Below are positions 1 through 64,000 of a stretch of 64,000 nt of DNA, in pieces (position 1 is the first letter of the stretch; the number at the start of each line of letters is the position of its first letter). The stretch is from a virus. The notes under the pieces are model-generated. The model was not told the DNA's origin. It ran no database searches and saw only the letters and a list, made by a program, of their open reading frames with translations. The stretch is taken from positions 1 to 64,000 of the IMG/VR virus record IMGVR_UViG_3300035670_012166. One strand, given 5' to 3'. The position numbers and the translations under genes are program-made.

Positions 1-292
1 CTACTTGAATATCTTTCTTTACAGTGGCAAAACCTGGAATGATATGAATGCTTAATTTATTATTTTTGATATTTTCTCTAGCAACAGACAAGAGTTTTCT
101 ATCATTGTATTTGCATTCACCAATTAGAATAGAAGAAGCACTTAAACCACAACCATGACCCACTTCAATGATAGGTATATTAGCTTTATCAGCAAATTGA
201 CAATATCTTGCAATACTATCAAGTTCTATAAGATGATTGACGCTGTGATTGCCATCTCTCAAAGAAACATCATTAATTGTGATATGCTTCAT
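1..292 (-). CDS. 4-hydroxy-2-oxovalerate aldolase-like protein (DmpG/MhpE family), partial
   Basis: The first 97 codons are present and the 3' part lies beyond the left window edge. Family enzymes cleave 4-hydroxy-2-oxoacids to pyruvate plus an aldehyde in a metal-dependent TIM barrel, and pass the aldehyde to an acylating dehydrogenase. Visible family marks are the metal-binding DVSLRDGNHS near residues 8-17 and IEVGHGCGLSASS near residues 42-54. The ATG at 292 overlaps the end of the upstream dehydrogenase gene by 20 nt, so the two are translationally coupled, as in catabolic dmpFG operons. Here, however, the neighbours are sugar-nucleotide genes, so a biosynthetic role in making or using a C2 unit is inferred. 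Family assignment is firm for the visible part; the substrate is unknown. Confidence 0.85.
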   Translation of the reverse strand, partial: MKHITINDVSLRDGNHSVNHLIELDSIARYCQFADKANIPIIEVGHGCGLSASSILIGECKYNDRKLLSVARENIKNNKLSIHIIPGFATVKKDIQV

Positions 293-1148
293 TTATCAAC
301 TCCAATGCTTTTACTGCAGCACAATTAATTATATCTAAATTACCAGCATATGGAGGAAGGTAGTCTCCAGAACCTTCAACTTTCAAATTAATAGCAGCTA
401 TATTGTTCTTAATTTTTGTAAGCGCTAAATTTACTTGATATTTAGGTATATACTCACTCATCTTATTAGCAAGCTTTTCTATTTCTTGATTTACAAAAGA
501 TAGATCTTGTAAATATTCTTCTTTAGTTTTAAAGAATATAGTTGTTTGCATATCAACACAAGGTTCAGCAGGATTTACATTCAAAATAACTTTAGAATTT
601 TCTATACCTGAAAATTGTAAAATAGCAGATTCAGTTGTTTCGATATAGTTATCAATATTAAACCTTGTAGACAATCCAGCACTTTTTGCAGCAATTTGAG
701 AAACTACTTCTACGTACTCACAAGGAATTAATTTTGAAACTAATGCAATTACAGGTATTGAAGTTTGACCACCACAAGTAATTAAATTTAAATTTTTAGT
801 ATTTTTTATATCTTCTGGATTAATTACAGGAATAAAAAATTTACCTATTTTTGCTGGTGTTAAGTCAATTGTGTAAATATTTTGTTGAGCAAAGAATTCA
901 CTATGCAAAGTAGCATCATCTGCATTAGTACAATCAAACACAACATTGAAGTTTTTGTCTTTGAAATAATCTATACCATCAGAAGAAACTGTAACATCAA
1001 ATTTGTTTTTTACAAATTCAATACCTTTTGAATCTTTTCTTCTACCAACAAAAGCAAGATCATTTATAAAGCCTAATCTTGTTAGCTTTACTAATAAATC
1101 TGTGCCAATATTACCAGTGCCCAAAACACCAACTTTGAAATTATGCAT
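273..1148 (-). CDS. mhpF: Acetaldehyde dehydrogenase (acylating), DmpF/MhpF family
   Basis: Converts acetaldehyde, CoA and NAD+ to acetyl-CoA, normally inside a complex with the aldolase encoded next. The protein of 291 residues matches the usual length (about 300). It starts with a Rossmann motif (VLGTGNIGTD, residues 8-17) and has the catalytic Cys125 in ITCGGQTSIP, plus a typical C-terminal domain with SAGLSTRFN and VNPAEPC. It follows the ThDP enzyme genes in one leftward operon. No ribosome site is seen before ATG 1148; instead TATAGA ends 7 nt upstream, so the gene may also have its own leaderless promoter. In a phage the gene is unexpected; the context suggests two-carbon chemistry for a branched sugar. 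Confidence 0.9.
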   Translation of the reverse strand: MHNFKVGVLGTGNIGTDLLVKLTRLGFINDLAFVGRRKDSKGIEFVKNKFDVTVSSDGIDYFKDKNFNVVFDCTNADDATLHSEFFAQQNIYTIDLTPAKIGKFFIPVINPEDIKNTKNLNLITCGGQTSIPVIALVSKLIPCEYVEVVSQIAAKSAGLSTRFNIDNYIETTESAILQFSGIENSKVILNVNPAEPCVDMQTTIFFKTKEEYLQDLSFVNQEIEKLANKMSEYIPKYQVNLALTKIKNNIAAINLKVEGSGDYLPPYAGNLDIINCAAVKALELINEAYHN

Positions 1149-1155
1149 AGTTTGA

Positions 1156-1161
1156 TCTATA
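1156..1161 (-). promoter_or_regulatory. -10-like hexamer 7 nt before dehydrogenase start
   Basis: TATAGA on the minus strand ends 7 nt before ATG 1148, with a second TATAAT at 1164-1169. No Shine-Dalgarno is present. It fits the recurring leaderless arrangement of this window, but could be chance in AT-rich DNA inside an operon. Confidence 0.35.
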
Positions 1162-1169
1162 ATATTATA

Positions 1170-1925
1170 CTAACTAATTTTCAACTCTGATTGTAGCTCT
1201 TCATCACTTAAGAAAGGAGCCATATCTTCTAAACCACATTGAACTGTTTTATTATCTGGAAGAGTTTTCAAAGCTACAGATGGATAAATTTCTTGAGAAA
1301 ATTTACAAATCACATCAAATAAAATGCATTTATCAGAGTGTATAGAATTTCTTATTGATTCAGATAATTCTTGATTGTTAGTAATTTTTATATAATCAAT
1401 TTCGTAAGCTTGGCAAATATTTTTTAAATTCGGAAACCATAAACCAGTTTCTAAAGTTGAGCCATAGACATTGTTGTTATAATATTTGCCTTGAGTATTT
1501 CTTATGCTCAAATATCCAAAGTTATTAATTATAAAAATTTTAGTTCTTATGTTGTTAGCTTTTATTGTAGCCAACTCTTGAATATTGGTTTGAAAGCTGC
1601 CATCACCTGTAATAACGATAGGATTTAAATTATTATCAGCTAACTGAACACCTACACTAGCAGGAAGGGCAAAACCCATATCTGCTTGAGCGCCTGGAAC
1701 TACTAATCTACACCCATTTTTTATTTTAGCTGTTTGTCCTGTTATATAAAAAGCAGTGCCAGCATCAGTAAGGATTACATCATTTTCAATCAAATTATTA
1801 TTGATAGATTCTACCAATGTATAGAAATTGATTCCATCTTTATCATCTTCAACAAATTGATGATATTGATTCCATTTCTCTTTCCAGTTTTGGCATTTAG
1901 ATAACCATTGTTCAGAAGTTGGCAT
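1170..1925 (-). CDS. ThDP-dependent enzyme, C-terminal (pyrophosphate-binding) half
   Basis: This is the PP domain of an acetolactate-synthase-like thiamine diphosphate enzyme. The ThDP motif is GDGSFQ at residues 107-112 with the paired NN 27 residues on (INNFGY). The upstream stretch LTDAGTAFY and MGFALPASVG are also typical. The PYR half lies in the preceding gene, whose last codons overlap this ATG by 14 nt in another frame. The first residues here (EQWLSKCQNWKEKW) resemble the linker that follows the central domain in full-length homologues, so the two genes together equal one ordinary enzyme. It is either a genuine two-subunit enzyme or a frameshifted gene. Related enzymes in sugar clusters (YerE type) add an acetyl-derived C2 unit to a ketosugar; that role is inferred. 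Confidence 0.85.
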   Translation of the reverse strand: MPTSEQWLSKCQNWKEKWNQYHQFVEDDKDGINFYTLVESINNNLIENDVILTDAGTAFYITGQTAKIKNGCRLVVPGAQADMGFALPASVGVQLADNNLNPIVITGDGSFQTNIQELATIKANNIRTKIFIINNFGYLSIRNTQGKYYNNNVYGSTLETGLWFPNLKNICQAYEIDYIKITNNQELSESIRNSIHSDKCILFDVICKFSQEIYPSVALKTLPDNKTVQCGLEDMAPFLSDEELQSELKIS

Positions 1926-2922
1926 TGTGGAAAAAATCTTTCAAATTACAGTGAATGAAAAAATCATATTCAACATTGTTTTTTAAATAATCATTTTCAT
2001 CAATATTTATCATAATTTTTTTGGCTTGAGGTGCAAATAAGTTTTTATCATAACCAACGTGAGTAGAAGTCATAGAACAACCCATAGAAATTAAAAGATC
2101 ACAAGTTTGAATAGCAAAATTAGCTGATCTATTACCACGAATTCCAAATGTCCCGATGTTTAATGGATGATCATAATGCACCAAATCTTTTGTTAAGTAT
2201 GTAGTGACAAATGGTATCCTATGTTTTTCAACAAAATTGATAAAATCATTTTTACTATCACTCAAAAACAATCCATAACCGGCAATGATTAATGGTTTTT
2301 CAGAATCTTGAATAGATCTTTCTAAAGTAGATAAATCTAAATGACAAGAAGCAATATCAACTTTTCTTTGTATAGATTTATCTTCAATATTATAAGTTTG
2401 TAAATTAGAAGGTATGTCTATCCAGCAAGGTCCTTTTCTGCCACTTTTGCATTGAAATATAGCTTCTTCTAATACTTCATAGATTTCATTAGGATTTGTT
2501 AAAAAATGATGATATTTTGTTGAATATTTGACGTGTTCAATTACATCAGCTTCTTGAACTCCGAATTTTCTCAAATTAATATCCAAAGTTTGATTGATAT
2601 ATCTTGAAGTTTCTGAAAGTTTGTAATTACCAGAAAGAAAAAGTAGTGGAAGACTGTCTTGATATGCAGAAACTAAACTTGTGATGCAATTCAATCCTCC
2701 ACATCCAGTTGTTGGATTGACCACTGAAATATTATTGGTAATTTTAGATTCAGCTATTGCAGCATTTGAAGCACCTTGTTCATGATGAAAACAAATGTAA
2801 TTCAAATTTTTATTGGATATAAATCCATCATTTAATCCAGCTGCTCCGCCACCCATAATTCCATAAATATTTTTAACATTTTCTTCTACTAATCTATTGG
2901 CTACATAATCACTTAATCGCAT
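1912..2922 (-). CDS. ThDP-dependent enzyme, N-terminal (PYR plus central domain) half
   Basis: This 336-residue protein is the N-terminal two thirds of an acetolactate-synthase-like enzyme. It shows GIMGGGAAGLND, the proton-relay Glu48 in CFHHEQGASNAA, PTTGCGGLN and the closing GRKGPCWIDIP of the PYR domain. A central Rossmann-like domain follows (IAGYGLFL; LLISMGCSMT). The frame is open to ATG 2982, but MRLSDYVANRLVEE is a typical family N-terminus and its ATG at 2922 sits just after the stop of the upstream dehydratase, so 2922 is chosen. The stop is followed, in another frame, by the matching C-terminal domain. Both halves presumably form one active site at a dimer interface. Confidence 0.85.
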   Translation of the reverse strand: MRLSDYVANRLVEENVKNIYGIMGGGAAGLNDGFISNKNLNYICFHHEQGASNAAIAESKITNNISVVNPTTGCGGLNCITSLVSAYQDSLPLLFLSGNYKLSETSRYINQTLDINLRKFGVQEADVIEHVKYSTKYHHFLTNPNEIYEVLEEAIFQCKSGRKGPCWIDIPSNLQTYNIEDKSIQRKVDIASCHLDLSTLERSIQDSEKPLIIAGYGLFLSDSKNDFINFVEKHRIPFVTTYLTKDLVHYDHPLNIGTFGIRGNRSANFAIQTCDLLISMGCSMTSTHVGYDKNLFAPQAKKIMINIDENDYLKNNVEYDFFIHCNLKDFFHNANF

Positions 2923-2926
2923 AAAA

Positions 2927-3880
2927 TTACCAGATAAAATTTTTCTTATAATATTGGACAATTGTTTTGATTTCTTCATCAAAAATACATTCAGGTTGCC
3001 ATCCTAAAGCTTTTATTTTTGAATCATCGAGAGCATATCTTACATCTTGACCTGGTCTGTGAACATTGAAGTTAATGTAATCTTCGTAAATATGATTGCC
3101 TTCAGGATAAAATTCATTGATTATTTTTTTGACAGTATCTAAATTAGATTGTTCAAAACCGCCAGCAATATTATAAATTTCATTTTTGACATCAGATTCA
3201 ATAATAGCAATCACTGCTCTTGCTGTATCTTTTGCGTGTAACCAGTTTCTAATAGGTGTCCCATTGTTGTGTAATGGAATTTTTCTACCTAATGATAAGA
3301 ATTTGCAAGCTTTAGGAATTAGTTTTTCAACATACTGACCACAACCATAATTATTTGTTGGTCTTACAATTACATAAGGTAAATCATAAGTTCTAGACCA
3401 AGCCATAATAAGTTGGTCTGCTGCAGCTTTCGTAGCAGAATATGGATTAGATGGTCTTAATAAATCTGATTCTGTGTGAGCACCATCTGAAATATCACCA
3501 TAAACTTCATCGGTGCTAAAATGTAAGAAAGTAGGTAATACATAGCCTTCTTTTTTATAATTCTTTAGCAATTCTAAAATGTTATGAACTCCCACAACAT
3601 TTGATTGTAAAAAATCATCACTTTTTCTAATTGAATTATCTACGTGTGTTTCAGCAGCAATATTGATAAAATAGTCACAATCTACAAGTCGATCAATTTG
3701 ACAAATGTTTTTCTTTTCAAATTTAAATTTAGGATAGGTAAGAAAAATTTCTAAACAATCAGAGTTTGAAGCATATGTGCAATCGTCTATACCGTATACA
3801 TACCAACCCTTATCTAATAATAATTGTGTTACGTATCTTCCGATAAATCCTAAACATCCTGTCACATAAACTATTTTCAT
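2927..3880 (-). CDS. rmlB: dTDP-glucose 4,6-dehydratase-like (RmlB family) sugar-nucleotide dehydratase
   Basis: An extended SDR enzyme that oxidises and dehydrates an NDP-hexose to the 4-keto-6-deoxy sugar. The NAD motif TGCLGFIG lies at residues 7-14, the catalytic STDEVYGD at 122-129 and YSATK at 147-151. AAETHVDNSI and the late RNWLHAKDTARAV are specific to the RmlB group rather than generic epimerases. Length (317) is near the family norm. It heads the leftward operon with the ThDP enzyme, dehydrogenase and aldolase. TATAAT ends 6 nt before ATG 3880 and there is no ribosome site, so its mRNA is probably leaderless. The nucleotide carrier (dTDP or CDP) cannot be fixed from the sequence. 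Confidence 0.9.
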   Translation of the reverse strand: MKIVYVTGCLGFIGRYVTQLLLDKGWYVYGIDDCTYASNSDCLEIFLTYPKFKFEKKNICQIDRLVDCDYFINIAAETHVDNSIRKSDDFLQSNVVGVHNILELLKNYKKEGYVLPTFLHFSTDEVYGDISDGAHTESDLLRPSNPYSATKAAADQLIMAWSRTYDLPYVIVRPTNNYGCGQYVEKLIPKACKFLSLGRKIPLHNNGTPIRNWLHAKDTARAVIAIIESDVKNEIYNIAGGFEQSNLDTVKKIINEFYPEGNHIYEDYINFNVHRPGQDVRYALDDSKIKALGWQPECIFDEEIKTIVQYYKKNFIW

Positions 3881-3919
3881 AAAAATATTATACGGTAGAT
3901 GGTTAGGTATAATATATTT
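3881..3919. promoter_or_regulatory. Divergent promoter pair between rmlB-like gene and rightward sugar operon
   Basis: The 39-bp gap holds the inverted repeat TATTATAC ... GTATAATA. Leftward TATAAT (3887-3892) ends 6 nt before ATG 3880; rightward TATAAT (3908-3913) ends 6 nt before ATG 3920. Each -10 lies close to where the -35 of the other would be, so firing should be mutually exclusive or factor-dependent. No Shine-Dalgarno fits on either side. Confidence 0.65.
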
Positions 3920-4321
3920 ATGAATCGTAAATATATGCCCACATTATCAGAACTAATTGATCGCCTTTCAATTGTTCAGCTTAAAGAAGTATTTATTCCA
4001 GAGCACAAAGATGAATATGCTCAAGAAATCAAAGACATTGTTCACGATATTCAACAGCATATCGAAGAAAATGAAGTTGTAGTAAATGCTGAAGTAATTA
4101 GAGCTATTGTTGTAGTTTCACAAATGAATCTACATATCTGGCAAAATGAAGCAAACTATCGTAAAGGGCTTCGTGAAAACAATAGCCTAGAACTCACCCA
4201 CGGATTGAATGGAATCAGAAATACAGCAAAAAATAAAATTCAAGAAGTTGTTGGTGGAAGAAAAGATTACAAGATTGATTGTCTTGCTGCAGAATTCAAG
4301 GATTGGGAGATTAGCTGGTAA
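3920..4321 (+). CDS. Small protein of sugar cluster, function unknown
   Basis: I do not recognise this 133-residue protein with certainty. The frame opens at 3899, but the ATG at 3920 sits 6 nt after a TATAAT box, so 3920 is preferred. It begins with a helix-rich stretch (LSELIDRLSIVQLK) and a mid-part SQMNLHIWQNEANYRKG, then ends in Trp-rich EFKDWEISW. Similar small helical proteins (DUF4254-like) occur in polysaccharide clusters, but the likeness is weak. Its stop overlaps the next ATG by 1 nt (TAATG), so it is the first gene of the rightward operon with the epimerase, glycosyltransferase and oxygenase. Confidence 0.6.
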   Translation: MNRKYMPTLSELIDRLSIVQLKEVFIPEHKDEYAQEIKDIVHDIQQHIEENEVVVNAEVIRAIVVVSQMNLHIWQNEANYRKGLRENNSLELTHGLNGIRNTAKNKIQEVVGGRKDYKIDCLAAEFKDWEISW

Positions 4322-5259
4322 TGCAAAAGGTACTTATTACAGGAGGAGCTGGATATCTAGGCTCAATCCTCACAGAAGTTTTGCTGTCTAAAGGCTATGC
4401 AGTGACTGTATTAGATAGTCTTGTTTATAAGCAGCTATCTTTAACCCAATTCTGTCATAATAAAAATTTTAATCTTGTTGTTGGAGATGTGCGAGATACC
4501 AAACTTCTTACAAGTCTGGTAGAAACTCATGACATCATTATTCCATTAGCTGCAATTGTTGGAATGCCAGCCTGTAAAAAAGATCCAGATCTAACAGTAG
4601 CTGTAAATTATCAACAAATTAAAAATATTGTTGAGGTAATTCAGTCAAGTCAGAAATTGTTAGTTCCTAATACAAACTCTCAATATGGAAGTTCTGAAAC
4701 TATTATTACAGAAGAAAGCCCATTCAATCCACTTTCTCTTTATGCTCAAACAAAATGTGATGCAGAAAAGGCTGTTTTAGATTCAGGTAATGGAATTTCA
4801 TTAAGGTTGGCTACAGTTTTTGGTGTTTCATATCGACAAAGAATGGATTTACTTGTAAATGACTTTGTTTACAGAGCTTTTACTGATGAATTTTTAGTTC
4901 TTTTTGAATCACATTTTTTGCGAAATTATGTTCATGTTAGAGACGTAGCCAAAGCATTTGTTCATTTAATCGAAAATTACGAGACTTGTAACAACAATGC
5001 CTATAATGTTGGGCTTACTTCAGCAAATATGTCAAAGCTTCAATTGGCTCAAAAAATCAAAGAATATGTTCCAAATTTAGTAATTATTGAAGAACAATTT
5101 AAGGAAGATTTTGATAAGCGAAATTATGTAGTCTCTAACGAAAAGCTAGAAAAAACTGGCTGGTCTTGTGATTTTTCTTTAGATGATGGAATTAAAGAAC
5201 TTTTATTAGCTTACAAAATGATTTCTAATTTCAAGAACAAAGATTTCACAAATCTATAA
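4321..5259 (+). CDS. NAD-dependent sugar-nucleotide epimerase/dehydratase (extended SDR)
   Basis: The 312-residue protein has the Rossmann motif TGGAGYLGS (residues 7-15), the D-V-R loop GDVRDT, a Ser/Tyr site NSQYGSS near 119-125 and the catalytic YAQTK at 141-145. LRLATVFGVS and NYVHVRDVAKAFVHL are substrate-domain marks of NDP-sugar epimerases/dehydratases. It probably modifies the 4-keto sugar made by the RmlB-like enzyme, or acts as a 4-epimerase; the exact reaction is not readable. It overlaps the preceding gene by 1 nt and is followed 9 nt later by a glycosyltransferase gene. Confidence 0.85.
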   Translation: MQKVLITGGAGYLGSILTEVLLSKGYAVTVLDSLVYKQLSLTQFCHNKNFNLVVGDVRDTKLLTSLVETHDIIIPLAAIVGMPACKKDPDLTVAVNYQQIKNIVEVIQSSQKLLVPNTNSQYGSSETIITEESPFNPLSLYAQTKCDAEKAVLDSGNGISLRLATVFGVSYRQRMDLLVNDFVYRAFTDEFLVLFESHFLRNYVHVRDVAKAFVHLIENYETCNNNAYNVGLTSANMSKLQLAQKIKEYVPNLVIIEEQFKEDFDKRNYVVSNEKLEKTGWSCDFSLDDGIKELLLAYKMISNFKNKDFTNL

Positions 5260-5268
5260 GGATATTAA

Positions 5269-6285
5269 ATGAAAGTTTTATTTGTTTACAAGCCCTACTA
5301 TGAGCATGATTTTGATTCTGAAACTCAACAAGAAAAATTGAGAGGTTCATTTCATGCAGCTTTTGGAGAAGATAATCCTGATTATCAAATTGATGTATTA
5401 CACTTTGGATTAGCTCCAGGATTGATTCAAACTGCTAAGGAAATGAATGAAGAAATTCTTAAAAAGGATTTTGACATTTGTATTGTCAGTGAAGAATTGA
5501 CTTTTGCTGTTGAGATGGATGTAATTAAGAAGTTAGGTAAAAAACTATTCTTATGTTGTTGGGATACATTTATTGCTACAACTACAGACTTATATACAAA
5601 CTTCAGAATTATGATGAAAAAGCCTCGTATTTGGGGTGAACACGTTTGGCCAATTCCAATTTCAGAAGCATCACAATATTGCAATGTATTAGTGGCAGAC
5701 TATGGATATGGAGAAATGTTTCCAAATGTTTATGCTATTTGTACTCCTATTGATACTCGGATTTACAATACTGAAAATATCCAAGAACGTGATATTGATG
5801 TTGGATTCAATGGGATGTTCTATATTCAAGAAAGAGCTAAATATTACGAAATATTTCAAAAAGCTAACATTCCGGTCACATATACTGGAAGCACTAATAA
5901 AAGAATATGGCCAGCTCAAGTATTGCCACCAGGAGATTTTGCTTCTATTTTCAAGAGAACCAAAATTTCACTAAGCTATACAGAATCAATTTTCGGACCT
6001 AATAATAGGCAAAGAAAAGGTAGAATTTATGAAGTTGCTGCAACAGGTAGCTTCTTATTAACAACTCATCCTGAAGTTATGAAATACAGGAATAGCACTT
6101 GGTTCAATCTTGGTGAGCATTTCGATTATATGGATGAATCTAACTGTGTTGATAAGGTTAGATATTATCTTGCGAATCCTGAAAAAAGAGAATCTATGGC
6201 AAATGCAATGCACCAACATTTTATGGATACCTGTGCTCCTAAAATTTGGTGGGATAACATCTTTAAATGGGCAAAAGATAAATGA
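5269..6285 (+). CDS. CgeB-like GT-B glycosyltransferase (first of two paralogues)
   Basis: The 338-residue protein resembles CgeB/spore-maturation-type glycosyltransferases: a variable N-terminal Rossmann half, then a C-terminal donor-binding half with RKGRIYEVAATGSFLLTTHPE and a closing NPEKRESMANAMHQHFMDTC helix. It shares DYGYGEMFPNVY and the KIWWDNIFKWA ending with the gene at 13391, so the two are paralogues. The site AAGGATATTAA before ATG 5269 gives a plausible ribosome site. It probably transfers the sugar made by this island; whether to protein, glycan or DNA is unknown. Its last 4 nt overlap the oxygenase start. Confidence 0.75.
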   Translation: MKVLFVYKPYYEHDFDSETQQEKLRGSFHAAFGEDNPDYQIDVLHFGLAPGLIQTAKEMNEEILKKDFDICIVSEELTFAVEMDVIKKLGKKLFLCCWDTFIATTTDLYTNFRIMMKKPRIWGEHVWPIPISEASQYCNVLVADYGYGEMFPNVYAICTPIDTRIYNTENIQERDIDVGFNGMFYIQERAKYYEIFQKANIPVTYTGSTNKRIWPAQVLPPGDFASIFKRTKISLSYTESIFGPNNRQRKGRIYEVAATGSFLLTTHPEVMKYRNSTWFNLGEHFDYMDESNCVDKVRYYLANPEKRESMANAMHQHFMDTCAPKIWWDNIFKWAKDK

Positions 6286-7157
6286 TAAATATTGATAATC
6301 TAATCAGAGAAGAATTAGGCATTGAAGATAAATCAAATACAAAATTATGTGTCGATGCTGAATTTAATAAAATCAACAAAATTAAAGTAAATAATATTGT
6401 CAATAATTTTATTGCACCAATTCCTAATTCTCACAATATTGAAGATGAAAAATTCTTAAGTGAGAATGGTTATTGTCATCTTGGTAAATTATTTTCTGAT
6501 GATGAAGTAAATGAATTACTTAATCTCATAAAAAATGAACCTGGCTATAATTACCATATAGCTGCAAATTCATATAATCGTGAAGCAAAAGTATTTACTG
6601 AAGATTTAGATTGGAATGTACTAAGTTATGAACCTTCTGTGTTCTTAAGATCAAAAACTTTATTAGACAAAATTACAAAACCTGAAATTCTTTCTCTAGT
6701 GCAATCATATCTTGGATGTTTTCCAACTATGTATTCTGTCAATTGTGTTTGGTCTAAATTTACTAATCAAGAGTTTAAGACACAACTAGTACATAGAGAT
6801 TATGATGATTTTAAATTTGTTTCATTTTTTGTTTTTCTAACTGATATAGATGATAACAACGGTCCTCATATGTATTATCCAAAAACTCAAAATGGAGAAG
6901 ATCAATCTGAAGAACCAATTATTGTCAAAGGCGAAAAAGGAACAGCATTTTTAGCAGATGTATATGGATTGCATAATGGTGTCCCTTTGAAATCTGGAAA
7001 TAGATGTCTGCTTTGGTGTAGATTTGGTTTGATGTTGAATAATATGCATTACAAAGACCAATGTAATTTGTTCGCAACAGATTCAGAAAATATTTTTGAT
7101 AAAATTGAAGACAATGAATACAACAGATATTTACTTAGAGGCTTTTTGAAAGACTAA
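6282..7157 (+). CDS. PhyH-type Fe(II)/2-oxoglutarate-dependent oxygenase
   Basis: The 291-residue protein has the double-stranded beta-helix iron triad of the phytanoyl-CoA dioxygenase family: HRD (His171, Asp173) and the distal His231 in YGLHNGVP, with Arg241 placed to bind 2-oxoglutarate (LKSGNRCLLWCRF). The N-terminal 60 residues are not conserved. PhyH-like enzymes hydroxylate or deoxygenate small molecules and often sit in phage and bacterial sugar clusters. Here it is the last gene before a terminator and is coupled to the glycosyltransferase by a 4-nt overlap, which suggests tailoring of the transferred sugar. Substrate unknown. Confidence 0.8.
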   Translation: MINIDNLIREELGIEDKSNTKLCVDAEFNKINKIKVNNIVNNFIAPIPNSHNIEDEKFLSENGYCHLGKLFSDDEVNELLNLIKNEPGYNYHIAANSYNREAKVFTEDLDWNVLSYEPSVFLRSKTLLDKITKPEILSLVQSYLGCFPTMYSVNCVWSKFTNQEFKTQLVHRDYDDFKFVSFFVFLTDIDDNNGPHMYYPKTQNGEDQSEEPIIVKGEKGTAFLADVYGLHNGVPLKSGNRCLLWCRFGLMLNNMHYKDQCNLFATDSENIFDKIEDNEYNRYLLRGFLKD

Positions 7158-7177
7158 GGTAGTTTCTGGATTAGAAG

Positions 7178-7214
7178 AAGCAACGTAAAATAAGATACGT
7201 TGCTTTTTTCTTTT
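7178..7214 (+). terminator. Rho-independent terminator after oxygenase gene
   Basis: A 10-bp perfect stem AAGCAACGTA / TACGTTGCTT with an 8-nt loop is followed by a T-rich tract (TTTTCTTTT). It ends the first rightward operon. Confidence 0.9.
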
Positions 7215-7219
7215 ATAAA
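7214..7219 (+). promoter_or_regulatory. -10 element of probable leaderless transketolase operon
   Basis: TATAAA ends 6 nt before ATG 7226 and directly abuts the terminator tract. No ribosome site precedes the ATG. A fresh promoter is expected here because a terminator intervenes. Confidence 0.55.
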
Positions 7220-7225
7220 ACTGAT

Positions 7226-7996
7226 ATGAATGAAGAATTAAAATCCATTGCAAAACAAACCAGATTAGAAGTTTTTAAGTTTAAAACTTCATCAGGTTCA
7301 GGTCATTTAGCAAGTTCATTATCTTGCGTTGATATCGTTACTTCTTTGTATTATGATAAAGAAGTAGAATTCAATCCTCATGAAGATTATTTGATTTTTA
7401 GTAAAGCACACGGATCTCCAGCAGTTTACCCAATATTAGCTGATTTAGGATTTTATGATAAATCAGAGTTGGATAAGTATTGTAGACCAGGTGGAATTTT
7501 AAAACTTCATTCAGATGCTTCAATTCCAGGATGTCACTTTGTAGGTGGATCTCTTGGTAATGGAATTGGATATGCAGCTGGACTGGCTTTAGGTAAAAGA
7601 GACAAAAAAGTTTTTGTTATCTTAGGTGATGCAGAATTATATGAAGGTTCAGTTTGGGAAACATTGATTTTTATTGCTCATCATAATCTCAAAAATGTTG
7701 TTTTGATTATTGATAGAAATAAGTATGGAATTTTAGGAGCTACTGAAGAAATGCTCAAGTTGGAATCCCTTAAGGATAAATTTGATGCATTTGGATTTGA
7801 CACTCTTGAAATTGATGGACACGATTTTGATGATTTAAGATCTTCCTTAACTCATAAAAGTGATAAGCCTATTGCAATTATTGCAAAAACAATTAAGGGC
7901 AAAGGTGTTTCTTATATGGAAGACAAGTACGAATATCACACAATTATTCCAAAAAGTGAATCTGATATTAAGCAAGGAATTGAGGAATTATCATGA
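7226..7996 (+). CDS. Transketolase-like protein, N-terminal (ThDP pyrophosphate) subunit
   Basis: The 256-residue protein matches the first domain of transketolase: GSGHLASSLS, SKAHGSPAVYP, GGSLGNGIGYAAG, and the ThDP motif GDAELYEG (134-141) with Asn165 in DRNKYG. Together with the next gene it makes a two-subunit enzyme, an arrangement common for transketolase-like proteins in secondary and sugar pathways. Such enzymes move two-carbon ketol units between sugars. With the RmlC-like, dehydrase and heptose-kinase genes downstream, a role in building or reshaping a carbohydrate is inferred. The stop overlaps the next gene by ATGA. Confidence 0.92.
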   Translation: MNEELKSIAKQTRLEVFKFKTSSGSGHLASSLSCVDIVTSLYYDKEVEFNPHEDYLIFSKAHGSPAVYPILADLGFYDKSELDKYCRPGGILKLHSDASIPGCHFVGGSLGNGIGYAAGLALGKRDKKVFVILGDAELYEGSVWETLIFIAHHNLKNVVLIIDRNKYGILGATEEMLKLESLKDKFDAFGFDTLEIDGHDFDDLRSSLTHKSDKPIAIIAKTIKGKGVSYMEDKYEYHTIIPKSESDIKQGIEELS

Positions 7997-8931
7997 CAGC
8001 ACAAAGAGATGTATTTATTCAAGCTCTTTATGAAAAAGCACTATTAGACAAGAACATTGTTTTTATTTCAGCTGATATGGGAGCTCCTACACTTGATCAA
8101 TGGAAGTTTAATTTACCAGAACAATTTATTGCTGCTGGAATTTCTGAACAAAATGCTATCAATGTAGCAGCTGGTTTAGCAGAATCTGGTAAAAAAGTCT
8201 TTGTTTATATAATGGCAAGCTGGTTTTCCCGATGTATTGAACAAGTGAGATATTCTTGTGCTATGGCCAATAATCCAATTACAATTTTAGGAAATGGAGT
8301 GGCTTTAGGATATGCACCTTCAGGACCAGCACACGAGCCAAATGAAGATATTGCTCTATCAAGATCTTTGTTGAATATTGAAGTTCATTCGCCTTCAAAT
8401 GAAAGTTCAACATTTAATTTAGTTGATTTGTGTTTATCAGTTCCAAAGCTTAGATATATTCGCTTAGAGAGAAATTATGCAAAACAAATGCAAGTTTTTT
8501 CTTATGAACAAAATGAATTTATCAAGACACTATATGAACATAATGCAGAAAGTAATGAAAAAATCACATTCCTTTCTAGTGGATATATGCTTGGAAGAAC
8601 TTTAGATGTAGCTTCTCAATTAGATTCAAATAAAAATATTTCTGTAGTTGATATATCCAGAATAAAGCCTTTACAAAACGATATTTTATTATCATCTTTG
8701 TCAAACTCTACATATGTAGTTACCATTGAAGAACAATCACTCGATGGTGGTTTTGGTTCAGCTATTTGTGAATTTATTTGTGATAATCAAATTTCTTGCA
8801 AAGTTTTGAGATTGGGCTTGCCAGATCATTACATCTTTGAAAATGGGTCTAGAGATTATCTTATTGACCAAAATGGATTATCAGTAGAAAATATCAAAAA
8901 GTTAGTTGTTGAATTTATTGAAAATGAGTAA
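7993..8931 (+). CDS. Transketolase-like protein, C-terminal (PYR plus C-domain) subunit
   Basis: The 312-residue partner of the preceding gene. It has the PYR-domain signature ISADMGAPT and the catalytic Glu region GISEQNAINVAAGLAESG. MASWFSRCIEQVRYSCAMANNP and PSGPAHEPNEDIAL are typical of transketolase and DXPS-type C halves. A Rossmann-like C-terminal domain closes the protein (TYVVTIEEQSLDGGFGSAI). Translation is coupled through the ATGA overlap with the N-subunit gene. The order N then C and their lengths are normal for split transketolases. Confidence 0.92.
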   Translation: MTAQRDVFIQALYEKALLDKNIVFISADMGAPTLDQWKFNLPEQFIAAGISEQNAINVAAGLAESGKKVFVYIMASWFSRCIEQVRYSCAMANNPITILGNGVALGYAPSGPAHEPNEDIALSRSLLNIEVHSPSNESSTFNLVDLCLSVPKLRYIRLERNYAKQMQVFSYEQNEFIKTLYEHNAESNEKITFLSSGYMLGRTLDVASQLDSNKNISVVDISRIKPLQNDILLSSLSNSTYVVTIEEQSLDGGFGSAICEFICDNQISCKVLRLGLPDHYIFENGSRDYLIDQNGLSVENIKKLVVEFIENE

Positions 8932-9412
8932 TAATTTTAAAATAAAAGATCTTAAAGAAATTAATTTAGATTTTTTCAAAGATCATCGTGGAGAAATTTA
9001 CACCTTTTGGAATAGTTTTGATTTTGATGAAAAAATTATTTTCAATCATGATAAATTTACATACTCAAATAAAAATGTTTTCAGAGGCATACACGGAGAT
9101 TTTGAATCGACAAAATATGTAACTTGTGTTTCTGGAGAAGTGTTTTATGTATTTGTAGATAATAGAAAAGACTCAGATACATACAATCAGTTTGACATTG
9201 TAACTTTGTCACAAGAAAAAAAGAATGCAATAATTTTTCCTCCAGGTATTGCTTCAGGTGCATTAACTTTAAGTGATCATTCAGTGACAGCATATAAGCT
9301 TTCATATCCAAATAAATATCCTGATGTTGATAAGCAATTTTCTTTAAAATGGAATTCTTTTGATATAGATTGGCCAGTAAAAGATATGATTTTTTCAGAG
9401 AGAGATAAATAA
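8924..9412 (+). CDS. RmlC-like dTDP-4-keto-6-deoxy-sugar 3,5-epimerase (first copy)
   Basis: A cupin of 162 residues with the RmlC landmarks: FKDHRGEIYTFW near the N-terminus, the substrate loop VFRGIHGD in which His acts as base, GEVFYVFVDNRKDS and IFPPGIASGALTLSD. Family enzymes epimerise C3 and/or C5 of 4-keto-6-deoxy NDP-sugars. The frame opens at 8906, but ATG 8924 begins the conserved region and overlaps the transketolase stop by 8 nt, so it is chosen. A second, diverged copy lies at 12112, so the island probably treats two substrates or two positions. Confidence 0.85.
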   Translation: MSNNFKIKDLKEINLDFFKDHRGEIYTFWNSFDFDEKIIFNHDKFTYSNKNVFRGIHGDFESTKYVTCVSGEVFYVFVDNRKDSDTYNQFDIVTLSQEKKNAIIFPPGIASGALTLSDHSVTAYKLSYPNKYPDVDKQFSLKWNSFDIDWPVKDMIFSERDK

Positions 9413-10942
9413 ATGAATAATTTAGATGTATTGTTTGTAAGCCCAGGTGGTTCTAACTTAGTTTATCAAGGATTGTCAGACAAAATTTCTGCAATTGAAC
9501 CTCCTACTTGGGCTTTACTTTTAGCACAGTCAGTAAGATCAGTAGGACATAAAACTGCTATTCTTGATATGAATGCTGAAAAAATTTCATATGAAGAAGG
9601 ATTGGAAAGAATCAAAAATTACAATCCTAGACTTATTTGTTTTGTAGTATATGGTCAAAATGTAAATTCAGGAACAGTTTCTATGTCTGGTGCTGTTCAA
9701 TTTTCTGAGTTTATCAAGGAAAGTGGAGTAGAATCCCCAATTGCATATGTTGGATCATATGTTCAAGCTCTTCCAAAAAAGACTTTGATTGATGAAAAAT
9801 CTATTGACATTGTCTTTATGAATGAGGGTGTGTATGCTCTTAGAAATCTACTGAAACAAGAAATCAATCTTGAATCATTGGATAGTATCAATGGAATTGC
9901 TTGGCGGAAAAATGGTGAAGTAGTATTTAATGATCCTGAAATTGTTGTCCCTACTGAAAGAATGGATATAGACTTGCCAGGATATGCTTGGGACTTACTT
10001 CCATATAAAGAACGTCCATTAGATATGTATAGATCTCCATTGTGGCATGCTGAATATGATGAAAATAAAAGAAGTCCATATGCAGCACTACAAACTTCTT
10101 TAGGATGTAGATTTGGATGCTCTTTCTGTATGATCAATATCCTAAATAGAAACGATAATGAAGAAATTGGTGTTGCTGGAAATTATAGCAATATGAGATT
10201 TTGGTCACCAGAATTTATTATTCAGGAATTTGACAAGCTTGTTGAAATGGGAGTGGAAACAATCAGAATTGTAGATGAAATGTTCCTCCTAAATAAAAAG
10301 TATTATGTACCTCTTTGTAATATGTTGAAAGAAAGAGGATATGGTGAAAAAGTCAGAATGTGGGCTTATTCCAGAGTTGATACCGTAACTAATCCTGATG
10401 TCTTGAAATTAGTAAGAGAAGCTGGAATTAAATGGCTTTGTTTAGGAATTGAAAGTTCTGAAAAGAAAGTACGTCTTGAAGTTTCTAAAGGTAAATTTGA
10501 AGATGTAGATATTGTAAAGGTAGTTAAACAAGTTGAAGAAGCTGGCATTGAAGTTTTAGCAAACTATATCTTTGGTCTTCCTGGAGAAGATATGGAAACT
10601 ATGCAAAAAACACTTGATCTTGCATTAGAGCTAAATACTGCAGGATGGAATGCATATCCAGCTATTGCTTTGCCAGGAAGTCAACTTTATAAAGACTCTT
10701 ATGATAATGGATATGAATTACCAAAAACCTATGATCAATTTGGATTTCATGCTAAACGAACACTGCCTATGTTCAATCCTCAATTGACTAGAAGAGAAAT
10801 TTTAGATTTTAGAGATCAAGCATTTATCAAGTATCATTCAAATGAAAACTTCTTGAATATGATTGAATCAAAATTTGGAAAACCTGCTCGAGAGAATATT
10901 CTCAAGTCTTTAGAAATTCAAATTGTAAGAGAAGACCTATAA
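9413..10942 (+). CDS. Radical SAM protein with N-terminal B12-binding-like domain
   Basis: The 509-residue protein carries the iron-sulfur motif C232-x3-C236-x2-C239 (GCRFGCSFC) in a radical SAM barrel, with the SAM-binding VRMWAYSRVDT and LCLGIESSEK. Residues 1-180 look like a cobalamin-binding Rossmann fold (PPTWALLLAQSVRSVGH; PIAYVGSYV), although no clear DxHxxG is visible, so cobalamin binding is uncertain. Such class B enzymes methylate, rearrange or deoxygenate unreactive carbons. It starts right after the epimerase gene and ends 7 nt before the dehydrase gene, so it likely acts on the same sugar. Product not predictable. Confidence 0.85.
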   Translation: MNNLDVLFVSPGGSNLVYQGLSDKISAIEPPTWALLLAQSVRSVGHKTAILDMNAEKISYEEGLERIKNYNPRLICFVVYGQNVNSGTVSMSGAVQFSEFIKESGVESPIAYVGSYVQALPKKTLIDEKSIDIVFMNEGVYALRNLLKQEINLESLDSINGIAWRKNGEVVFNDPEIVVPTERMDIDLPGYAWDLLPYKERPLDMYRSPLWHAEYDENKRSPYAALQTSLGCRFGCSFCMINILNRNDNEEIGVAGNYSNMRFWSPEFIIQEFDKLVEMGVETIRIVDEMFLLNKKYYVPLCNMLKERGYGEKVRMWAYSRVDTVTNPDVLKLVREAGIKWLCLGIESSEKKVRLEVSKGKFEDVDIVKVVKQVEEAGIEVLANYIFGLPGEDMETMQKTLDLALELNTAGWNAYPAIALPGSQLYKDSYDNGYELPKTYDQFGFHAKRTLPMFNPQLTRREILDFRDQAFIKYHSNENFLNMIESKFGKPARENILKSLEIQIVREDL

Positions 10943-10943
10943 T
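10938..10943 (+). promoter_or_regulatory. -10-like hexamer before ColD-like gene
   Basis: TATAAT ends 6 nt before ATG 10950 with no Shine-Dalgarno. Part of the hexamer is supplied by the stop codon of the preceding gene, so chance cannot be ruled out. Confidence 0.4.
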
Positions 10944-10949
10944 AAAGAT

Positions 10950-12119
10950 ATGAATAATTTTTTCCTACCACTTATGAATGACAACATTGATAAGCAAGAT
11001 ATTAATGCTGTTGTAGATTTTTTATCTCAAGATTCTATACCAAAACTAACCAATGGACCAAAAGTAAAGGAATTTGAAAATGCTTGGGGTGATTGGCTAG
11101 GAACTAAATATAATCTTTTTGTCAACTCTGGTGCTTCTGCTAATGAATTAACTATGTTGGCATTAGCTCAAATAGTAGGTGAGGGGGAGATAATTCTTCC
11201 CCCACTAACTTGGATTTCTGATATATCTTCAGTATTGTTTTCTGGACATAAACTAGTTTTTGTAGATGTCAACTTTGAAAATTTATCATTTGATATTGAT
11301 AAGCTTAAAGAAGCAATAACTCCTAATACTAAAGCTATTTTTCTAACTCACGTATTAGGAATCAATGGTCTTACAGATGAACTATTGAGCATTTGTAAAG
11401 AACAAAATATTTTATTAATTGAAGATGTTTGCGAATCTCATGGAACTACTTTTCAAGGTATAAAAGTGGGAAATTTTGGTTTTGCAAGTAATTTCAGTTT
11501 TTATTTTGCTCATCATATGTCAACTATCGAAGGTGGAATGATCTGTACTAATGATTGGAATTTCTATCAAGTTTGCAGAGCTTTAAGATCTCATGGAATG
11601 ACTAGGGAAATGACTGATGAATCAATGAGGCAGCAAATCATTGATGAAAATCCTGATCTTAATCCAGATTTTATTTTTCTAAGACCAGCTCATAATTTTA
11701 GAAGCACAGAAATCAATGCTGTAATTGGTCTATCTCAATTACCTAAACTTGATATTAAGAATCAAGAAAGAATAGATAATTTCAACTATTTTATGTCGAA
11801 ATTAGATTCTGAAAAGTATCATACAAATATCAATATTGAAGGCAACTGTAATTATGCTTTCATTGTAATATTGAAAGAATCTAGTTTTGATAAAAGAAAT
11901 GATTTAGAAAATAAACTTAAAGAAAATAAGATTGAATTTAGAAGAGGATTGTCTGGTGGTGGAAATCAAATGAGACAACCTTTCTTCAAAACAATTTACA
12001 CAGAATTTGAAAATTTCTCAAACATAGAACATATTCACAATTTTTCTTGGTATATTGGAAATTATCCAGGGCTTGAAAGAGAAAAAATCGACAAGCTTAT
12101 AGAGGTACTAAATGGCTAG
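10950..12119 (+). CDS. ColD-like PLP-dependent sugar 3-dehydrase (DegT/DnrJ/EryC1 fold)
   Basis: The 389-residue protein has the sugar-aminotransferase fold (NSGASANELTMLAL; LPPLTWISDISSVL; LIEDVCESHGTTF). The lysine that normally holds PLP is replaced: the motif reads FYFAHHMSTIEGG, with His188. This His is the hallmark of ColD, which removes the C3 hydroxyl of a 4-keto-6-deoxy NDP-sugar instead of transaminating it. A 3-deoxygenase role is therefore well supported by established family knowledge; the product (colitose-like or other) is inferred. The stop overlaps the next epimerase gene by 8 nt. Confidence 0.88.
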   Translation: MNNFFLPLMNDNIDKQDINAVVDFLSQDSIPKLTNGPKVKEFENAWGDWLGTKYNLFVNSGASANELTMLALAQIVGEGEIILPPLTWISDISSVLFSGHKLVFVDVNFENLSFDIDKLKEAITPNTKAIFLTHVLGINGLTDELLSICKEQNILLIEDVCESHGTTFQGIKVGNFGFASNFSFYFAHHMSTIEGGMICTNDWNFYQVCRALRSHGMTREMTDESMRQQIIDENPDLNPDFIFLRPAHNFRSTEINAVIGLSQLPKLDIKNQERIDNFNYFMSKLDSEKYHTNINIEGNCNYAFIVILKESSFDKRNDLENKLKENKIEFRRGLSGGGNQMRQPFFKTIYTEFENFSNIEHIHNFSWYIGNYPGLEREKIDKLIEVLNG

Positions 12120-12621
12120 AAAAGATGTTTTGAAAAATATTATAGTTTTAAATTATGATAGTTTTCAAGATCATCGTGGTCAATTGTATACCATATGGGA
12201 ACAAAAACAATTTAAAGATCTGAATTTCAATCATGATAAAGTTGCTACATCTAAAAAAGGTGTCTTAAGAGGTTTACATACAGATAAATCTTGGAAACTC
12301 ATTACTTGTATTTATGGCAAAATACAATTAGTAGTGGCAAATTACATATCAGATAGTGATGAATATTTAGATCATATGGATATAACTGTAGATGCAGATT
12401 CACAAGATAAATTAAGTATTCTTGTTCCTCCAGGATTCTTAAATGGTCATTTGGTTTTAAGTGATTTTGCTGTTTTTCATTATAAATGGAGTTATGAAGG
12501 TAATTATCCAGATATTGATGAGCAACAATCTGTGAACTGGGCTGAACCAAAATTGAATATAAATTGGATGTGCCAAAATCCAATTTTATCTAATAGGGAT
12601 AAAAACACACCATTATTATGA
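12112..12621 (+). CDS. RmlC-like sugar 3,5-epimerase (second copy)
   Basis: A cupin of 169 residues with FQDHRGQLYTIWE, VLRGLHTDKSWKLITC, IQLVVANYISDSDEYL and LVPPGFLNGHLVLSD, collinear with the first RmlC-like protein at 8924 but clearly diverged. The catalytic His in RGLH is kept. It overlaps the ColD-like gene by 8 nt and the kinase gene by 4 nt, so all three are co-translated. It may epimerise a 3-deoxy or branched 4-ketosugar. Confidence 0.85.
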   Translation: MARKDVLKNIIVLNYDSFQDHRGQLYTIWEQKQFKDLNFNHDKVATSKKGVLRGLHTDKSWKLITCIYGKIQLVVANYISDSDEYLDHMDITVDADSQDKLSILVPPGFLNGHLVLSDFAVFHYKWSYEGNYPDIDEQQSVNWAEPKLNINWMCQNPILSNRDKNTPLL

Positions 12622-13388
12622 AAGATTTATATAAAGATATCAAGATTTTAATTATTGGAGATTCTTGTGAGGATAGTTTTGTATATGGTGATGTATTTAG
12701 ATTAGCACCTGAAGGACCAGCTCCAATTTTCAATCCAGAACATACTAAATCTAATGGAGGTATGGCTCTTAATGTATTTGATAACATTAAAGCAATTGGA
12801 GCTTTTGCTAAGCTTATAACTCACAATGAAACAATTATCAAAACCAGATATGTAGATGAAAGAACAAATACACTTTTACTACGTGTTGATACAAATGATA
12901 AAGCTACACAAATATCTGATGAATTATTAAACAATATTCAAAATAATATTTATGAAAATGTCAAATACGATGCAATAATCATTAGCGATTATTGTAAAGG
13001 TTTTTTATCTGAAGAAGATATCAAAACAATTGCTTACAGAAATGATAATGTATTTTTAGATACAAAGAAAATTTTAGGTGATTGGTGCGAAAATGTATCT
13101 TTCATAAAAATCAATCATACCGAATATGATAGAACAAAACACACAATAGATTTCTTAGATCTTTATAAAAAAATGATTATCACAAGATCTGATGAAGGCT
13201 GTGAATATTGGCATAAAATTTATCCTGTTGAAAAAGTAAACATTAAAGATGTTTCTGGTGCAGGAGACACTTTTATATCTGGTTTAGTTTGTGAATATGT
13301 AAGAACAAAAAACATTGAAAAAGCAATATTGTTTGCTCAAGAATGTGCTACCAAAGTTGTTCAAAAAAAGGGTGTGTGTACTATATAA
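12618..13388 (+). CDS. PfkB-family carbohydrate kinase, HldE/RfaE kinase-domain-like
   Basis: The 256-residue protein resembles the kinase domain of HldE (heptose-7-phosphate 1-kinase): ILIIGDSCEDSFVYGDV, RLAPEGPAPIF, SNGGMALNV, and the ATP/catalytic signature DVSGAGDTFISGL near the C-terminus. The nucleotidyltransferase half of bifunctional HldE is absent, and the protein is shorter than typical kinases (about 315). The presence of a transketolase pair upstream fits a heptose or other ketol-derived sugar phosphate as substrate; this is inference. Coupled by ATGA to the epimerase gene. Confidence 0.82.
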   Translation: MKDLYKDIKILIIGDSCEDSFVYGDVFRLAPEGPAPIFNPEHTKSNGGMALNVFDNIKAIGAFAKLITHNETIIKTRYVDERTNTLLLRVDTNDKATQISDELLNNIQNNIYENVKYDAIIISDYCKGFLSEEDIKTIAYRNDNVFLDTKKILGDWCENVSFIKINHTEYDRTKHTIDFLDLYKKMIITRSDEGCEYWHKIYPVEKVNIKDVSGAGDTFISGLVCEYVRTKNIEKAILFAQECATKVVQKKGVCTI

Positions 13389-13390
13389 TT

Positions 13391-14386
13391 ATGAAAATTT
13401 TATTTATCACTTCAAGATGGTTTTGCGGAGATAGAGTTGGAACACCCTGCCATACCAAAAATATTGTCAATTCCCTGGAAGCAACATTTAATAATGACCC
13501 TAATGTTGAATATGAAGTAAAATATATCTCACCATCAGAAATTTGGTCAAGAGAAGAATTATGTAAAGTTATGCTTGAAACTGAATGTGATTTGATTCTC
13601 TTAAGCCCAATCAAACACGTTTTTGTTGATATGCCCACAGCTGAAAAACTTGGTAAAAAATTAAATATTATTGTTTGGGACACTCATAGCTTACATACAA
13701 AATTAAGATATGTAAATTTTAGATGTTTCTTAAAAAGAAAAAATGATATTGGTGTAATGAATTATGACATTCCATTGTGGGATTTATCTCAGCACTGCAA
13801 TATTGTTTGTATAGATACTGGTTATGGAGAAATGTTCCCAAATATTTATAGCACGTTTGAACCTATGGATACAAATGTGCTTTATCCAATACCAGAAGAA
13901 GAAAAAATTTATGATGTATCTTTCATTGGATCAACTGAAGATTATGAAAGACAATTTTATAAATACAATTTAGACAAACTTGGACTTAAGATCAATTGGC
14001 TAGGAGGAAGAGGACCTAATGATAAAAGACTTTCTCACGAAGAATGGGCAGAAGCTCATAGAAAATCTAAAATTGAACTTAATTTTAATGGCAATGCTTT
14101 CATAGGTAATAGAAAATCTAGAGTATGGGAAATTGCTGCTTGCGGAAATATGATGATTGCAACTCTTCCTGATGTTTATAAATTTCACACTGGAGAATGG
14201 TTCAAGGATGGAGAACATTTTGCATCAATCAACGAAAACAATTTTGCATATGTAATTCAATATTACTTAGATCATAATGAAAAAAGAATTCAGATGGCAA
14301 AGAAAATGCACGAATTATTTATGGAAAAATATACACCAAGAATATGGTGGGAAAATTTGATGAGATATTCAAACTTAAAGGATTAA
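13391..14386 (+). CDS. CgeB-like GT-B glycosyltransferase (second paralogue)
   Basis: The 331-residue protein parallels the glycosyltransferase at 5269: KLNIIVWDTHSLH, CIDTGYGEMFPNIYST, NRKSRVWEIAACGNMMIAT and the terminal TPRIWWENLMRYS. The frame is open from 13343, but ATG 13391, 2 nt after the kinase stop, begins MKILFITSRWF, a normal Rossmann first strand, so it is chosen. TACTAT ends 6 nt before this ATG, again without a ribosome site. Two paralogous transferases suggest two linkages or acceptors. Confidence 0.78.
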   Translation: MKILFITSRWFCGDRVGTPCHTKNIVNSLEATFNNDPNVEYEVKYISPSEIWSREELCKVMLETECDLILLSPIKHVFVDMPTAEKLGKKLNIIVWDTHSLHTKLRYVNFRCFLKRKNDIGVMNYDIPLWDLSQHCNIVCIDTGYGEMFPNIYSTFEPMDTNVLYPIPEEEKIYDVSFIGSTEDYERQFYKYNLDKLGLKINWLGGRGPNDKRLSHEEWAEAHRKSKIELNFNGNAFIGNRKSRVWEIAACGNMMIATLPDVYKFHTGEWFKDGEHFASINENNFAYVIQYYLDHNEKRIQMAKKMHELFMEKYTPRIWWENLMRYSNLKD

Positions 14387-14389
14387 AAT

Positions 14390-14680
14390 ATGAATATGAA
14401 AGAATATTATGAAATGTATCTAACACTACATCAAAATAAAGTATGTAGAAGATTACACGTACTTGGACAATTTATGACAATTTTATGGGTTGCCCTATGT
14501 ATCAAATTTGGTTACTATTGGTTTCTTATCTTAACACCATTTATTGTTTATCCATTTGCTTGGTCTGGACATTATTTTTTCGAAAAGAATCAACCAGCTG
14601 CATTTAAAGATCCAGTGAAAGCAAAAATTAGTGATTGGATGATGCTTTGGGACATACTAAGAGGCAAAGTTCCATTCTAA
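14390..14680 (+). CDS. Mpo1-like (DUF962/YGL010w) small membrane protein
   Basis: A 96-residue protein with the DUF962 pattern: YYEMYLTLHQNKVCRRLH, two hydrophobic stretches (about residues 28-42 and 44-58), WSGHYFFEKNQPA and a Trp-rich end. In yeast, Mpo1 is an iron-dependent dioxygenase of 2-hydroxy fatty acid alpha-oxidation, with His residues as iron ligands; here His14, His23 and the GHYFFEK His are kept. Start at 14390 follows an AAAGGA site. It ends the rightward operon, just before a bidirectional terminator. Why a phage needs it is unclear; a host membrane or lipid role is possible. Confidence 0.8.
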   Translation: MNMKEYYEMYLTLHQNKVCRRLHVLGQFMTILWVALCIKFGYYWFLILTPFIVYPFAWSGHYFFEKNQPAAFKDPVKAKISDWMMLWDILRGKVPF

Positions 14681-14707
14681 AAAAAGAGGCCATTTGGCCT
14701 CTTTTTT
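14680..14707. terminator. Bidirectional terminator between convergent operons
   Basis: AAAAAGAGGCC / GGCCTCTTTTT forms a stem with a small loop, flanked by A and T tracts on both sides. It serves the rightward Mpo1-like gene and the leftward RfbH-like gene, whose stop overlaps the tract. Confidence 0.9.
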
Positions 14708-16016
14708 ATTTATCAAAAAAACTATCTAAAACTTCACCTATATAATGAATTTGTTCAGGTGTTATCACTGGAGATGTTCCTAAAAAGAATGTATCTGTAG
14801 TGACTTTTTTAGCTACAGGAAAATCACTAAGATCCATATCACCAACTAAATGACTATAAGCTGGTTGCATCAAGATATTACCAGCAAAATATGGTCTAGT
14901 TTGAATTTTCTTCGATTCAAAATACTGACAGATATCACTCCTCTTAAAAGGCGCATTATCTTTGATTGTTATAGGAAATGCAAACCAATTAACATCAGAA
15001 TGCTTCTCTGCAATTGGCAATACAAAATAATCTTCATACTTACTAAAAACATCAAAAAGCATCTTATAATTATTCTGTCGCAATCTTTTTATTTCTGACA
15101 ACTTTTCAATTTGCGCTAATAACATACTTGCTTGAACTTCTATTGGCTTTAAGTTATATCCAATTTCCTCATAAACATACTTATGATCAAAAACTTCACC
15201 TGGAATACTTGGCAACCACTCAGAAAATCTCTTATTACAAGCACCACACTCAGTTATATTTTGCTTACCAATACAAAAACAACCACGACCCCAATCTCTA
15301 ATACTTCTAATTACTTTTTCTAATTGTTCATCATTACAACAAACTAATCCACCCTCTCCACAAGTTATATGATGAGCAGGATAAAAAGAACAAGAAGACA
15401 TTGTTCCAAAACTACCTAAAGGATTACCATCAAATGTTGAACCTAAAGCATCACAGCAATCTTCTAATAGAATTAATCCATAATGATCAATAATATCTAA
15501 AAGCCTATACATATCAGGAGGATTTCCCAATACATGAGCAAATGTAATTACTTTAATCTCTGGATCTGCTTGCAATGTAGCTTCAACATCATCTAGATTT
15601 AAATTCAAACCATCTAAAGAAATATCAACAAAAACAGGCTTGAATCCACATTGAAATATAGGATTTATTGTTGTAGGAAAACCAGCAATAGGAGTGAGAA
15701 CCTTAGTGCCTTCAGGAAAATTTAAGTATCTTTTTGACTTTAAAGAAGACATCATCAATAAATTAGATGAACTACCAGAATTAGTCAATAATGCATAATT
15801 TTTTCCAAACAAAGAAGATAATTTTTTCTCAGCCTTATATGCCTCTGATCCTAAAACAAGCCAACCATCAAGAAGAGTGGAAATAGATCTTACAATTTCT
15901 TCATGATTAAAATAAGGCCCAGCATAATGAACATAATCTTTACCAGGCCTCCATTTTTTCTTAGATTCAGAATTTACATACTCTTCAACAATCTTAAGTA
16001 ATTCTTCTTTTGTCAT
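14706..16016 (-). CDS. rfbH: RfbH-like (E1) PLP and [2Fe-2S] NDP-4-keto-6-deoxyhexose 3-dehydrase
   Basis: A 436-residue protein of the DegT/AHBA fold, as long as CDP-sugar 3-dehydrases. The PLP lysine is replaced by His in YPAHHITCGEGG (His215/216). Cysteines fit the E1 iron-sulfur pattern: C188, C246, C248 and C257/C260, with 57 residues between C188 and C246 and one between C246 and C248, as in E1. DHKYVYEEIGYNLKP is also typical. E1 needs a reductase (E3), not seen in this window. TATAAT ends 6 nt before ATG 16016. Together with the ColD-like gene this gives two routes to 3-deoxygenation. Confidence 0.92.
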   Translation of the reverse strand: MTKEELLKIVEEYVNSESKKKWRPGKDYVHYAGPYFNHEEIVRSISTLLDGWLVLGSEAYKAEKKLSSLFGKNYALLTNSGSSSNLLMMSSLKSKRYLNFPEGTKVLTPIAGFPTTINPIFQCGFKPVFVDISLDGLNLNLDDVEATLQADPEIKVITFAHVLGNPPDMYRLLDIIDHYGLILLEDCCDALGSTFDGNPLGSFGTMSSCSFYPAHHITCGEGGLVCCNDEQLEKVIRSIRDWGRGCFCIGKQNITECGACNKRFSEWLPSIPGEVFDHKYVYEEIGYNLKPIEVQASMLLAQIEKLSEIKRLRQNNYKMLFDVFSKYEDYFVLPIAEKHSDVNWFAFPITIKDNAPFKRSDICQYFESKKIQTRPYFAGNILMQPAYSHLVGDMDLSDFPVAKKVTTDTFFLGTSPVITPEQIHYIGEVLDSFFDK

Positions 16017-16022
16017 AAAATA

Positions 16023-16028
16023 ATTATA
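16023..16028 (-). promoter_or_regulatory. -10 element of RfbH-like gene
   Basis: TATAAT on the minus strand ends 6 nt before ATG 16016. There is no Shine-Dalgarno. It overlaps the 3' end of the upstream gene. Confidence 0.5.
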
Positions 16029-17391
16029 CGTTCAAAGAATAATTCTTCAAGAAATATTCTAAATCTTCAGGAGTTCCAAGACCCCACATACCTGAAATGT
16101 CAAATGTTTTAATTTTCTTATTATCTAAAATTGCTTCATTAAACACTGGACAAACATAAAATTCATTATTCACTCTAATGTTCTTTTGAATCATATTTTC
16201 AGCATACTTGACAAAATCAGAACCGTGCTTCCAATAATAAACACCAACAGTGGCAATATCAGAAATAGGATTCTTTTCTGCTACTTCAACAACATAACCA
16301 TCTTCATCAATTTTTGCATAAGACCATTTAGGATGAGTAGCTCTAAAAGAAACAATACCAGCATCTAAATTTTGCTCATTCATTTTATAGAAAAAATCTA
16401 AACTATTCCATTCAATAAACTGATCAGAATTTGCAATAACTAAAGGTTCATCATTATCAATAAATTCCTTAGCCAACAGAACAGTACAAGCAGCACCTTC
16501 AGTAACTCCATCAACTTCAACAATCTTGCAATTATTAGAAACAAGATTTAACATAGAATCTAAATTGTATTTTTCTCTGTGAGCTTTCTGAACTACAAAA
16601 ATATAATTAGCTTCAACATTCAAATTTTCAACTACTACTTGAATCATTGGTTTACTATGTACTTCAATCAATGGTTTTGGAAAAGTATAACCAGCTTGAA
16701 GAAATCTACTACCATTACCAGCCATAGGAATTAATACATTCATCTTTTTATCAACCCATCTTTCTATGTGTTTATTATTACAACTAAATGCATTATATAT
16801 TTTTTCATAGTCAAAGTCATCAGTGTTGTTTACCCTCAATACTTTAGCTCCTGATCTATATGCAGAAGTAAGTCCAGTAGGTGAATCTTCTACTATCAAT
16901 GTAGAATCTGGCAATACACCAAAATATGACATAGCCTTCCAATATATTTCTGGATGAGGCTTAGCATATTTAACATCCTCATTAGAAAGCACTAAATCAA
17001 AATATTCTAAAATACCAAGGTTAGATAAGGCTAAATTTACTGTGTTTTTTACAGAATTAGAGCAACAAGCAATAAGAAATCCATTAAGTTTTAAAGTTTC
17101 AAAAATATCGATAAATTTGTAATTTTTTTGCAACTTAGATAATTCAATAAGTGTGTGCTCTTGTTTTTTATCAAATATATTTTTTTTAGTATCTTCTGAC
17201 AATTTATGTTTTTTGGAAAGAAGATTTAATTTGTCATAAGTTTTCAACCCATCATAATATCTTAGGTGTTCTTCCCAACTAATTACTAAAGAAAGATCTA
17301 TTTCTTGAAGAGCTGAATTCAATGAGTTAAAATGAATTTCCTTTGCTTCTACTAAAACTCCATCAAGATCAAACACAACTAATTTTGCCAT
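16024..17391 (-). CDS. Fused HAD phosphatase and sugar nucleotidyltransferase
   Basis: This 455-residue protein has two domains. Residues 1-215 are a beta-phosphoglucomutase-like HAD: VVFDLDGVLVEA with the two Asp nucleophile/acid, CCSNSVKN, and KPHPEIYWKAM with VEDSPTGLTSA. Residues from about 217 form an NTP-transferase fold: MNVLIPMAGNGSRF, FPKPLIEVHSKPMI, ANSDQFIEW and GLGTPEDLEYFL. The fusion suggests a phosphosugar is trimmed or isomerised and then activated with NTP by one polypeptide, supplying the island's NDP-sugar. TATAAT ends 6 nt before ATG 17391 with no ribosome site. Exact sugar unknown. Confidence 0.88.
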   Translation of the reverse strand: MAKLVVFDLDGVLVEAKEIHFNSLNSALQEIDLSLVISWEEHLRYYDGLKTYDKLNLLSKKHKLSEDTKKNIFDKKQEHTLIELSKLQKNYKFIDIFETLKLNGFLIACCSNSVKNTVNLALSNLGILEYFDLVLSNEDVKYAKPHPEIYWKAMSYFGVLPDSTLIVEDSPTGLTSAYRSGAKVLRVNNTDDFDYEKIYNAFSCNNKHIERWVDKKMNVLIPMAGNGSRFLQAGYTFPKPLIEVHSKPMIQVVVENLNVEANYIFVVQKAHREKYNLDSMLNLVSNNCKIVEVDGVTEGAACTVLLAKEFIDNDEPLVIANSDQFIEWNSLDFFYKMNEQNLDAGIVSFRATHPKWSYAKIDEDGYVVEVAEKNPISDIATVGVYYWKHGSDFVKYAENMIQKNIRVNNEFYVCPVFNEAILDNKKIKTFDISGMWGLGTPEDLEYFLKNYSLNV

Positions 17392-17397
17392 AAATAT

Positions 17398-17403
17398 ATT
17401 ATA
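17398..17403 (-). promoter_or_regulatory. -10 element of HAD-nucleotidyltransferase gene
   Basis: TATAAT on the minus strand ends 6 nt before ATG 17391. No Shine-Dalgarno lies in the interval. Confidence 0.55.
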
Positions 17404-17411
17404 AATAAAGA

Positions 17412-17552
17412 TTATTTCCTTAACGCTTCATCAATCTTCATACCCAACTTCAATAACCTATAACGCAACTTCTGGTAATTAATCTCACAACGGATATCCT
17501 GAGACCAATTATTTCCACCAAACAATTTCTTCTTTGCAGGTTCTATTTCCAA
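17412..17552 (-). pseudogene. Out-of-frame tail of homing endonuclease (remnant)
   Basis: In a frame different from the endonuclease stop at 17509, 46 codons are open and end at 17412. The peptide (KKLFGGNNWSQDIRCEIN, then YQKLRYRLLKLGMK, then IDEALRK) looks like the NUMOD/DNA-binding repeat found at the end of mobile endonucleases. It resembles the in-frame repeat LSDWSKEVDIPKSTLDRRY in the endonuclease itself. A frameshift just before 17509 would join them. No start or ribosome site exists for a separate gene. Confidence 0.6.
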
Positions 17553-18684
17553 TCAAGTCTAAATATCTTGATTTTGGAATATTGTGCTTTTCATAATTGC
17601 TTTTTCCTACAATTCCATTCTTATAATTATCACGAACAATTTTGGCAATTTTATAACTTTCTAAATCTTTTTCAGATTTTTGTTTTCCTAAATTAAGTCT
17701 TTTATCTGTAGAGAAAATTTGTTCAATAGATAATCCTTGTCTGTATCTTCTATCTAAAGTAGATTTCGGAATATCAACTTCTTTGCTCCAATCTGAAAGC
17801 GACAATGTTTTATCATTGTATGTTAGATAAATTGTTTCTTGATTGGATTTTTGATATACATAATTTTCGTCAAACCAAGTACGATTTGATAAGACATCAT
17901 AAATTGTTGAAAGGGGTGTATCTAGTTTTAAAGATATATCCTTAGCTGATAAAGTTTGATGCAAAGTTCTAATAGTATTGGCAACTTCCTGATCTATTTT
18001 TTGATTATTGTGAGGCTTTGGATCTTCACCAACATAATCAGCTAATTCTAAATATTTTTGATATTTTCTTGAAAGTCTTGTTTCTTCTGTCGAATCTTTG
18101 TAAAGCCAATCTAAAAATTTTTTTGCAACATACTTGCCACTAAAATAAAGGTTAGTGTATGTACCATTGTTTTTAATACTGCCTTCACAATTATTATTGT
18201 TTTCATTATAGAATTTTTTTAATCCTGATAAAAAACTTTCAGTCCCTACGATTGATGCTGAATATTGTCCTTTTGAAGGGTTGAAATGAACACATCCATC
18301 ACCATCAAAATATCCTCTAATAAAATTATTCATAAGTTCATTTGAAATATCTTTACACCAATTTAAATTATAAGTTTTATTATTAGTATTAAAATATTTA
18401 TTTATATCTTTTTTAATTTGATTTGAACATATTCTGATAGCTGACTGATCTTGCCCATTTTTTTTGGGAGTAAAATAAATTTTTCCATTATAAGAAATAT
18501 CTTTTTTAAATCTATTTAAAATTTCTTCATCTGATTTGATAATGTTAATTATCAAATAATTCATTTTATTTTCAAAATTGGTTATATGACCATCCGCTGC
18601 AATAAAACCCAAATAATAAGCTGATTTATCATTCAAGTTGGAAAAATAAAAATCATTCAAAGAGTAAGTTCGTTTATCAACCAT
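17509..18684 (-). CDS. LAGLIDADG homing endonuclease with C-terminal DNA-binding repeats
   Basis: A 391-residue protein with two LAGLIDADG motifs, LGFIAADGH (25-33) and FIRGYFDGDG (121-130), so a single chain can form the active site with two acidic residues. A helix-turn-helix stretch follows (LSAKDISLKLDTPLSTIYDVL) and a NUMOD-like repeat (LSLSDWSKEVDIPKSTLDRR). The frame is open from 18720; ATG 18684 is preferred because GGAGAACC lies just upstream. It stands alone between the capsid-gene terminator and the sugar genes, with no visible intron or intein, so it is free-standing and probably mobile. The C-terminus appears cut by a frameshift. Confidence 0.85.
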   Translation of the reverse strand: MVDKRTYSLNDFYFSNLNDKSAYYLGFIAADGHITNFENKMNYLIINIIKSDEEILNRFKKDISYNGKIYFTPKKNGQDQSAIRICSNQIKKDINKYFNTNNKTYNLNWCKDISNELMNNFIRGYFDGDGCVHFNPSKGQYSASIVGTESFLSGLKKFYNENNNNCEGSIKNNGTYTNLYFSGKYVAKKFLDWLYKDSTEETRLSRKYQKYLELADYVGEDPKPHNNQKIDQEVANTIRTLHQTLSAKDISLKLDTPLSTIYDVLSNRTWFDENYVYQKSNQETIYLTYNDKTLSLSDWSKEVDIPKSTLDRRYRQGLSIEQIFSTDKRLNLGKQKSEKDLESYKIAKIVRDNYKNGIVGKSNYEKHNIPKSRYLDLIGNRTCKEEIVWWK

Positions 18685-18720
18685 TTTGGTTCTCCATATT
18701 AGATTATACATCATAAACAA

Positions 18721-18754
18721 AATAATAAGGGAAGATAATTCTTCCCTTATTATT
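18721..18754. terminator. Terminator after major capsid gene
   Basis: A perfect 15-bp stem AATAATAAGGGAAGA / TCTTCCCTTATTATT with a TAAT loop lies between the capsid gene and the homing endonuclease. Leftward transcription meets a T-rich tract (TTATTATTTTGTTT). Confidence 0.88.
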
Positions 18755-18768
18755 AAGAATTCAAATTT

Positions 18769-19623
18769 TTACGAAACTGTGATGCGACTTACAGCGTAAT
18801 CATTTATCAAAGCGAATCCTAATTCTTCATACACAACCCAGCCTAATCTCAATCTCTTTGGATCGTCAGCTGGAAGAACGGTGATGTCTTGGCGAACTGG
18901 CATTGCACCAACGAATTGGGCAGGTGCGAGAACGTAAACACTGTTCTTAGGAACCATTGTGCTGACGTGGATGTCTGCAGAGTAGATATGACCATAGAGA
19001 CCAGTCATAAGAATATCTCTTTGAGTTGCCTCATCGAAGAATTCCTTACCCCAGTTTCTGATATCTTTGTATCTTTGTGGGTGAAGAACAACCTTAGCAC
19101 CAATTAACTCATGCTCTTCAATGAGGGTCAACGCAAGGTTGACATTCTCAGGTTGGAGAGTACCAGAAACTGAAATAGCTTGGTCAGTTGGAACACCAGC
19201 ATTGATGACCTTGAAGACTTCAGTATCTTCTTGTCTTTGGAGGGAGTCCTTAGCACGAACTTGAGCTCTATCGACAATGTAGAATCTTCTTTGGCGAATC
19301 TCATTGAGTCTGATTTGTGGGTGTGCAGCTAACTCAACTGTAGGAACGAGAAGCTCTTCAGCCTCAACCTCAGCAGTAGGAACAGCACCTCTCTTAGGAA
19401 TGACGTATGACTTTACAGCAACGTCTCTCTCATAACGAGCAAGTGCGCCTTGTGGAAGCTCATCAACCATCAAAAGTTTGCGGCCAATTGCTTGATACAT
19501 GAGGGAAGTCTTGATTGGCTCAACCATTGCTTGTGCAAGGGCTGTGCGTCCCTCTGGAGTTTCAAGAGCCATTGCGATAATGGACTCTCTCTGCTCATTT
19601 GTGTTTCTCTTAATCATTGACAT
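18769..19623 (-). CDS. Major capsid protein (HK97 fold)
   Basis: The 284-residue protein has the layout of compact HK97-fold capsid proteins: an N-terminal helix with TPEGRTALAQAMVEPI, an E-loop/beta region (SYVIPKRGAVPTAEV), a long P-domain helix (QPENVNLALTLIEEHEL), VVLHPQRYKDIRNW, and the typical end LGWVVYEELGFALINDYAV. A strong ribosome site (AAAGGAG, 9-10 nt before ATG) and a following terminator fit high expression. It follows protease, scaffold-like and decoration-like genes in the order seen in many tailed phages. No separate delta domain is obvious, so scaffolding must come from other genes. Confidence 0.85.
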   Translation of the reverse strand: MSMIKRNTNEQRESIIAMALETPEGRTALAQAMVEPIKTSLMYQAIGRKLLMVDELPQGALARYERDVAVKSYVIPKRGAVPTAEVEAEELLVPTVELAAHPQIRLNEIRQRRFYIVDRAQVRAKDSLQRQEDTEVFKVINAGVPTDQAISVSGTLQPENVNLALTLIEEHELIGAKVVLHPQRYKDIRNWGKEFFDEATQRDILMTGLYGHIYSADIHVSTMVPKNSVYVLAPAQFVGAMPVRQDITVLPADDPKRLRLGWVVYEELGFALINDYAVSRITVS

Positions 19624-19656
19624 TTGATTTTTTCTCCTTTAAAAATTCCTTACCGA

Positions 19657-20310
19657 TTAGACTCCACTAAGTTGGGTGAAGTAAAGAAGGCCAGCAGCAG
19701 AGTCATAACTATCAACTCTACCAACAATAACGCCATCGGTTCCAACAGTGCCTAATTTACAAAGCTTACCAGCATTGCCAGAAGCAGCAGCAACTGTGAG
19801 AAGATCACCAACAGCAGGGGTCCAACCACCAGCAGCACCATCTTGGGTGACAGAAGTAGATGCAACACCAACGAATCTATCGGTAATAAATTGTGCGCCT
19901 GGGGTATTGAAAACTCCAACACCTCTTCTTGGACCTTCATATCCTGAAGAACCAGCAGTTGGGTTTGTTACACCATTGACGTTTTCAGCCAAGAAGTCGC
20001 CAATAGCTCTCTTTGAAACAACATAGAAACCATTGTTGTTAGCTTGAAGAACACCATTGGAATCGGTGTAAGAAGAACCAACTGGATCAGCAAGAATCAT
20101 GGTGTTGCCAGTTCTTGCAGTATCATCTGCAGAGAAACCAACAAATTTACCTAATTGTTGTTGAAGGGTTGTGAAACCTGTAGCAGCTCTGTAAGCAGCA
20201 GCAACAGTTCCGTCACTCTGAAGGAAGAGTGCGTCACCTGCAAGCCATGAAGCAGAAGCAGCTGTGTTGTAGTTAGCAACTACAAGAGTGTTTAATGCAC
20301 GAATAGCCAT
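19657..20310 (-). CDS. Probable capsid decoration/head structural protein
   Basis: A 217-residue protein, rich in Gly, Ala, Val, Thr and Ser and with almost no Lys, predicted to be all-beta (ALNTLVVANYNTAAS; GLLYFTQLSGV). Composition and position directly upstream of the capsid gene in the same leftward operon fit a head decoration or stabilising protein. A clear TAGGAG ribosome site precedes ATG 20310. I recognise no specific family; a minor capsid or tail-tube-like role cannot be excluded. Confidence 0.65.
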   Translation of the reverse strand: MAIRALNTLVVANYNTAASASWLAGDALFLQSDGTVAAAYRAATGFTTLQQQLGKFVGFSADDTARTGNTMILADPVGSSYTDSNGVLQANNNGFYVVSKRAIGDFLAENVNGVTNPTAGSSGYEGPRRGVGVFNTPGAQFITDRFVGVASTSVTQDGAAGGWTPAVGDLLTVAAASGNAGKLCKLGTVGTDGVIVGRVDSYDSAAGLLYFTQLSGV

Positions 20311-20342
20311 TATATTTTCTCCTAAAATTTATTGTGAGGTGA

Positions 20343-22034
20343 TTAATCCTCGATTTTTGGCATTGTCCAAGTGCCTTTAAGAGCACTTTGGATGTCAAGA
20401 GCTGCACTGTTGTTGGAAAATCCACCAGACATTGCAGGAGATGTAGATACGCCTAATGTTGAAGCGGTTCTAGTACTCATTCTTTCAGCAGCTGCAGCAG
20501 CAACTCTTTCAGTTGATGATTGTGCAGACTTGAGTAAAAGTTTGGTTTGTCTGATCATAGAATCAGCTTTCAAACCATCGTTGAGCATTTGCTCAGCGTA
20601 TGAATCAACTTCGTCAGAAGTGATAATTCCAGCTAAAGCTAATTTTGTTGCACAGCTATAAGAACACTTGATTCTTGCTGTATCAACAGAAGCTTTAAGT
20701 TCAGTAACAGTTGTAGCTTTGCCAGGAAGTTGAAATTCAGCGCCTGAAGGACCTTTACCAGTCAATTTAAGACCTTCTTCGTGAACAGGCTCTTGAATTT
20801 GCTCAGATTTTCTTTCCATATCTTCTGATTCTTCCTCATCAGACTTATCAGAAGCAGTTCTATTTGTTGGGCACTCTTTGTTTGCACAGCGAGTGTTGTC
20901 ATCTTCCATCTCAGCTTCAGTCATAGACATTCTTGTACCACAAGCAGTGCATTCAACATCATGTTTGGAAGCACTAACAGATTTTGTTGATTTATGTGGC
21001 ATAGCTGGCATTTGAGTTGGAACTTCAGGATGTTTAACATCTTCAAATCCTTCAGAAGGATTCTCTAATTTATCCCAATCAACTGTATACTCTAAAGAAC
21101 CATCACCGGAACCTTCAAATTTCATAGGCTTTGTGACTGAAGGAAATTCCAAATGATCACCATTAACAGTTGGAACTTTTTGTTCAGCCCAAGTTGGATT
21201 TTGTTCCTTGAGTGAATTACCTTCACTACTTTGCATAGTCATAGAAGGATAATCTACTTCACCTTCCATATTGACTAAATCTTCGTTATATTTAAAAGAG
21301 GCTGACGCAGGATAAGTCTCTTCTTCAGATGCAATCTTCTTGAGAATTTCTTCTCTTTCTGCTCTTCTCATAAGGGCTTCTCTCTGTGCTTTGCGCTCAG
21401 CCAATGATTGTTTATTCATTGATCTAACCTCGTTGCTTGTTTTCATAAGTTGTGTTTCATCATCTTCATCATCATCAGACATTGAATCTTCATCATCATC
21501 ATTAAAATGAGTAATTTCATCTTCATCATCTTCTGAATCAACATCTCCGCCAAGAAGATTATCTAGCGCCTCTTGCACAGCTTTTTGTGCTTGGTCAACC
21601 ATATCAGCGGGAACTTCAATCTCAAAAGTGGCGACATCATCACTATCTTCTACTTCGTCTTCGTCTTCCATATCGTCTGACATATCATCAGACATTTCTT
21701 CATTTTCATCATCTGAATCCTCATCACTCTCAAAGTGATGGAACTCTAAATCTTCATCATCATCGTCAGATTCATCTTTTGCGAAGTCAACAGTCTCTTT
21801 GCCATGATCAAGGTCCAAATTGGAGAAATCAAGACCAGCTTGTTTTGCAATATTTGGTAGATATTTTGCTCTAATTGCTTTTGCTACAACAATTGCTTCA
21901 TTATTGTTTAATGATGCAGTTTTCGTCATATCTGAAGCACAATTCAAAAGATCTTCCTTATCAGTTGCATTGATTTCAGCTAATCTCATTGCTGCAAATC
22001 TTCCCTGATTGGCTCTATTCGAATTTTTGTTCAT
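20343..22034 (-). CDS. Acidic scaffold/core-like protein with zinc ribbon
   Basis: A 563-residue, low-complexity protein. Residues about 80-200 are extremely acidic (runs of Asp/Glu), followed by a Lys/Arg/Glu helix (LAERKAQREALMRRAEREE). A zinc ribbon follows, with CTACGTRM and CANKECP near residues 360-390. The C-terminal helical part ends in Ala/Ser-rich AAAAAERMSTRTAST. It sits between the protease and capsid genes, the usual place of a scaffold. The motif KTAS/RTAS recurs three or more times and may mark cleavage. GGGAAG gives a ribosome site 12 nt before ATG 22034. Function inferred from place and composition only. Confidence 0.65.
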   Translation of the reverse strand: MNKNSNRANQGRFAAMRLAEINATDKEDLLNCASDMTKTASLNNNEAIVVAKAIRAKYLPNIAKQAGLDFSNLDLDHGKETVDFAKDESDDDDEDLEFHHFESDEDSDDENEEMSDDMSDDMEDEDEVEDSDDVATFEIEVPADMVDQAQKAVQEALDNLLGGDVDSEDDEDEITHFNDDDEDSMSDDDEDDETQLMKTSNEVRSMNKQSLAERKAQREALMRRAEREEILKKIASEEETYPASASFKYNEDLVNMEGEVDYPSMTMQSSEGNSLKEQNPTWAEQKVPTVNGDHLEFPSVTKPMKFEGSGDGSLEYTVDWDKLENPSEGFEDVKHPEVPTQMPAMPHKSTKSVSASKHDVECTACGTRMSMTEAEMEDDNTRCANKECPTNRTASDKSDEEESEDMERKSEQIQEPVHEEGLKLTGKGPSGAEFQLPGKATTVTELKASVDTARIKCSYSCATKLALAGIITSDEVDSYAEQMLNDGLKADSMIRQTKLLLKSAQSSTERVAAAAAERMSTRTASTLGVSTSPAMSGGFSNNSAALDIQSALKGTWTMPKIED

Positions 22035-22152
22035 TTTTTATGCTGCTTCCCTTAATAAAAATAAAATCTTTTATCAAAGAATCTATAAATTAGTTTTATA
22101 AACTTTTTTTTAACTTCTAGATAAGTTGTTTTTACACCTTTTTTAAAGAAAA

Positions 22153-22180
22153 ATAAGTGAGGGAATTATCCCCCACTTAT
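22153..22180 (-). terminator. Terminator after protease/scaffold gene
   Basis: ATAAGTGGGGGATAATTCCCTCACTTAT on the transcribed strand forms a stem of about 11 bp (one G-T or mismatch) followed by TTTTTCTTT. The remaining DNA to 22034 is AT-rich with no gene; it may hold a promoter for the scaffold gene. Confidence 0.8.
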
Positions 22181-22190
22181 CTATCAATTT

Positions 22191-25100
22191 TTAGTCAATC
22201 CAAGTGATTGTAACATCAAGCTTTGATGGATCATTCTTAGAAGCTTGTACAGATGTTCTAGAATAATTTCCACACTTGTAGCAGAATGTATTATTTTTTA
22301 CTTTATGTGCTTCTCTATCACCGCAAGATGGGCAAACCATTCCAATTGGTAACATAGATTCTGCTTTTCTGTCAAATGCAGGTAAAGCAGTTTTCAAGTA
22401 AACATCTGAATCAACAGTAGCAGAAAGTCTTACCATTGTTTTGATATCAGAAGCAACAGGTCCCATACCAGGAGCAGCTGGAGCAGGTGCAGGTGTTTCA
22501 GTAGGTGCAGTAGCTGCTCCTAAACCAGTATCTGGTCCAAGTCCCATTGGTTCTTCACCCATATCAGACTTGCCCTTATCTCCCATAGAAATAAGTTCAA
22601 TTGATTGCATAATTTTGTATGTAGTGCCACAGCTTTGACAATCTGCATTAGACTCTGAAATATTTACATCATCAGAACCACAAACAGGACATACTGATCC
22701 CCAAGGTTTCTTTTCACCTGGTTCTGTCATTGCATCCATATCAGCAGATTCATTCATATCTGCTCCGCCAGTTAATGAAGAAATTCCTAAATCTCCACCA
22801 GCAGGAGCAGTAGCACCTAAGCCTGGATCAACAGGACCAGCAGCAGGACCAGCAGGAGCTGGAGCACCCATTCCTGGCATTGCTTGAGCATATTTAGCTA
22901 AGACACTGTCTCTTCTTTCTTTTCTTGCGATTCTTGCAGTTTCTGTCATAATTACAGGAACATCTTCACCGCCTTCAATTACTTCTCCAACTTCACCAGA
23001 TTCTGCTGAGTCTGTTTTGAATGTTTTAGAAGATGCAGTTGAAACAGTAGCTGTAACATCGCCATTTTCAGATACAAATAAATCAGTAAAAGAGAATGTT
23101 CCAGGATCTACTTGGAAACCGTGTCCTTGCAATACTTCAATAGCCTTTTGCTTGAATGTTTCATCAAAATTGCTATCTGATGGTTGAACACCATCTAAAT
23201 CTTCAGCTCTGCAGATAAATCTAATGCATTCTGATTTGCTTTGAGTAATTGTCATACCAGCAGTTCTTTCAGAAGCAACTACTGCTTTGGCAACTAATTT
23301 TTCTGCAACTTCAAATTCTTCACAAAGTCTCTTAGCAGCCTTTGCAATTTTTCTTGTGCTAATGCCAAAATTTGTTGAATAATCTGCTAACCAACCAACA
23401 ACATTATCAGAAATGTTCTTTGTTGATGCAGTTTTAACACCCCAGAATTCTCTTCTTGCTCTTGCTCTTAATCTGCCATCAGTAGCAGTTGCAGTCTTTG
23501 CTTTATCAATAGCAGCCATCAATTGCTTTTCTGGCATAGCATCTACGGAATCTACTACTTCATCAGGAGTTGTTCCAGTTTCTTTCGAGGACATTGCCAT
23601 AGCGGAAATTGCAGATTTAAGATCATCTTTAGAGATAAGATCAGCATCAGCATCTACTGCAGACATAAGAGCTGATTTAAGTTCTTCATTTTTTGAAGGA
23701 GTGACATCAACATCTAATCCTTCTTCAGGAACAGCAGCATCTTTCATAAGTAATTCAGCAATTCTTGTGATGCCTTCTTTTGTAATTTCGCCTTCTTCAA
23801 CTGCTACTGAAAGAGCATCAGAAAGATCTTTAGCTGTAATATCTGCAGAAACAGCAGCGCCTAATTGCTTAAGAATAGCTGCAACAGAATTATCAGGTTC
23901 CATTTCTTGATTGAAGAAATCTGCTCTTTCTGATTTATCAGATTCCATAGCAGAACCAGCAGCTGCTGTACCAATCATTTCTGGAAGCATTGGTTCATCA
24001 GACAATGTTTGTGCCACTCTAAGAATAGTTTTAGGAGTTTCATAAGAAGAAACTACAGCTCTTCCTAAAGCATTAATTGTAGCAGCCATAATTTCATGAG
24101 CACTTGCTGATCCTTCTGCTCTATGATTTGATAATTGCTCTTCAAGAATTCCAGTAGGTACACCGTGAGTAACTTCTTCAACAAGTTGAGTTAATGTTTC
24201 TCTTACAGCATCATCCTTGACTCTTCTGCCATAAAGACCAGCATCACCAAGAAGAATCTCTTTGACTGCATCTTGACCTTCGCCAGTTTGCTTAGATTTG
24301 AGTTGTTCTTCTTTAGTGTTCTCATTAACTCCAGTGTTCTTACTCTTAACGCCATCAACTAAGTTGTCGTAAGATTCACCTTTTCTAACTTCATCAAGTT
24401 GCTTTTCTCTGTCATCAAGTCTTTCTTTAACATCAAGCAATGCAGTTCTGACAAATTTAGAATAATCATTGAGTAATTCTGCAGCAACTCTTGTACCTTG
24501 TCCATTTTCCATCAAGTTTAATTGATTTTCATTAAGGATAGGTTCCCAAGCAGTTCTTTTGCCATTTGTGTAGCCTGTAATTGAACCATCAGTAGAAAGA
24601 ACAACTCTATTGCCAGCATTGTCTTCGACTTTGAAATCGATTGTAACTGCAGCAGCAAGTTTTTTTCTTTGCTCTGATGCAATCTTTGCAAAGTGATCCA
24701 TTTGATTTCTGCTCCCCGCCACGAAAGGCGTATTTGTTTTTATGTTTTTACTTCTTTCATTAGCAATTCTAATGACATTATCAATACTTTTTTGTACTTG
24801 CTTTTGATCATTTAAATTTTCTTTTAAATTTAAAATGCTCTTAGTTAAGTTTAAAAGTTTATTAGAAGATGAATTAGTTTGGGTACTTGCAAAAACTTCT
24901 CTTTTGCCATCTTTTGATGCCCATACTAAATTATTATAGCTAGAGGCTAAAGCTACGCCTCCTCCTATTTGTGGACCTTGGTTTTGATTTAATGATAAAT
25001 CCATAATTTTTCCAACAGAATCAGTTGGAGAATAATTAGCCAGTCCCACATTAGCTGCCATAGGAGAAGCTTGTTGTGCTTGACCTGGCTGACCTTGTTG

Positions 25101-26342
25101 TGCTTGAGGTTGATTAATTTGTTGAGGTCTTTGTCCTGATCCAACATCTATGCCATCATCAATCATATCTTGCATAGTTGATTGTAATTCAGCCATAGAT
25201 TTTGTAACTTTTCCAACGTGACCTAAATCAACATTGTCTTTTCTTGCAAACATATTCATCACAGCAACTTCTAAGAAATTAAGTGATAAATTAATCAAAT
25301 CAAGAATATTTAATCCAGAAGCAGGATCAATTCCAAGGGCTGATAACACTGCTTGAACAGTAGAATTTTGATTAGCTCCTTGTCCTGCTAATAAAGGACC
25401 TCCAACAAGTGTTCCAGCTTGTTGTGCTAATCTTATTGCTGTTTTAGCTGTGGAATTTGCAACCCTTAAGCAATTTTCATATTCTAATCTATCTTGTGTG
25501 TTATTAGGTAGATCTTGTAATGCTAAAACAATATTAGAAGAAATTTCATTAGCTTTCTTTTCTAAATTGGTGGCTGCATCTAGAACATCATCTACATCAT
25601 AAATTTCTTGAATTTCGCAAGATTCAAAAGCACCATCACCTACACAGCTAAGTTCAATAAACTTAACTCCGTAGTTTTTTTCATAAGCTCTTTTGCCTGT
25701 TTCTGGATAAATTTTTCCTTTGTATTTCTTAAGGTGTTCACAATAATCTCTTTCTGTATATGCTTTATTACCGCAAACAGAACAAACACCCCATTCAACA
25801 CTAGCTCCCATAGAAACATCATGAATTACACCAGTGCGAATATTTCTTGCAATATCTGGGTAAGCTTCTTCATCTACAAAGAAAGTACAGTAAACACAAT
25901 TTTCTTTTTCATCCCACTCTGCATAAACAACCATACCTTTAGCTTGTTCAATATCATCGTTTTTATGGTTTGTGTAGATTGGAACGCCTTCGAAAGTTTT
26001 ATATACTGGGATTTTTTCTCCCTTGATTTCTGTTTCTTTAAGTAATTCTTCTTTTGAAAACAAGTCACCATTAGCATTTACGACATCTGCATCTATAGCT
26101 CTGGCTCTTACCCATAAAAGTTTAGCACCTTTACGAGCTTGCATTTCTTTAACAATGTCAAAATCTTTATATTTTTCCAGAACTTCTTTAGGATCAGCAT
26201 AGAGAGATTGAAGACCAATTTTAGCAGCTTCTCTCATATTAGTGGAAGCAGTTTTGATAATATATTCTCTTGCTATATTTCGGTCATTTTCGTTGAGAAA
26301 ACTATTTATTGTAATAGCTCCTCCTTTGGCAACCTTGTACAT
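22191..26342 (-). CDS. Giant prohead protease-scaffold protein with zinc ribbons
   Basis: The 1383-residue protein opens with a prohead-protease-like domain: ANGDLFSKEELL, TNHKNDDIEQAKGMV (His126), and GVIHDVSMGASVEWG (Ser177 or Ser181 as nucleophile). It then has a zinc-type hairpin CSVCGNKAYTERDYCEH (C187, C190, C201, H203) seen in other phage maturation proteases. The remaining 1100 residues are Gln/Ala-rich, helical, and hold repeats of an E-x-Q-L motif and two zinc ribbons near the C-terminus (CPVCGSDD with CQSCG; CPSCGDRE with CYKCG). Typical proteases are 200-400 residues, so this appears to be a fusion of protease with scaffold or core protein. AAGGA precedes ATG 26342. Confidence 0.75.
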   Translation of the reverse strand: MYKVAKGGAITINSFLNENDRNIAREYIIKTASTNMREAAKIGLQSLYADPKEVLEKYKDFDIVKEMQARKGAKLLWVRARAIDADVVNANGDLFSKEELLKETEIKGEKIPVYKTFEGVPIYTNHKNDDIEQAKGMVVYAEWDEKENCVYCTFFVDEEAYPDIARNIRTGVIHDVSMGASVEWGVCSVCGNKAYTERDYCEHLKKYKGKIYPETGKRAYEKNYGVKFIELSCVGDGAFESCEIQEIYDVDDVLDAATNLEKKANEISSNIVLALQDLPNNTQDRLEYENCLRVANSTAKTAIRLAQQAGTLVGGPLLAGQGANQNSTVQAVLSALGIDPASGLNILDLINLSLNFLEVAVMNMFARKDNVDLGHVGKVTKSMAELQSTMQDMIDDGIDVGSGQRPQQINQPQAQQGQPGQAQQASPMAANVGLANYSPTDSVGKIMDLSLNQNQGPQIGGGVALASSYNNLVWASKDGKREVFASTQTNSSSNKLLNLTKSILNLKENLNDQKQVQKSIDNVIRIANERSKNIKTNTPFVAGSRNQMDHFAKIASEQRKKLAAAVTIDFKVEDNAGNRVVLSTDGSITGYTNGKRTAWEPILNENQLNLMENGQGTRVAAELLNDYSKFVRTALLDVKERLDDREKQLDEVRKGESYDNLVDGVKSKNTGVNENTKEEQLKSKQTGEGQDAVKEILLGDAGLYGRRVKDDAVRETLTQLVEEVTHGVPTGILEEQLSNHRAEGSASAHEIMAATINALGRAVVSSYETPKTILRVAQTLSDEPMLPEMIGTAAAGSAMESDKSERADFFNQEMEPDNSVAAILKQLGAAVSADITAKDLSDALSVAVEEGEITKEGITRIAELLMKDAAVPEEGLDVDVTPSKNEELKSALMSAVDADADLISKDDLKSAISAMAMSSKETGTTPDEVVDSVDAMPEKQLMAAIDKAKTATATDGRLRARARREFWGVKTASTKNISDNVVGWLADYSTNFGISTRKIAKAAKRLCEEFEVAEKLVAKAVVASERTAGMTITQSKSECIRFICRAEDLDGVQPSDSNFDETFKQKAIEVLQGHGFQVDPGTFSFTDLFVSENGDVTATVSTASSKTFKTDSAESGEVGEVIEGGEDVPVIMTETARIARKERRDSVLAKYAQAMPGMGAPAPAGPAAGPVDPGLGATAPAGGDLGISSLTGGADMNESADMDAMTEPGEKKPWGSVCPVCGSDDVNISESNADCQSCGTTYKIMQSIELISMGDKGKSDMGEEPMGLGPDTGLGAATAPTETPAPAPAAPGMGPVASDIKTMVRLSATVDSDVYLKTALPAFDRKAESMLPIGMVCPSCGDREAHKVKNNTFCYKCGNYSRTSVQASKNDPSKLDVTITWID

Positions 26343-26419
26343 ATATTCAATCCTTAAAATTTAAAGTTTCTAATTCCTAATCTTCTGTCTAAAATAGATT
26401 TAAACCTGTAAAAAAATCT

Positions 26420-26443
26420 AAACCCGTCGAAATCGACGGGTTT
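26420..26443 (-). terminator. Terminator after portal gene
   Basis: AAACCCGTCGA / TCGACGGGTTT is a perfect 11-bp stem with a 2-nt loop. On the minus strand it is followed by AGATTTTTTT. Nothing else is seen in 26343-26468. Confidence 0.88.
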
Positions 26444-26468
26444 ATTGTACAGAGACAAGTTGTTATCT

Positions 26469-28829
26469 TTAAAGATATTCAGATTCACCTTCTCCCATAC
26501 CTGTTCTTTTTTTGATAACATTAATTAAAACATTTAAACAATCTTGTGGATGGTCATTGATTTCTTTGTCTGTGAATCTAACAATAATCCATCCATTTGC
26601 AGCTAACTCAGAATCTCTTCTTTTATCTTTTGCAATTTTGTCTGGATTGTTATGCCAAATTTCACCATCAGCTTCAATTCCAATCTTAAGATTTGGAATT
26701 GCTCCATCTAATTGATAGTCCATACTAGGTCCAGCAGAATATTGAGCATAAAGTGGGTATGGCATATTCAATGACATCAATAATCCATATAGCTTTTTCT
26801 CAAGATTTGTAAACATTTTTGGTTGCTGTGCATTGTCTAATTTTTTTGCAGCAAATTTCTTAAAGTTCTCATTTTCAGATAAAACATATATTTCATTAAG
26901 CGCAAAATTATTCAATGGATGAGAACTATTACCTCCAAGTAATGGTGTTTGTATAGGACCAAATAAACCATCATATTCATCTGCTAAAGGTCCAAGGGAA
27001 CCTCTTCCAGTGACAGGAGTTTGAGACATCAAAAAGCCTTCGTGAGCAGCTGACTTAATTTTTCTACTTGCTGTTTTTACATTAGAATTCTTTTTATCAA
27101 TTCTTTCAGTCCAAACATTGTTAATAATTGAACTGGCTAACTTGTAATTTTTAAGCATAGTTGATGCTGTAGGCATTGGGGCTGGCGCAGCTGGAGCAGG
27201 AGCAGCACCACCAGGAGCAGGAGTGCTTGCACCACCAACACCTAAATCTGGAGTAGGAGGAGCACTTTCAGCGGAAACCTCTCCAGTTCCACCAGTAAAT
27301 CCTTGACCTGTAACACCACCACTTTGAAAACTTAATGAGATATTAGGTGTTCCAAAATTTTGATCATTTACAAAATTTGCACCTTGTTCAAATCTCAATC
27401 TTTCAATTTCTTGATCAGAATCTAATCCGAAAGCTTCAATTAAAGAAACATTAGAGATAACACCATTTTGATTTGCTGTAACAAGCATTTGTAGTTTTCC
27501 AGTATCATCTCTTAATTGTAAATCATCAAATTTGATTTTTGGATAAACTAATTCATCTTGTCCACGTTCGCCTTCAATAACAAAACCATTCCATTTTGCT
27601 ACTGGCATAAAAACACATTGTTCAATCCAATGTGCCACTTCTCTTCTGAATGTCTCTAATCTTTGAGCCATAGCAAGAAGACCAACTTGAGCATTACCGT
27701 AAGTTGGACCCTCACCATTAAGAAGAGCTTTATTAAGCATAACTCCATCTAAAATCTCTTGTTCAATTAATTCAAATTCACCAGTAAGAGGATGAATCTT
27801 ACCTGTTGCTCCATACCATTCAAGATCAAAGTTGTGGTGTGTAACAAGAGTAAGGTTTGGATCATTAGCAATTGATGCTAATTCATCTTGAACATTGTCA
27901 ATATCTTCTTGAGATGCTGGACGAGTATCACTTCCAATCTTAACTACCTTGATTGGTAAAATAAGACGTTCAGCAATCATATATTGAGCTTGGCGTAGTT
28001 TATCTTTATATGTAAGAATTGGAAACAATGGTCTGATCATAGAAATTCCATAATCTTCCCAAGGGTTTGATCCATATTTAAAATGATGTATAGAAATAGG
28101 GTTTAATTTGATAGGATTACCCTGCATAATCATCTTTTTGATATCGTCAGGAATCTTGTCGTAGATTTCTTTAGGATGTCTTTCGTTGACAATTCTAATT
28201 TCTTCTGCAGATGGTCTGTATGCATAACTACCTGGTTGATCAATCATTCCTGGAGTTTTGATTACAGAATCAGGGTTTAAGATAGAAATCGATTTCCAAG
28301 TTGCACCATCATGCTCACATTCTTGATTTTTATCATCATCCCAGTTTGAACCGTGGCAATGTGGACAATCAAGTGAAAGTAAAACGAATGAATCTCCAAG
28401 TAAATGGTAAGTTTTGGAAATTTCTGGAAGCCACTTTTGAAAGTTTAAAGATTCAACTAGTTTTTCAAAATAATCTTTAACATAAGCTGAAGAACATTCT
28501 AATTTCCAACCAGAGAAAGGATAGTTGGTATAGAAATTTATGGCTGCAGCAATTTTAGGTTCATTATTTCTCCACCAGTTAGCCCAAAGATAAATCTCAC
28601 GACGAGCATTTGGAATTTGAAAAGATGATGGAGTGAGGAATGGCGAATAAAAATTTGGAGCTGTAGTAACGGTATTGATGCTAGCAGTTCTTGTTACGCT
28701 AGGTCCTAAACCTAAACCAATTCTACTACTTGCATAATTTTTATCTACAGGTGAATTAGGGGTGCTTGCTCCTGATACTTGTGTAGCTGCTGTTCTAATT
28801 GCAGAAGCCAAAGATGTTCTATTTGCCAT
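26469..28829 (-). CDS. Portal protein fused to C-terminal Vsr/DUF559-like nuclease domain
   Basis: The 786-residue protein is a portal in its first 500 residues: REIYLWANWWRNNEPKIAAA, YPFSGWKLEC, LLGDSFVLLSLDC, HHFKYGSNPWEDYG and LNGEGPTYGNAQVGLLAMAQ. A Cys-rich insert (CPHCHGSN ... CEHD) lies near residue 160. After a Pro/Ala linker and a helical part, residues 672-786 form a PD-(D/E)XK-like domain of Vsr/DUF559 type: LDGAIP (Asp708), IEADGEIWH (Glu719, Asp721, His726), KRRDSEL and GWIIVRF. The frame is unbroken, so the fusion is real in this sequence. TATAAT ends 7 nt before ATG 28829. The nuclease could act at the packaging vertex. Confidence 0.88.
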   Translation of the reverse strand: MANRTSLASAIRTAATQVSGASTPNSPVDKNYASSRIGLGLGPSVTRTASINTVTTAPNFYSPFLTPSSFQIPNARREIYLWANWWRNNEPKIAAAINFYTNYPFSGWKLECSSAYVKDYFEKLVESLNFQKWLPEISKTYHLLGDSFVLLSLDCPHCHGSNWDDDKNQECEHDGATWKSISILNPDSVIKTPGMIDQPGSYAYRPSAEEIRIVNERHPKEIYDKIPDDIKKMIMQGNPIKLNPISIHHFKYGSNPWEDYGISMIRPLFPILTYKDKLRQAQYMIAERLILPIKVVKIGSDTRPASQEDIDNVQDELASIANDPNLTLVTHHNFDLEWYGATGKIHPLTGEFELIEQEILDGVMLNKALLNGEGPTYGNAQVGLLAMAQRLETFRREVAHWIEQCVFMPVAKWNGFVIEGERGQDELVYPKIKFDDLQLRDDTGKLQMLVTANQNGVISNVSLIEAFGLDSDQEIERLRFEQGANFVNDQNFGTPNISLSFQSGGVTGQGFTGGTGEVSAESAPPTPDLGVGGASTPAPGGAAPAPAAPAPMPTASTMLKNYKLASSIINNVWTERIDKKNSNVKTASRKIKSAAHEGFLMSQTPVTGRGSLGPLADEYDGLFGPIQTPLLGGNSSHPLNNFALNEIYVLSENENFKKFAAKKLDNAQQPKMFTNLEKKLYGLLMSLNMPYPLYAQYSAGPSMDYQLDGAIPNLKIGIEADGEIWHNNPDKIAKDKRRDSELAANGWIIVRFTDKEINDHPQDCLNVLINVIKKRTGMGEGESEYL

Positions 28830-28836
28830 AACATAT

Positions 28837-28842
28837 ATTATA
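28837..28842 (-). promoter_or_regulatory. -10 element of portal gene
   Basis: TATAAT on the minus strand ends 7 nt before ATG 28829; no ribosome site lies between. It sits in the 33-bp gap after the 175-residue MWY protein gene. Confidence 0.5.
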
Positions 28843-28862
28843 CCGTTCTAAAAAAATAGAAC

Positions 28863-29390
28863 TTAAAACCAAGTTTGATTTGAGGGTTTATTTCCAAAAA
28901 GGATAGGATCTTGTTTTTTACTAGAAGCTTGATAATAACCTTCACCACTTTTAAAATGTTGAAAGCCTTGACCTTTTTCTCTTGATGCCATACTTTGAGG
29001 CTCTCTGTTATTGTTTTCTTGTTGAGATCCTCTAAGTTGTTCTTCCAAAGTAGTATTTTCTGGATTCTCATGATAAGGAGAATGTCTACGTGCTTCAATA
29101 GATGCAGATTGAGGAGAAACAATAAATTGACCATTATTGTCCATATTCATTCTGTGAGGACGATCTACTAGTAAATTCCAAATTTCTTTTTGTTGCTCTT
29201 GATTCATTTCATAATATTCATCAAGAGTTTTACCCATTTTATCTAGAATGCCAGTTAGTTCATCATATAAACCTGCAGGTTTATTATCAACATCCTGTAT
29301 GTCATCAATTTCAGAATAATTGTCTTCAGAATCTTCTGGTGACCAATTAATTCCACCACCTAATTGAGCAAGAATTTGTTTATACCACAT
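28863..29390 (-). CDS. MWY-tagged structural-region protein, function unknown
   Basis: An unrecognised 175-residue protein. It begins MWYKQILAQLGG, the same MWY start as three other proteins here (43771, 50897, 52452). The rest is polar and probably disordered: an acidic part (about 18-40), LTGILDKMGKTLDEYYEM, and a Gln/Asn-rich tail with LEEQLRG, a repeat shared with the two large neighbours. It lies between the 551-residue protein and portal genes, overlapping the former by 11 nt. Probably a virion or assembly protein. Confidence 0.6.
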   Translation of the reverse strand: MWYKQILAQLGGGINWSPEDSEDNYSEIDDIQDVDNKPAGLYDELTGILDKMGKTLDEYYEMNQEQQKEIWNLLVDRPHRMNMDNNGQFIVSPQSASIEARRHSPYHENPENTTLEEQLRGSQQENNNREPQSMASREKGQGFQHFKSGEGYYQASSKKQDPILFGNKPSNQTWF

Positions 29391-31035
29391 CGTCGTATTC
29401 TTCTCTTTTAGATTCTAAAACATAATCTAAGCCAAGTTCATCTGCAAATTTCTTCAAATCTTCATCAGAAAATTGATGTCCAAAACTATCTTCATCTTCC
29501 TCGCCTAATAAGGTTTCGATATTGACTTTATGTTTGTCATTTTTTCTTCTATCTTCAAGTTGTTCATCTTTAGGAACATCAACAACATTTTCTTTTCTTG
29601 AGGAATCTAAAATTTCTTCTTTAGTTAATTCTTTTTTAGAAGCAGTGATGTTTTTATCTAATTGATGAATAATAGAATCTTTTGGCTCATCTTTATCTTT
29701 ATTTAATTCATCTCTGTAATTGATAGGATCTTCATCAGTTTCATTTAATTGTTCAGAATAAGATTCTTCCATTTCACCACGATGAGTATAAAGTTCTTTT
29801 TTATCTAATTGATTTTCTCTTACTTCATCAGTATCAGATTCTTTGTTATTAAGTCTTCTAAGTAAATCTTCAAGATAAGACATACCTTTTTGACCTTCTC
29901 TTGGAAGTTGTGAATCAATTGTTTTAGAAGAATCTGTTTGTGCTTGTTTAGGTCTCATAACAGGTTTATCACCTTGTTGATGACCATATTGTGCTTGTTT
30001 AGAATCAGATAATTGTTTTTCTCTAGAATCTTCGTAATTTTGTTTACCACGAACTTTATTAGCACCACGATCTGAATTTTCAAATCTAGCTTCATATCCA
30101 ACTTCACCATCTGTAAGTTTTTTGGATCTTTCGCCTTCTTTTAATTCAAGTGCATTAGCTTCATTATCAGGATGTTTATGTACATCTAATCTTGCCATAA
30201 CTTCATCATGAGATTGGAATGCAACTTTCAACCAATCTTGATATGCACAAGTTACATGACCTTCTTTATCTACTCTGGAATCAATGCAGTTTTCTCTACA
30301 TTTTGAAATTTCCATAGGAATTGGAGCTTTATAACCTTGGAATTTACCTTTAGGACATAGTAAAAAAGGTTCATTCATTTGAGTAGAAAGAGTTGTATAT
30401 GCCACTCTTCTATTTTCTTTTGGGGTAATTTCTGAATACCAATTATGAATAAAATTGGCTACTTTCAATGTAGTTTTTTTGTTATCAGCAAGAATAATTT
30501 CTCTAGCTGAATTAACTTTTGATAATTTTTCAGATGTATTTGCAAATTGTTTTAATTTGTCTAATGCATTAATTGATTCGATTTGCCAATATCCTGATGA
30601 TTTTTCTTCAGTTTTATAAGCTACTCTTTCAAACTTTGCTGCAGAATTATTTTTATCAAAATAATTTTGTAAAGCCATATAGGCATATCTTAATGTATTT
30701 CTTTCTTCTGCTAATCTGATATTATTTAATGTTTTATGTGCTTCATGAAGTTTTGAGTGACAATCATCTTTAGGTAGTGCCATAATCTTAACTACATTGT
30801 CAAGACCACCCATATTTTTGAAAGCAGAAATAATTGGATCATCACCAAAATCATCCATACTTAAAACGTGAAATGGAGAAGAATGTGGCATAGAATCACC
30901 ATCAAAATTTGAAAGTGTATCTTGTAACATTCCTAGTAAGCCATCTCCACCAATTTTAGGATGGCTTAAAATTTTTTCTATTTTTTCAGGATCGTGTGTC
31001 TTGTAGGTTGATTTTATTTTGTATCCTTTTTCCAT
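29380..31035 (-). CDS. Large hydrophilic assembly-region protein with QL repeats
   Basis: The 551-residue protein is not recognised. Residues 1-250 seem folded and mostly helical (AYMALQNYFDKN; LKVANFIHNWYSEI). A Cys cluster follows in a segment LLCPKGKFQGYKAP ... CRENCIDSR ... CAYQDW, reminiscent of zinc or disulfide sites. The C-terminal half is charged, low-complexity, with repeats such as SREKQL, RENQL, YSEQL, IHQLD and DEQLEDRR, echoing those of the 1383-residue protease protein. The tail FADELGLDYVLE is helical. Stop of the next gene overlaps by 11 nt. Scaffold or internal virion role is possible. Confidence 0.6.
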   Translation of the reverse strand: MEKGYKIKSTYKTHDPEKIEKILSHPKIGGDGLLGMLQDTLSNFDGDSMPHSSPFHVLSMDDFGDDPIISAFKNMGGLDNVVKIMALPKDDCHSKLHEAHKTLNNIRLAEERNTLRYAYMALQNYFDKNNSAAKFERVAYKTEEKSSGYWQIESINALDKLKQFANTSEKLSKVNSAREIILADNKKTTLKVANFIHNWYSEITPKENRRVAYTTLSTQMNEPFLLCPKGKFQGYKAPIPMEISKCRENCIDSRVDKEGHVTCAYQDWLKVAFQSHDEVMARLDVHKHPDNEANALELKEGERSKKLTDGEVGYEARFENSDRGANKVRGKQNYEDSREKQLSDSKQAQYGHQQGDKPVMRPKQAQTDSSKTIDSQLPREGQKGMSYLEDLLRRLNNKESDTDEVRENQLDKKELYTHRGEMEESYSEQLNETDEDPINYRDELNKDKDEPKDSIIHQLDKNITASKKELTKEEILDSSRKENVVDVPKDEQLEDRRKNDKHKVNIETLLGEEDEDSFGHQFSDEDLKKFADELGLDYVLESKREEYDDVV

Positions 31036-31037
31036 AG

Positions 31038-31904
31038 TTATTTACCCAATCCTAAATTTGATAATTCTTCGTTATCAAAGCCTCTATCTTTTAATGCAGC
31101 TTTGATTTGTTTTAGTTCTTCAGACACGCCTTTTTTGTCAGCAGCATCTTTGAAATCCCCTTGTTTTGTTGTTTTAGAATAATCTTGAAGATCCATTAAA
31201 AAACAAGCTCTCATAATTAATTCAGGGGTGGATCTTTTTAAGAAATCTGGTTTCTTATCATAATCAATAGCTGCAGTTTTGATTGAATTTTCAGAAACTC
31301 CAGCTTCTTTTTCTTTAGCAGGTTTATCTTGTTCTAGTTTTTTGTTATAATCTCTTACAATATCGATGGCTCTTTCAATTGTTTCTTTATTCCAATATTT
31401 GAGTTTAGAGATGTATCTAACAATGTCATTTTTTTCAACACCGTGATCGAGCAATTTACCCACTTTACCCATCAAAACACGGAATGGATTGCCTCTAGTC
31501 TTTTTTTTCTTTTTAACTTGTGCTACTTTTGAATTGTTGTACACGTTCTTAGCCTCTTGTAAATAAGTTGATTCAATCTTATTTGCTATATCTGTATAGC
31601 TAGGATCCAATTTTTTAGTAATTGGATCTTTAGTTCTTGTTCTGCCATCATTTGACATTAATAAGGCTTTAGATAATTTATATAAATCTTGCCTTAAATT
31701 ACTATCTTGTACTCTGTCAGCAATTATTACAACTTCATTTGATAATTCTGTATAGTTTAAAGAATTTGATTGTAATTTTTTAAGTAATTGTCTCAATTCA
31801 TCTTTTGTGACACCTTCAACTTCATTACCATTAAGGGGAATATTGTTTATCCCATTGGCAGGATTAGAAGCAAGAGGTGGTTCTGATTGAGATAATTTTT
31901 TCAT
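31038..31904 (-). CDS. Helical assembly-region protein, function unknown
   Basis: The 288-residue protein is basic and helical: VTKDELRQLLKKLQSN, then a Lys-run (VKKKKKTRGNPFRVL) and YISKLKYWNKETIERAIDIV. It contains SIKTAAID, an instance of the (K/R)TA motif found across the region. Its ATG overlaps the stop of the upstream gene by 1 nt (31904), so it is translated as part of one operon from 36270 leftward. No family recognised. Confidence 0.55.
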   Translation of the reverse strand: MKKLSQSEPPLASNPANGINNIPLNGNEVEGVTKDELRQLLKKLQSNSLNYTELSNEVVIIADRVQDSNLRQDLYKLSKALLMSNDGRTRTKDPITKKLDPSYTDIANKIESTYLQEAKNVYNNSKVAQVKKKKKTRGNPFRVLMGKVGKLLDHGVEKNDIVRYISKLKYWNKETIERAIDIVRDYNKKLEQDKPAKEKEAGVSENSIKTAAIDYDKKPDFLKRSTPELIMRACFLMDLQDYSKTTKQGDFKDAADKKGVSEELKQIKAALKDRGFDNEELSNLGLGK

Positions 31905-32719
31905 TAGTCAATATCATCAAAATTTAAATCAATGCTATTATAAATTTCATTAATTGTTTTAGCTCTTGATTGTGCTTTGTTGTTAAAATCTTCTTGTGCT
32001 GATTTCTTGATTGCAAGTCTTTCAGTTCTGATTTTTTCTTGATTAGCAATTCTTCTTGATTCACGATCGTCCAGAGCAGATGGATCAATCATTCCAAATG
32101 TCGAATTGAATTCATTATCAGCTGAAGTTCTTAGAATGCTATGTGCTCTGGAGGAAACTACAGAAGATTGTCTAAGACCTTGAAGTTTCTTTTCTTCCCA
32201 GGTTTGATGTCTAGATGCTTTAGCTTCTCTGGATTTTTGTTGTTCAACGATAGATTGCTCACTTGAACTTGCTTGAGAATTTAAGAATTCTTCTGAAATA
32301 GCAATCATATCTGGATTGAATATAGATGCAGAACGTGAAAGCATTGCGTTCATATATTCATCGGCAGAAAATGCTTTTAAACCACTAGTTGTTGTTCTGG
32401 CATTATCACCTTCGTCATAGCTACTACCAGCACGTCTGATAGCACCAAAATCTTGAGATAAAATTCTTTCTTCTAAGCTTGATTCTCTTAAATCTTGATA
32501 AGATGAAGCTCCTTGAATTTTTTCCCAAGATTTGCTTAATGTATTAGCTTCTTTTGTGAATCCAATATTTTGTTTAGAAATAGTTTGTCTATTAGCTGTA
32601 GAATTTCTTCTTAACTCCGCATAAGGGTCTTCGTCGATTTCTACTTGAGCACCAATAAATTTTTTCTCTAAAAAAGATGGAATATTTTCAGTTTCTGAAA
32701 CTTTTTTAAATCTGCTCAT
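31904..32719 (-). CDS. Ser/Arg-rich assembly-region protein, function unknown
   Basis: A 271-residue, highly polar protein with many Ser, Glu and Arg, mostly helical (REAKASRHQTWEEKKLQ; ESRRIANQEKIRTERLAIKK). It includes ILRTSADNEF, a variant of the recurring (K/R)TA motif. ATG 32719 lacks a strong ribosome site (AATAGGAAATTTAATA upstream gives AGGA). It follows a strong hairpin at 32751-32776. No known family. Confidence 0.55.
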   Translation of the reverse strand: MSRFKKVSETENIPSFLEKKFIGAQVEIDEDPYAELRRNSTANRQTISKQNIGFTKEANTLSKSWEKIQGASSYQDLRESSLEERILSQDFGAIRRAGSSYDEGDNARTTTSGLKAFSADEYMNAMLSRSASIFNPDMIAISEEFLNSQASSSEQSIVEQQKSREAKASRHQTWEEKKLQGLRQSSVVSSRAHSILRTSADNEFNSTFGMIDPSALDDRESRRIANQEKIRTERLAIKKSAQEDFNNKAQSRAKTINEIYNSIDLNFDDID

Positions 32720-32750
32720 TATTAAATTTCCTATTATCGTTCTTCAAGAA

Positions 32751-32776
32751 TGTCCCAGGGCTTATGCCCTGGGACA
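32751..32776 (-). terminator. Strong hairpin without clear U-tract
   Basis: TGTCCCAGGGC / GCCCTGGGACA, an 11-bp GC-rich stem with a TTAT loop, lies after the 355-residue protein gene. The leftward side lacks a proper T-run (ATTCTTG), so it may stabilise or process the mRNA rather than end transcription. Confidence 0.55.
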
Positions 32777-32802
32777 ATTTCTCTTGAGGATTTAGATTAG
32801 TT

Positions 32803-33870
32803 CTACTTGTCGTACTCTTTTGTGAATAATTTGTCAATCCACTCTTGATCGCCATATCCAAGTTCATTTTTCCAATAATCAATGAGTCTTGAATAATCTG
32901 CGTCTGAAAGAGTTGCGGTTTTGATCATTGAAGATGCAGCTGCAATCTTGACATTTGATTCTAATTCAGAAGCTAAAACGCTTTTGATTTCTACTAAATT
33001 ATCTGCAGGAGCTGGAGTTGTTTCACCTAATCTTGCATTGATATATTCGATTGGGAAACCTTCAGCCAATGCTTTAGCTGCAAATGCTTTTCTAGCAGCA
33101 TTGGAGAATGCTTTAGCTTCTTTCATCTCTGTATCATCAGATGCATTGCAAGCTTCGCACCCTTTACCTGCACATTTGCTGCATTCTTTGTCCATTGAAG
33201 CATCTTTCTCTTCTTTAGCTGCTTCAACAACTTTTTCAACTAATGCTTCTCTGTAAGCTTTTCTTTGAGCAAGCTTGACATTTGCTTCTTCTTGAGCCTT
33301 TACTTGGCGCTCAATCTTACCTGCAAGTCTTACTCTTCTTTCATGACGAGCTGCAAGGATAGCATTCTTGAGATCTTCATCTCCAGATGCAATTGCTGCT
33401 TCTACAGCTTCAGCTGATAATTGTGATGGGTGATTGAAATGAAATGCCTTCTTTTCAGACTTATTCTTAGGACCTTTTCTCTTCATAGGACCTTTTTCAT
33501 CACATTCGCAAGGATCGCAATCACACTCTGGGCATTTTTCTGACTTGTCATCATCGTCATCAGATTCTGCTTTCTTGCCTTTGCCATTCTCTTCCATCCA
33601 CTTTTTCAAACCTTCTGGAAGACCCTTTTTAGCCCATCTAGAACCAGCTTCATGCTCCATATCATCATCCATAGAGCCTGCTTCTGCTTGCATTCTATCT
33701 ACTTCTTCATCGCCAATAGCATCAATAAGAGCTTTGAGGCCTTTATTCTCTTTAGGCTCTTTTGCTTCAGCTAATCTTTGGTTAAAGTTGTCCCAATCAA
33801 TTCCTTGGAAAACCAAGTCAGAATCAAGAGGATCTTCTTGAAATCTGTTTGGGAAAATTCTATCTGCCAT
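32803..33870 (-). CDS. Charged scaffold-like protein with Cys-rich zinc motifs
   Basis: A 355-residue protein, rich in Glu, Lys and Ala. A short acidic run is followed by CPECDCDPCECDEKG (about 112-126), and later CSKCAGKGCEACNAS, which resembles a DnaJ-type zinc knuckle half. Long helices (AARHERRVRLAGKIERQVKA; REALVEKVVEAAKEE) suggest coiled coils, and SMIKTATLSD near the C-terminus carries the regional (K/R)TA motif. A strong GAGGAG site 13 nt before ATG 33870 indicates good expression. Probably scaffold, core or virion protein; no family certain. Confidence 0.6.
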   Translation of the reverse strand: MADRIFPNRFQEDPLDSDLVFQGIDWDNFNQRLAEAKEPKENKGLKALIDAIGDEEVDRMQAEAGSMDDDMEHEAGSRWAKKGLPEGLKKWMEENGKGKKAESDDDDDKSEKCPECDCDPCECDEKGPMKRKGPKNKSEKKAFHFNHPSQLSAEAVEAAIASGDEDLKNAILAARHERRVRLAGKIERQVKAQEEANVKLAQRKAYREALVEKVVEAAKEEKDASMDKECSKCAGKGCEACNASDDTEMKEAKAFSNAARKAFAAKALAEGFPIEYINARLGETTPAPADNLVEIKSVLASELESNVKIAAASSMIKTATLSDADYSRLIDYWKNELGYGDQEWIDKLFTKEYDK

Positions 33871-33947
33871 AATTAATTTTTCTCCTCAAGAAAAAATACA
33901 TTAAGAAATTTCTAAATTTAATGCTTAAAATCCTTTAATGCATCCAT

Positions 33948-34253
33948 TTATGTTTTTTTACTTAAAATAAGTTTTTTGCCCTTCAAGAGCAATTTGTCAC
34001 CAATCTTAATTCCAAGCTTATCAAACAATCCCTTATTTGCTTCTACAACAAATACAATATCATTTGATTTTGGAGATACTGATTTTGGATCATCAGCCTC
34101 CATATCTTTAAAATCAACAATTTCCGAATCTTTATTTAGAAATGCAAGTGTTAAAGCAAATGAAACATTTTTATTCCAAAAAGAATAATTATCAGGATAA
34201 TCAAAAACAAAAAATGCTACTTCGTAATCATCTAATGGCTCTGCATCCATCAA
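33948..34253 (-). CDS. DUF192-domain protein, N-terminus unclear
   Basis: The open frame encodes a DUF192 (PF02643-like) domain: FFVFDYPDNYSFWNKNVSFAL, LAFLNKDSEIVDF and IKIGDKLLL. Bacterial DUF192 proteins are small beta-rich secreted or cytosolic proteins of unclear function. Homology begins before any ATG: the same frame is open back to the TGA at 34329 that ends the upstream gene, and FDVRFIADNDKLRVKGLM lies in that part. Either a non-standard start (such as ATT) or readthrough of the TGA would give a full domain. The TTG/ATG at 34253/34250 would lose the first strand. Confidence 0.6.
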   Translation of the reverse strand: MMDAEPLDDYEVAFFVFDYPDNYSFWNKNVSFALTLAFLNKDSEIVDFKDMEADDPKSVSPKSNDIVFVVEANKGLFDKLGIKIGDKLLLKGKKLILSKKT

Positions 34254-34328
34254 TCCTTTTACTCTAAGCTTGTCATTATCAGCAATAAATCTAACATCAA
34301 ATTCATCACGGAATTTAGATGCAGTGAG

Positions 34329-34820
34329 TCAAGAACCAACTTTCTTAAATTTATTTGAAGAGGCTTTTACACTTCTTGCTTCTTCCAAATCAAATCTGTC
34401 TTTTGTTCTTTGTTTTCTAAATTCATTTACATTATCAGTTGAAAGATAATGATCTCTCAATGCAAGTTTAGCTCTGTCAGTAAGCTCAACTGATCTACCA
34501 TAACCTGTGAGAAGTCCAGCAGTTTTTAATGCTAATAAATCATTGTCAGAAATATCACTAGGAACTCCACATATTTTTCCATCTTTATTTAATGCTAAAT
34601 GACTTGCAGCTGTGACTAAGGCATCTGTATTTGCATCAATAGTCTTAAGCATTTCTAAATATCTATCACTTAATTTAGCTGCTTCAATTTTCTTAGGAGC
34701 TTGTGAAACACCCAAAAGTTGAATTTGAATATCAGAAAGTCCTAAACCCTCCATTGAAGGTCCGTCAAATAATTCTGCGTGTAAATCTAATGAATGAACT
34801 GGTTTAATTGGTATTGGCAT
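34329..34820 (-). CDS. Assembly-region protein of unknown function
   Basis: A 163-residue, largely helical protein (APKKIEAAKLSDRYLEMLKT; DALVTAASHLALNKDG; GYGRSVELTDRAKLALRDHY). The middle part with DNDLLALKTAGLLTGYG looks like a winged-helix or head-tail-like fold, but I cannot name a family. It ends in basic SVKASSNKFKKVGS, then TGA, after which the same frame runs into the DUF192 domain. AAGGAAAATTACA gives a ribosome site before ATG 34820. Confidence 0.55.
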   Translation of the reverse strand: MPIPIKPVHSLDLHAELFDGPSMEGLGLSDIQIQLLGVSQAPKKIEAAKLSDRYLEMLKTIDANTDALVTAASHLALNKDGKICGVPSDISDNDLLALKTAGLLTGYGRSVELTDRAKLALRDHYLSTDNVNEFRKQRTKDRFDLEEARSVKASSNKFKKVGS

Positions 34821-34831
34821 TGTAATTTTCC

Positions 34832-35281
34832 TTATCTGTATGGTAATCTATTTTTCCAAGCATTTCCTTCGTCAACATTCTTTTGATAAGTTTCATCCCA
34901 AGAAAACTTATCATCAATATCTTCACCTTTAGAAATAGCCATTGATGGGCTTGAAGCTGGATTGCCTGGATCTACATATGCAGGACCAGGAACATTGTCG
35001 GGACCATGTAATTGTCCTTCTATATTTTGTCCATCATCCTCTCCACCTAAATCACGATATTCTGGCACTCTTTTTCTAGGATTGATTTTTTGTCGCCAGT
35101 AATCATTATTTTCATATTCTTCTTCTAGTTCTTCATAAGGAACTAAAGAAACATTAGGAACTTGAGTGACTGATGTTTGCGGATAATATTGAGCAATCTT
35201 TTCAAATAATTTATCTGATTCCTTAACAAATCCACTATTATCTAAAATAGAACACACCTTAATTATGGAATTAAGTTTCAT
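34832..35281 (-). CDS. Protein with shared ILDN-type N-terminal helix
   Basis: A 149-residue protein, unrecognised. Residues 8-30 (KVCSILDNSGFVKESDKL, then FEKIAQ) match the N-terminal helices of the proteins at 46477-47103 and 60918-61790. The rest is polar and Pro/Asp-rich, likely disordered (PGPAYVDPGNPASSPS). It overlaps the upstream 330-residue protein gene by 4 nt (ATGA). The conserved leader and poor fold of the rest fit a small virion-targeted protein. Confidence 0.55.
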   Translation of the reverse strand: MKLNSIIKVCSILDNSGFVKESDKLFEKIAQYYPQTSVTQVPNVSLVPYEELEEEYENNDYWRQKINPRKRVPEYRDLGGEDDGQNIEGQLHGPDNVPGPAYVDPGNPASSPSMAISKGEDIDDKFSWDETYQKNVDEGNAWKNRLPYR

Positions 35282-36270
35282 AATGAATGTCCGCCAATTC
35301 CATAAAATGTTGATCCATCGTAAGCTTCTTCAACACCTTTATCTTCTTTTTGATTAGAATCAATGTAATCATAATAAGAAGTAAATGTTCTATTAGGATG
35401 CATTTGTTTTTCTAGGGATGAATTAGGATCTATTTCTTTCAAAGATTGTGGTTTTGGAGCAATATCTTCAGGAGCATAAACATTAGATTTTCCATCAGGA
35501 TTACCTTCTGTCAATACTGTGTCTTTTAATAAATATTCTTGAAATCCATCATAATCAGGAGTGTTGACATTCATTAAGTCTTGTAAATAAGTGTCAAATT
35601 CTTCTCCTTCTGTCAATACTGGAGTTTTGCCCAAAGAAGGTTTGGTAAATTGAGCTTTATCAAATTCATTTCTTTCTTCAGGATATTCTTTAGTAAGTCT
35701 ATTTCTTCTAGCAACTTCATAATCTTCTGCAATACGATTAATAGAAGATTCATTAATAGCAAAATGTAATCTAGAGGGTTTATCTGGATCTTTGTAATCT
35801 TCTCTAGGATATTTAAATTCTTTATTATATTTGTGTCTATTTTCTAAAGATTGCTCCATTGTCATAATATGTTCTGGTTTAGGAGCATAATGAGTTTTGA
35901 TATATTCTGGGCTGTTTTTAATTAAATCACTGACCGCATTTTCTAAAGATTGTTTGTAATTATGAAGTTGTGCTCTGAATTTAGCTCTCATTCTCTCTTC
36001 AGGAGTAAGTTCATAAGCAATCAAATCTTCGTAATTTTTATGTTGAGGAGAAAGTCTTGTTTCTATATTTACATCTCTTGTATCTGGCTCGATGTGAGTT
36101 CTTCTTAATAACTTATCAAAACTTGCATCTTCATCAACATATAAATTTATATCATTACCGCCTCTATTGGATCCACCTCTACCAATAGGACTACCACCTG
36201 GTTGATAAGGAGAGCCATTACCTCCGCCTCCAACGCCACCAAATTGAGCAGTACGAATATTCTTAGACAT
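35278..36270 (-). CDS. Gly-rich start, charged assembly-region protein, unknown
   Basis: A 330-residue protein that opens with SKNIRTAQFGG and a Gly-rich stretch to about residue 40. It continues with polar helices (ELTPEERMRAKFRAQLHNYK; SLENAVSDLIKN) and many Asp, Glu, Tyr and Pro, with little hydrophobic core. It follows the large terminase gene by 34 nt. ATG 36270 has a GAGAA site. Possibly a head completion or internal protein; no family seen. Confidence 0.55.
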   Translation of the reverse strand: MSKNIRTAQFGGVGGGGNGSPYQPGGSPIGRGGSNRGGNDINLYVDEDASFDKLLRRTHIEPDTRDVNIETRLSPQHKNYEDLIAYELTPEERMRAKFRAQLHNYKQSLENAVSDLIKNSPEYIKTHYAPKPEHIMTMEQSLENRHKYNKEFKYPREDYKDPDKPSRLHFAINESSINRIAEDYEVARRNRLTKEYPEERNEFDKAQFTKPSLGKTPVLTEGEEFDTYLQDLMNVNTPDYDGFQEYLLKDTVLTEGNPDGKSNVYAPEDIAPKPQSLKEIDPNSSLEKQMHPNRTFTSYYDYIDSNQKEDKGVEEAYDGSTFYGIGGHSL

Positions 36271-36304
36271 AATGATTTGTTCTCAAGAAAATATTTTTTT
36301 ACCT

Positions 36305-38416
36305 TTACCTTCTATTCAAATTAACCATTTTTGCTCTAGGTAATCTCACAGCAATTTTAGATGTTAAACATTCATATGAAACAGCAGCAACAGCATCACA
36401 AATATCATCTTTGTAGCCAGACAAAGCTTCGATATAATATCTTTTGCCTTTCCATTTTTTTTGCAAGAATAAAAACTGAATTTTAGCTTCTTGTATTTCA
36501 TTTAATGGTTGCAAGGTATTGTTCAAGTCATAGTAAGATCCACCTGAAAGATCATAAATATCTATCCTGTCATCTCTTATCAATTGAGCAAGTTCTGTGT
36601 AAATTTTTTCTTTATATTCTTTGTTGAATTGTCTTTCAACAATTGGAATCCTCATAGATTGCAATTTAATTAAAGAGGATTGTGAATTCCATTGATCAAT
36701 ACTTACTTGTTTGAATTTAAATCTCTGATGAAGATCAATTACATAATCTTCGATATCTTTTTCTTGAACTGGTTGATTTTTAGTTTTTGGATTCCAAAAA
36801 TGAATGTGATCAATTACCACTCTTTTCAATGGTTTAAAGTCAGGGCCAATTTCACCATACATATTTTCTGTATGAGCTATAACAAGAGCGTAATAATCAG
36901 AAGTTCTTGCTGGATCTAAATGGCAGAAATATTCAAAATGACCATCAGCAAATTCTTTTCTTTTTACCATAGACATTGATGTAAACATTCTCTCAATGTC
37001 TTCTGCAGAGAAGATAGGATCTGAAGAAGAAGCACCAAATTCAGCTCCATATTGCATTTGAAATTCTTGAGGGTCTTTTTTCTTTTGTCCATCAAGCCAA
37101 TCTTTATCAATATTAGGATTTGTAAGCCAAGTGGGAAGTCTCATAACAAGAGTGGTAGGATCTTCTTGTCTGTTTTCATGCAAATCATAAAGTAATCCAA
37201 TAGGTCCTTTAGGGTTGGAAAGCATCATCATCTTTCCATCTTTACCAAATGTTGCAAGAGATGGTTTTAATTCATCATATAAGGCATAATCCACACCACT
37301 ATCTGGATTATCACCAGCCATAGCAGCTACCTCGTCCATAATTATTGACCAACAAGTTAAACCAACAAGGCCAGACGCATTACTAGAACCACACCTTAAT
37401 ACTAAAGATCCAGCAAATAAATTAATACCTTGATCAGATCTTCTTACATTTTCTTCTCTATCGTGTTCTGTGTAAAACCTCATTTCAAGTTCTGTATCTT
37501 TGCCAATATAAGGAGCAAAAAATGGAGAGGCTAAAACTGTTTGCTTGATTTTAGAGAAGATTGCCTTTTTAGCCTGTTCTTCATTACGAGCAACATTCAA
37601 TAGAACAATCTCATCGAATTCCATCAAGCCATATCTTGCTTGAGGATGACCCATAGAAATTAATCTGTAAAGTTCATATAGAGCCATAGCAGAAACAAGA
37701 AATGATTTTCCAGAACGTCTACCTAGTACTAAAACAAGTTCTTCAAACTTAAATCTTTGCTTTGATTTTTGTTCTACTTGCATTCTGAGTTTAGGATCAA
37801 ACTCTTCAGAATAAAGTAAATCATTTTCTGATTGATATCCATCAATTATAGGTCTAGCTTCTAAATTTTCTACTTGTCTTTCAGCATCAGGGTTAGTAGC
37901 TTCTTGTCTTGCATATTCATATCTAGCTTTTCTTACATCATTGTTAAGTCTAGAACATTGCAAACAAGGAGAATTAACTACATTGAAAATTGTTTTGAAA
38001 TTTCTCTCTTCTTTTCTAGCTTTCAAAAAATCATTTTCATTTTTTTGAATATAGTTCCAAACACAACCTTGGCAATCAACTTCATTTTCTGTATTGTCAA
38101 TTACAAGATTGGTATTTCCTTCTTGTCCCATATAAAAACATTTTAAGATAAGTTTTTGCCAAGGATAAGGCTTAAGATTACAGAAAAAAGGGTGTTCAAT
38201 AAAAGTGATAATATCTACAATTTGATCAGGATTAAATCTATCTTTTGGTGGTTTTACAGGTGGAGCAACTTCTTGTCTAGTGGCAGGAGCAATTTCTTCA
38301 TCAAAATCTCTGGCGTAAATTGTATCCTTGAAAAGCTCTTTTACTGAGTTTGCTTGTTGTAGTAATTGACTTTTTAACTCATTTGAACTTTTATTGACTT
38401 GAACTGGTTTTCTCAT
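36305..38416 (-). CDS. terL: Terminase large subunit (packaging ATPase-nuclease) with Cys-rich insert
   Basis: A 703-residue motor protein. Walker A is LGRRSGKS (231-238), Walker B SIIMDE (357-362), and the nuclease domain has HLDPARTSDYYALVIAH (about 500) with further acidic residues in VSIDQWNSQS and GYKDDICDAVAAV. Before the ATPase there is an insert with C115-x2-C118 and C151-x2-C154, consistent with a zinc site and unusual for TerL. The start overlaps the upstream stop by 1 nt (TAATG). It translocates DNA into the prohead through the portal encoded at 26469. Confidence 0.92.
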   Translation of the reverse strand: MRKPVQVNKSSNELKSQLLQQANSVKELFKDTIYARDFDEEIAPATRQEVAPPVKPPKDRFNPDQIVDIITFIEHPFFCNLKPYPWQKLILKCFYMGQEGNTNLVIDNTENEVDCQGCVWNYIQKNENDFLKARKEERNFKTIFNVVNSPCLQCSRLNNDVRKARYEYARQEATNPDAERQVENLEARPIIDGYQSENDLLYSEEFDPKLRMQVEQKSKQRFKFEELVLVLGRRSGKSFLVSAMALYELYRLISMGHPQARYGLMEFDEIVLLNVARNEEQAKKAIFSKIKQTVLASPFFAPYIGKDTELEMRFYTEHDREENVRRSDQGINLFAGSLVLRCGSSNASGLVGLTCWSIIMDEVAAMAGDNPDSGVDYALYDELKPSLATFGKDGKMMMLSNPKGPIGLLYDLHENRQEDPTTLVMRLPTWLTNPNIDKDWLDGQKKKDPQEFQMQYGAEFGASSSDPIFSAEDIERMFTSMSMVKRKEFADGHFEYFCHLDPARTSDYYALVIAHTENMYGEIGPDFKPLKRVVIDHIHFWNPKTKNQPVQEKDIEDYVIDLHQRFKFKQVSIDQWNSQSSLIKLQSMRIPIVERQFNKEYKEKIYTELAQLIRDDRIDIYDLSGGSYYDLNNTLQPLNEIQEAKIQFLFLQKKWKGKRYYIEALSGYKDDICDAVAAVSYECLTSKIAVRLPRAKMVNLNRR

Positions 38417-39096
38417 TAGTTATCTTGTTGAATTTTGTTGCGAAGTATTACTATTTCATCTCTTATAATTTTTTTATCTGCTTCACTTACCATTTTTTCG
38501 TGTAAGTTAGCTAAAATTTCAAATATATTTAAATTAAAAATGCCTTGGTTGTCTCTTGAATCTTTGACTGCTAATATTTTGGTAATCAATTTTTCAACCA
38601 TAGCAGCTCTTCTTAATTTCATATCAGAGTTTTTAGAACAATCAATTCCTCTCACATCATCTAATTCAACAAGCAATGCAGTAAGAGCAAGATGATGTTC
38701 TCTAAAAATCCAAGGAGCAATTAATTCTTCTCTCTGTTCATAGTTCTTAAGTCCAGATGTTGAAATTTTCTTAAGATCACAATGTTGTTCCATATGAGTG
38801 TTAATTTGCATCCAGTTAAGTTGTGCATCAAAATACTCGTGGAAGAATCTAATTACAGCTTGATTTTTTCTACCTGATTCAAGATATACGTGTTCTAATA
38901 AATCACGAAAAGGAGAAATACATAGGGAACATCTTGGTTCGATAAATTGAGGATAAGAAATATCACTCATATTATCAGGAGGAAGAGGCTTTAATGGCTT
39001 GTCTGTTTCTTTTAAATCTCTAAAATATCTTGATGGTTTTGTAGGACCTTCATTAGGAACAATTAGAGCATCAACAGTTTCTTTTTTGTCATCCAT
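38416..39096 (-). CDS. Possible terminase small subunit
   Basis: A 226-residue protein directly upstream of terL and coupled to it by TAATG. The sequence PRCSLCISPFRDLLEHVYL ... THMEQHC could hold zinc (two Cys, His, Cys), and INTHMEQHC resembles a short recognition helix. The C-terminal half is a long helical region (MKLRRAAMVEKLITKILAV; IFEILANLHEKMVSEADK) fitting oligomerisation. Position argues for TerS or a DNA-binding partner; sequence alone does not prove it. TATAAC ends 7 nt before ATG 39096. Confidence 0.55.
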   Translation of the reverse strand: MDDKKETVDALIVPNEGPTKPSRYFRDLKETDKPLKPLPPDNMSDISYPQFIEPRCSLCISPFRDLLEHVYLESGRKNQAVIRFFHEYFDAQLNWMQINTHMEQHCDLKKISTSGLKNYEQREELIAPWIFREHHLALTALLVELDDVRGIDCSKNSDMKLRRAAMVEKLITKILAVKDSRDNQGIFNLNIFEILANLHEKMVSEADKKIIRDEIVILRNKIQQDN

Positions 39097-39103
39097 TTTT
39101 ATA

Positions 39104-39109
39104 GTTATA
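39104..39109 (-). promoter_or_regulatory. -10-like element of terminase operon
   Basis: TATAAC on the minus strand ends 7 nt before ATG 39096, just downstream of the terminator at 39113-39148, where a new promoter is needed. Confidence 0.5.
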
Positions 39110-39112
39110 CAA

Positions 39113-39148
39113 AATAAACAAGCCGCATATTATTGCGGCTTGTTTATT
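39113..39148. terminator. Terminator between 237-residue protein gene and terminase operon
   Basis: AATAAACAAGCCGCA / TGCGGCTTGTTTATT forms a 15-bp stem whose outer AT pairs give T-rich tracts both ways. It separates the 39163-39876 gene from the terminase operon. Confidence 0.88.
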
Positions 39149-39162
39149 ATAAAATAGAATAA

Positions 39163-39876
39163 TTAGTCAGTCAAAGCTCTTTTAAGTCTCTGATAAGGAG
39201 AAACTGTATCAGCTGCTTTTACTAAATATTCGTCAGCAAGACCAAAGTCTGCATAATTTCCTTGAATATATTTTTCACTATCAGAAGAAGCTGATGATAA
39301 ATCTACTACAGCACTTCCTCTTTTCATAGATACAACATATTTATTTTTTGAAGCTGTTTTAATTTCTGCAGTTTGTGCTTCAGCAATCAATACATTATTA
39401 AGTAAAGTTTCTTCAATAAATGGCTTTAAAGCTACGTGAAGATTATCCATACCTACTCTTGAAGATTTTGCAAGTTCAGCCCATCTTTGCCATTGGGACA
39501 AGCCTTTTTCATCTGTCTTGATTACAGAATGAGGTCCTGTACATAATCTCTTCACAAATTCTTTAGAAGATAATTTTGTCAATGTTTTTTCAATGATAGG
39601 AGCACAATCAGAATATCTTGTTGGAACCACTGCTACTTCAACTGCGGTATTTTCAACAGAACTTTCAACACTGTCAAATAATTTAGAAGCCACTCTGTTA
39701 GCAATTTCTAAATCAAAATTATCAGCTGCGAGTAATTCTACAACTTCAGATTTATCGAAACCTTGATTTTTATATTTTGTAGCTTGACTTTGAGCAACAA
39801 CGACGACACCATCATTATGTGATTTCAACTCGTTGCGCCAGTTGTAAATCATGTCATTTGTGTTATTTTCAGACAA
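39163..39876 (-). CDS. Assembly-region protein of unknown function, TTG start
   Basis: A 237-residue protein, starting with TTG at 39876 because GGGGAG lies 8 nt upstream; the next in-frame ATG has no site. Residues 36-65 (GFDKSEVVELLAADNFDLEI) look like a UBA-type three-helix motif. EIKTASKNKYVV holds the regional (K/R)TA motif and the C-terminus DTVSPYQRLKRALTD is basic. It has its own terminators on both sides and is the first leftward gene of the assembly block. Function unknown. Confidence 0.6.
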   Translation of the reverse strand: MSENNTNDMIYNWRNELKSHNDGVVVVAQSQATKYKNQGFDKSEVVELLAADNFDLEIANRVASKLFDSVESSVENTAVEVAVVPTRYSDCAPIIEKTLTKLSSKEFVKRLCTGPHSVIKTDEKGLSQWQRWAELAKSSRVGMDNLHVALKPFIEETLLNNVLIAEAQTAEIKTASKNKYVVSMKRGSAVVDLSSASSDSEKYIQGNYADFGLADEYLVKAADTVSPYQRLKRALTD

Positions 39877-39936
39877 TTTCTCTTCTCCCCTTAGATTTTT
39901 TTGATCCCTACTAACGAAAGGGCTTAATTAAATAAT

Positions 39937-39975
39937 AAAACTCCCAGACACACTTATAATGTCTTAGGAGTTTTT
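39937..39975. terminator. Terminator after sigma-factor gene
   Basis: AAAACTCC and AGAC pair with GTCT and GGAGTTTT across a loop of about 11 nt. T-rich sequence follows on the leftward side. It ends the 43701-40022 replication operon. Confidence 0.7.
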
Positions 39976-40021
39976 GTGGAACATATAAATATAATACAAA
40001 AAACTTTAAAATATATTCCTA

Positions 40022-40585
40022 CTAAAATAAGAAGTCATCACCAAGATGTTTTTTTAACTTTTCAAGAGCTTTAGATAATCTTTTACTTAGAGCTCCTTGT
40101 GTAATATTTAATATTTTTGCAGCTTCTTTTTGATCTATTCCATCAAAAAAATACATTTGAATTATTTGTTTATGATTATCATCTAATTGATTTATTGCAT
40201 CGTGTAAACATATAACATTTTCAATTTTATTAAATGGATCGTAGCTTTGCTCAGTAAATTTTATTTCTTCAGAATATTCTTCTTTATTCGAATATTTATC
40301 ACTTACTAATCTAAATAAAGTGATGTCTATTCTTGTTGATAAAAAATAAGAAAAATATGAGAGTTTAGGATCATATTGGTCAATTAATTTCTTGAGTGCA
40401 AAGATGCAGTCTGATAATAGATCTTCTTTATGAGATGCAAAAGATAAATCTTTCGCCACAATTCTTTTTATTGATGATAAAAAAAGTGGCTTATAAAACT
40501 CATATAAATCAAACAAAGCCTCTTCGTTACCAGCTTTATATTTGTGTATTAATTTGTCAATTTCTTGATATTGATCTGAAGACAT
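40022..40585 (-). CDS. Sigma-70 family RNA polymerase sigma factor (ECF/SigF-like)
   Basis: A 187-residue sigma factor. Region 2 is visible as GNEEALFDLYEFYKPLF ... EDLLSDCIFALKKLIDQYDP, LSYFSYFLSTRIDITLF, and region 4 as LDDNHKQIIQMYFFDGIDQ followed by EAAKILNITQGALSKRLSK, a clear helix-turn-helix. Regions 1 and 3 are lacking. It follows the clamp and delta-like genes in one operon, so it is expressed with replication genes and may redirect host polymerase to later phage promoters. TATAAC ends 6 nt before ATG 40585, partly formed by the previous stop codon. Confidence 0.88.
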   Translation of the reverse strand: MSSDQYQEIDKLIHKYKAGNEEALFDLYEFYKPLFLSSIKRIVAKDLSFASHKEDLLSDCIFALKKLIDQYDPKLSYFSYFLSTRIDITLFRLVSDKYSNKEEYSEEIKFTEQSYDPFNKIENVICLHDAINQLDDNHKQIIQMYFFDGIDQKEAAKILNITQGALSKRLSKALEKLKKHLGDDFLF

Positions 40586-40592
40586 ACTCTAG

Positions 40593-41591
40593 TTATACAA
40601 AGCGAGTTTTACTTATCAATAGAGGAATACTCGTAGATGCATTTCCAGATGTTCTCAGATCTACAATTGTATCAACAACATTTTTTATAATTGTTAAGAT
40701 TTGCTTTGAACTCATTGCATTTGGTTTTGAAAGTTCGATTTTTATTCTAACTGGATTTTGATTTTTTATTGTATATTCAGGAACAATGTAATCTTCATTT
40801 AAATATTTACCCAACAGATCTTTACATTCAACAATTTCTTGAACTTTATCTGGTTGAATAATGTTTTTCTCTTTGCAATCATATAGTACAAACAGGAATT
40901 GCAATTGAGAAAGTAATACTAATAAAAATCCTTGTTCACCCATAGAATTTATTAATATATTTATTTTTTCCAAGCAATATTCTAAATTGCGCTCTAAAAG
41001 ATTATTGATAAAAGTGAATATATCAACTTCTTCATTAAATACTGAATCTTGTAAATCACTAACAAAGATTTTATCCCTATAAGATAAAATCTTTTCTAAT
41101 TCCTTGAACAGTAAATCAATGTCATAACAAATAATTTCTTTTTTACTATTTGCTTGTTTACTTTTAATTCTATAAAGTGGGCAAATATTTATAAGAAAAT
41201 TAATTGCTTGAGAATCTATGTTGCTATTATGCAAAAAGAGAAAGTTATTAACTAGCCTTCTCAATTTGTTATCATCTCCAAGCAAAGGATAGCTGCAGTC
41301 AAATATCAAATCATTCTTTTTAGCTTTAGAAACTAAAGAGAGTCTTCCATCAAAACTATCATCTTCAAAAAGCAAGATGTGTTTTGTTTCTTTAGACTTT
41401 TCAGATATAAATTTGATGTTTTCGTTTGATATATTGGTGTGAATGTAAATATTTTTATTATCAAAGAAAACAGAATAATTATTGATGATTTTTTCAACAT
41501 TATTATCTAAGACAAGAATTTTATCTGGAAATTCTTGTCTTATTTTTTCCATAGCTAAAGTGAAAGAACCAAAGTATATTCTTGGAAACAT
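40593..41591 (-). CDS. holA: DNA polymerase III delta subunit-like clamp-loader protein
   Basis: A 332-residue protein resembling HolA: N-terminal FGSFTLAMEKIRQEFPDK, KHILLFEDDSFDGR, a middle collar and a C-terminal helical part DIFTFINNLLERNLEYCLE ... GFLLVLLSQLQFLFVLY, as in the delta collar domain. The Walker A motif is absent, as in cellular delta. ATG 41591 lies 2 nt after the beta-clamp stop, whereas the frame opens inside that gene; 41591 is chosen. Delta opens the sliding clamp, whose gene directly precedes. A phage-coded delta is uncommon. Confidence 0.65.
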   Translation of the reverse strand: MFPRIYFGSFTLAMEKIRQEFPDKILVLDNNVEKIINNYSVFFDNKNIYIHTNISNENIKFISEKSKETKHILLFEDDSFDGRLSLVSKAKKNDLIFDCSYPLLGDDNKLRRLVNNFLFLHNSNIDSQAINFLINICPLYRIKSKQANSKKEIICYDIDLLFKELEKILSYRDKIFVSDLQDSVFNEEVDIFTFINNLLERNLEYCLEKINILINSMGEQGFLLVLLSQLQFLFVLYDCKEKNIIQPDKVQEIVECKDLLGKYLNEDYIVPEYTIKNQNPVRIKIELSKPNAMSSKQILTIIKNVVDTIVDLRTSGNASTSIPLLISKTRFV

Positions 41592-41593
41592 AA

Positions 41594-42709
41594 TTAAACC
41601 GTAGGAAAGATTAAGTGGTTGAAACTTGAATCTTGAACTATACAAATTGTGAAGCTATTGTATAGGAAAAAATTCAAAGTAACAACATCACTAGAAATCA
41701 ATTCTAGAGCTTTTAGAAAATGACTTATCACATAAGATGATTCTATTTCTGGAACACTTTCACTTAAGTCAATTCTATCAGCCACAATACCTTTATCATT
41801 GTTTGAAGCAGACAAAACATACACTGTGTCTTGAGTGGTTATATTAAAAAAATGTGAGCTTGTTGTTCCACTAATATATTTTAAGGATTTTATAAATTCA
41901 TTTTTATTAATTTCAAATCCACCAATAAGTTCAATTTCTTTGAAGAATGTTTTGAAATTATTAAACACGCTTTGAAATGTATTCTTTTCCAAATTGGTGC
42001 AGAAAAAATCTTCCTCTGATTTTAGGATTAATTTATTCTTGTGAATTGTGAAAATAGTATGGTCATTTAAGAAATTCAAAGAAAGTTCTGCTTGTAATTT
42101 GGTGATTAAATAGGAAGTTTGATCTTTGTAATTTTTGCCATACACACTAATCCTATGCTTGTCTGAAGATTGAGCATTAAATTTATCATTTTCAATAAAG
42201 AACATAATTGAAGAATATGGATGTTCTTCAAAATCAGGAGCACAAGAAAATGAAGTGTATTTGATAGCTTTTAGATAAGATGATTTATCCCAGTGATTGT
42301 ATTCAACTTCTTCATTTGTGAAAAATTCTTTGGATACTTTTTGTGAAATATTATCAGTGGCAAAAGTTTTTAAAGAAACACGAGTTTTCTTATTACCAAA
42401 GATTAATTGATTATTCTCTTGATCAAATACCAATTGAACTTCATCAGATGGAAAATTAGAAAAAGCATTGATGAAATTACTTCCATCTATGGCAAAATCA
42501 ATAAAGTCATTAGAAATATTACAAAGAAATATTTTAGCTGAAGATATGCCATTAGAGCTGAAAAGAAATAATTTTTCATTTTCAGCGTAAAAAACAAGAC
42601 TATCATCGTTGATAATCTTGTTCTCACGAGTTGTCATTTTCAGCTTTTCAATCTTTCCTAACAATTGAAATTTATGAAGATGATCGGATTTATTTAACTT
42701 AAATTTCAA
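41594..42709 (-). CDS. dnaN: DNA polymerase III beta sliding clamp (DnaN-like)
   Basis: A 371-residue protein, the usual length of DnaN, with three repeat-like domains; marks include LVFYAENEKLFLFSSNG, FIDFAIDGSNFINAFS, KYISGTTSSHFFNITTQDT and SYVISHFLKALELI. No ATG suits: the first in-frame ATG cuts into the conserved part. TTG at 42709 gives MKFKLNKSDHLHKF, the classic start of beta clamps (MKF), and overlaps the purA stop (TTGA). It tethers the phage polymerase and works with the delta- and DnaX-like proteins here. Confidence 0.85.
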   Translation of the reverse strand: MKFKLNKSDHLHKFQLLGKIEKLKMTTRENKIINDDSLVFYAENEKLFLFSSNGISSAKIFLCNISNDFIDFAIDGSNFINAFSNFPSDEVQLVFDQENNQLIFGNKKTRVSLKTFATDNISQKVSKEFFTNEEVEYNHWDKSSYLKAIKYTSFSCAPDFEEHPYSSIMFFIENDKFNAQSSDKHRISVYGKNYKDQTSYLITKLQAELSLNFLNDHTIFTIHKNKLILKSEEDFFCTNLEKNTFQSVFNNFKTFFKEIELIGGFEINKNEFIKSLKYISGTTSSHFFNITTQDTVYVLSASNNDKGIVADRIDLSESVPEIESSYVISHFLKALELISSDVVTLNFFLYNSFTICIVQDSSFNHLIFPTV

Positions 42710-43701
42710 TGTAGTTGCCCTTGGAATTGGATATGTACACCAGGGAGTACCATTCCAACTTCTTTCCAAATATTAGAAACAAATGTATCTTCATTTGCAC
42801 AAGAAATCAACATATTGTTTTCATAATAATTCCAAGCACTGTCAACTTGTCGAAGAACATCCATTTTGTTGACAATAAGCTTTGTGACACCATTCATTTG
42901 ACAAGCAGTAATCACTTCATTAAGATTTAACCAGTCGATTTGTCTTGGTCGCCCTGTTGTTGCACCATACTCTTGACCAATTTCTCTGAGTTGCTCAAAT
43001 CGCTCGTCATCTTTTTGGTATCCTTTAGCTCCAACATAGGTAGAATAACACTTGATGACCCCGACAACATCCCGTACTTGCATAAAATTGAAACCATTAT
43101 TTAATACTGCTCCTACACCAGTGTTTGAAGAAGTGACATAAGGATAATCACCAAAGTCAACATCAAGCCAATATCCTTGAGCACCTTCAGCTAAAAACTT
43201 CTTCGGTTCTGAATGAATTAGATCGTGCATATTGACAAGATAGGGTGCTAACTCAGGTACATCTTTGGCACGAATTCCTGTACGGGCCACTTTGTCTCTA
43301 TAACAAGGGCCATTACCAGTGCGAGTTGTTCCAATAGTTGTATCTTTGGAATCTTCGTCAATATGTTCTTTGGTAATTATATGGGCGTTTTCTGCAATCT
43401 TTAGAATCGATGTGTCAAATCCAAATCCTTCAAGATACTCAAGTTCGTCAAATAATTTTTGCGTATTGATAACACAACCATTACCGATGACACTAGGAAC
43501 ACCATGCAGAATGCCGCAAGGAACAAGGTGTGTAACAATTTTCTCTCCATTGAGGTAAATTGTATGACCAGCATTTCCTCCACCATTAAAGCGGAAGACA
43601 TAATCATAATTACCAGTACTTACCATTTGATTGGCAATTTTTCCTTTGCCTTCATCTCCATACTGCATACCAATAACTACATCAACAATTGAAGTTTCCA
43701 T
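42706..43701 (-). CDS. purA: Compact adenylosuccinate synthetase (PurA/PurZ family)
   Basis: A 331-residue enzyme, shorter than bacterial PurA (about 430) but close to archaeal PurA and phage PurZ. It keeps the catalytic YGDEGKGK (Asp16) and NAGHT (His46) and shows GTTRTGNGPCYRDKVAR, SSNTGVGAV, aspartate-binding TTGRPRQ (two Arg) and guanine-binding NKMD. PurZ enzymes, which make the diaminopurine nucleotide precursor, usually lose the equivalent Asp, so ordinary adenylosuccinate synthesis is more likely. It precedes the beta clamp in an operon, suggesting dATP supply for replication. TAAGAT ends 6 nt before ATG 43701. Confidence 0.88.
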   Translation of the reverse strand: METSIVDVVIGMQYGDEGKGKIANQMVSTGNYDYVFRFNGGGNAGHTIYLNGEKIVTHLVPCGILHGVPSVIGNGCVINTQKLFDELEYLEGFGFDTSILKIAENAHIITKEHIDEDSKDTTIGTTRTGNGPCYRDKVARTGIRAKDVPELAPYLVNMHDLIHSEPKKFLAEGAQGYWLDVDFGDYPYVTSSNTGVGAVLNNGFNFMQVRDVVGVIKCYSTYVGAKGYQKDDERFEQLREIGQEYGATTGRPRQIDWLNLNEVITACQMNGVTKLIVNKMDVLRQVDSAWNYYENNMLISCANEDTFVSNIWKEVGMVLPGVHIQFQGQLH

Positions 43702-43707
43702 ATAATA

Positions 43708-43713
43708 ATCTTA
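43708..43713 (-). promoter_or_regulatory. -10-like element of purA-clamp-sigma operon
   Basis: TAAGAT on the minus strand ends 6 nt before ATG 43701. The rightward neighbour at 43771 has TATAAA just 4 nt before its ATG, so 43702-43770 is a divergent promoter region. Confidence 0.45.
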
Positions 43714-43770
43714 CCAGTAGATGTCTCTCAAATCAAGGGTCAATAGGGATAAATGTAAAATATAAACTGT

Positions 43771-46485
43771 ATGTGGTACTCAAGAATTATCGAATCAGCA
43801 ACAGCCTGGGATGTCCTTTCAACTAAAGAAGTTGCTTGGAGTGGCTCTTTTTCTAGAACTTTCAAAGATTTTTCGTTTTATGGCACAAACAATTTGCCTA
43901 CTATGACAGCTATGCTTAAATTAATAGCTGAGATAGAAAAAGGTAAAAACAATGATTCTATAATTGATAAATATTTTGAAGAAGCAAAACAAAGTTCTAG
44001 TGTTTTAGCAGACATTGTTTATTTTGCTGGTTGTTTATCAAAATTTATTGATGCTGAAATGAAAAAACAAGGTAGTTCTGCCAATACAGATATGATGAAA
44101 GTTCTTGATTTTTTAGGCAAATTAAATAGTTTTGCAAAATCTCAAGGACAAAAGGGAAATAAATTAGGAGACACGATTCCTGACCCTGAAAAGGCTAAAG
44201 CTTATGTTAATGCTACTCTCGGCATAGGTTTTACTACACTTAATTTATTAGTCAGAAAAGGAACAGAAATCAGTAATTCTTTAGCTTTATTTATGCTCCG
44301 TGGTGATGACAAAGCATTATTAGGAGTACCTGATTCTGAACAAAGAGATTTATTACTTGAACAATTGAAAGAACAGAAGCCTGATTTAAGAAAATTTGAA
44401 AGCTACGATGCTGCAATTACAACAATTTGGAGTGGTGAAATAAAAAATCACATACCTTTGTTGAAAGATTTTCTTCTTTCAGGAATTGATCCGCCTCAAG
44501 TATTGCATATGATTATTCAATTACTTAATCAACCAGATATTGAACAAAAAAATGTTGTCGATATGGTAATACCTTTACCCATAACAACTTTGATTGATGT
44601 ACTTGATAATTTAGAGCAGCATTCCAAATATGATCCATTTTCTTCATATTTAGCAGAAAGATTATATGGTCAAATAAGTGATTATGAACTAGATACAAAT
44701 CCTTTGCTTGTTGGAAAATTAAGAAGAAGTAAAAAATTTAAAGCATTTGTAGACTCCAAAGGCGATAATTGTGAGCCTTTATATATAATAAAGGGAATTG
44801 CAAAACCTGAAGTCATAATTAGATATTTGGAAAAAAACCCAGAAGATTTTGATAAATTTGATATCAATCTCTTAAATAGTTTAGGCGATGAAATCAAAAA
44901 TAAGATTATTGCTCGTGGAACTGCAGCAAAAGCAAAAATTCAATCTGATGGTTTAGCTTTGTTAGAAAAAGCTGCACAACAAAATATAATTTCAATCACA
45001 AAAGCAACAGATACTTCTTTCAATTATGCATATGGAAAAGGTCCAAAAAACGATTTTAAACCAGAAAATATGTCTGAAAGTGAATGGAGACAAAAAAGCA
45101 AATCAGACGAAGTTTTTGAAAAATTTTATCAATCTTATGAAGATCGTATGAAGCAAGAGGCTCCTTTTGCTGGTGTCAGTGAAGAAGACATTAAAACATA
45201 TGCTGATCAAATGGTCATCATAGAATTTGGTACTTACAACTTAAAAAGTTTTTTAGCAGAAAACAACGCACCAAAAATGAAAATTGGTCCTGTTGATATG
45301 CTTGATGAAAAATGGGGTGGGCTGTTTGTGCCTAGATTTCCAACAAAAGATAGAGGTCCAATTCCAGCCATATTGATCAAAACTGATATATGGAATCAAC
45401 TTTCATATCACCAAGCGTTAGCACAGAACATTGGTATGAGTGATCAGCATTATGTTGAAGCTACAAGAAGACACGAAGTTGCTCACGCATTACAATATTT
45501 ACAATCTGGTGATATAACAATGCAAGATTCTATTGCATTAAATCCTGAATTAACACCAGAAGAAGCATATATTTCAAATCCATCAGAACTTTATGCAAGA
45601 ATTCACGGAGATATTCCTTATCTTGCTAAAATATTTGATGCTCATATTGGCAACTTGATGTCAGATAGAAAAATTTATCAAGCAGCCAAAGAACAATGGA
45701 TTTTAGATATTCAAGATGAATTAATTCACTTGATGTCAGGTGGTACTAATGCGACCAGATTACTTGCTGATATGGAAGCTGGAAGATTTGGAACATTCAC
45801 TACTGATTCTGGTCAAACAATAAAATTAACAGACCCACTTGAAGCAATTAACAAAAAATTACAGCGTCAAAGAAATAGACTTGAGATGATTTTTCACGAA
45901 ACATTTCAAATTCAGGGCAGAAGAGATTTCAGAAGAGGCTTGATCAGTAAGAAAAATCAACTCCAACAACAAATACAATCTACCCCAATTTATTCTCCAG
46001 AAAGAACACATCTTGAAGAAGAATTGAAAGATGTTGAAATCAAATTGGTAGAATCAGGAAAAATGTTAATCTTTGATGTGAAAGATGTATCTGAAGCTGT
46101 AGTTGAAGGATATATGTCTGATTACTATTCAAAGATTGCAGAAGCTGTAGCTAATGGCTTACTTACTACAGATATTGTCAATCCAGAGGGCGAAGATAGA
46201 AGATTGGAAAATGAGCAATTAAAAGAACAAGCTAAAAAGCAAGAACCTCCAACAGCTCAAGATATTAGACAACATTCTAGATTTCAAATTCAACAAACTG
46301 AACCAATTCCAAGTGGTAGAAAAATTGATGTCATTATTCCAAGATATAAGGGACCAGGAAGACCACCAGGCAATTTTCCAGGTTTTGATGATGCAGAACA
46401 AGATGAAACACAAGTTGATCTTTCTATAGAGAGAGATGAAGATAAAACTGCTAAGGTTTATAATTTGAGAAAAAGTTTAGGTTAA
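43771..46485 (+). CDS. Large MWY-tagged protein with HExxH metallopeptidase motif
   Basis: A 904-residue protein that starts MWYSRIIESATAWD, sharing MWY with three other proteins. Residues 1-430 are helical and without known fold. A zincin-like motif HEVAH (His568, Glu569, His572) in ATRRHEVAHALQYLQSG is followed about 30 residues later by NPSELYARIHGD, which could give a third ligand. The C-terminal third has long helices (KKNQLQQQIQSTP; YSPERTHLEEELKDVEI) and ends polar and Pro-rich. It is opposite in strand to the replication genes. A virion-packaged peptidase or lysis-related enzyme is a reasonable guess. Confidence 0.6.
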   Translation: MWYSRIIESATAWDVLSTKEVAWSGSFSRTFKDFSFYGTNNLPTMTAMLKLIAEIEKGKNNDSIIDKYFEEAKQSSSVLADIVYFAGCLSKFIDAEMKKQGSSANTDMMKVLDFLGKLNSFAKSQGQKGNKLGDTIPDPEKAKAYVNATLGIGFTTLNLLVRKGTEISNSLALFMLRGDDKALLGVPDSEQRDLLLEQLKEQKPDLRKFESYDAAITTIWSGEIKNHIPLLKDFLLSGIDPPQVLHMIIQLLNQPDIEQKNVVDMVIPLPITTLIDVLDNLEQHSKYDPFSSYLAERLYGQISDYELDTNPLLVGKLRRSKKFKAFVDSKGDNCEPLYIIKGIAKPEVIIRYLEKNPEDFDKFDINLLNSLGDEIKNKIIARGTAAKAKIQSDGLALLEKAAQQNIISITKATDTSFNYAYGKGPKNDFKPENMSESEWRQKSKSDEVFEKFYQSYEDRMKQEAPFAGVSEEDIKTYADQMVIIEFGTYNLKSFLAENNAPKMKIGPVDMLDEKWGGLFVPRFPTKDRGPIPAILIKTDIWNQLSYHQALAQNIGMSDQHYVEATRRHEVAHALQYLQSGDITMQDSIALNPELTPEEAYISNPSELYARIHGDIPYLAKIFDAHIGNLMSDRKIYQAAKEQWILDIQDELIHLMSGGTNATRLLADMEAGRFGTFTTDSGQTIKLTDPLEAINKKLQRQRNRLEMIFHETFQIQGRRDFRRGLISKKNQLQQQIQSTPIYSPERTHLEEELKDVEIKLVESGKMLIFDVKDVSEAVVEGYMSDYYSKIAEAVANGLLTTDIVNPEGEDRRLENEQLKEQAKKQEPPTAQDIRQHSRFQIQQTEPIPSGRKIDVIIPRYKGPGRPPGNFPGFDDAEQDETQVDLSIERDEDKTAKVYNLRKSLG

Positions 46486-47103
46486 GTCTATATCTTTATC
46501 TTCATCATAAAATTCCCTGTCATCCACACCATTCATTTGATAATCAATGTGGGCATCAGGGAATTTTTGTCTTATTTTACTTATTGCTTCGTCTTTGCTA
46601 TAATCCTCTAGTGGTAGATTAGTGGTGAAAACAACATGATGACGAATCTCTTCTGCATCTTCTTCATCACTATATAATTCTTCCAATCCAGGAATAGATA
46701 ATTGATCTGTGATTAATTTGCCTTCTTTGTCAGACCCTGCTCTTAATGCCTTAAATGACAAAGGATCCATAAAGAAGAATTTCCAAACACCATTTTCAGG
46801 AAATAATAAAATTTGTGGATAAAGCTCAAAATGTTTTCTTGTGCCTTTATGTTTATCAGCAATTTGTTCAACAGGATCTTTTGAAGGATCAAAAATAAAT
46901 TTATCATCACCTAAAACTTCGACAGGATCTTTGCCTTCTTTTCTTGCTCTAGTTAATGCAAAATCAGAAAATGTTTCAGGATTCTTATATACTTGGTCAA
47001 AATCTAAATCAGAAGCGTCAATAGCTACTTTGGTAAATTTATCTGCTAGTCTAAAACATCCTAAATTATCCAAAATAGATGCTGTACGAAGAAAGTTAAA
47101 CAT
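46477..47103 (-). CDS. ILDN-tagged protein of unknown function
   Basis: A 208-residue protein beginning MFNFLRTASILDNLGCFRLA, with the N-terminal helix shared with genes 34832 and 60918, and the FLRTAS element. The body looks folded (LLFPENGVWKFFFMDPLSF; HHVVFTTNLPLEDYSKDEAI) and ends acidic. Its 3' end overlaps the convergent rightward gene by 9 bp. It starts 2 nt after the SigH-like gene stop, so the two are co-transcribed. No family recognised. Confidence 0.6.
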   Translation of the reverse strand: MFNFLRTASILDNLGCFRLADKFTKVAIDASDLDFDQVYKNPETFSDFALTRARKEGKDPVEVLGDDKFIFDPSKDPVEQIADKHKGTRKHFELYPQILLFPENGVWKFFFMDPLSFKALRAGSDKEGKLITDQLSIPGLEELYSDEEDAEEIRHHVVFTTNLPLEDYSKDEAISKIRQKFPDAHIDYQMNGVDDREFYDEDKDIDLT

Positions 47104-47105
47104 AC

Positions 47106-47789
47106 TTACTTCTTTGGCATTTTGTGAGAGGCATCCTTTTTCTCATCATCTTTGAATTGAACATAAACTTCGGATGCTTTTTTTCTAATTCTGGTGAGAG
47201 CATTATCAACACATTTTGCTGGAACATTCAATGTGTAAGAAATTTCTTTATATGATGAATTGTGTCCATACTCTACAAAAATATCTGCTTCAAGAGGTGT
47301 TAATCTATCTAAAAGCATTTCAGAATTTATTTCTAATTCTTCTCTAACAATTATATCTTCTACCAAATTAACTTCAGGTGATTCATCATAAGGATTTTTC
47401 TTATCAGGAATATAATCTCCTAAAGAATGAAAATTACCATCATCATTCAATATGAAAGGAGCATCTAAAGAAATAGAATCATTCAACGCTGAATTCTTCA
47501 TTCTTTTAGCAGAAGCGATAGCAGTGGCAAGATGTCTTTTGCAAACTAAATTAACACAAAAGTTTTTGAATGTTGTGTCTTTAGTACAATCGTAGGAATT
47601 AACTGCCTTAAATACACCTAATCTCAATTCTTGCATAACATCTTCTTTGTCTCCACCAACAATAAAGAAGTGAGGTGCAATTTTCTTGAGATCAGGTTCT
47701 ACCATCTTAAGAAGTTTCTTAAATGCTACTTCGTTACCAGCTTTTGCTTTGTTTACTAATCTTACTATCTTAATATCTTCGGTTGCCAT
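47106..47789 (-). CDS. SigH-like RNA polymerase sigma factor
   Basis: A 227-residue sigma factor that resembles Bacillus SigH (Spo0H): GGDKEDVMQELRLGVFKAV (region 2.1-2.2), YDCTKDTTFKNFCVNLVCKRHL (2.3-2.4), NDSISLDAPFI, then a region 4 helix-turn-helix HNSSYKEISYTLNVPAKCV followed by DNALTRIRKKA. The frame opens at 47807; ATG 47789 is chosen because GGGAG stands 5 nt before it. It is unlike the shorter sigma at 40022. The phage thus brings at least two promoter-selecting factors. Confidence 0.88.
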   Translation of the reverse strand: MATEDIKIVRLVNKAKAGNEVAFKKLLKMVEPDLKKIAPHFFIVGGDKEDVMQELRLGVFKAVNSYDCTKDTTFKNFCVNLVCKRHLATAIASAKRMKNSALNDSISLDAPFILNDDGNFHSLGDYIPDKKNPYDESPEVNLVEDIIVREELEINSEMLLDRLTPLEADIFVEYGHNSSYKEISYTLNVPAKCVDNALTRIRKKASEVYVQFKDDEKKDASHKMPKK

Positions 47790-47826
47790 CAAAACTCCCG
47801 AAGGCACAAATCATCTAAAAATCTTC

Positions 47827-48885
47827 TTACGCTGATTCCCTATTAGCGTATCTTTCTATAATTTTGAGAACACCTGTAGTTGCAACAATGTCCTCAGAAA
47901 CAGTTTGCCTTATATCTTTTGAAATCTTATACAGTTGTTCTGCGATATCTATAAGCAACATTGTATCGACAGACTTAGCTATTTGTTCTATATCCTCATC
48001 TCTATCAACCTTTTTGGTCTTAGTAACACAATATCTAAATGCTGTTATGAATACTTGAGAAGATTCTAATAATAAATTTCCTAAATTTCTTCCTTCTAAA
48101 TAAGAAGATTGTATTAATCTAAAAGCTAAATTGTAATCTTCTTGACAAATTGAAAAACTAAGATCAATAGCCAACTGCTTTGGAGATTTATCAAGTAATT
48201 CTCTAATGTTATTTTCACTTATTTCTACTAAAGAAGCTTGTTCTAAAATTGATAAAGCTGTTCTTGCACTACCATCTGCTTCAAGAGCAATCATTTCAAG
48301 AGCAGTGTCTTCAAAAACAAGATTTTCTTTAAGACAAACAGATTGAAGTAAATTAACCAGATTAATTTTGGATAACTTCTTCATAATAAATGTTTGACAG
48401 CGAGTGTGAATTGCTCTTAAGATTTTATGTGGGTCAGTAGTACAAAAGAAAAACTTAACAAACTCAGGTGGTTCTTCCGTAAGTTTAATTAATGAAGTTT
48501 GAGCTTGGGTAGTTAACATTTGCGCTTCATCAAGAATGAAAATTTTGTATTTACTTAAAGTTGGAGCTAACCTTGAAATTTGAACAACATTTTCCCTGAT
48601 GTGATCAACACCATTGTTGACAGCACAATTTATTTCATAAACATCAGGATGATTGTCATTCAATACCATATCAATTGCATTTTCATCACCATCACAAAGT
48701 AAATGAGCAGATGCAACACGAGCAAGTGTAGTTTTACCAGTACCAGGAGGGCCAGATAAAATGTAGGCGTGAGTAGTTTTATTATTCTTGACCTGCATTT
48801 CAAGAATTTCTGCAGATTTACTCCCAAGAATATCTGAGAAAGTTTTAGGACGATACTTGTTATAAAAACTTTGACTAATCATCAT
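47827..48885 (-). CDS. dnaX: DnaX-like clamp-loader ATPase
   Basis: A 352-residue AAA+ protein: YRPKTFSDILG, Walker A SGPPGTGKTT (44-53), Walker B FILDEAQML, sensor 1 FFFCTTDPHKI, the SRC-type arginine finger as IHTRCQTF, sensor 2 SARTALSILEQ and a collar helical domain. The four-Cys zinc module of bacterial DnaX and the long tau tail are missing. The ATG pair at 48885/48882 overlaps the upstream stop; GGAAG is just ahead. With HolA-like delta and DnaN it completes a small clamp-loading set; delta-prime is not seen here. Confidence 0.88.
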   Translation of the reverse strand: MMISQSFYNKYRPKTFSDILGSKSAEILEMQVKNNKTTHAYILSGPPGTGKTTLARVASAHLLCDGDENAIDMVLNDNHPDVYEINCAVNNGVDHIRENVVQISRLAPTLSKYKIFILDEAQMLTTQAQTSLIKLTEEPPEFVKFFFCTTDPHKILRAIHTRCQTFIMKKLSKINLVNLLQSVCLKENLVFEDTALEMIALEADGSARTALSILEQASLVEISENNIRELLDKSPKQLAIDLSFSICQEDYNLAFRLIQSSYLEGRNLGNLLLESSQVFITAFRYCVTKTKKVDRDEDIEQIAKSVDTMLLIDIAEQLYKISKDIRQTVSEDIVATTGVLKIIERYANRESA

Positions 48886-49354
48886 CTTCCATTGGCAAAA
48901 TAAGCGGTAAAACATCTGGGCCTAATAATGATGGTAAATTATCTTTTAGCATCCAATAAGGTCCCAAACCAACACGAACAAAGTATTCTACAATAAACCC
49001 ATAATCTTGAACATCGAATGATCTGATTTTACCATCTAATGCGGGACTTATTGAATACAAGCATCTAAAAACAATCCATTCTTTTTTAGATTGTTCTAGC
49101 TCTTCCCAAAGATCAGACCAAACACCAAGACAATAAATTTTTCCATTCCCTAAGGATTGTAAAATTCCCCTAGCCCAAGATTGAGTCAACCCCGACATAA
49201 TATATGGCGGGGCATTCTTACCTTTATATCCATCCATCTCAACAAAATGAACTAAATTTAAATCTACATATCCAATAAATGGGTAATATCTAGATATTAA
49301 TTTTTCAGCTAATTCACGACATTCTGTTGATTCAATAAATTCTGGATCACTCAT
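48875..49354 (-). CDS. Phage metallopeptidase-like protein lacking the HExxH motif
   Basis: A 159-residue protein matching the layout of the putative phage metallopeptidase family (PF18894-like): N-terminal ECRELAEKLISRYYPF, a central WSDLWEELEQSKKEWI, DGKIRSFDVQDYGFIV and a Trp near the end. In active members the next helix reads H-E-L-x-H and a later His-Asp; here those places read RCLYSIS and SFDVQDY, so the metal ligands are gone. It may be a catalytically dead, binding-only version. It lies between genes of nucleotide and replication roles, overlapping both neighbours. Family link by pattern memory, not by search. Confidence 0.55.
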   Translation of the reverse strand: MSDPEFIESTECRELAEKLISRYYPFIGYVDLNLVHFVEMDGYKGKNAPPYIMSGLTQSWARGILQSLGNGKIYCLGVWSDLWEELEQSKKEWIVFRCLYSISPALDGKIRSFDVQDYGFIVEYFVRVGLGPYWMLKDNLPSLLGPDVLPLILPMEDDD

Positions 49355-49686
49355 AATGATAATTGAGTCACTGCAACTACTTGACCATTCTCATTTCTTA
49401 CAGCAGAAGGGCCTGTATCAACACAGTATACATCCTCACGATCAAATGGAATAAAGTCCATTGAGACTCTACTTACAATGTAATAAACACCCTCTTCAGG
49501 ATCAGGCAAATTTACAATCTTTTCAAAATGTGTTTCAGCTATAGGGATATTTGCAACTTTACCAATTATTCTTTGTTTGGTTTCTACAAAGCAAGGTTTC
49601 TCTGCTTTTGGCAAAGTTCCATAACCTGATATTGTAATATCGTGTCCAATTAGATTTACAAATTTTTTAAATTCTGAATACATCAT
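49351..49686 (-). CDS. Conserved phage protein of unknown function
   Basis: A 111-residue, beta-rich protein: FVNLIGHDITISGYGTLPKA, IVNLPDPEEGVYYIVSRVSM and a late NENGQVVAVTQLSL. The pattern (N-L-x-x-H near the N-terminus, YYIVS in the middle, R-x-D and a closing G-Q-V) recalls a small protein found in many phage genomes without known function. It overlaps both neighbours by 4 nt in the run 50859-46477. Confidence 0.55.
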   Translation of the reverse strand: MMYSEFKKFVNLIGHDITISGYGTLPKAEKPCFVETKQRIIGKVANIPIAETHFEKIVNLPDPEEGVYYIVSRVSMDFIPFDREDVYCVDTGPSAVRNENGQVVAVTQLSL

Positions 49687-50060
49687 AAATCTATACCTGC
49701 AATCCCTTCATTACGTGATGGTTGGAAAACAAAAGCAGATTTATCTCCATTTGCTCTCAAGTCATTGATGAGAACTCTTGAACCACCACCAATGCCCATT
49801 ACTAGTTGATCATAAACAATTCCAGCATAAGAAAGCTGCTTGACTGTAACATCACGCAAACTTTCTTTTCTGCCAGTGGTGAGAATAATCTTATAGCCTT
49901 TACTATCCCATTCACGAATCTTATCTACAGTTCCATGAATAATTTTAGGTTGATATCCAGGCTTGGCAATTTCAGTTGGATCACCTTGTTCCCAAAGTGT
50001 TCCATCTAGATCACAAAAAATAGTGTAATTTTTTGTTGCTTGATCAATATTGTGTTCCAT
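49683..50060 (-). CDS. Small HAD-superfamily phosphatase-like protein
   Basis: A 125-residue minimal HAD: nucleophile motif FCDLDGTLWE, motif II ILTTGRKES (Thr) and a motif IV-like INDLRANGD. There is no cap domain. Such small HADs act on phosphosugars or nucleotides. The start overlaps the dUTPase stop by 1 nt, so a nucleotide or end-repair role is possible, but the kin of sugar-cluster phosphatases would fit as well. Confidence 0.75.
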   Translation of the reverse strand: MEHNIDQATKNYTIFCDLDGTLWEQGDPTEIAKPGYQPKIIHGTVDKIREWDSKGYKIILTTGRKESLRDVTVKQLSYAGIVYDQLVMGIGGGSRVLINDLRANGDKSAFVFQPSRNEGIAGIDL

Positions 50061-50539
50061 TACTTGCCTGTACTACCTAAACCACCCTTACGAGAGGTTT
50101 TATCAGTCTTACCAAATTCTTCAACTTCAACTAGTTCGTGAGCAGCTAACTTTGCCACAACCATTTGAGCAATTCGATCACCGTGTTTGATAGAGAATGG
50201 AATCTTATTGTGATTGATTAAAATTACCTTAAGTTCAAAATCTTCTCCATCACCACAATAATCACTATCAATAGTGCCTGGAGTATTAAGAACAGTAACA
50301 CCAAACTTAGCAGCCAAACCAGATCGAGGGCGAATTTGAATTTCGTAACCATTTGGAATATTTACATTTAGACCAGTGGGAACAATCATAGTCGAATGAG
50401 GAGCAATCAAAGTTTGCTCATCGTAAGAATCCTTCAGCCAAGCACAAAGATCATAACCTGCTGCACTTTCTGTAGCTTTCTTGGGAACAATTGCACCCTC
50501 ACGAAAAGCTTTAACTTCAACCTTTGCAACAATATCCAT
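50060..50539 (-). CDS. dut: Deoxyuridine triphosphatase (trimeric dUTPase)
   Basis: Hydrolyses dUTP to dUMP, keeping uracil out of phage DNA and feeding dTMP synthesis. All five motifs of trimeric dUTPases are present: SAAGYDLCA, RPRSGLAAK, VLNTPGTIDSDYCGD, GDRIAQMVV and the flexible GGLGSTGK end. Length 159 is normal. The Asp of motif III that activates water is present. A small protein gene lies 3 nt upstream and the HAD gene overlaps downstream. Confidence 0.96.
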   Translation of the reverse strand: MDIVAKVEVKAFREGAIVPKKATESAAGYDLCAWLKDSYDEQTLIAPHSTMIVPTGLNVNIPNGYEIQIRPRSGLAAKFGVTVLNTPGTIDSDYCGDGEDFELKVILINHNKIPFSIKHGDRIAQMVVAKLAAHELVEVEEFGKTDKTSRKGGLGSTGK

Positions 50540-50541
50540 AA

Positions 50542-50859
50542 CTAAATACCTTCCTCATTCTTTATCATATCAAAAGTAATTTCCTCAGCATCCGGGTTGA
50601 ATACTAAAGATAATGGATGCTCACGATTCTTAAGAGCAACAGTAAAATTGATTAATTCTCGACCTTCCAGATACCTATCCATTTTAGTAAGATCTTTAAT
50701 ATCGTCTAATGACAATGCTGCAGTATATACTCTTTCAGATTTTGTATCTTGTAACTGTAACCAAATATATTGAATAATTTTTGGGTCATCTTCAGTTCCC
50801 TCATCTTCTCGCAATACAGCATCTAATATCTTAACTTCTCTTACTACAGATTTACTCAT
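50542..50859 (-). CDS. Small acidic protein, operon leader gene, unknown function
   Basis: A 105-residue, acidic protein (VLREDEGTEDDPKI; LEGRELINFTVALKNREHP) with a probable mixed alpha/beta fold. No family recognised. It is the first gene of the leftward run with dUTPase, HAD and DnaX genes. The promoter here is the best in the window: TTTACT, 17 bp, TAAAAT, then 6 nt to the ATG, with no ribosome site. Confidence 0.6.
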   Translation of the reverse strand: MSKSVVREVKILDAVLREDEGTEDDPKIIQYIWLQLQDTKSERVYTAALSLDDIKDLTKMDRYLEGRELINFTVALKNREHPLSLVFNPDAEEITFDMIKNEEGI

Positions 50860-50865
50860 ACAAGG

Positions 50866-50894
50866 ATTTTACCACAACATAAAGTAAAAGTAAA
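50866..50894 (-). promoter_or_regulatory. Sigma-70-like promoter giving a leaderless transcript
   Basis: On the minus strand TTTACT (50889-50894), a 17-bp spacer and TAAAAT (50866-50871) stand 6 nt before ATG 50859. Transcription would start on or next to the A of the start codon. Confidence 0.65.
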
Positions 50895-50896
50895 TT

Positions 50897-52462
50897 ATGT
50901 GGTACAAAACTGCTCTTACTACAATCGACCCAACAGGACAAATTAATTTTCCTGATATGGGTGGGCATAAATTCAACCTAAATGATTTAAAATTTAAAGT
51001 TAATGTTAAAGATTATATTAACACAAAAAGAGTTATAATTTTTGCTTTTATTCCTGCGATCAAAAATTCAATAGGAACACTCGAGTTTATATACGATAAA
51101 GACAAAAATTACATTGATATTGATGGTGTATTAGTTAAAAAAATAGGAAAAATACCCCTAGAAAAATTACAACAACAACACGATGATCAAGTGCAATTAA
51201 AAACAACTGGAATTGGAATTGGAAAAAAACTTTATGAAAAGTTTTTAGAAGTTGTTCAAAACGATGAAGAATTGTCTAAAGCAGATTTTGTAAGAGGGGA
51301 CGTTCATTCACAGCAAGCTTATAAAGCAAAGAATAATGCATTGGGCAAACCATTTGAAGCTAGAAGTAAATTTAATACATCTGAAAATAATCAAGCAATT
51401 AGAAATAAAATTATTGATTTAGAAAATGAACTTTACGATCCTGATATAACTTATATTAGAAAAAATCAAATATTACAATTAATCAACACACTTACATTTG
51501 AATTAGAAAAATCTGTACCCGTTACACACGAACAGTCTATGGATATTTTAGTTCCTGCTAGTTGGTCTAAAGATGGCACTTATGTAGATAATCTTTATAA
51601 TTATCCAAGTGTTGAAACAAAACATAGAATTCCTGCTAAAAGTGAAGATAGACCGAAGAGAAGACTACAAGATCCAAATCAATTAAGTTTAGATGTAGCT
51701 GCTAGTCAAAAACATTACAAGATTGCTATAACTCAAGTTGATCCTTCTGGGCAAATTAATATGGATTTTCCAGGAATTAGACCTAAACCATTCAATATAG
51801 ACAAAGATGTAGATTTTAAAATAAAATATGATCAATTTTGGAAATCTTATACCATCACTGCTTACTTGAAAAATGGTAGAGATCTAGGACATATCTCAAT
51901 GGAAGTTCCTGAAGGTATGAACACAGCAAAGATTGAGTTTGTTACCTTAAATGAATATCCAAATAGTGCAGGAACAGAGGAATGGGAAAAGCCCAAAAAT
52001 CCTGAAGATAGATTAAGACCTGACTTAATGAAAGAATTAAAACAGGCTGGATATGAAGTTGATGAAAATTCCTATACTAGATTGAAATGGGGCATAGGCA
52101 AAAGACTCTACGAAGAAGCTAAAAAGTTCTTACAAAAAAATAAACCAGATGTTGAATTTGTTGAAGGAACTGTTCATAGCAGAGATGCATATAATAGCAG
52201 AAATTCAGTATTTGGATTGCCTAATTCTGCATACGATCCAGATGGAAGTACTTGGTATAGAATTCATCAAGATCATTCTCCTGAAGAACGTGAAGAATTA
52301 TCAAAAAAAATCTCATATGAATTATTTCCATCTAGATTCCAAAACTCTGGCGAATCTGAAATTCCACCTAGTATGTTTTATGTAAAGCATAAAATAAATA
52401 AATTACCAACCAAAAAGGTCAACCAAGATCAATCTGAAGGATTATTCGACGATGTGGTATAG
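50897..52462 (+). CDS. MWY-tagged protein made of two tandem copies, GNAT-like
   Basis: A 521-residue protein with an internal duplication. Copy 1 starts MWYKTALTTIDPTGQINF; copy 2, from about residue 275, starts HYKIAITQVDPSGQINM. Each has a beta-rich part followed by a GNAT-like helix (GIGIGKKLYEKFLEV; KWGIGKRLYEEAKKF) and then VHSQQAYKAKNNALGKP or VHSRDAYNSRNSVFGLP. The G-I-G-K pattern could bind acetyl-CoA pyrophosphate, but other GNAT marks are weak. The stop overlaps the next MWY gene by 11 nt. Possibly packaged in the virion; role unknown. Confidence 0.6.
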   Translation: MWYKTALTTIDPTGQINFPDMGGHKFNLNDLKFKVNVKDYINTKRVIIFAFIPAIKNSIGTLEFIYDKDKNYIDIDGVLVKKIGKIPLEKLQQQHDDQVQLKTTGIGIGKKLYEKFLEVVQNDEELSKADFVRGDVHSQQAYKAKNNALGKPFEARSKFNTSENNQAIRNKIIDLENELYDPDITYIRKNQILQLINTLTFELEKSVPVTHEQSMDILVPASWSKDGTYVDNLYNYPSVETKHRIPAKSEDRPKRRLQDPNQLSLDVAASQKHYKIAITQVDPSGQINMDFPGIRPKPFNIDKDVDFKIKYDQFWKSYTITAYLKNGRDLGHISMEVPEGMNTAKIEFVTLNEYPNSAGTEEWEKPKNPEDRLRPDLMKELKQAGYEVDENSYTRLKWGIGKRLYEEAKKFLQKNKPDVEFVEGTVHSRDAYNSRNSVFGLPNSAYDPDGSTWYRIHQDHSPEEREELSKKISYELFPSRFQNSGESEIPPSMFYVKHKINKLPTKKVNQDQSEGLFDDVV

Positions 52463-52919
52463 ATTTGCACAAATATTTGGTATACATCCAAAAGAAAAAG
52501 AAGCATTGGAATTTTATGGTGAAACAGATGATCCTGTTAAGGCTGGTTATGTACTAAGCACTGGAAAATTTCTAGATTATTCTGAAGGTGGGTACGAGAG
52601 ATCATTAGATCATAGAAACATTGAATATATTATGGATGAGCCAGAAGAATCTAAAGGAAGTAGATATTCTGATTATGTTGTTCCTTTTATGTCTTTAACT
52701 GGCGCAATTAGAGTTTCAAATTATGGTGAATGGAGTGTCGATATACATTCTCCTCCTACTCCTGAACAAATTACAGCTATAGCAAGAAATCATATAAATG
52801 GAAAAGATTTTCATTATGATGTAGATCCTCTTGGAATTAGTGAAACATTACCAAGAGCTTCTCAGGAAGCAGTAGCTAATAAATTGAGAGAAATTAGAAG
52901 ACAATTAATGGGCCAATAA
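52452..52919 (+). CDS. MWY-tagged protein of unknown function
   Basis: A 155-residue protein beginning MWYRFAQIFGIHPKEKEALE. A central part GGYERSLDHRNIEYIMDE and SGEWSVDIHSPPTPEQITAI-like stretch suggest a compact mixed fold, and it ends with a basic helix (VANKLREIRRQLMGQ). It overlaps the preceding MWY gene by 11 nt, so both are co-expressed, and is followed by a bidirectional terminator. No family recognised. Confidence 0.6.
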   Translation: MWYRFAQIFGIHPKEKEALEFYGETDDPVKAGYVLSTGKFLDYSEGGYERSLDHRNIEYIMDEPEESKGSRYSDYVVPFMSLTGAIRVSNYGEWSVDIHSPPTPEQITAIARNHINGKDFHYDVDPLGISETLPRASQEAVANKLREIRRQLMGQ

Positions 52920-52948
52920 AAAAGAGGGGATTTCTCCCCTCTTTTTTA
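52918..52948. terminator. Bidirectional terminator between MWY genes and nrdA
   Basis: AGAGGGGA / TCCCCTCT with a TTTC loop and flanking A and T tracts. It serves the rightward MWY pair and the leftward nucleotide-reductase operon. Confidence 0.9.
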
Positions 52949-52949
52949 T

Positions 52950-55391
52950 TCAACTGCCACAAACAAGACAGTCCGGATCATCAAGTCTGCATTGTGGAAC
53001 ATCATCAGCAAATTCTAAAGGTTTCATTTGCTCTACTTCTTTAGGTTTTTCTACCTCTTGGATAGATGCACTTGAAAGATCAATTCCAAGTCCCTTCAAT
53101 GCTTGTGCTTTAGGCTTGACACGAAGATAATACATACCTGTCTTCAACCCTAATTTCCAACCATACATATGAGCAGAAGATAATTTAGATGCAGTTGGTT
53201 CAGCCATAAACATATTCAATGATTGTGATTGGTCAATGAAGTATGAACGATCACGAGCCATTTCAAGAATTGACTTACCCTTCATCTCCCAAACTGTCTT
53301 GTAAACTTCTTTGATGTCAGTAGGAATTTCAGGAATGTTTTGAACTGAACCATTCTCATTGAATAACTTCAATCTAACATTGTCATTCCAGATACCAAGA
53401 TTGACAAGATCTTCTACTAGATGCTTATTAATAACAGCATATTCACCACTCAAAGTATTACGCTTATAAAGATTGGTAGTGAAAGGCTCAAAACACTCGT
53501 TATTTCCAAGAATTTGTGCGGTTGAAGCTGTAGGCATTGGTGCAACAAGTAAAGAATTTCTCAAACCAAATTCTTTGATTTCTTCTTTGAGTGATGCAAA
53601 ATCCCACATACCGGAAAGATCATTCTCGTTAAGTCCCCATAAGTCATATTGTAATAAACCTTGAGATGCTGGAGATCCTTCAAAAGACGCATAAGAGCCA
53701 TATTTCTTTGCCAAATCCTTAGATGCAGTAAGAGCAGCAAAATAAATTGTTTCAAAGATATCCCTATTCAATTTACGTGCTTCATCTGATTCAAATGGAA
53801 GACCCATAAGAACAAAAGTATCTGCCAAACCTTGAACACCTAAACCAATAGGACGATGCTTAAGATTTGATGCTTTTGTTTCTGGTGTTGGATAGTAATT
53901 TACATCAATGACCTGATTTAAATTGATTGTTGCTTGATAAACTACATCGAACAAGAATTTAAAGTCATACTTGCGTAATTTTTTATCCTTCTCACGAACC
54001 TTGCCAGATGGGATTACTACATACTTTGGCAATGCAATAGAAGCAAGATTACATACAGCAATCTCGTTTTTGTCCGTATATTCTAGGATTTCTGTACACA
54101 AATTTGAAGACTTGATTGTTCCAAGATTCTTCTGATTTGACTTATAATTACATGAATCCTTGTAAAGCATATAAGGAGTGCCTGTTTCAACTTGTGAATC
54201 AAGGACTTTTTCCCACAATTCACGAGCTTTGATGGTTTTTAATGCCTTGCCTTCAGCTTCATACTTCTCATAAAGTTCAGTAAAAACTTTCTTGTCTGGA
54301 GAATCATAAGCATCAATTAATCCCGGAACTTGGTCAGGTGAGAATAAAGACCAATTACCATCAGATTCAACACGCTTCATAAATAGGTCTGGAATCCAAA
54401 GAGCTAAGAACAAATCTCTAGCACGTAATTCTTCCTTTCCTTGATTCTTACGAAGCTCAAGAAATTCAAAGATATCACCATGCCAAGGCTCAAGATAAAC
54501 AGCAATGGAGCCTTTACGCTTCCCGCCACCCTGATCTACATACCTAGCTGTTTCATTGAATACTTTGAGCATTGGAATAATTCCATTAGAATATCCATTA
54601 GTACCCTTGATATAGCTGCCTTTTGCACGAATCTTGTGAATGTTGATACCAATTCCACCAGCAGATTGAGAAATTAAAGCACAATCTGAAAGTGTTTTGT
54701 AAATTCCTGGAATACTATCATCATCAATATCTAATAAAAAACAGGATGACAATTGAGGACGATTGGTAGAAGCATTGAAAAGAGTTGGAGTGGCGTGGGT
54801 AAAAAGACCTTGAGAAAGCATATCATATGTCTTTTGAACCATCTCTAAATTATCACGCCAAATCCCAACAGACACACGCATATAGAGATGTTGAGGTGTT
54901 TCTGCTGCTTCACCATCAACCTTAAGTAAATAAGACTTACGCAATGTCATAAAGCCGAAATAATCAAAATTGAAATCTCGATCGTGAACAATCATTGCAT
55001 CAAGCTCATTAGAATACTTCTGGATGACAGCATATACTTCATCAGAGATCATTCCAGCTTTTTCACCAGTCTTTGGATTGATGTAATTGTAAAGTGTATT
55101 AGCAACTGTTGAAAAATCCTTTGGAACATTCTTGTAAAGAGCTGTAATTGCAATACGAGCAGCAAGTTTTCCAAAGTCAGGATGGACAGTGACCATAGAT
55201 GCAGCAGTTTCAGCACTCAATTGATCTAATTCAGCACTTGAAACACCATCATAAAGACCAGACACAACTTTAGTACTTACAATGTCTGGATCTACACGTT
55301 CATTTAAGCCATATGTAAGCTTCTTGATACGTGAGGAAATCTTTTCTAACTTCAATGGTTCTGTAGTACCATTACGCTTTAAAATATCCAT
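52950..55391 (-). CDS. nrdA: Ribonucleoside-diphosphate reductase alpha subunit (class Ia)
   Basis: The 813-residue catalytic subunit reduces NDPs to dNDPs. An ATP-cone occupies residues 1-90 (ILKRNGTTEPLKLEKISSRI). Active-site cysteines are visible in LSSCFLLDI, SSNLCTEIL (thiyl Cys) and EIAVCNLASIA, with the tyrosine pair region NLYKRNTLSGEYAVI. The C-terminal redox pair is DPDCLVCGS. Being of full bacterial length with its ATP-cone, it should be allosterically regulated. It follows nrdB by 2 nt in one leftward operon. Confidence 0.97.
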   Translation of the reverse strand: MDILKRNGTTEPLKLEKISSRIKKLTYGLNERVDPDIVSTKVVSGLYDGVSSAELDQLSAETAASMVTVHPDFGKLAARIAITALYKNVPKDFSTVANTLYNYINPKTGEKAGMISDEVYAVIQKYSNELDAMIVHDRDFNFDYFGFMTLRKSYLLKVDGEAAETPQHLYMRVSVGIWRDNLEMVQKTYDMLSQGLFTHATPTLFNASTNRPQLSSCFLLDIDDDSIPGIYKTLSDCALISQSAGGIGINIHKIRAKGSYIKGTNGYSNGIIPMLKVFNETARYVDQGGGKRKGSIAVYLEPWHGDIFEFLELRKNQGKEELRARDLFLALWIPDLFMKRVESDGNWSLFSPDQVPGLIDAYDSPDKKVFTELYEKYEAEGKALKTIKARELWEKVLDSQVETGTPYMLYKDSCNYKSNQKNLGTIKSSNLCTEILEYTDKNEIAVCNLASIALPKYVVIPSGKVREKDKKLRKYDFKFLFDVVYQATINLNQVIDVNYYPTPETKASNLKHRPIGLGVQGLADTFVLMGLPFESDEARKLNRDIFETIYFAALTASKDLAKKYGSYASFEGSPASQGLLQYDLWGLNENDLSGMWDFASLKEEIKEFGLRNSLLVAPMPTASTAQILGNNECFEPFTTNLYKRNTLSGEYAVINKHLVEDLVNLGIWNDNVRLKLFNENGSVQNIPEIPTDIKEVYKTVWEMKGKSILEMARDRSYFIDQSQSLNMFMAEPTASKLSSAHMYGWKLGLKTGMYYLRVKPKAQALKGLGIDLSSASIQEVEKPKEVEQMKPLEFADDVPQCRLDDPDCLVCGS

Positions 55392-55393
55392 AA

Positions 55394-56350
55394 CTAAAAG
55401 TCCTCATCGAATGAAATTTGCTCTTGAACTTCACCAACACCACTCTTTACATAATCTGCAACACGCTTCTCAAAGAAGTTGGTCTTGTTCTGCAAAGCAA
55501 TATTAGCCATAAAGTCAAAAGGGTTCTCTGTATTATATACTTTTCCTACGCCTAAGTCCATCAAAAGGCGATCAGAAACATACTCAAGATATTGTTTCAT
55601 CAATTCAGAATTCATACCAATTAAGGAAACTGGCAGTGCTTCGGTGATAAATTCTTTTTCAATTACAAGAGCAGAGTCAATAATTTCAAGAATGCGCTCA
55701 CGAGAAAGCTTATTCTCAATATGATTTTTGTAGAGATGAACTGCAAAGTCTGTATGCAATCCTTCATCACGAGAAATTAATTCATTAGAGAATGAAAGAC
55801 CTGGCATCAATCCACGCTTCTTGAGCCAGAAGATACTACAGAATGAACCAGAAAAGAAAATTCCCTCTACAGCAGCAAAAGCAATAAGACGCTCCACAAA
55901 TGATTCAGAGCCAATCCACTTAAGAGCCCACTCTGCCTTCTTTTGAACAGCTGGAACTGTGTCAATGGCGTTGAAAAGATGGTTTTGCTCTTCTTTGTCT
56001 TTGATATAAGTGTCAATAAGAAGGGAGTATGTCTCGGAGTGAATATTCTCCATCATAATCTGGAAACCATAGAAGAATTTAGCTTCTGTATACTGCACTT
56101 CAGCAACAAAGTTTTCTGCTAAATTCTCATTTACAATTCCATCAGATGCAGCAAAAAAAGCTAGTACATGCTTTACAAAATGCTGTTCACCCTCGTTTAA
56201 TTTTGCCCAGTCAGTAAGGTCTTGTGCTAAATCAATTTCTTCAGCAGTCCAAAAAACTTGCTGTGCTTTTTTGTAATAATCCCAAATATCGTGATGTTCA
56301 ATTGGGAATAAAACAAATCTATTTTTGTTCTCTTGTAATATTTTTTCCAT
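55394..56350 (-). CDS. nrdB: Ribonucleoside-diphosphate reductase beta subunit (class Ia)
   Basis: The 318-residue ferritin-like radical subunit. Iron ligands and the radical Tyr are seen: ENIHSETY contains Glu, His and the Tyr seven residues after Glu, as in E. coli Nrd[18 protein letters not shown] gives the later Glu and His. The C-terminal EQISFDEDF is a typical acidic NrdA-docking tail. ATG 56350 lies after a terminator-like hairpin; no strong ribosome site is seen. Confidence 0.96.
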
Positions 56351-56364
56351 AATTTTTTGACAAT

Positions 56365-56400
56365 AAAAAATACCTGAAAGAAATCAATCAGATATTTTTT
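56365..56400 (-). terminator. Terminator-like hairpin upstream of nrdB
   Basis: On the minus strand AAAAAATATCTGA pairs with TCAGGTATTTTTT (one G-T pair) around a 10-nt loop, ending in a T run. It probably ends the 58238-56433 transcript; the nrdB promoter must then lie close by. Confidence 0.65.
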
Positions 56401-56432
56401 ATCCCTTCCTTTAATAGTATGAGGTATTTGTT

Positions 56433-56870
56433 CTAATTAAGCAACTCTATCGGATCTAAATTTTTCAACTTTTTTACTAAATCTTCAAGCCTCTTTTTAT
56501 ATAATCTTTGAGCAATTATATAATCCAATAATTTTTCTTTTAATAAATCTAAATCATCTTCGTTATTTTCGGCATAATCAAACACTTCATTAATTTTTTT
56601 TAAAAATGCAGCATCAATTATGTCTTGTGCCTTTGGATTATCTGCTCGAAATCCAGACACATTAACATCCAATGAAGATAACACAAGGGATGTATTTAAG
56701 TTCCTTGAGCAGTCCAATAAAGTTTGCCAAGAATCTTTTTTGCTGATTATTTTATTCTCTTTTTCTTTGAGATTTTCCTGACTTTTGAACTTAATAATTC
56801 CATCATTTTTCTTTGAAAAATAATCTGATAAAAATTGTTTTTTCTCTTGAAGCCAACTCGTTTTGTTCAT
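56433..56870 (-). CDS. Helical protein of unknown function
   Basis: A 145-residue Lys-rich protein, helical throughout (WLQEKKQFLSDYFSKKND; EKLLDYIIAQRLYKKRLEDL), with a coiled-coil tendency near the C-terminus. No family recognised. It starts 2 nt after the SpoVS-like gene and ends before a terminator. Confidence 0.6.
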   Translation of the reverse strand: MNKTSWLQEKKQFLSDYFSKKNDGIIKFKSQENLKEKENKIISKKDSWQTLLDCSRNLNTSLVLSSLDVNVSGFRADNPKAQDIIDAAFLKKINEVFDYAENNEDDLDLLKEKLLDYIIAQRLYKKRLEDLVKKLKNLDPIELLN

Positions 56871-56872
56871 CT

Positions 56873-57259
56873 TTATAATGCAAACTTAATATCAATAGCA
56901 AAAATTCTTGTCGAAATACCTTTAGTTTTCTTACCAGCAACATCAGCATTGTATTCTGATTGGCGGCAAACTAAAACAGAACCATTTGTTAAGCTTTCAA
57001 CTTCTCGAGAAGCTAATCTAAAAGCTGTCATTGTAGCATTTAAAGCAGTAGGGCCAACAGATAAAATTCTAACATATTCGTGATCTTTAAGTACATGCAA
57101 AATACTTCTACTCAAACCTACTGGATCTGTTGGACGTTTAGTAGGATCTTCAGCATTAGGATCTCCACCTCTAGCCTTTAAGATCCTTGGGTCATTAGTG
57201 GGGTTCTTTGGTTTTTCTTTTGTAGCAATTGTGCTTACAGGTTCGTCATTTAATTCCAT
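56873..57259 (-). CDS. SpoVS-like (Alba-fold) protein
   Basis: The 128-residue protein carries a SpoVS-like domain from about residue 45: SILHVLKDHEYVRILSVGPT, ALNATMTAFRLASREV and a closing ISTRIFAIDIKF, preceded by a polar Pro-rich tail. SpoVS acts in sporulation in Firmicutes and has relatives in other bacteria and phages; its fold is related to nucleic-acid-binding Alba. GAGG gives a ribosome site before ATG 57259. It lies between the zinc-finger sigma-like gene and the helical protein gene, suggesting a DNA- or RNA-binding role in phage gene control. Confidence 0.72.
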   Translation of the reverse strand: MELNDEPVSTIATKEKPKNPTNDPRILKARGGDPNAEDPTKRPTDPVGLSRSILHVLKDHEYVRILSVGPTALNATMTAFRLASREVESLTNGSVLVCRQSEYNADVAGKKTKGISTRIFAIDIKFAL

Positions 57260-57260
57260 T

Positions 57261-58238
57261 TTAATTTTCCTCTATTCCAATCAAAGACATTTTCGTCTTT
57301 ATATTTTCTACAGCCTTATTGAAATCTGTCAAGCTGCAATTGTATGTTTTTGAGTCATATTTCAATTTCGATGAACCATTTAAAATATTTGAAATAATTT
57401 TATTTTCTACATCTGATAAACTTAAATTCATAAGATTATTTATTTTATTTTCATCAGTCAAACTGTCATAGTAACAAACATCTTCATTATCATCTTCTTC
57501 AGACATATAAACACTTAATGCTCTTGGAGAAACTGTTTGATAATCTGGATATAATTCATTAAACTTTTGAAACAACATAGAAGAATGTTTGGATAAAATG
57601 TGCTTCTTGATTATTTCAGTTCTTTTCTTAACAATACAAATTTCACAACCACCATCTTTTGGGTTCGTGCAATCAATTTCGCATTCATAGCTTCTTGGCA
57701 TTTTATGAGATTTGCAAAAACCACATCTTTCTAATTGCTCAAGAATTACACCTGTACTAACAAGATGATCCCAAAGAATATGATTATGATGATTTAAGAT
57801 ATGTGTTGATAGTGGATTTACCCATTTTTCACAAATTGGGCATTTTTGAGATGGATTTCTTTTACCAGCATTATCAGCTTTGACTAAATTAATATAGTTA
57901 TGCTGTAATGCACCGATAAAATAATTCTTGAATTCCCCACTTCCTCCATAACGAGATACTTTTCTCGTATTGCGGGGTTTCCAATTTGATAAGACATTGC
58001 AGAAAATCTTTATATAATCTGATGCAAAATCTTCTTGAGAATCATACAAGTAATGATATTGATTCCACCATTCTTGCATATGTAAATAAGGCGGATAAAG
58101 CTTACATACTTCTTTGTAATTACGATCTATCCGCCATTTATTTCCAGACAGTAAAGCTTCTTGATAACGTAGAATTGCCTTTTCTAAGTTCTCTTGAGTC
58201 TTAAGCTTATTCAATCTTGTAATATCATCATTCAACAT
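57261..58238 (-). CDS. Zinc-finger protein with sigma-like ends (possible third sigma factor)
   Basis: A 325-residue protein. Residues about 60-125 (LYDSQEDFASDYIKIFCNVL; EFKNYFIGALQHNYINLVKA) read like sigma region 2. Residues about 270-325 (LSLSDVENKIISNILNGSS) read like the start of a sigma region 4. Between them lie zinc-finger pairs: C133/C136 with H146 and H150-153, C172/C175, C186/C190/C198/C201 with H213 and H218. The frame opens at 58292, but ATG 58238 has GAGGGA just before it. TATAAT stands further up. I infer a sigma-like or late-transcription factor; it could instead be a zinc-finger DNA-binding protein. Confidence 0.5.
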   Translation of the reverse strand: MLNDDITRLNKLKTQENLEKAILRYQEALLSGNKWRIDRNYKEVCKLYPPYLHMQEWWNQYHYLYDSQEDFASDYIKIFCNVLSNWKPRNTRKVSRYGGSGEFKNYFIGALQHNYINLVKADNAGKRNPSQKCPICEKWVNPLSTHILNHHNHILWDHLVSTGVILEQLERCGFCKSHKMPRSYECEIDCTNPKDGGCEICIVKKRTEIIKKHILSKHSSMLFQKFNELYPDYQTVSPRALSVYMSEEDDNEDVCYYDSLTDENKINNLMNLSLSDVENKIISNILNGSSKLKYDSKTYNCSLTDFNKAVENIKTKMSLIGIEEN

Positions 58239-58288
58239 AGGTCCCTCTTTGATATTACAATTATATGAACAGTTTTTAAAATTAGAAA

Positions 58289-60085
58289 TCAAGTTGCATG
58301 TTTTATATCTTCAATTATTAAAATAAGATTATTGTTGCCAGACCAATTGTCAAGTTCAATAGTATATATAACATCAACTTTGTCACCAACATTAAATTCT
58401 TTGCAAATATAACCTTTTCTCCAAGCATTAGCAGGAACCCAAGTTTTCTCACCATTTGATAATTTGAGTTTTGCATGTTTGCCTTGAGTTAATGGCTTTG
58501 CTTCAACTAATGTCATATTTTTAGTTATGAATATAGGATTATGATTACCAGAACCAAATGGAGATAATTTGGATAAATGCACAAATGTTTTAATATTCAA
58601 ATCACCAAACAACATTCTGGCATCAACTTCAATTAATTTTTCAGAAGAAGGTTCACCCAATTTATCTTTAGCATATTCATTCAAGGCTTTTCTCATTGCT
58701 GGAATATTATCTATGGCAAGCTCAAAACCAGCAGCAAAAGCATGACCACCACAAACAGTAGAACCGTCTGCTCTTTTCTTGAATAACTTCCAAGCTTCTT
58801 CTGACTTGAGAGCATCCAAAATATTAAAATCACGAGTTGAACGACAAGAACCTTTAGCATATCCATCATTTTTATAATTACACACCAAAGTTGGTTTATT
58901 GTACATTTCAGCAATTTTTCCAGCTATGAGACCAATTAAGCCTGGATGCCAATTAGGATCACCAAGTACAAGTATATGTTCATCTTCTAAGTTGAAATTC
59001 TGTTCAACAAAAGCAATAGCATCTTGTGTAGCTTTCTCTTGTTGTTCTTGTCTTTTAGCATTAGCATTATTTAATTGACGTGCTAAATTTGCTGCTGTTA
59101 TATCGTCTTTTGCAAGCATTAAACTCAAAGCAGTACCAGCATCAGCAAGCCTACCTATAGCATTAATCCTTGGGCCAATTTGAAAGCCAATTGTAGTAGG
59201 AGTGACATCTTTTACACCTGCTATTCTAAGTAATTCTTTGATTCCAGGTTTTCTACTATTAGACAAAATAGAACAACCATAATTTACGATTACTCTGTTC
59301 TCGTCTAACATAGGGGCAACATCAGCTACAGTCCCAAGAGCAGCAAATTCAATAAGATCATCAATGAAATCAAATAAATCTAATTCTCTGGTTTTAGCTA
59401 AAGCAAGCATTAATTTAAAAGCAATTCCGCAACCAGCTAAAGCATCAAATGGATATCTTTTAAAATCTTCTTTAGCTAAATGCTCAAAATGTTCTCCAGG
59501 ATAATTAGGGTCATCTCTATTTGGGTTAACAACACCTATACAGTCAGGAATTTTTCCATCATCAGAAGGATGGTGGTGATCAGTTACAATCAAATCTAAT
59601 CCACATTGTTTTGCATATGTAGCAGTTTCAAAAGCAACAATTCCACAGTCAACACTCATCAACAATTTGGCATTTCTGCTTAATGCTTCATCAACAGAAT
59701 GTACTTTGATGTCATAACCATCTTCCATTCTATGAGGAACCTTATATTCAAAATTAGCTCCCATCTTTTCTAATGCTGTAACAACAATTGCGGTTGATGT
59801 AATTCCATCAACATCGTAGTCACCCCATACAAAGATTTTTTCCTGATTGTCTATTGCTTTGTTTAGCCTGTTAACTACAACATCAACATCAGGCAAAGAA
59901 AATGGATTATGAAGTTTATTGATGTTAAGATTTAAAAAATTCTTAGCCTTTTTCTTATCATCAATACCTCTAGTAATCATCACTTGGGCAACAGGAATAG
60001 GTACTTCCAAATCACAGGCAAGCTCTTTAACTTCCTGCATATTACAATCACGCATTTTCCAAATTGTTTCTAATCTATCCATCAA
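58289..60085 (-). CDS. recJ: Single-strand-specific exonuclease RecJ (DHH family)
   Basis: A 598-residue protein of normal RecJ length. DHH-phosphoesterase motifs are visible: WGDYDVDGITSTAIV, MSVDCGIV, VTDHHHPSDDG and VVNPNRDDPNYPGEH. The DHHA1 part has VCGGHAFAAGFE, and an OB-like C-terminal domain ends the protein. RecJ degrades 5' ends of single strands in recombination and repair, fitting the RecA gene nearby. It overlaps the primase stop by 4 nt. Confidence 0.95.
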   Translation of the reverse strand: MMDRLETIWKMRDCNMQEVKELACDLEVPIPVAQVMITRGIDDKKKAKNFLNLNINKLHNPFSLPDVDVVVNRLNKAIDNQEKIFVWGDYDVDGITSTAIVVTALEKMGANFEYKVPHRMEDGYDIKVHSVDEALSRNAKLLMSVDCGIVAFETATYAKQCGLDLIVTDHHHPSDDGKIPDCIGVVNPNRDDPNYPGEHFEHLAKEDFKRYPFDALAGCGIAFKLMLALAKTRELDLFDFIDDLIEFAALGTVADVAPMLDENRVIVNYGCSILSNSRKPGIKELLRIAGVKDVTPTTIGFQIGPRINAIGRLADAGTALSLMLAKDDITAANLARQLNNANAKRQEQQEKATQDAIAFVEQNFNLEDEHILVLGDPNWHPGLIGLIAGKIAEMYNKPTLVCNYKNDGYAKGSCRSTRDFNILDALKSEEAWKLFKKRADGSTVCGGHAFAAGFELAIDNIPAMRKALNEYAKDKLGEPSSEKLIEVDARMLFGDLNIKTFVHLSKLSPFGSGNHNPIFITKNMTLVEAKPLTQGKHAKLKLSNGEKTWVPANAWRKGYICKEFNVGDKVDVIYTIELDNWSGNNNLILIIEDIKHAT

Positions 60086-60840
60086 TATGCCCTTATAACC
60101 AGTTTTTTCTTATTATTCGCAATCAAATTCTGTATCGTTTCATCTAAGAAAGATACATCATATTTTTGAGCAAAATCATCAGGATCTAAGCCTTGTGGCA
60201 AAATTATCCTTATAGCATTCAGTCCTAGATCTTCTATCTTACTAATGATTTTTTCTGAAGCAATTTTTCCAGCATCATCACTGTCCATTAATACCACGAG
60301 ATTATCGCAAAATCTTGAAGCTAAAGCTACTTGATGTTCAGAAATAGCAGTTCCACACAAAGCTGCAACATTTTCTAGTCCATTATCATAAAGTGAATAA
60401 ACATCAAAATAGCCTTCAGTAAGAATAAGATAATTCTTTTCTCTTGCCATTGTTTTTGCTACATCAAGAAAAAATAAATTTTTGTTTTTATGGTAAGGTT
60501 CATTTATCCATTTACCTTTATTCCATTTATTTATTCTGTCTGAGCATTTAGCAGGTTCATGTCCATAAAGATCCCAAAATGCTTGCACTGTATGTTCTTT
60601 TAATTCTGGAATTTGCCTACCAGCTAATGCCAAAAAATTACCGTGAACATCTTTGATTGGAACTATTAATCTGCCTTTCAATAATGGAAATTCATATCTA
60701 GAATAAACTGGGCAAAAACCAATCAGATTGTTTTCAATTATTTTATTAGACAAATTTCTAGTTTTAAAATATTCTTGAACAGTATGATTATCTTTGAAGT
60801 TTCTTAAGAATTGATTGTAGTTTATTTCAAAGCTGTTCAT
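60082..60840 (-). CDS. DnaG-like primase core (TOPRIM), no zinc-binding domain
   Basis: The 252-residue protein covers only the RNA-polymerase domain of DnaG: EYFKTRNLSNKIIENNLIGF, KGRLIVPIKDVHGNFLALAGR, the TOPRIM Glu in LTEGYFDVYSL and the metal-binding VVLMDSDDAGKIA. The CHC2 zinc module and helicase-binding C-terminus are absent, so DNA recognition may rely on another protein or on a zinc module coded outside the window. TACAAT ends 7 nt before ATG 60840 with no ribosome site. It leads the operon with recJ. Confidence 0.85.
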   Translation of the reverse strand: MNSFEINYNQFLRNFKDNHTVQEYFKTRNLSNKIIENNLIGFCPVYSRYEFPLLKGRLIVPIKDVHGNFLALAGRQIPELKEHTVQAFWDLYGHEPAKCSDRINKWNKGKWINEPYHKNKNLFFLDVAKTMAREKNYLILTEGYFDVYSLYDNGLENVAALCGTAISEHQVALASRFCDNLVVLMDSDDAGKIASEKIISKIEDLGLNAIRIILPQGLDPDDFAQKYDVSFLDETIQNLIANNKKKLVIRAY

Positions 60841-60847
60841 TTGAATA

Positions 60848-60853
60848 ATTGTA
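60848..60853 (-). promoter_or_regulatory. -10-like element of primase-recJ operon
   Basis: TACAAT on the minus strand ends 7 nt before ATG 60840; no Shine-Dalgarno. The gap 60841-60917 also holds the start region of the rightward gene at 60918, so it is a divergent control region. Confidence 0.45.
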
Positions 60854-60917
60854 TCATTAAAGGGGGATTTGCAGAAACATAGGAAAAAAATACTATCCTT
60901 TTTTATGCAGGTATTTT

Positions 60918-61790
60918 ATGAAGAAAAATTTGTTAGATCAATTAAATGCTGAAATTACGTTATTAGAAAATTATGGCTATTACAAATCAGCAAGTATTCT
61001 TCATAAAAAATTTATTCGAGAAGCACAAGTAGACCCTATATCTTATGACAAAGAACCTAGAGGAGATACTTATAAAAAGTATTTCTATAATCTTTTAAAT
61101 TCTGCACAAAAAGCACAAGATATAGAAGCAGCTAAAAATGCTATCAGAAGAGATGGTTTTTTATTAGAAGAAGATAAACAACAACTTATCGGTATGCTGC
61201 CTCAAAGTGTCCAAGCTAAACCTAACACTACTCCTGTTGCTACTACTGCTAATCCTGCTACTCCTACAAATCAGTCTACAGTAACACCAACAAATACTAC
61301 AGAAATCGTAGAACTAGCAAATGTTACACCAATAACAAGCCAACCTCAACAACCTCAACAACAATTGGCAGATCCTTCGCAAAATTTATTCAACAAATTA
61401 TTGAATGAAGCAAAGTATTATCTTTCAATAAATGATTTTAATAATGCAGCTACTATAAGACAACAAGCAGCAGAATCTGAGATGTACCAAAACCAAAAAA
61501 TTGCTTGGGAACAACAATACAATATACTTGTTCAAAATTATTCTGGCACTGCTCCAAATAACCAAGCAAGCCCTCAGTACAATGCTCAAAATCAAGCTCA
61601 AAGTGATATATATAATGCTGCAAAATCTATCGGGCTTGAGTATATCACTCCTGCAAATATTGCTTTTAGGGAACAACAAATTAGGCAAAAACTTTATCAA
61701 TCAGGTAAGTTGAACGCTAATACTCAGCAACTATTAAGACAAATTTCTCTTTCAGCTTACTATATTTCCAACCCCCAATCAAAAAAATAA
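60918..61790 (+). CDS. ILDN-type tagged, Gln/Thr/Pro-rich protein
   Basis: A 290-residue protein. The N-terminal helix EITLLENYGYYKSASILHKK resembles the leaders of genes 34832 and 46477. Residues about 95-155 are Thr/Pro/Gln-rich and disordered, and the C-terminal half is helical and Gln/Asn-rich (FNKLLNEAKYYLSINDFNNA; IRQKLYQSGKLNANTQQLL). ATG 60918 has AGGT as a modest ribosome site; an earlier ATG at 60905 is out of frame. It is the only rightward gene among the recombination genes. Probably virion-linked or host-directed; no family. Confidence 0.58.
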   Translation: MKKNLLDQLNAEITLLENYGYYKSASILHKKFIREAQVDPISYDKEPRGDTYKKYFYNLLNSAQKAQDIEAAKNAIRRDGFLLEEDKQQLIGMLPQSVQAKPNTTPVATTANPATPTNQSTVTPTNTTEIVELANVTPITSQPQQPQQQLADPSQNLFNKLLNEAKYYLSINDFNNAATIRQQAAESEMYQNQKIAWEQQYNILVQNYSGTAPNNQASPQYNAQNQAQSDIYNAAKSIGLEYITPANIAFREQQIRQKLYQSGKLNANTQQLLRQISLSAYYISNPQSKK

Positions 61791-61813
61791 TCCCCTCAAA
61801 AAAGGGGATTATT
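61786..61813. terminator. Bidirectional terminator between rightward gene and recA
   Basis: AATAATCCCCT / AGGGGATTATT with a 6-nt A-rich loop; AT-rich flanks serve both the rightward gene and the leftward recA. Confidence 0.85.
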
Positions 61814-61816
61814 AGT

Positions 61817-63025
61817 TTAATCTAACATTTGTTTTGCAGCTTCATCAAATGAAATACCGTTATCATCATCGTCATCATCTTCATCAGATTCAGGACCTTT
61901 TTTGATAGCTTCTAAAAGATCATCAAGAACTTTTCCAACAATTTTCATTCTTCCACATATAAATTCAAAAGCTGTAGTTGAATTATCATTGCGAGTTCTC
62001 TTGACTGGTGCTGGCTGATTCATTAATAACTTACAGAATTCATATGGATCCTTGGATTCCACTACTTCACCAGTGTCAGCATTCAGATAGCTGAATTTCT
62101 TACGAACTTCTTTGATATATTCAAAGCCTTTAGCTTTTGCCTTATAAAGAAATTCATCAACAGGATTAGTGGTTTCATCATCTGTAAACATAATTTTGAA
62201 TTCACCAGTCAATCCAGGTTGACCATATCTAGTCTTCATCACAAGAACTTTAGATTTACCACCAATGACAACATCTTTACCTTCAGCATCTTTTTTGGTA
62301 ACTTGTCCAGCTGCACCATTGATTTTATTGATCCAAAGACGCATATGGGTAAAATAATTCATAGCATTACCACCAGAGGCAGTTTTAACCATAGAACCAG
62401 GCATTGCACCAGCACCCATATAAAGTTGGTTAATTAAAACAACAATTGTACCTGAAGCTGCTGTTTTTGCAGTTAAATCTTTGGTTAATCGCTTTACAAA
62501 TCTTGCATGAAGACCAATTGTTTGAACTTGCTCCAAAGATTTTTCCATTTCATCATTTGGAATCATAGCTGAAACAGAGTCCACAACAATTACAGCGTAA
62601 TCTCCAGACTCGACCATAAACTTCAGGAGTTCGCCATATTTCTCTGCAGATCCAACGTTTTCAATTAGAAGAAGCTGTGCAGTATTAACACCACAAGAAA
62701 TAGCTCTTAATGGATAGTATGAATTTTCAATATTGAAGAAAACACACTTCTTGCCTTGCTTTTGAGCTTCAGCAATTAGTTTATATCCAAGCCAAGTTTT
62801 TCCAGATTGAGATTCACCACAGAATTCAATCAAAGTTCCAGTAGGAATACCCATACCAGAACCTAAAATTGAGTCTACCTCAAAAACTCCAGTTGGGATG
62901 AATTCAATTTGTTCAACATCACCAGTCTTGATACATTTTTCATCAACTCCAAGAGACTTCAGTTTTTGCTGAAGAAGTCTTTGTTGATCTTTATTTATAA
63001 TTTCACTTAAATCTTTACTTGCCAT
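61817..63025 (-). CDS. recA: RecA/UvsX-like recombinase
   Basis: A 402-residue strand-exchange ATPase. Walker A is GESQSGKT (70-77), Walker B VIVVDSVSAMI, loop 1/2 region LINQLYMGAGAMPG and VKTASGGNAMNYF. The C-terminus has a strongly acidic tail (ESDEDDDDDD), as in bacterial RecA and phage UvsX, which tempers DNA binding. A very good AGGAG site precedes ATG 63025. It follows the ssDNA-binding-like gene, and RecJ, RecA and that protein would form a recombination and repair set. Confidence 0.94.
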   Translation of the reverse strand: MASKDLSEIINKDQQRLLQQKLKSLGVDEKCIKTGDVEQIEFIPTGVFEVDSILGSGMGIPTGTLIEFCGESQSGKTWLGYKLIAEAQKQGKKCVFFNIENSYYPLRAISCGVNTAQLLLIENVGSAEKYGELLKFMVESGDYAVIVVDSVSAMIPNDEMEKSLEQVQTIGLHARFVKRLTKDLTAKTAASGTIVVLINQLYMGAGAMPGSMVKTASGGNAMNYFTHMRLWINKINGAAGQVTKKDAEGKDVVIGGKSKVLVMKTRYGQPGLTGEFKIMFTDDETTNPVDEFLYKAKAKGFEYIKEVRKKFSYLNADTGEVVESKDPYEFCKLLMNQPAPVKRTRNDNSTTAFEFICGRMKIVGKVLDDLLEAIKKGPESDEDDDDDDNGISFDEAAKQMLD

Positions 63026-63038
63026 ATTATGCTCCTAA

Positions 63039-63064
63039 AAAGGGGTCAATTAAGACCCCTTTTC
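63039..63064 (-). terminator. Terminator/attenuator between ssDNA-binding-like gene and recA
   Basis: AAAAGGGGTC / GACCCCTTTT forms a 10-bp stem with a 6-nt loop right after the upstream gene; its 3' T run abuts the recA ribosome site, so it may partly limit recA expression. Confidence 0.7.
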
Positions 63065-63068
63065 ATAT

Positions 63069-64000
63069 CTACTTCTTTCCCATCCATCCTAAAGAAACTT
63101 CATCATCATCATCGTCGTCTTCATCATCTTCGAAGACAGGCTTAGCAACTGGTTTCTTTTTTGGTGCTGGAGCAGGAACAAATTCTTCTTCATCATCTTC
63201 ATCATCAGTAACAACTGGTGCTGGCTTAGATGCAACCTTAGGAGACTCAACTGGTGGAGAAACCTTGTATGATGCAGAAACTACCTCTTCTTCAGCATTC
63301 TTTGGAGCAGAGAACTTGAAAAGTTTAGTCAAAGGATAACCATAAGCAAAGAAATCTTCCCACTCTGGCATGTTAGGATCTTCTTCTCGATCAGACTCAT
63401 AATTTGAACGCTCACGAGTAAGATCTTCTGCAGATGGCTCACCAGCCTTACGAAGAAGCTCAATCATCTCATCAGTGATTGTTGTTGGCTTACCCTCAAA
63501 ATAAAGAGTATATTCCACAGACTTAGGCGCTGGCATTCCAGTAGCAGTAGCAGTAATCTTGATGCAAGGAGCATTGCGAGTACCATAATGGCGACCATCA
63601 CCATCTTCATTTTCTTCGTCTTCATAATTCTGAACAGTTTGCTCAGCAATGCGTCCAAAGATGCTCTTACCCTTCTTCAATACCTTTACTTGCCAGGAAC
63701 CATCCTCTTGCTTTTCAAGAACATTTTGAGCATAAGTGGTAGAACCAATGTAACCCATTTTCTTCCAAGGACATTGAGATGGATCTTCATGACCAATACG
63801 AACAAAAGACTTGTTCAATTCAGCATCAGGGAATGGTACACGTTGAGTCTTGCCACGAAGAGCAGGATCATTGGTTGGGTTAGGAACATATACTTTATCA
63901 GTGTACTCAATAAAGGAAATTGGATCACCAATAAGTCTCATACGACGAACAACCTTTGGGCTGTCCTTTACAGACAAGTTTACAAGAATATCTTGAAAAC
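63069..64000 (-). CDS. Probable single-stranded DNA-binding protein, 5' end outside window
   Basis: More than 302 residues; the frame runs open to the right edge (FQDILVNLSVKDSPKV), so the true start is outside. The core has beta-rich, charged sequence (YVPNPTNDPALRGKTQRVPF; SWQVKVLKKGKSIFGRI; IKITATATGMPAPKSVEYTL), reminiscent of phage gp32-type OB folds. The long tail alternates Pro/Lys with Asp/Glu runs and ends DDDDDEVSLGWMGKK; acidic tails are typical of ssDNA-binding proteins. Adjacent recA supports this. A direct family motif is not certain. Confidence 0.6.
   Translation of the reverse strand, partial: FQDILVNLSVKDSPKVVRRMRLIGDPISFIEYTDKVYVPNPTNDPALRGKTQRVPFPDAELNKSFVRIGHEDPSQCPWKKMGYIGSTTYAQNVLEKQEDGSWQVKVLKKGKSIFGRIAEQTVQNYEDEENEDGDGRHYGTRNAPCIKITATATGMPAPKSVEYTLYFEGKPTTITDEMIELLRKAGEPSAEDLTRERSNYESDREEDPNMPEWEDFFAYGYPLTKLFKFSAPKNAEEEVVSASYKVSPPVESPKVASKPAPVVTDDEDDEEEFVPAPAPKKKPVAKPVFEDDEDDDDDDEVSLGWMGKK

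Follow-up and report, generated by a model that had tools for sequence, protein, structure and literature searches.

A phage gene cassette predicted to build a 4-C-branched 3,6-dideoxy sugar from an RmlB-like dehydratase, a two-part ThDP carboligase and a DmpFG-like enzyme pair

Background

Few sugars carry long branches; erwiniose and caryophyllose are examples, and the source of their branch donor is not named in the open literature that we found. The carboligase YerE takes pyruvate as its donor, whereas the substrates that ErwE joins to CDP-4-keto-3,6-dideoxyglucose are 4-hydroxy-2-oxo acids rather than pyruvate (PMC12247030), and JanthE takes 4-hydroxy-2-oxovalerate with benzaldehyde (PMC12188165). 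One 4-hydroxy-2-oxo acid, 4-hydroxy-2-oxopentanoate, is the product of a DmpG-like aldolase run backwards. In the aldolase BphI, L87N or L87W combined with Y290F switches the stereochemistry from 4S to 4R, and L87A retains activity on propionaldehyde while losing efficiency with acetaldehyde, so that position 87 affects aldehyde preference (PMC3962088). As far as we found, the joining of a C4 unit to a sugar has been described for a small number of surface sugars of bacteria and no report of it from phages is on record. The statement in a preliminary description of the present DNA that no phage pathway of this make-up is established holds for the literature found, although in bacteria such chemistry is established, for erwiniose.

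Results

The window analysed here comprises 64,000 nucleotides of a 120,181-base virus record (IMGVR_UViG_3300035670_012166), and its phage origin is evident from genes for a major head protein, a portal and a terminase. As the preliminary description had it, an aldolase/dehydrogenase pair is linked to a ThDP enzyme and an RmlB-like gene: all lie on the minus strand at 1-3880, in the order RmlB-like 4,6-dehydratase, ThDP enzyme (two ORFs), acylating acetaldehyde dehydrogenase (AADH) and DmpG-like aldolase. The left end of the window is the end of the record and cuts the aldolase, which was not recovered by attempted circular joining, as the far end of the record has no overlap with the left end of the window.

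The DmpF-like AADH (273-1148, minus strand) scores 287.4 bits against the acetaldehyde dehydrogenase equivalog TIGR03215, above the cut-off of 282.25, and has its catalytic Cys125 in CGGQ. What is left of the aldolase (1-292, minus strand) is the N-terminal 97 residues, up to the contig edge, assigned from PRK08195 (94.5 bits) and residue comparison; it carries the active-site motif LRDGNH, and with only these 97 residues it reaches 74 bits against the 286 cut-off of the 4-hydroxy-2-oxovalerate aldolase equivalog. A full-length viral relative has both the HMGL and the DmpG communication domain.

The first gene of the cassette, the RmlB-like NDP-glucose 4,6-dehydratase (2927-3880, minus strand), was assigned from TIGR01181 (304.1 bits, under the equivalog cut-off of 365.1), from matches to the dTDP-glucose 4,6-dehydratases 2hun and 1bxk in the PDB and from its position in 51 viral loci. 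The catalytic motifs TDEVYG and YSATK are present, and the CDP-glucose 4,6-dehydratase model TIGR02622 gives only 68 bits (cut-off 278). Judged by these matches, the enzyme is of the dTDP rather than the CDP type.

The ThDP carboligase is encoded by two ORFs in different frames (2928-1912 and 1925-1170, minus strand), which overlap by 14 bases. The N half (1912-2928) holds the Pyr and central domains (Pfam TPP_enzyme_N and M) with the catalytic Glu in HHEQ, and the C half (1170-1925) the PP domain (TPP_enzyme_C) with the GDG...NN motif for ThDP and Mg; the domains and motifs expected of the YerE-like family are thereby present. So is the expected context, in that the RmlB-like gene adjoins the ThDP gene and an RfbH/E1 gene is found in the window and, in the related locus L010, directly upstream. 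By PDB bit scores, YerE-like enzymes come ahead of acetolactate synthases for both halves: the N half matches 5ahk, which we take to be the YerE-like enzyme PpYerE although its PDB record is titled acetolactate synthase II, with 134 bits and then 8rph with 130, against 106, and the C half matches 8rph with 104.5 bits, followed by a plant acetolactate synthase with 66. We assume that 8rph is JanthE, because it has a CDG motif, as JanthE is described to have (PMC12247030); it falls inside the tree of viral and bacterial ThDP enzymes that accompany AADH and aldolase.

The window enzyme has GDG and not the CDG of the JanthE subgroup. NCDGG occurs in 66 other viral ThDP ORFs, and CDG is common to most viral single-chain homologues. 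The window enzyme belongs to a clade of split, GDG-bearing proteins; its nearest relative, L182 (50%), is accompanied by E1 and RmlB and lacks AADH and aldolase, and the split relatives L182-L187 likewise have E1, mostly RmlB, and neither AADH nor aldolase. From the sequences, the split is a natural gene fission. That six consecutive T were misassembled and one normal gene was thereby broken, which would touch the split only and not the pathway, is very improbable: a TTTTTT run does precede the overlap, and one base fewer would fuse the frames, but in the independent contigs L037, L068 and L182-L185 the split falls at this domain border too, L182 with an overlap of the same 14 bases and L068, L183 and L185 with ATGA overlaps. 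The recurrence in independent contigs led us to reject frameshift or sequencing error as the cause.

A further gene (14706-16016, minus strand) encodes an RfbH/E1-type NDP-4-keto-6-deoxyglucose 3-dehydrase, with 434.7 bits against the NCBIfam equivalog NF011936 (cut-off 423), matches to 3bcx and 3bb8 in the PDB, a PAHHIT motif with the active-site His in place of Lys, and a Cys-rich stretch. A gene 86% identical to it lies directly upstream of ThDP-AADH-aldolase in L010, and the window enzyme presumably acts as the C3 dehydrase of the cassette's pathway. Profile and blast searches of the 120-kb record, which is incomplete, gave no match to the E3 reductase partner, and the profile search can miss genes; its empty answers carry little weight because NTP_transferase went unmatched there, yet Pfam finds PF00483 (51 bits) at 16024-17391. 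The product of this minus-strand gene, a HAD phosphatase (PF13419, 98 bits) fused to a nucleotidyltransferase domain, is a possible sugar-activating enzyme. The sugar locus also contains a second DegT-family protein (10950-12119, plus strand), ColD-like with His replacing the PLP lysine in HHMSTIEGG; its RfbH model score of 193.5 bits is below the cut-off, and it is a candidate only for membership in the pathway.

An alignment scan with AADH retrieved relatives at 73 IMG/VR loci (a single-protein scan of viruses gave none). The exact order dehydratase-ThDP-AADH-aldolase was found in 51 of the 73, and the order-carrying loci fall into 28 groups below 75% AADH identity; since the loci were fetched by AADH alone, the linkage goes beyond chance. 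RfbH/E1 is nearby in 46 of the 73, and several of the module-bearing loci are T4-like phages. In the phage reference collection AADH had a single match, which came from a Salmonella record and is the usual enzyme. A search of bacterial surface-sugar clusters, proposed with the preliminary description, found ThDP, AADH, aldolase and RfbH together, and in Janthinobacterium (L107) the set stands beside glucose-1-phosphate cytidylyltransferase, CDP-glucose 4,6-dehydratase and RfbH, all over cut-off. By score, only two biosynthetic-type AADHs occur in a class sample of 369 genomes.

In the AADH tree, the window enzyme falls in a virus-only clade of 17 sequences with an SH-aLRT of 99, and AADHs that lack a ThDP neighbour make up nearly all of a clade of their own, separate from the viral and ThDP-linked ones. 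The aldolases divide in a like manner at DmpG positions 88 and 291 (BphI 87 and 290): those with no ThDP neighbour have Leu/Tyr (35 of 38), the catabolic signature, while biosynthetic and viral aldolases have His/Phe (in the viral ones, His at 88 in 70 of 72 and Phe at 291 in 66 of 70). The window aldolase has His at 88, and the fragment ends before 291. On the tree and these residues we rejected a role of AADH and aldolase in aromatic catabolism. Genes completing an aromatic route had been named as what would speak against a sugar pathway; meta-cleavage neighbours are absent among the ORFs of the left part of the window, and aromatic-degradation genes among the ORFs read around selected related viral loci. 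What the sequences establish is which enzymes the cassette encodes, that their linkage is conserved and which residues occupy their active sites.

Discussion

A branched sugar, as earlier suggested, is by far the best-fitting product, given the linkage of keto-deoxysugar genes to a YerE-like carboligase with no aromatic genes. The product of the cassette is probably an NDP-activated, erwiniose-type 3,6-dideoxy sugar with a branch at C4; flow direction, donor, nucleotide and final use are what we infer. The RmlB-like enzyme would supply a 4-keto-6-deoxy NDP-glucose, from which RfbH/E1 would remove O-3, a host reductase (E3) probably completing the step. AADH would reduce acetyl-CoA to acetaldehyde and hand it to the aldolase, which would join it to pyruvate to give 4-hydroxy-2-oxopentanoate, probably 4R; this donor-supply arm would run in the synthetic, not the cleavage, direction. 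The two-part ThDP enzyme would then decarboxylate the acid and place the C4 acyl unit on the C4 ketone of the sugar, leaving a tertiary alcohol. An SDR, downstream in relatives and here beyond the contig edge, may reduce the branch ketone, and a glycosyltransferase may use the resulting sugar on the surface of the host or on the virion. The sugar nucleotide is in conflict, the dehydratase being of dTDP type while RfbH/E1 enzymes have CDP sugars as substrates.

Split relatives of the ThDP enzyme are also found apart from AADH and aldolase, which makes a yersiniose-type C2 branching the main rival; in it, the ThDP enzyme would take pyruvate and add an acetyl unit to the ketosugar, the pair serving another step or balancing acetyl-CoA, acetaldehyde and pyruvate. 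Pyruvate is a possible donor since the window enzyme sits in the split GDG clade with L182-L187, whose gene content is what a YerE-like enzyme on pyruvate would lead one to expect. We nevertheless hold this rather unlikely: AADH and aldolase, superfluous for a pyruvate donor, stay beside the ThDP gene in viruses and many bacterial phyla, and the residues for stereo-control of the aldolase are changed together. The C2 shuttle proposed in the preliminary description is improbable for the same reason, as pyruvate itself would serve a YerE-type enzyme as donor, making the pair pointless, and ErwE uses 4-hydroxy-2-oxo acids (PMC12247030).

Another, more improbable, variant would have propionyl-CoA or some other acyl-CoA as the substrate of the pair, so that the donor would be C5 or longer and the branched sugar a different one. 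ErwE also accepts 4-hydroxy-2-oxohexanoate (PMC12247030) and substitution at BphI position 87 alters aldehyde preference (PMC3962088), but the AADH exceeds the cut-off for acetaldehyde dehydrogenases and features indicating a longer aldehyde are absent. Family membership is what would favour a catabolic DmpFG pair lying by chance near sugar genes and feeding host central metabolism; with aromatic genes absent nearby, co-occurrence with ThDP, dehydratase and E1 conserved, the AADH apart from those unlinked to ThDP and the Leu/Tyr signature missing, this is extremely unlikely.

For the erwiniose-type product, the gene set offers a concrete candidate supply route for the branch donor, through acetyl-CoA, acetaldehyde and 4-hydroxy-2-oxopentanoate, in phages and many bacterial phyla. 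More tentatively, and with somewhat more doubt than confidence, phages of several unrelated kinds may carry a dedicated, virus-specific lineage of C4-branching pathway, with an aldolase of reversed (4R) stereochemistry and, in one clade, a two-subunit carboligase, directing a novel branched sugar to the host surface or virion. A DmpG-like label on a virome gene does not imply amino-acid or aromatic metabolism; a recent virome paper classes one viral K01666 aldolase among the amino-acid AMGs (PMC13303688). The carboligases and the predicted natural 4R pyruvate aldolase are candidates for biocatalysis, and the cassette is an entry point to the alteration of surface sugars by phages.

Comparison with known systems

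Compared with RfbH E1, the CDP-4-keto-6-deoxyglucose 3-dehydrase (3bcx, 3bb8), the window protein is above cut-off with the active-site His and Cys-rich stretch, while the E3 partner is unmatched in the phage record. The AADH/aldolase pair belongs to the same two families as the DmpFG/BphIJ complex, sharing the catalytic Cys, Arg-Asp, His, metal ligands and communication domain; it lacks the aromatic context, and Leu87/Tyr290 are replaced by His/Phe. JanthE (8rph, as assumed) is the closest solved structure for the C half of the carboligase and the second closest for the N half, and the window enzyme differs from it by the split and GDG. With YerE and yersiniose A the cassette shares the logic of a 3,6-dideoxy-4-keto sugar and a ThDP carboligase; the pyruvate donor of YerE needs neither AADH nor aldolase, whereas the cassette has both. 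The likeness to ErwE and erwiniose of Pectobacterium atrosepticum lies, by published description, in a YerE-like ThDP enzyme, a hydroxylated 2-oxo-acid donor and a 3,6-dideoxy-4-keto acceptor (PMC12247030). That system makes a bacterial surface polysaccharide through a CDP sugar; here the setting is a phage, the ThDP enzyme is in two parts, and the dehydratase is of RmlB type and does not qualify as an erwiniose-type CDP-glucose 4,6-dehydratase, while AADH and aldolase, possible suppliers of hydroxylated 2-oxo acids, are present and linked in the cassette.

Gene content of the cassette and its surroundings

The window takes up bases 1-64,000 of a viral record 120,181 bases long. All the enzymes that the preliminary description listed at 1-3880 are present according to Pfam and NCBIfam matches to the ORFs, but the ThDP-dependent carboligase is encoded by two overlapping ORFs. 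On the minus strand, an RmlB-like dehydratase (3880-2927) is followed by the ThDP N half (2928-1912) and C half (1925-1170), an acylating acetaldehyde dehydrogenase (AADH; 1148-273) and a DmpG-like aldolase (292 to the contig edge). Sugar genes fill the window from 4 to 17 kb (SDR, glycosyltransferases, RmlC-like, DegT/ColD-like, PfkB, a split transketolase and a B12-radical SAM protein), with head protein, portal and terminase genes beyond. The transketolase halves (N and C) are two genes (7226-8931, +) and the B12-binding radical SAM protein shares their locus (9413-10942); together they are a possible second C2-transfer route. Clues to the nucleotide differ, the dehydratase being dTDP-type and the 3-dehydrase (RfbH/E1, 14706-16016) RfbH-type. 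The latter would depend on an E3 reductase supplied by the host or encoded in a missing part of the genome.

Elsewhere in the record, a LAGLIDADG-type homing endonuclease (17509-18720, -) immediately adjoins the major head protein gene, and the portal protein (26469-28829, -) carries an unusual C-terminal fusion to a DUF559/MTES_1575 restriction-nuclease-like domain (residues about 703-771). Nine mostly dissimilar proteins have Met-Trp-Tyr at or near the N-terminus, four in the window (28863-29390, 43771-46485, 50897-52462 and 52452-52919) and five at record positions 89587-90495, 108686-109102, 110678-111796, 112174-114024 and 114025-115776; MWY occurs nowhere else among the 38,635 residues of the ORF set, and it may be a shared leader, perhaps for targeting or processing. 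Record positions 112174-120180 encode two adjoining large proteins with a near-identical C-terminal stretch (VKSM-KIAQKLD-K--Y-LADK-T-ILRK), beside two adjoining PcfJ-like paralogues.

Viral and bacterial counterparts

An alignment of the window AADH with distant homologues, used as query, detected AADH relatives in 73 viral loci, mostly 48-55% identical to the window enzyme (some about 41-44%), compared with 44-45% for the top bacterial AADHs. The order dehydratase-ThDP-AADH-aldolase on a single strand is kept in 51 of the 73; a ThDP enzyme occurs in 72, RfbH/E1 in 46, a family 2 glycosyltransferase of about 425 aa in 45, and an SDR often lies downstream of the aldolase. Among 27 records tested, ten matched the T4-type gp23 capsid family (one weakly and interrupted; cellular controls 0/14) and seven a terminase family. 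The head protein of the window's phage, common to the fetched locus L010, differs from T4-type gp23, and the module is therefore present in at least two phage lineages. The cassette is a real, conserved phage module. Among 50,697 INPHARED records, only one, from Salmonella, had an AADH match.

A genome scan found ThDP-AADH-aldolase clusters in Bacteroidota, Betaproteobacteria, Arcobacter, Omnitrophota, Clostridia and others, many with RfbH/E1. Several Bacteroidota clusters include an E3-like reductase, whereas the viral loci have none. In Janthinobacterium (L107) the three genes stand beside those for glucose-1-phosphate cytidylyltransferase, CDP-glucose 4,6-dehydratase and RfbH, each of which scores far above its cut-off; by gene content this is a pathway to a 3,6-dideoxy-4-keto sugar with a carboligase added. 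The aldolase/AADH pair also occurs in apparent natural-product clusters (genes named by eye) of Rhizobium lusitanum (L007:7938-9858; carbamoyltransferase, MaoC and CitE-like genes) and Embleya (L008:6968-8907; DpgA/B/C-like polyketide genes), and so this donor-supply pair may have uses beyond sugars.

Fission of the carboligase

The boundary of the ThDP halves falls within the linker that connects the central domain to the PP domain. The fetched loci L037, L068 and L182-L185 are divided at this point too, with overlaps of differing length (14 bases in L182, as in the window; ATGA in L068, L183 and L185); the division is a real gene fission and not an error. In a first tree (all trees were quick searches, with support by SH-aLRT only) split sequences formed one clade (SH-aLRT 100) adjoining a single-chain Arcobacter enzyme. 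A larger tree nested a single-chain group, L190-L197, inside them, so either this group re-fused or fission occurred more than once. The window AADH falls in the main viral clade and its ThDP enzyme in the split clade; judged from these trees, the module has been recombined.

Proposed donor supply and branching

DmpG-type aldolases convert pyruvate and acetaldehyde to 4-hydroxy-2-oxopentanoate, and AADH in reverse forms acetaldehyde from acetyl-CoA. Acting in this way, the pair would supply the donor of an ErwE-like carboligase. Aldolase residues corresponding to DmpG 88/291 (BphI 87/290, the offset inferred from alignment) add support to this reading. Leu/Tyr occurs in 35 of 38 aldolases without a ThDP neighbour, while viral aldolases have His at 88 (70/72) and Phe at 291 (66/70), as do ThDP-linked bacterial ones (16/21 and 20/21). 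After thinning to <80% identity, Phe291 remained in 37/41 linked vs 3/28 unlinked aldolases, a contrast whose test value is descriptive only because the sequences are related. Erwiniose is reportedly named as a D-gulo-octose; C7 would be R, in agreement with a 4R acid. Such a product is predicted for the viral aldolase because the residue pair is changed as in BphI L87N or L87W with Y290F, which shift specificity from 4S to 4R (PMC3962088), the viral residue being His rather than Asn/Trp.

The main alternative is that the window ThDP enzyme uses pyruvate, as does YerE, which transfers an acetyl unit to CDP-4-keto-3,6-dideoxyglucose (PMC12247030). Split-ThDP contigs L182-L187 have E1, and most have RmlB, with no AADH in the records searched (a search without positive control, although the same model recovered 6/6 positives elsewhere). 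The AADH/aldolase pair is therefore an add-on, and the window enzyme could still take pyruvate. Viral contigs L182, L184, L185, L190 and L192, with E1, RmlB-like and YerE-like ThDP proteins and without AADH/aldolase, are probable C2-branched (yersiniose-like) phage pathways. For the window cassette itself, the most plausible interpretation from sequence is a pathway to a branched sugar of the erwiniose type. Its product could serve on the host surface, the virion or DNA.

Comparison with known carboligases

ErwE uses 4-hydroxy-2-oxobutanoate, -pentanoate or -hexanoate as donor to form erwiniose (PMC12247030), and JanthE, whose CDG motif is unusual, can use 4-hydroxy-2-oxovalerate together with benzaldehyde (PMC12188165). 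PDB 8rph, which we take to be JanthE because it has the CDG motif, is the top solved relative of the window ThDP C half, with a lead of nearly 40 bits. Most viral ThDP enzymes resemble JanthE in carrying NCDGG (66 ORFs), but that of the window has GDG instead of CDG.
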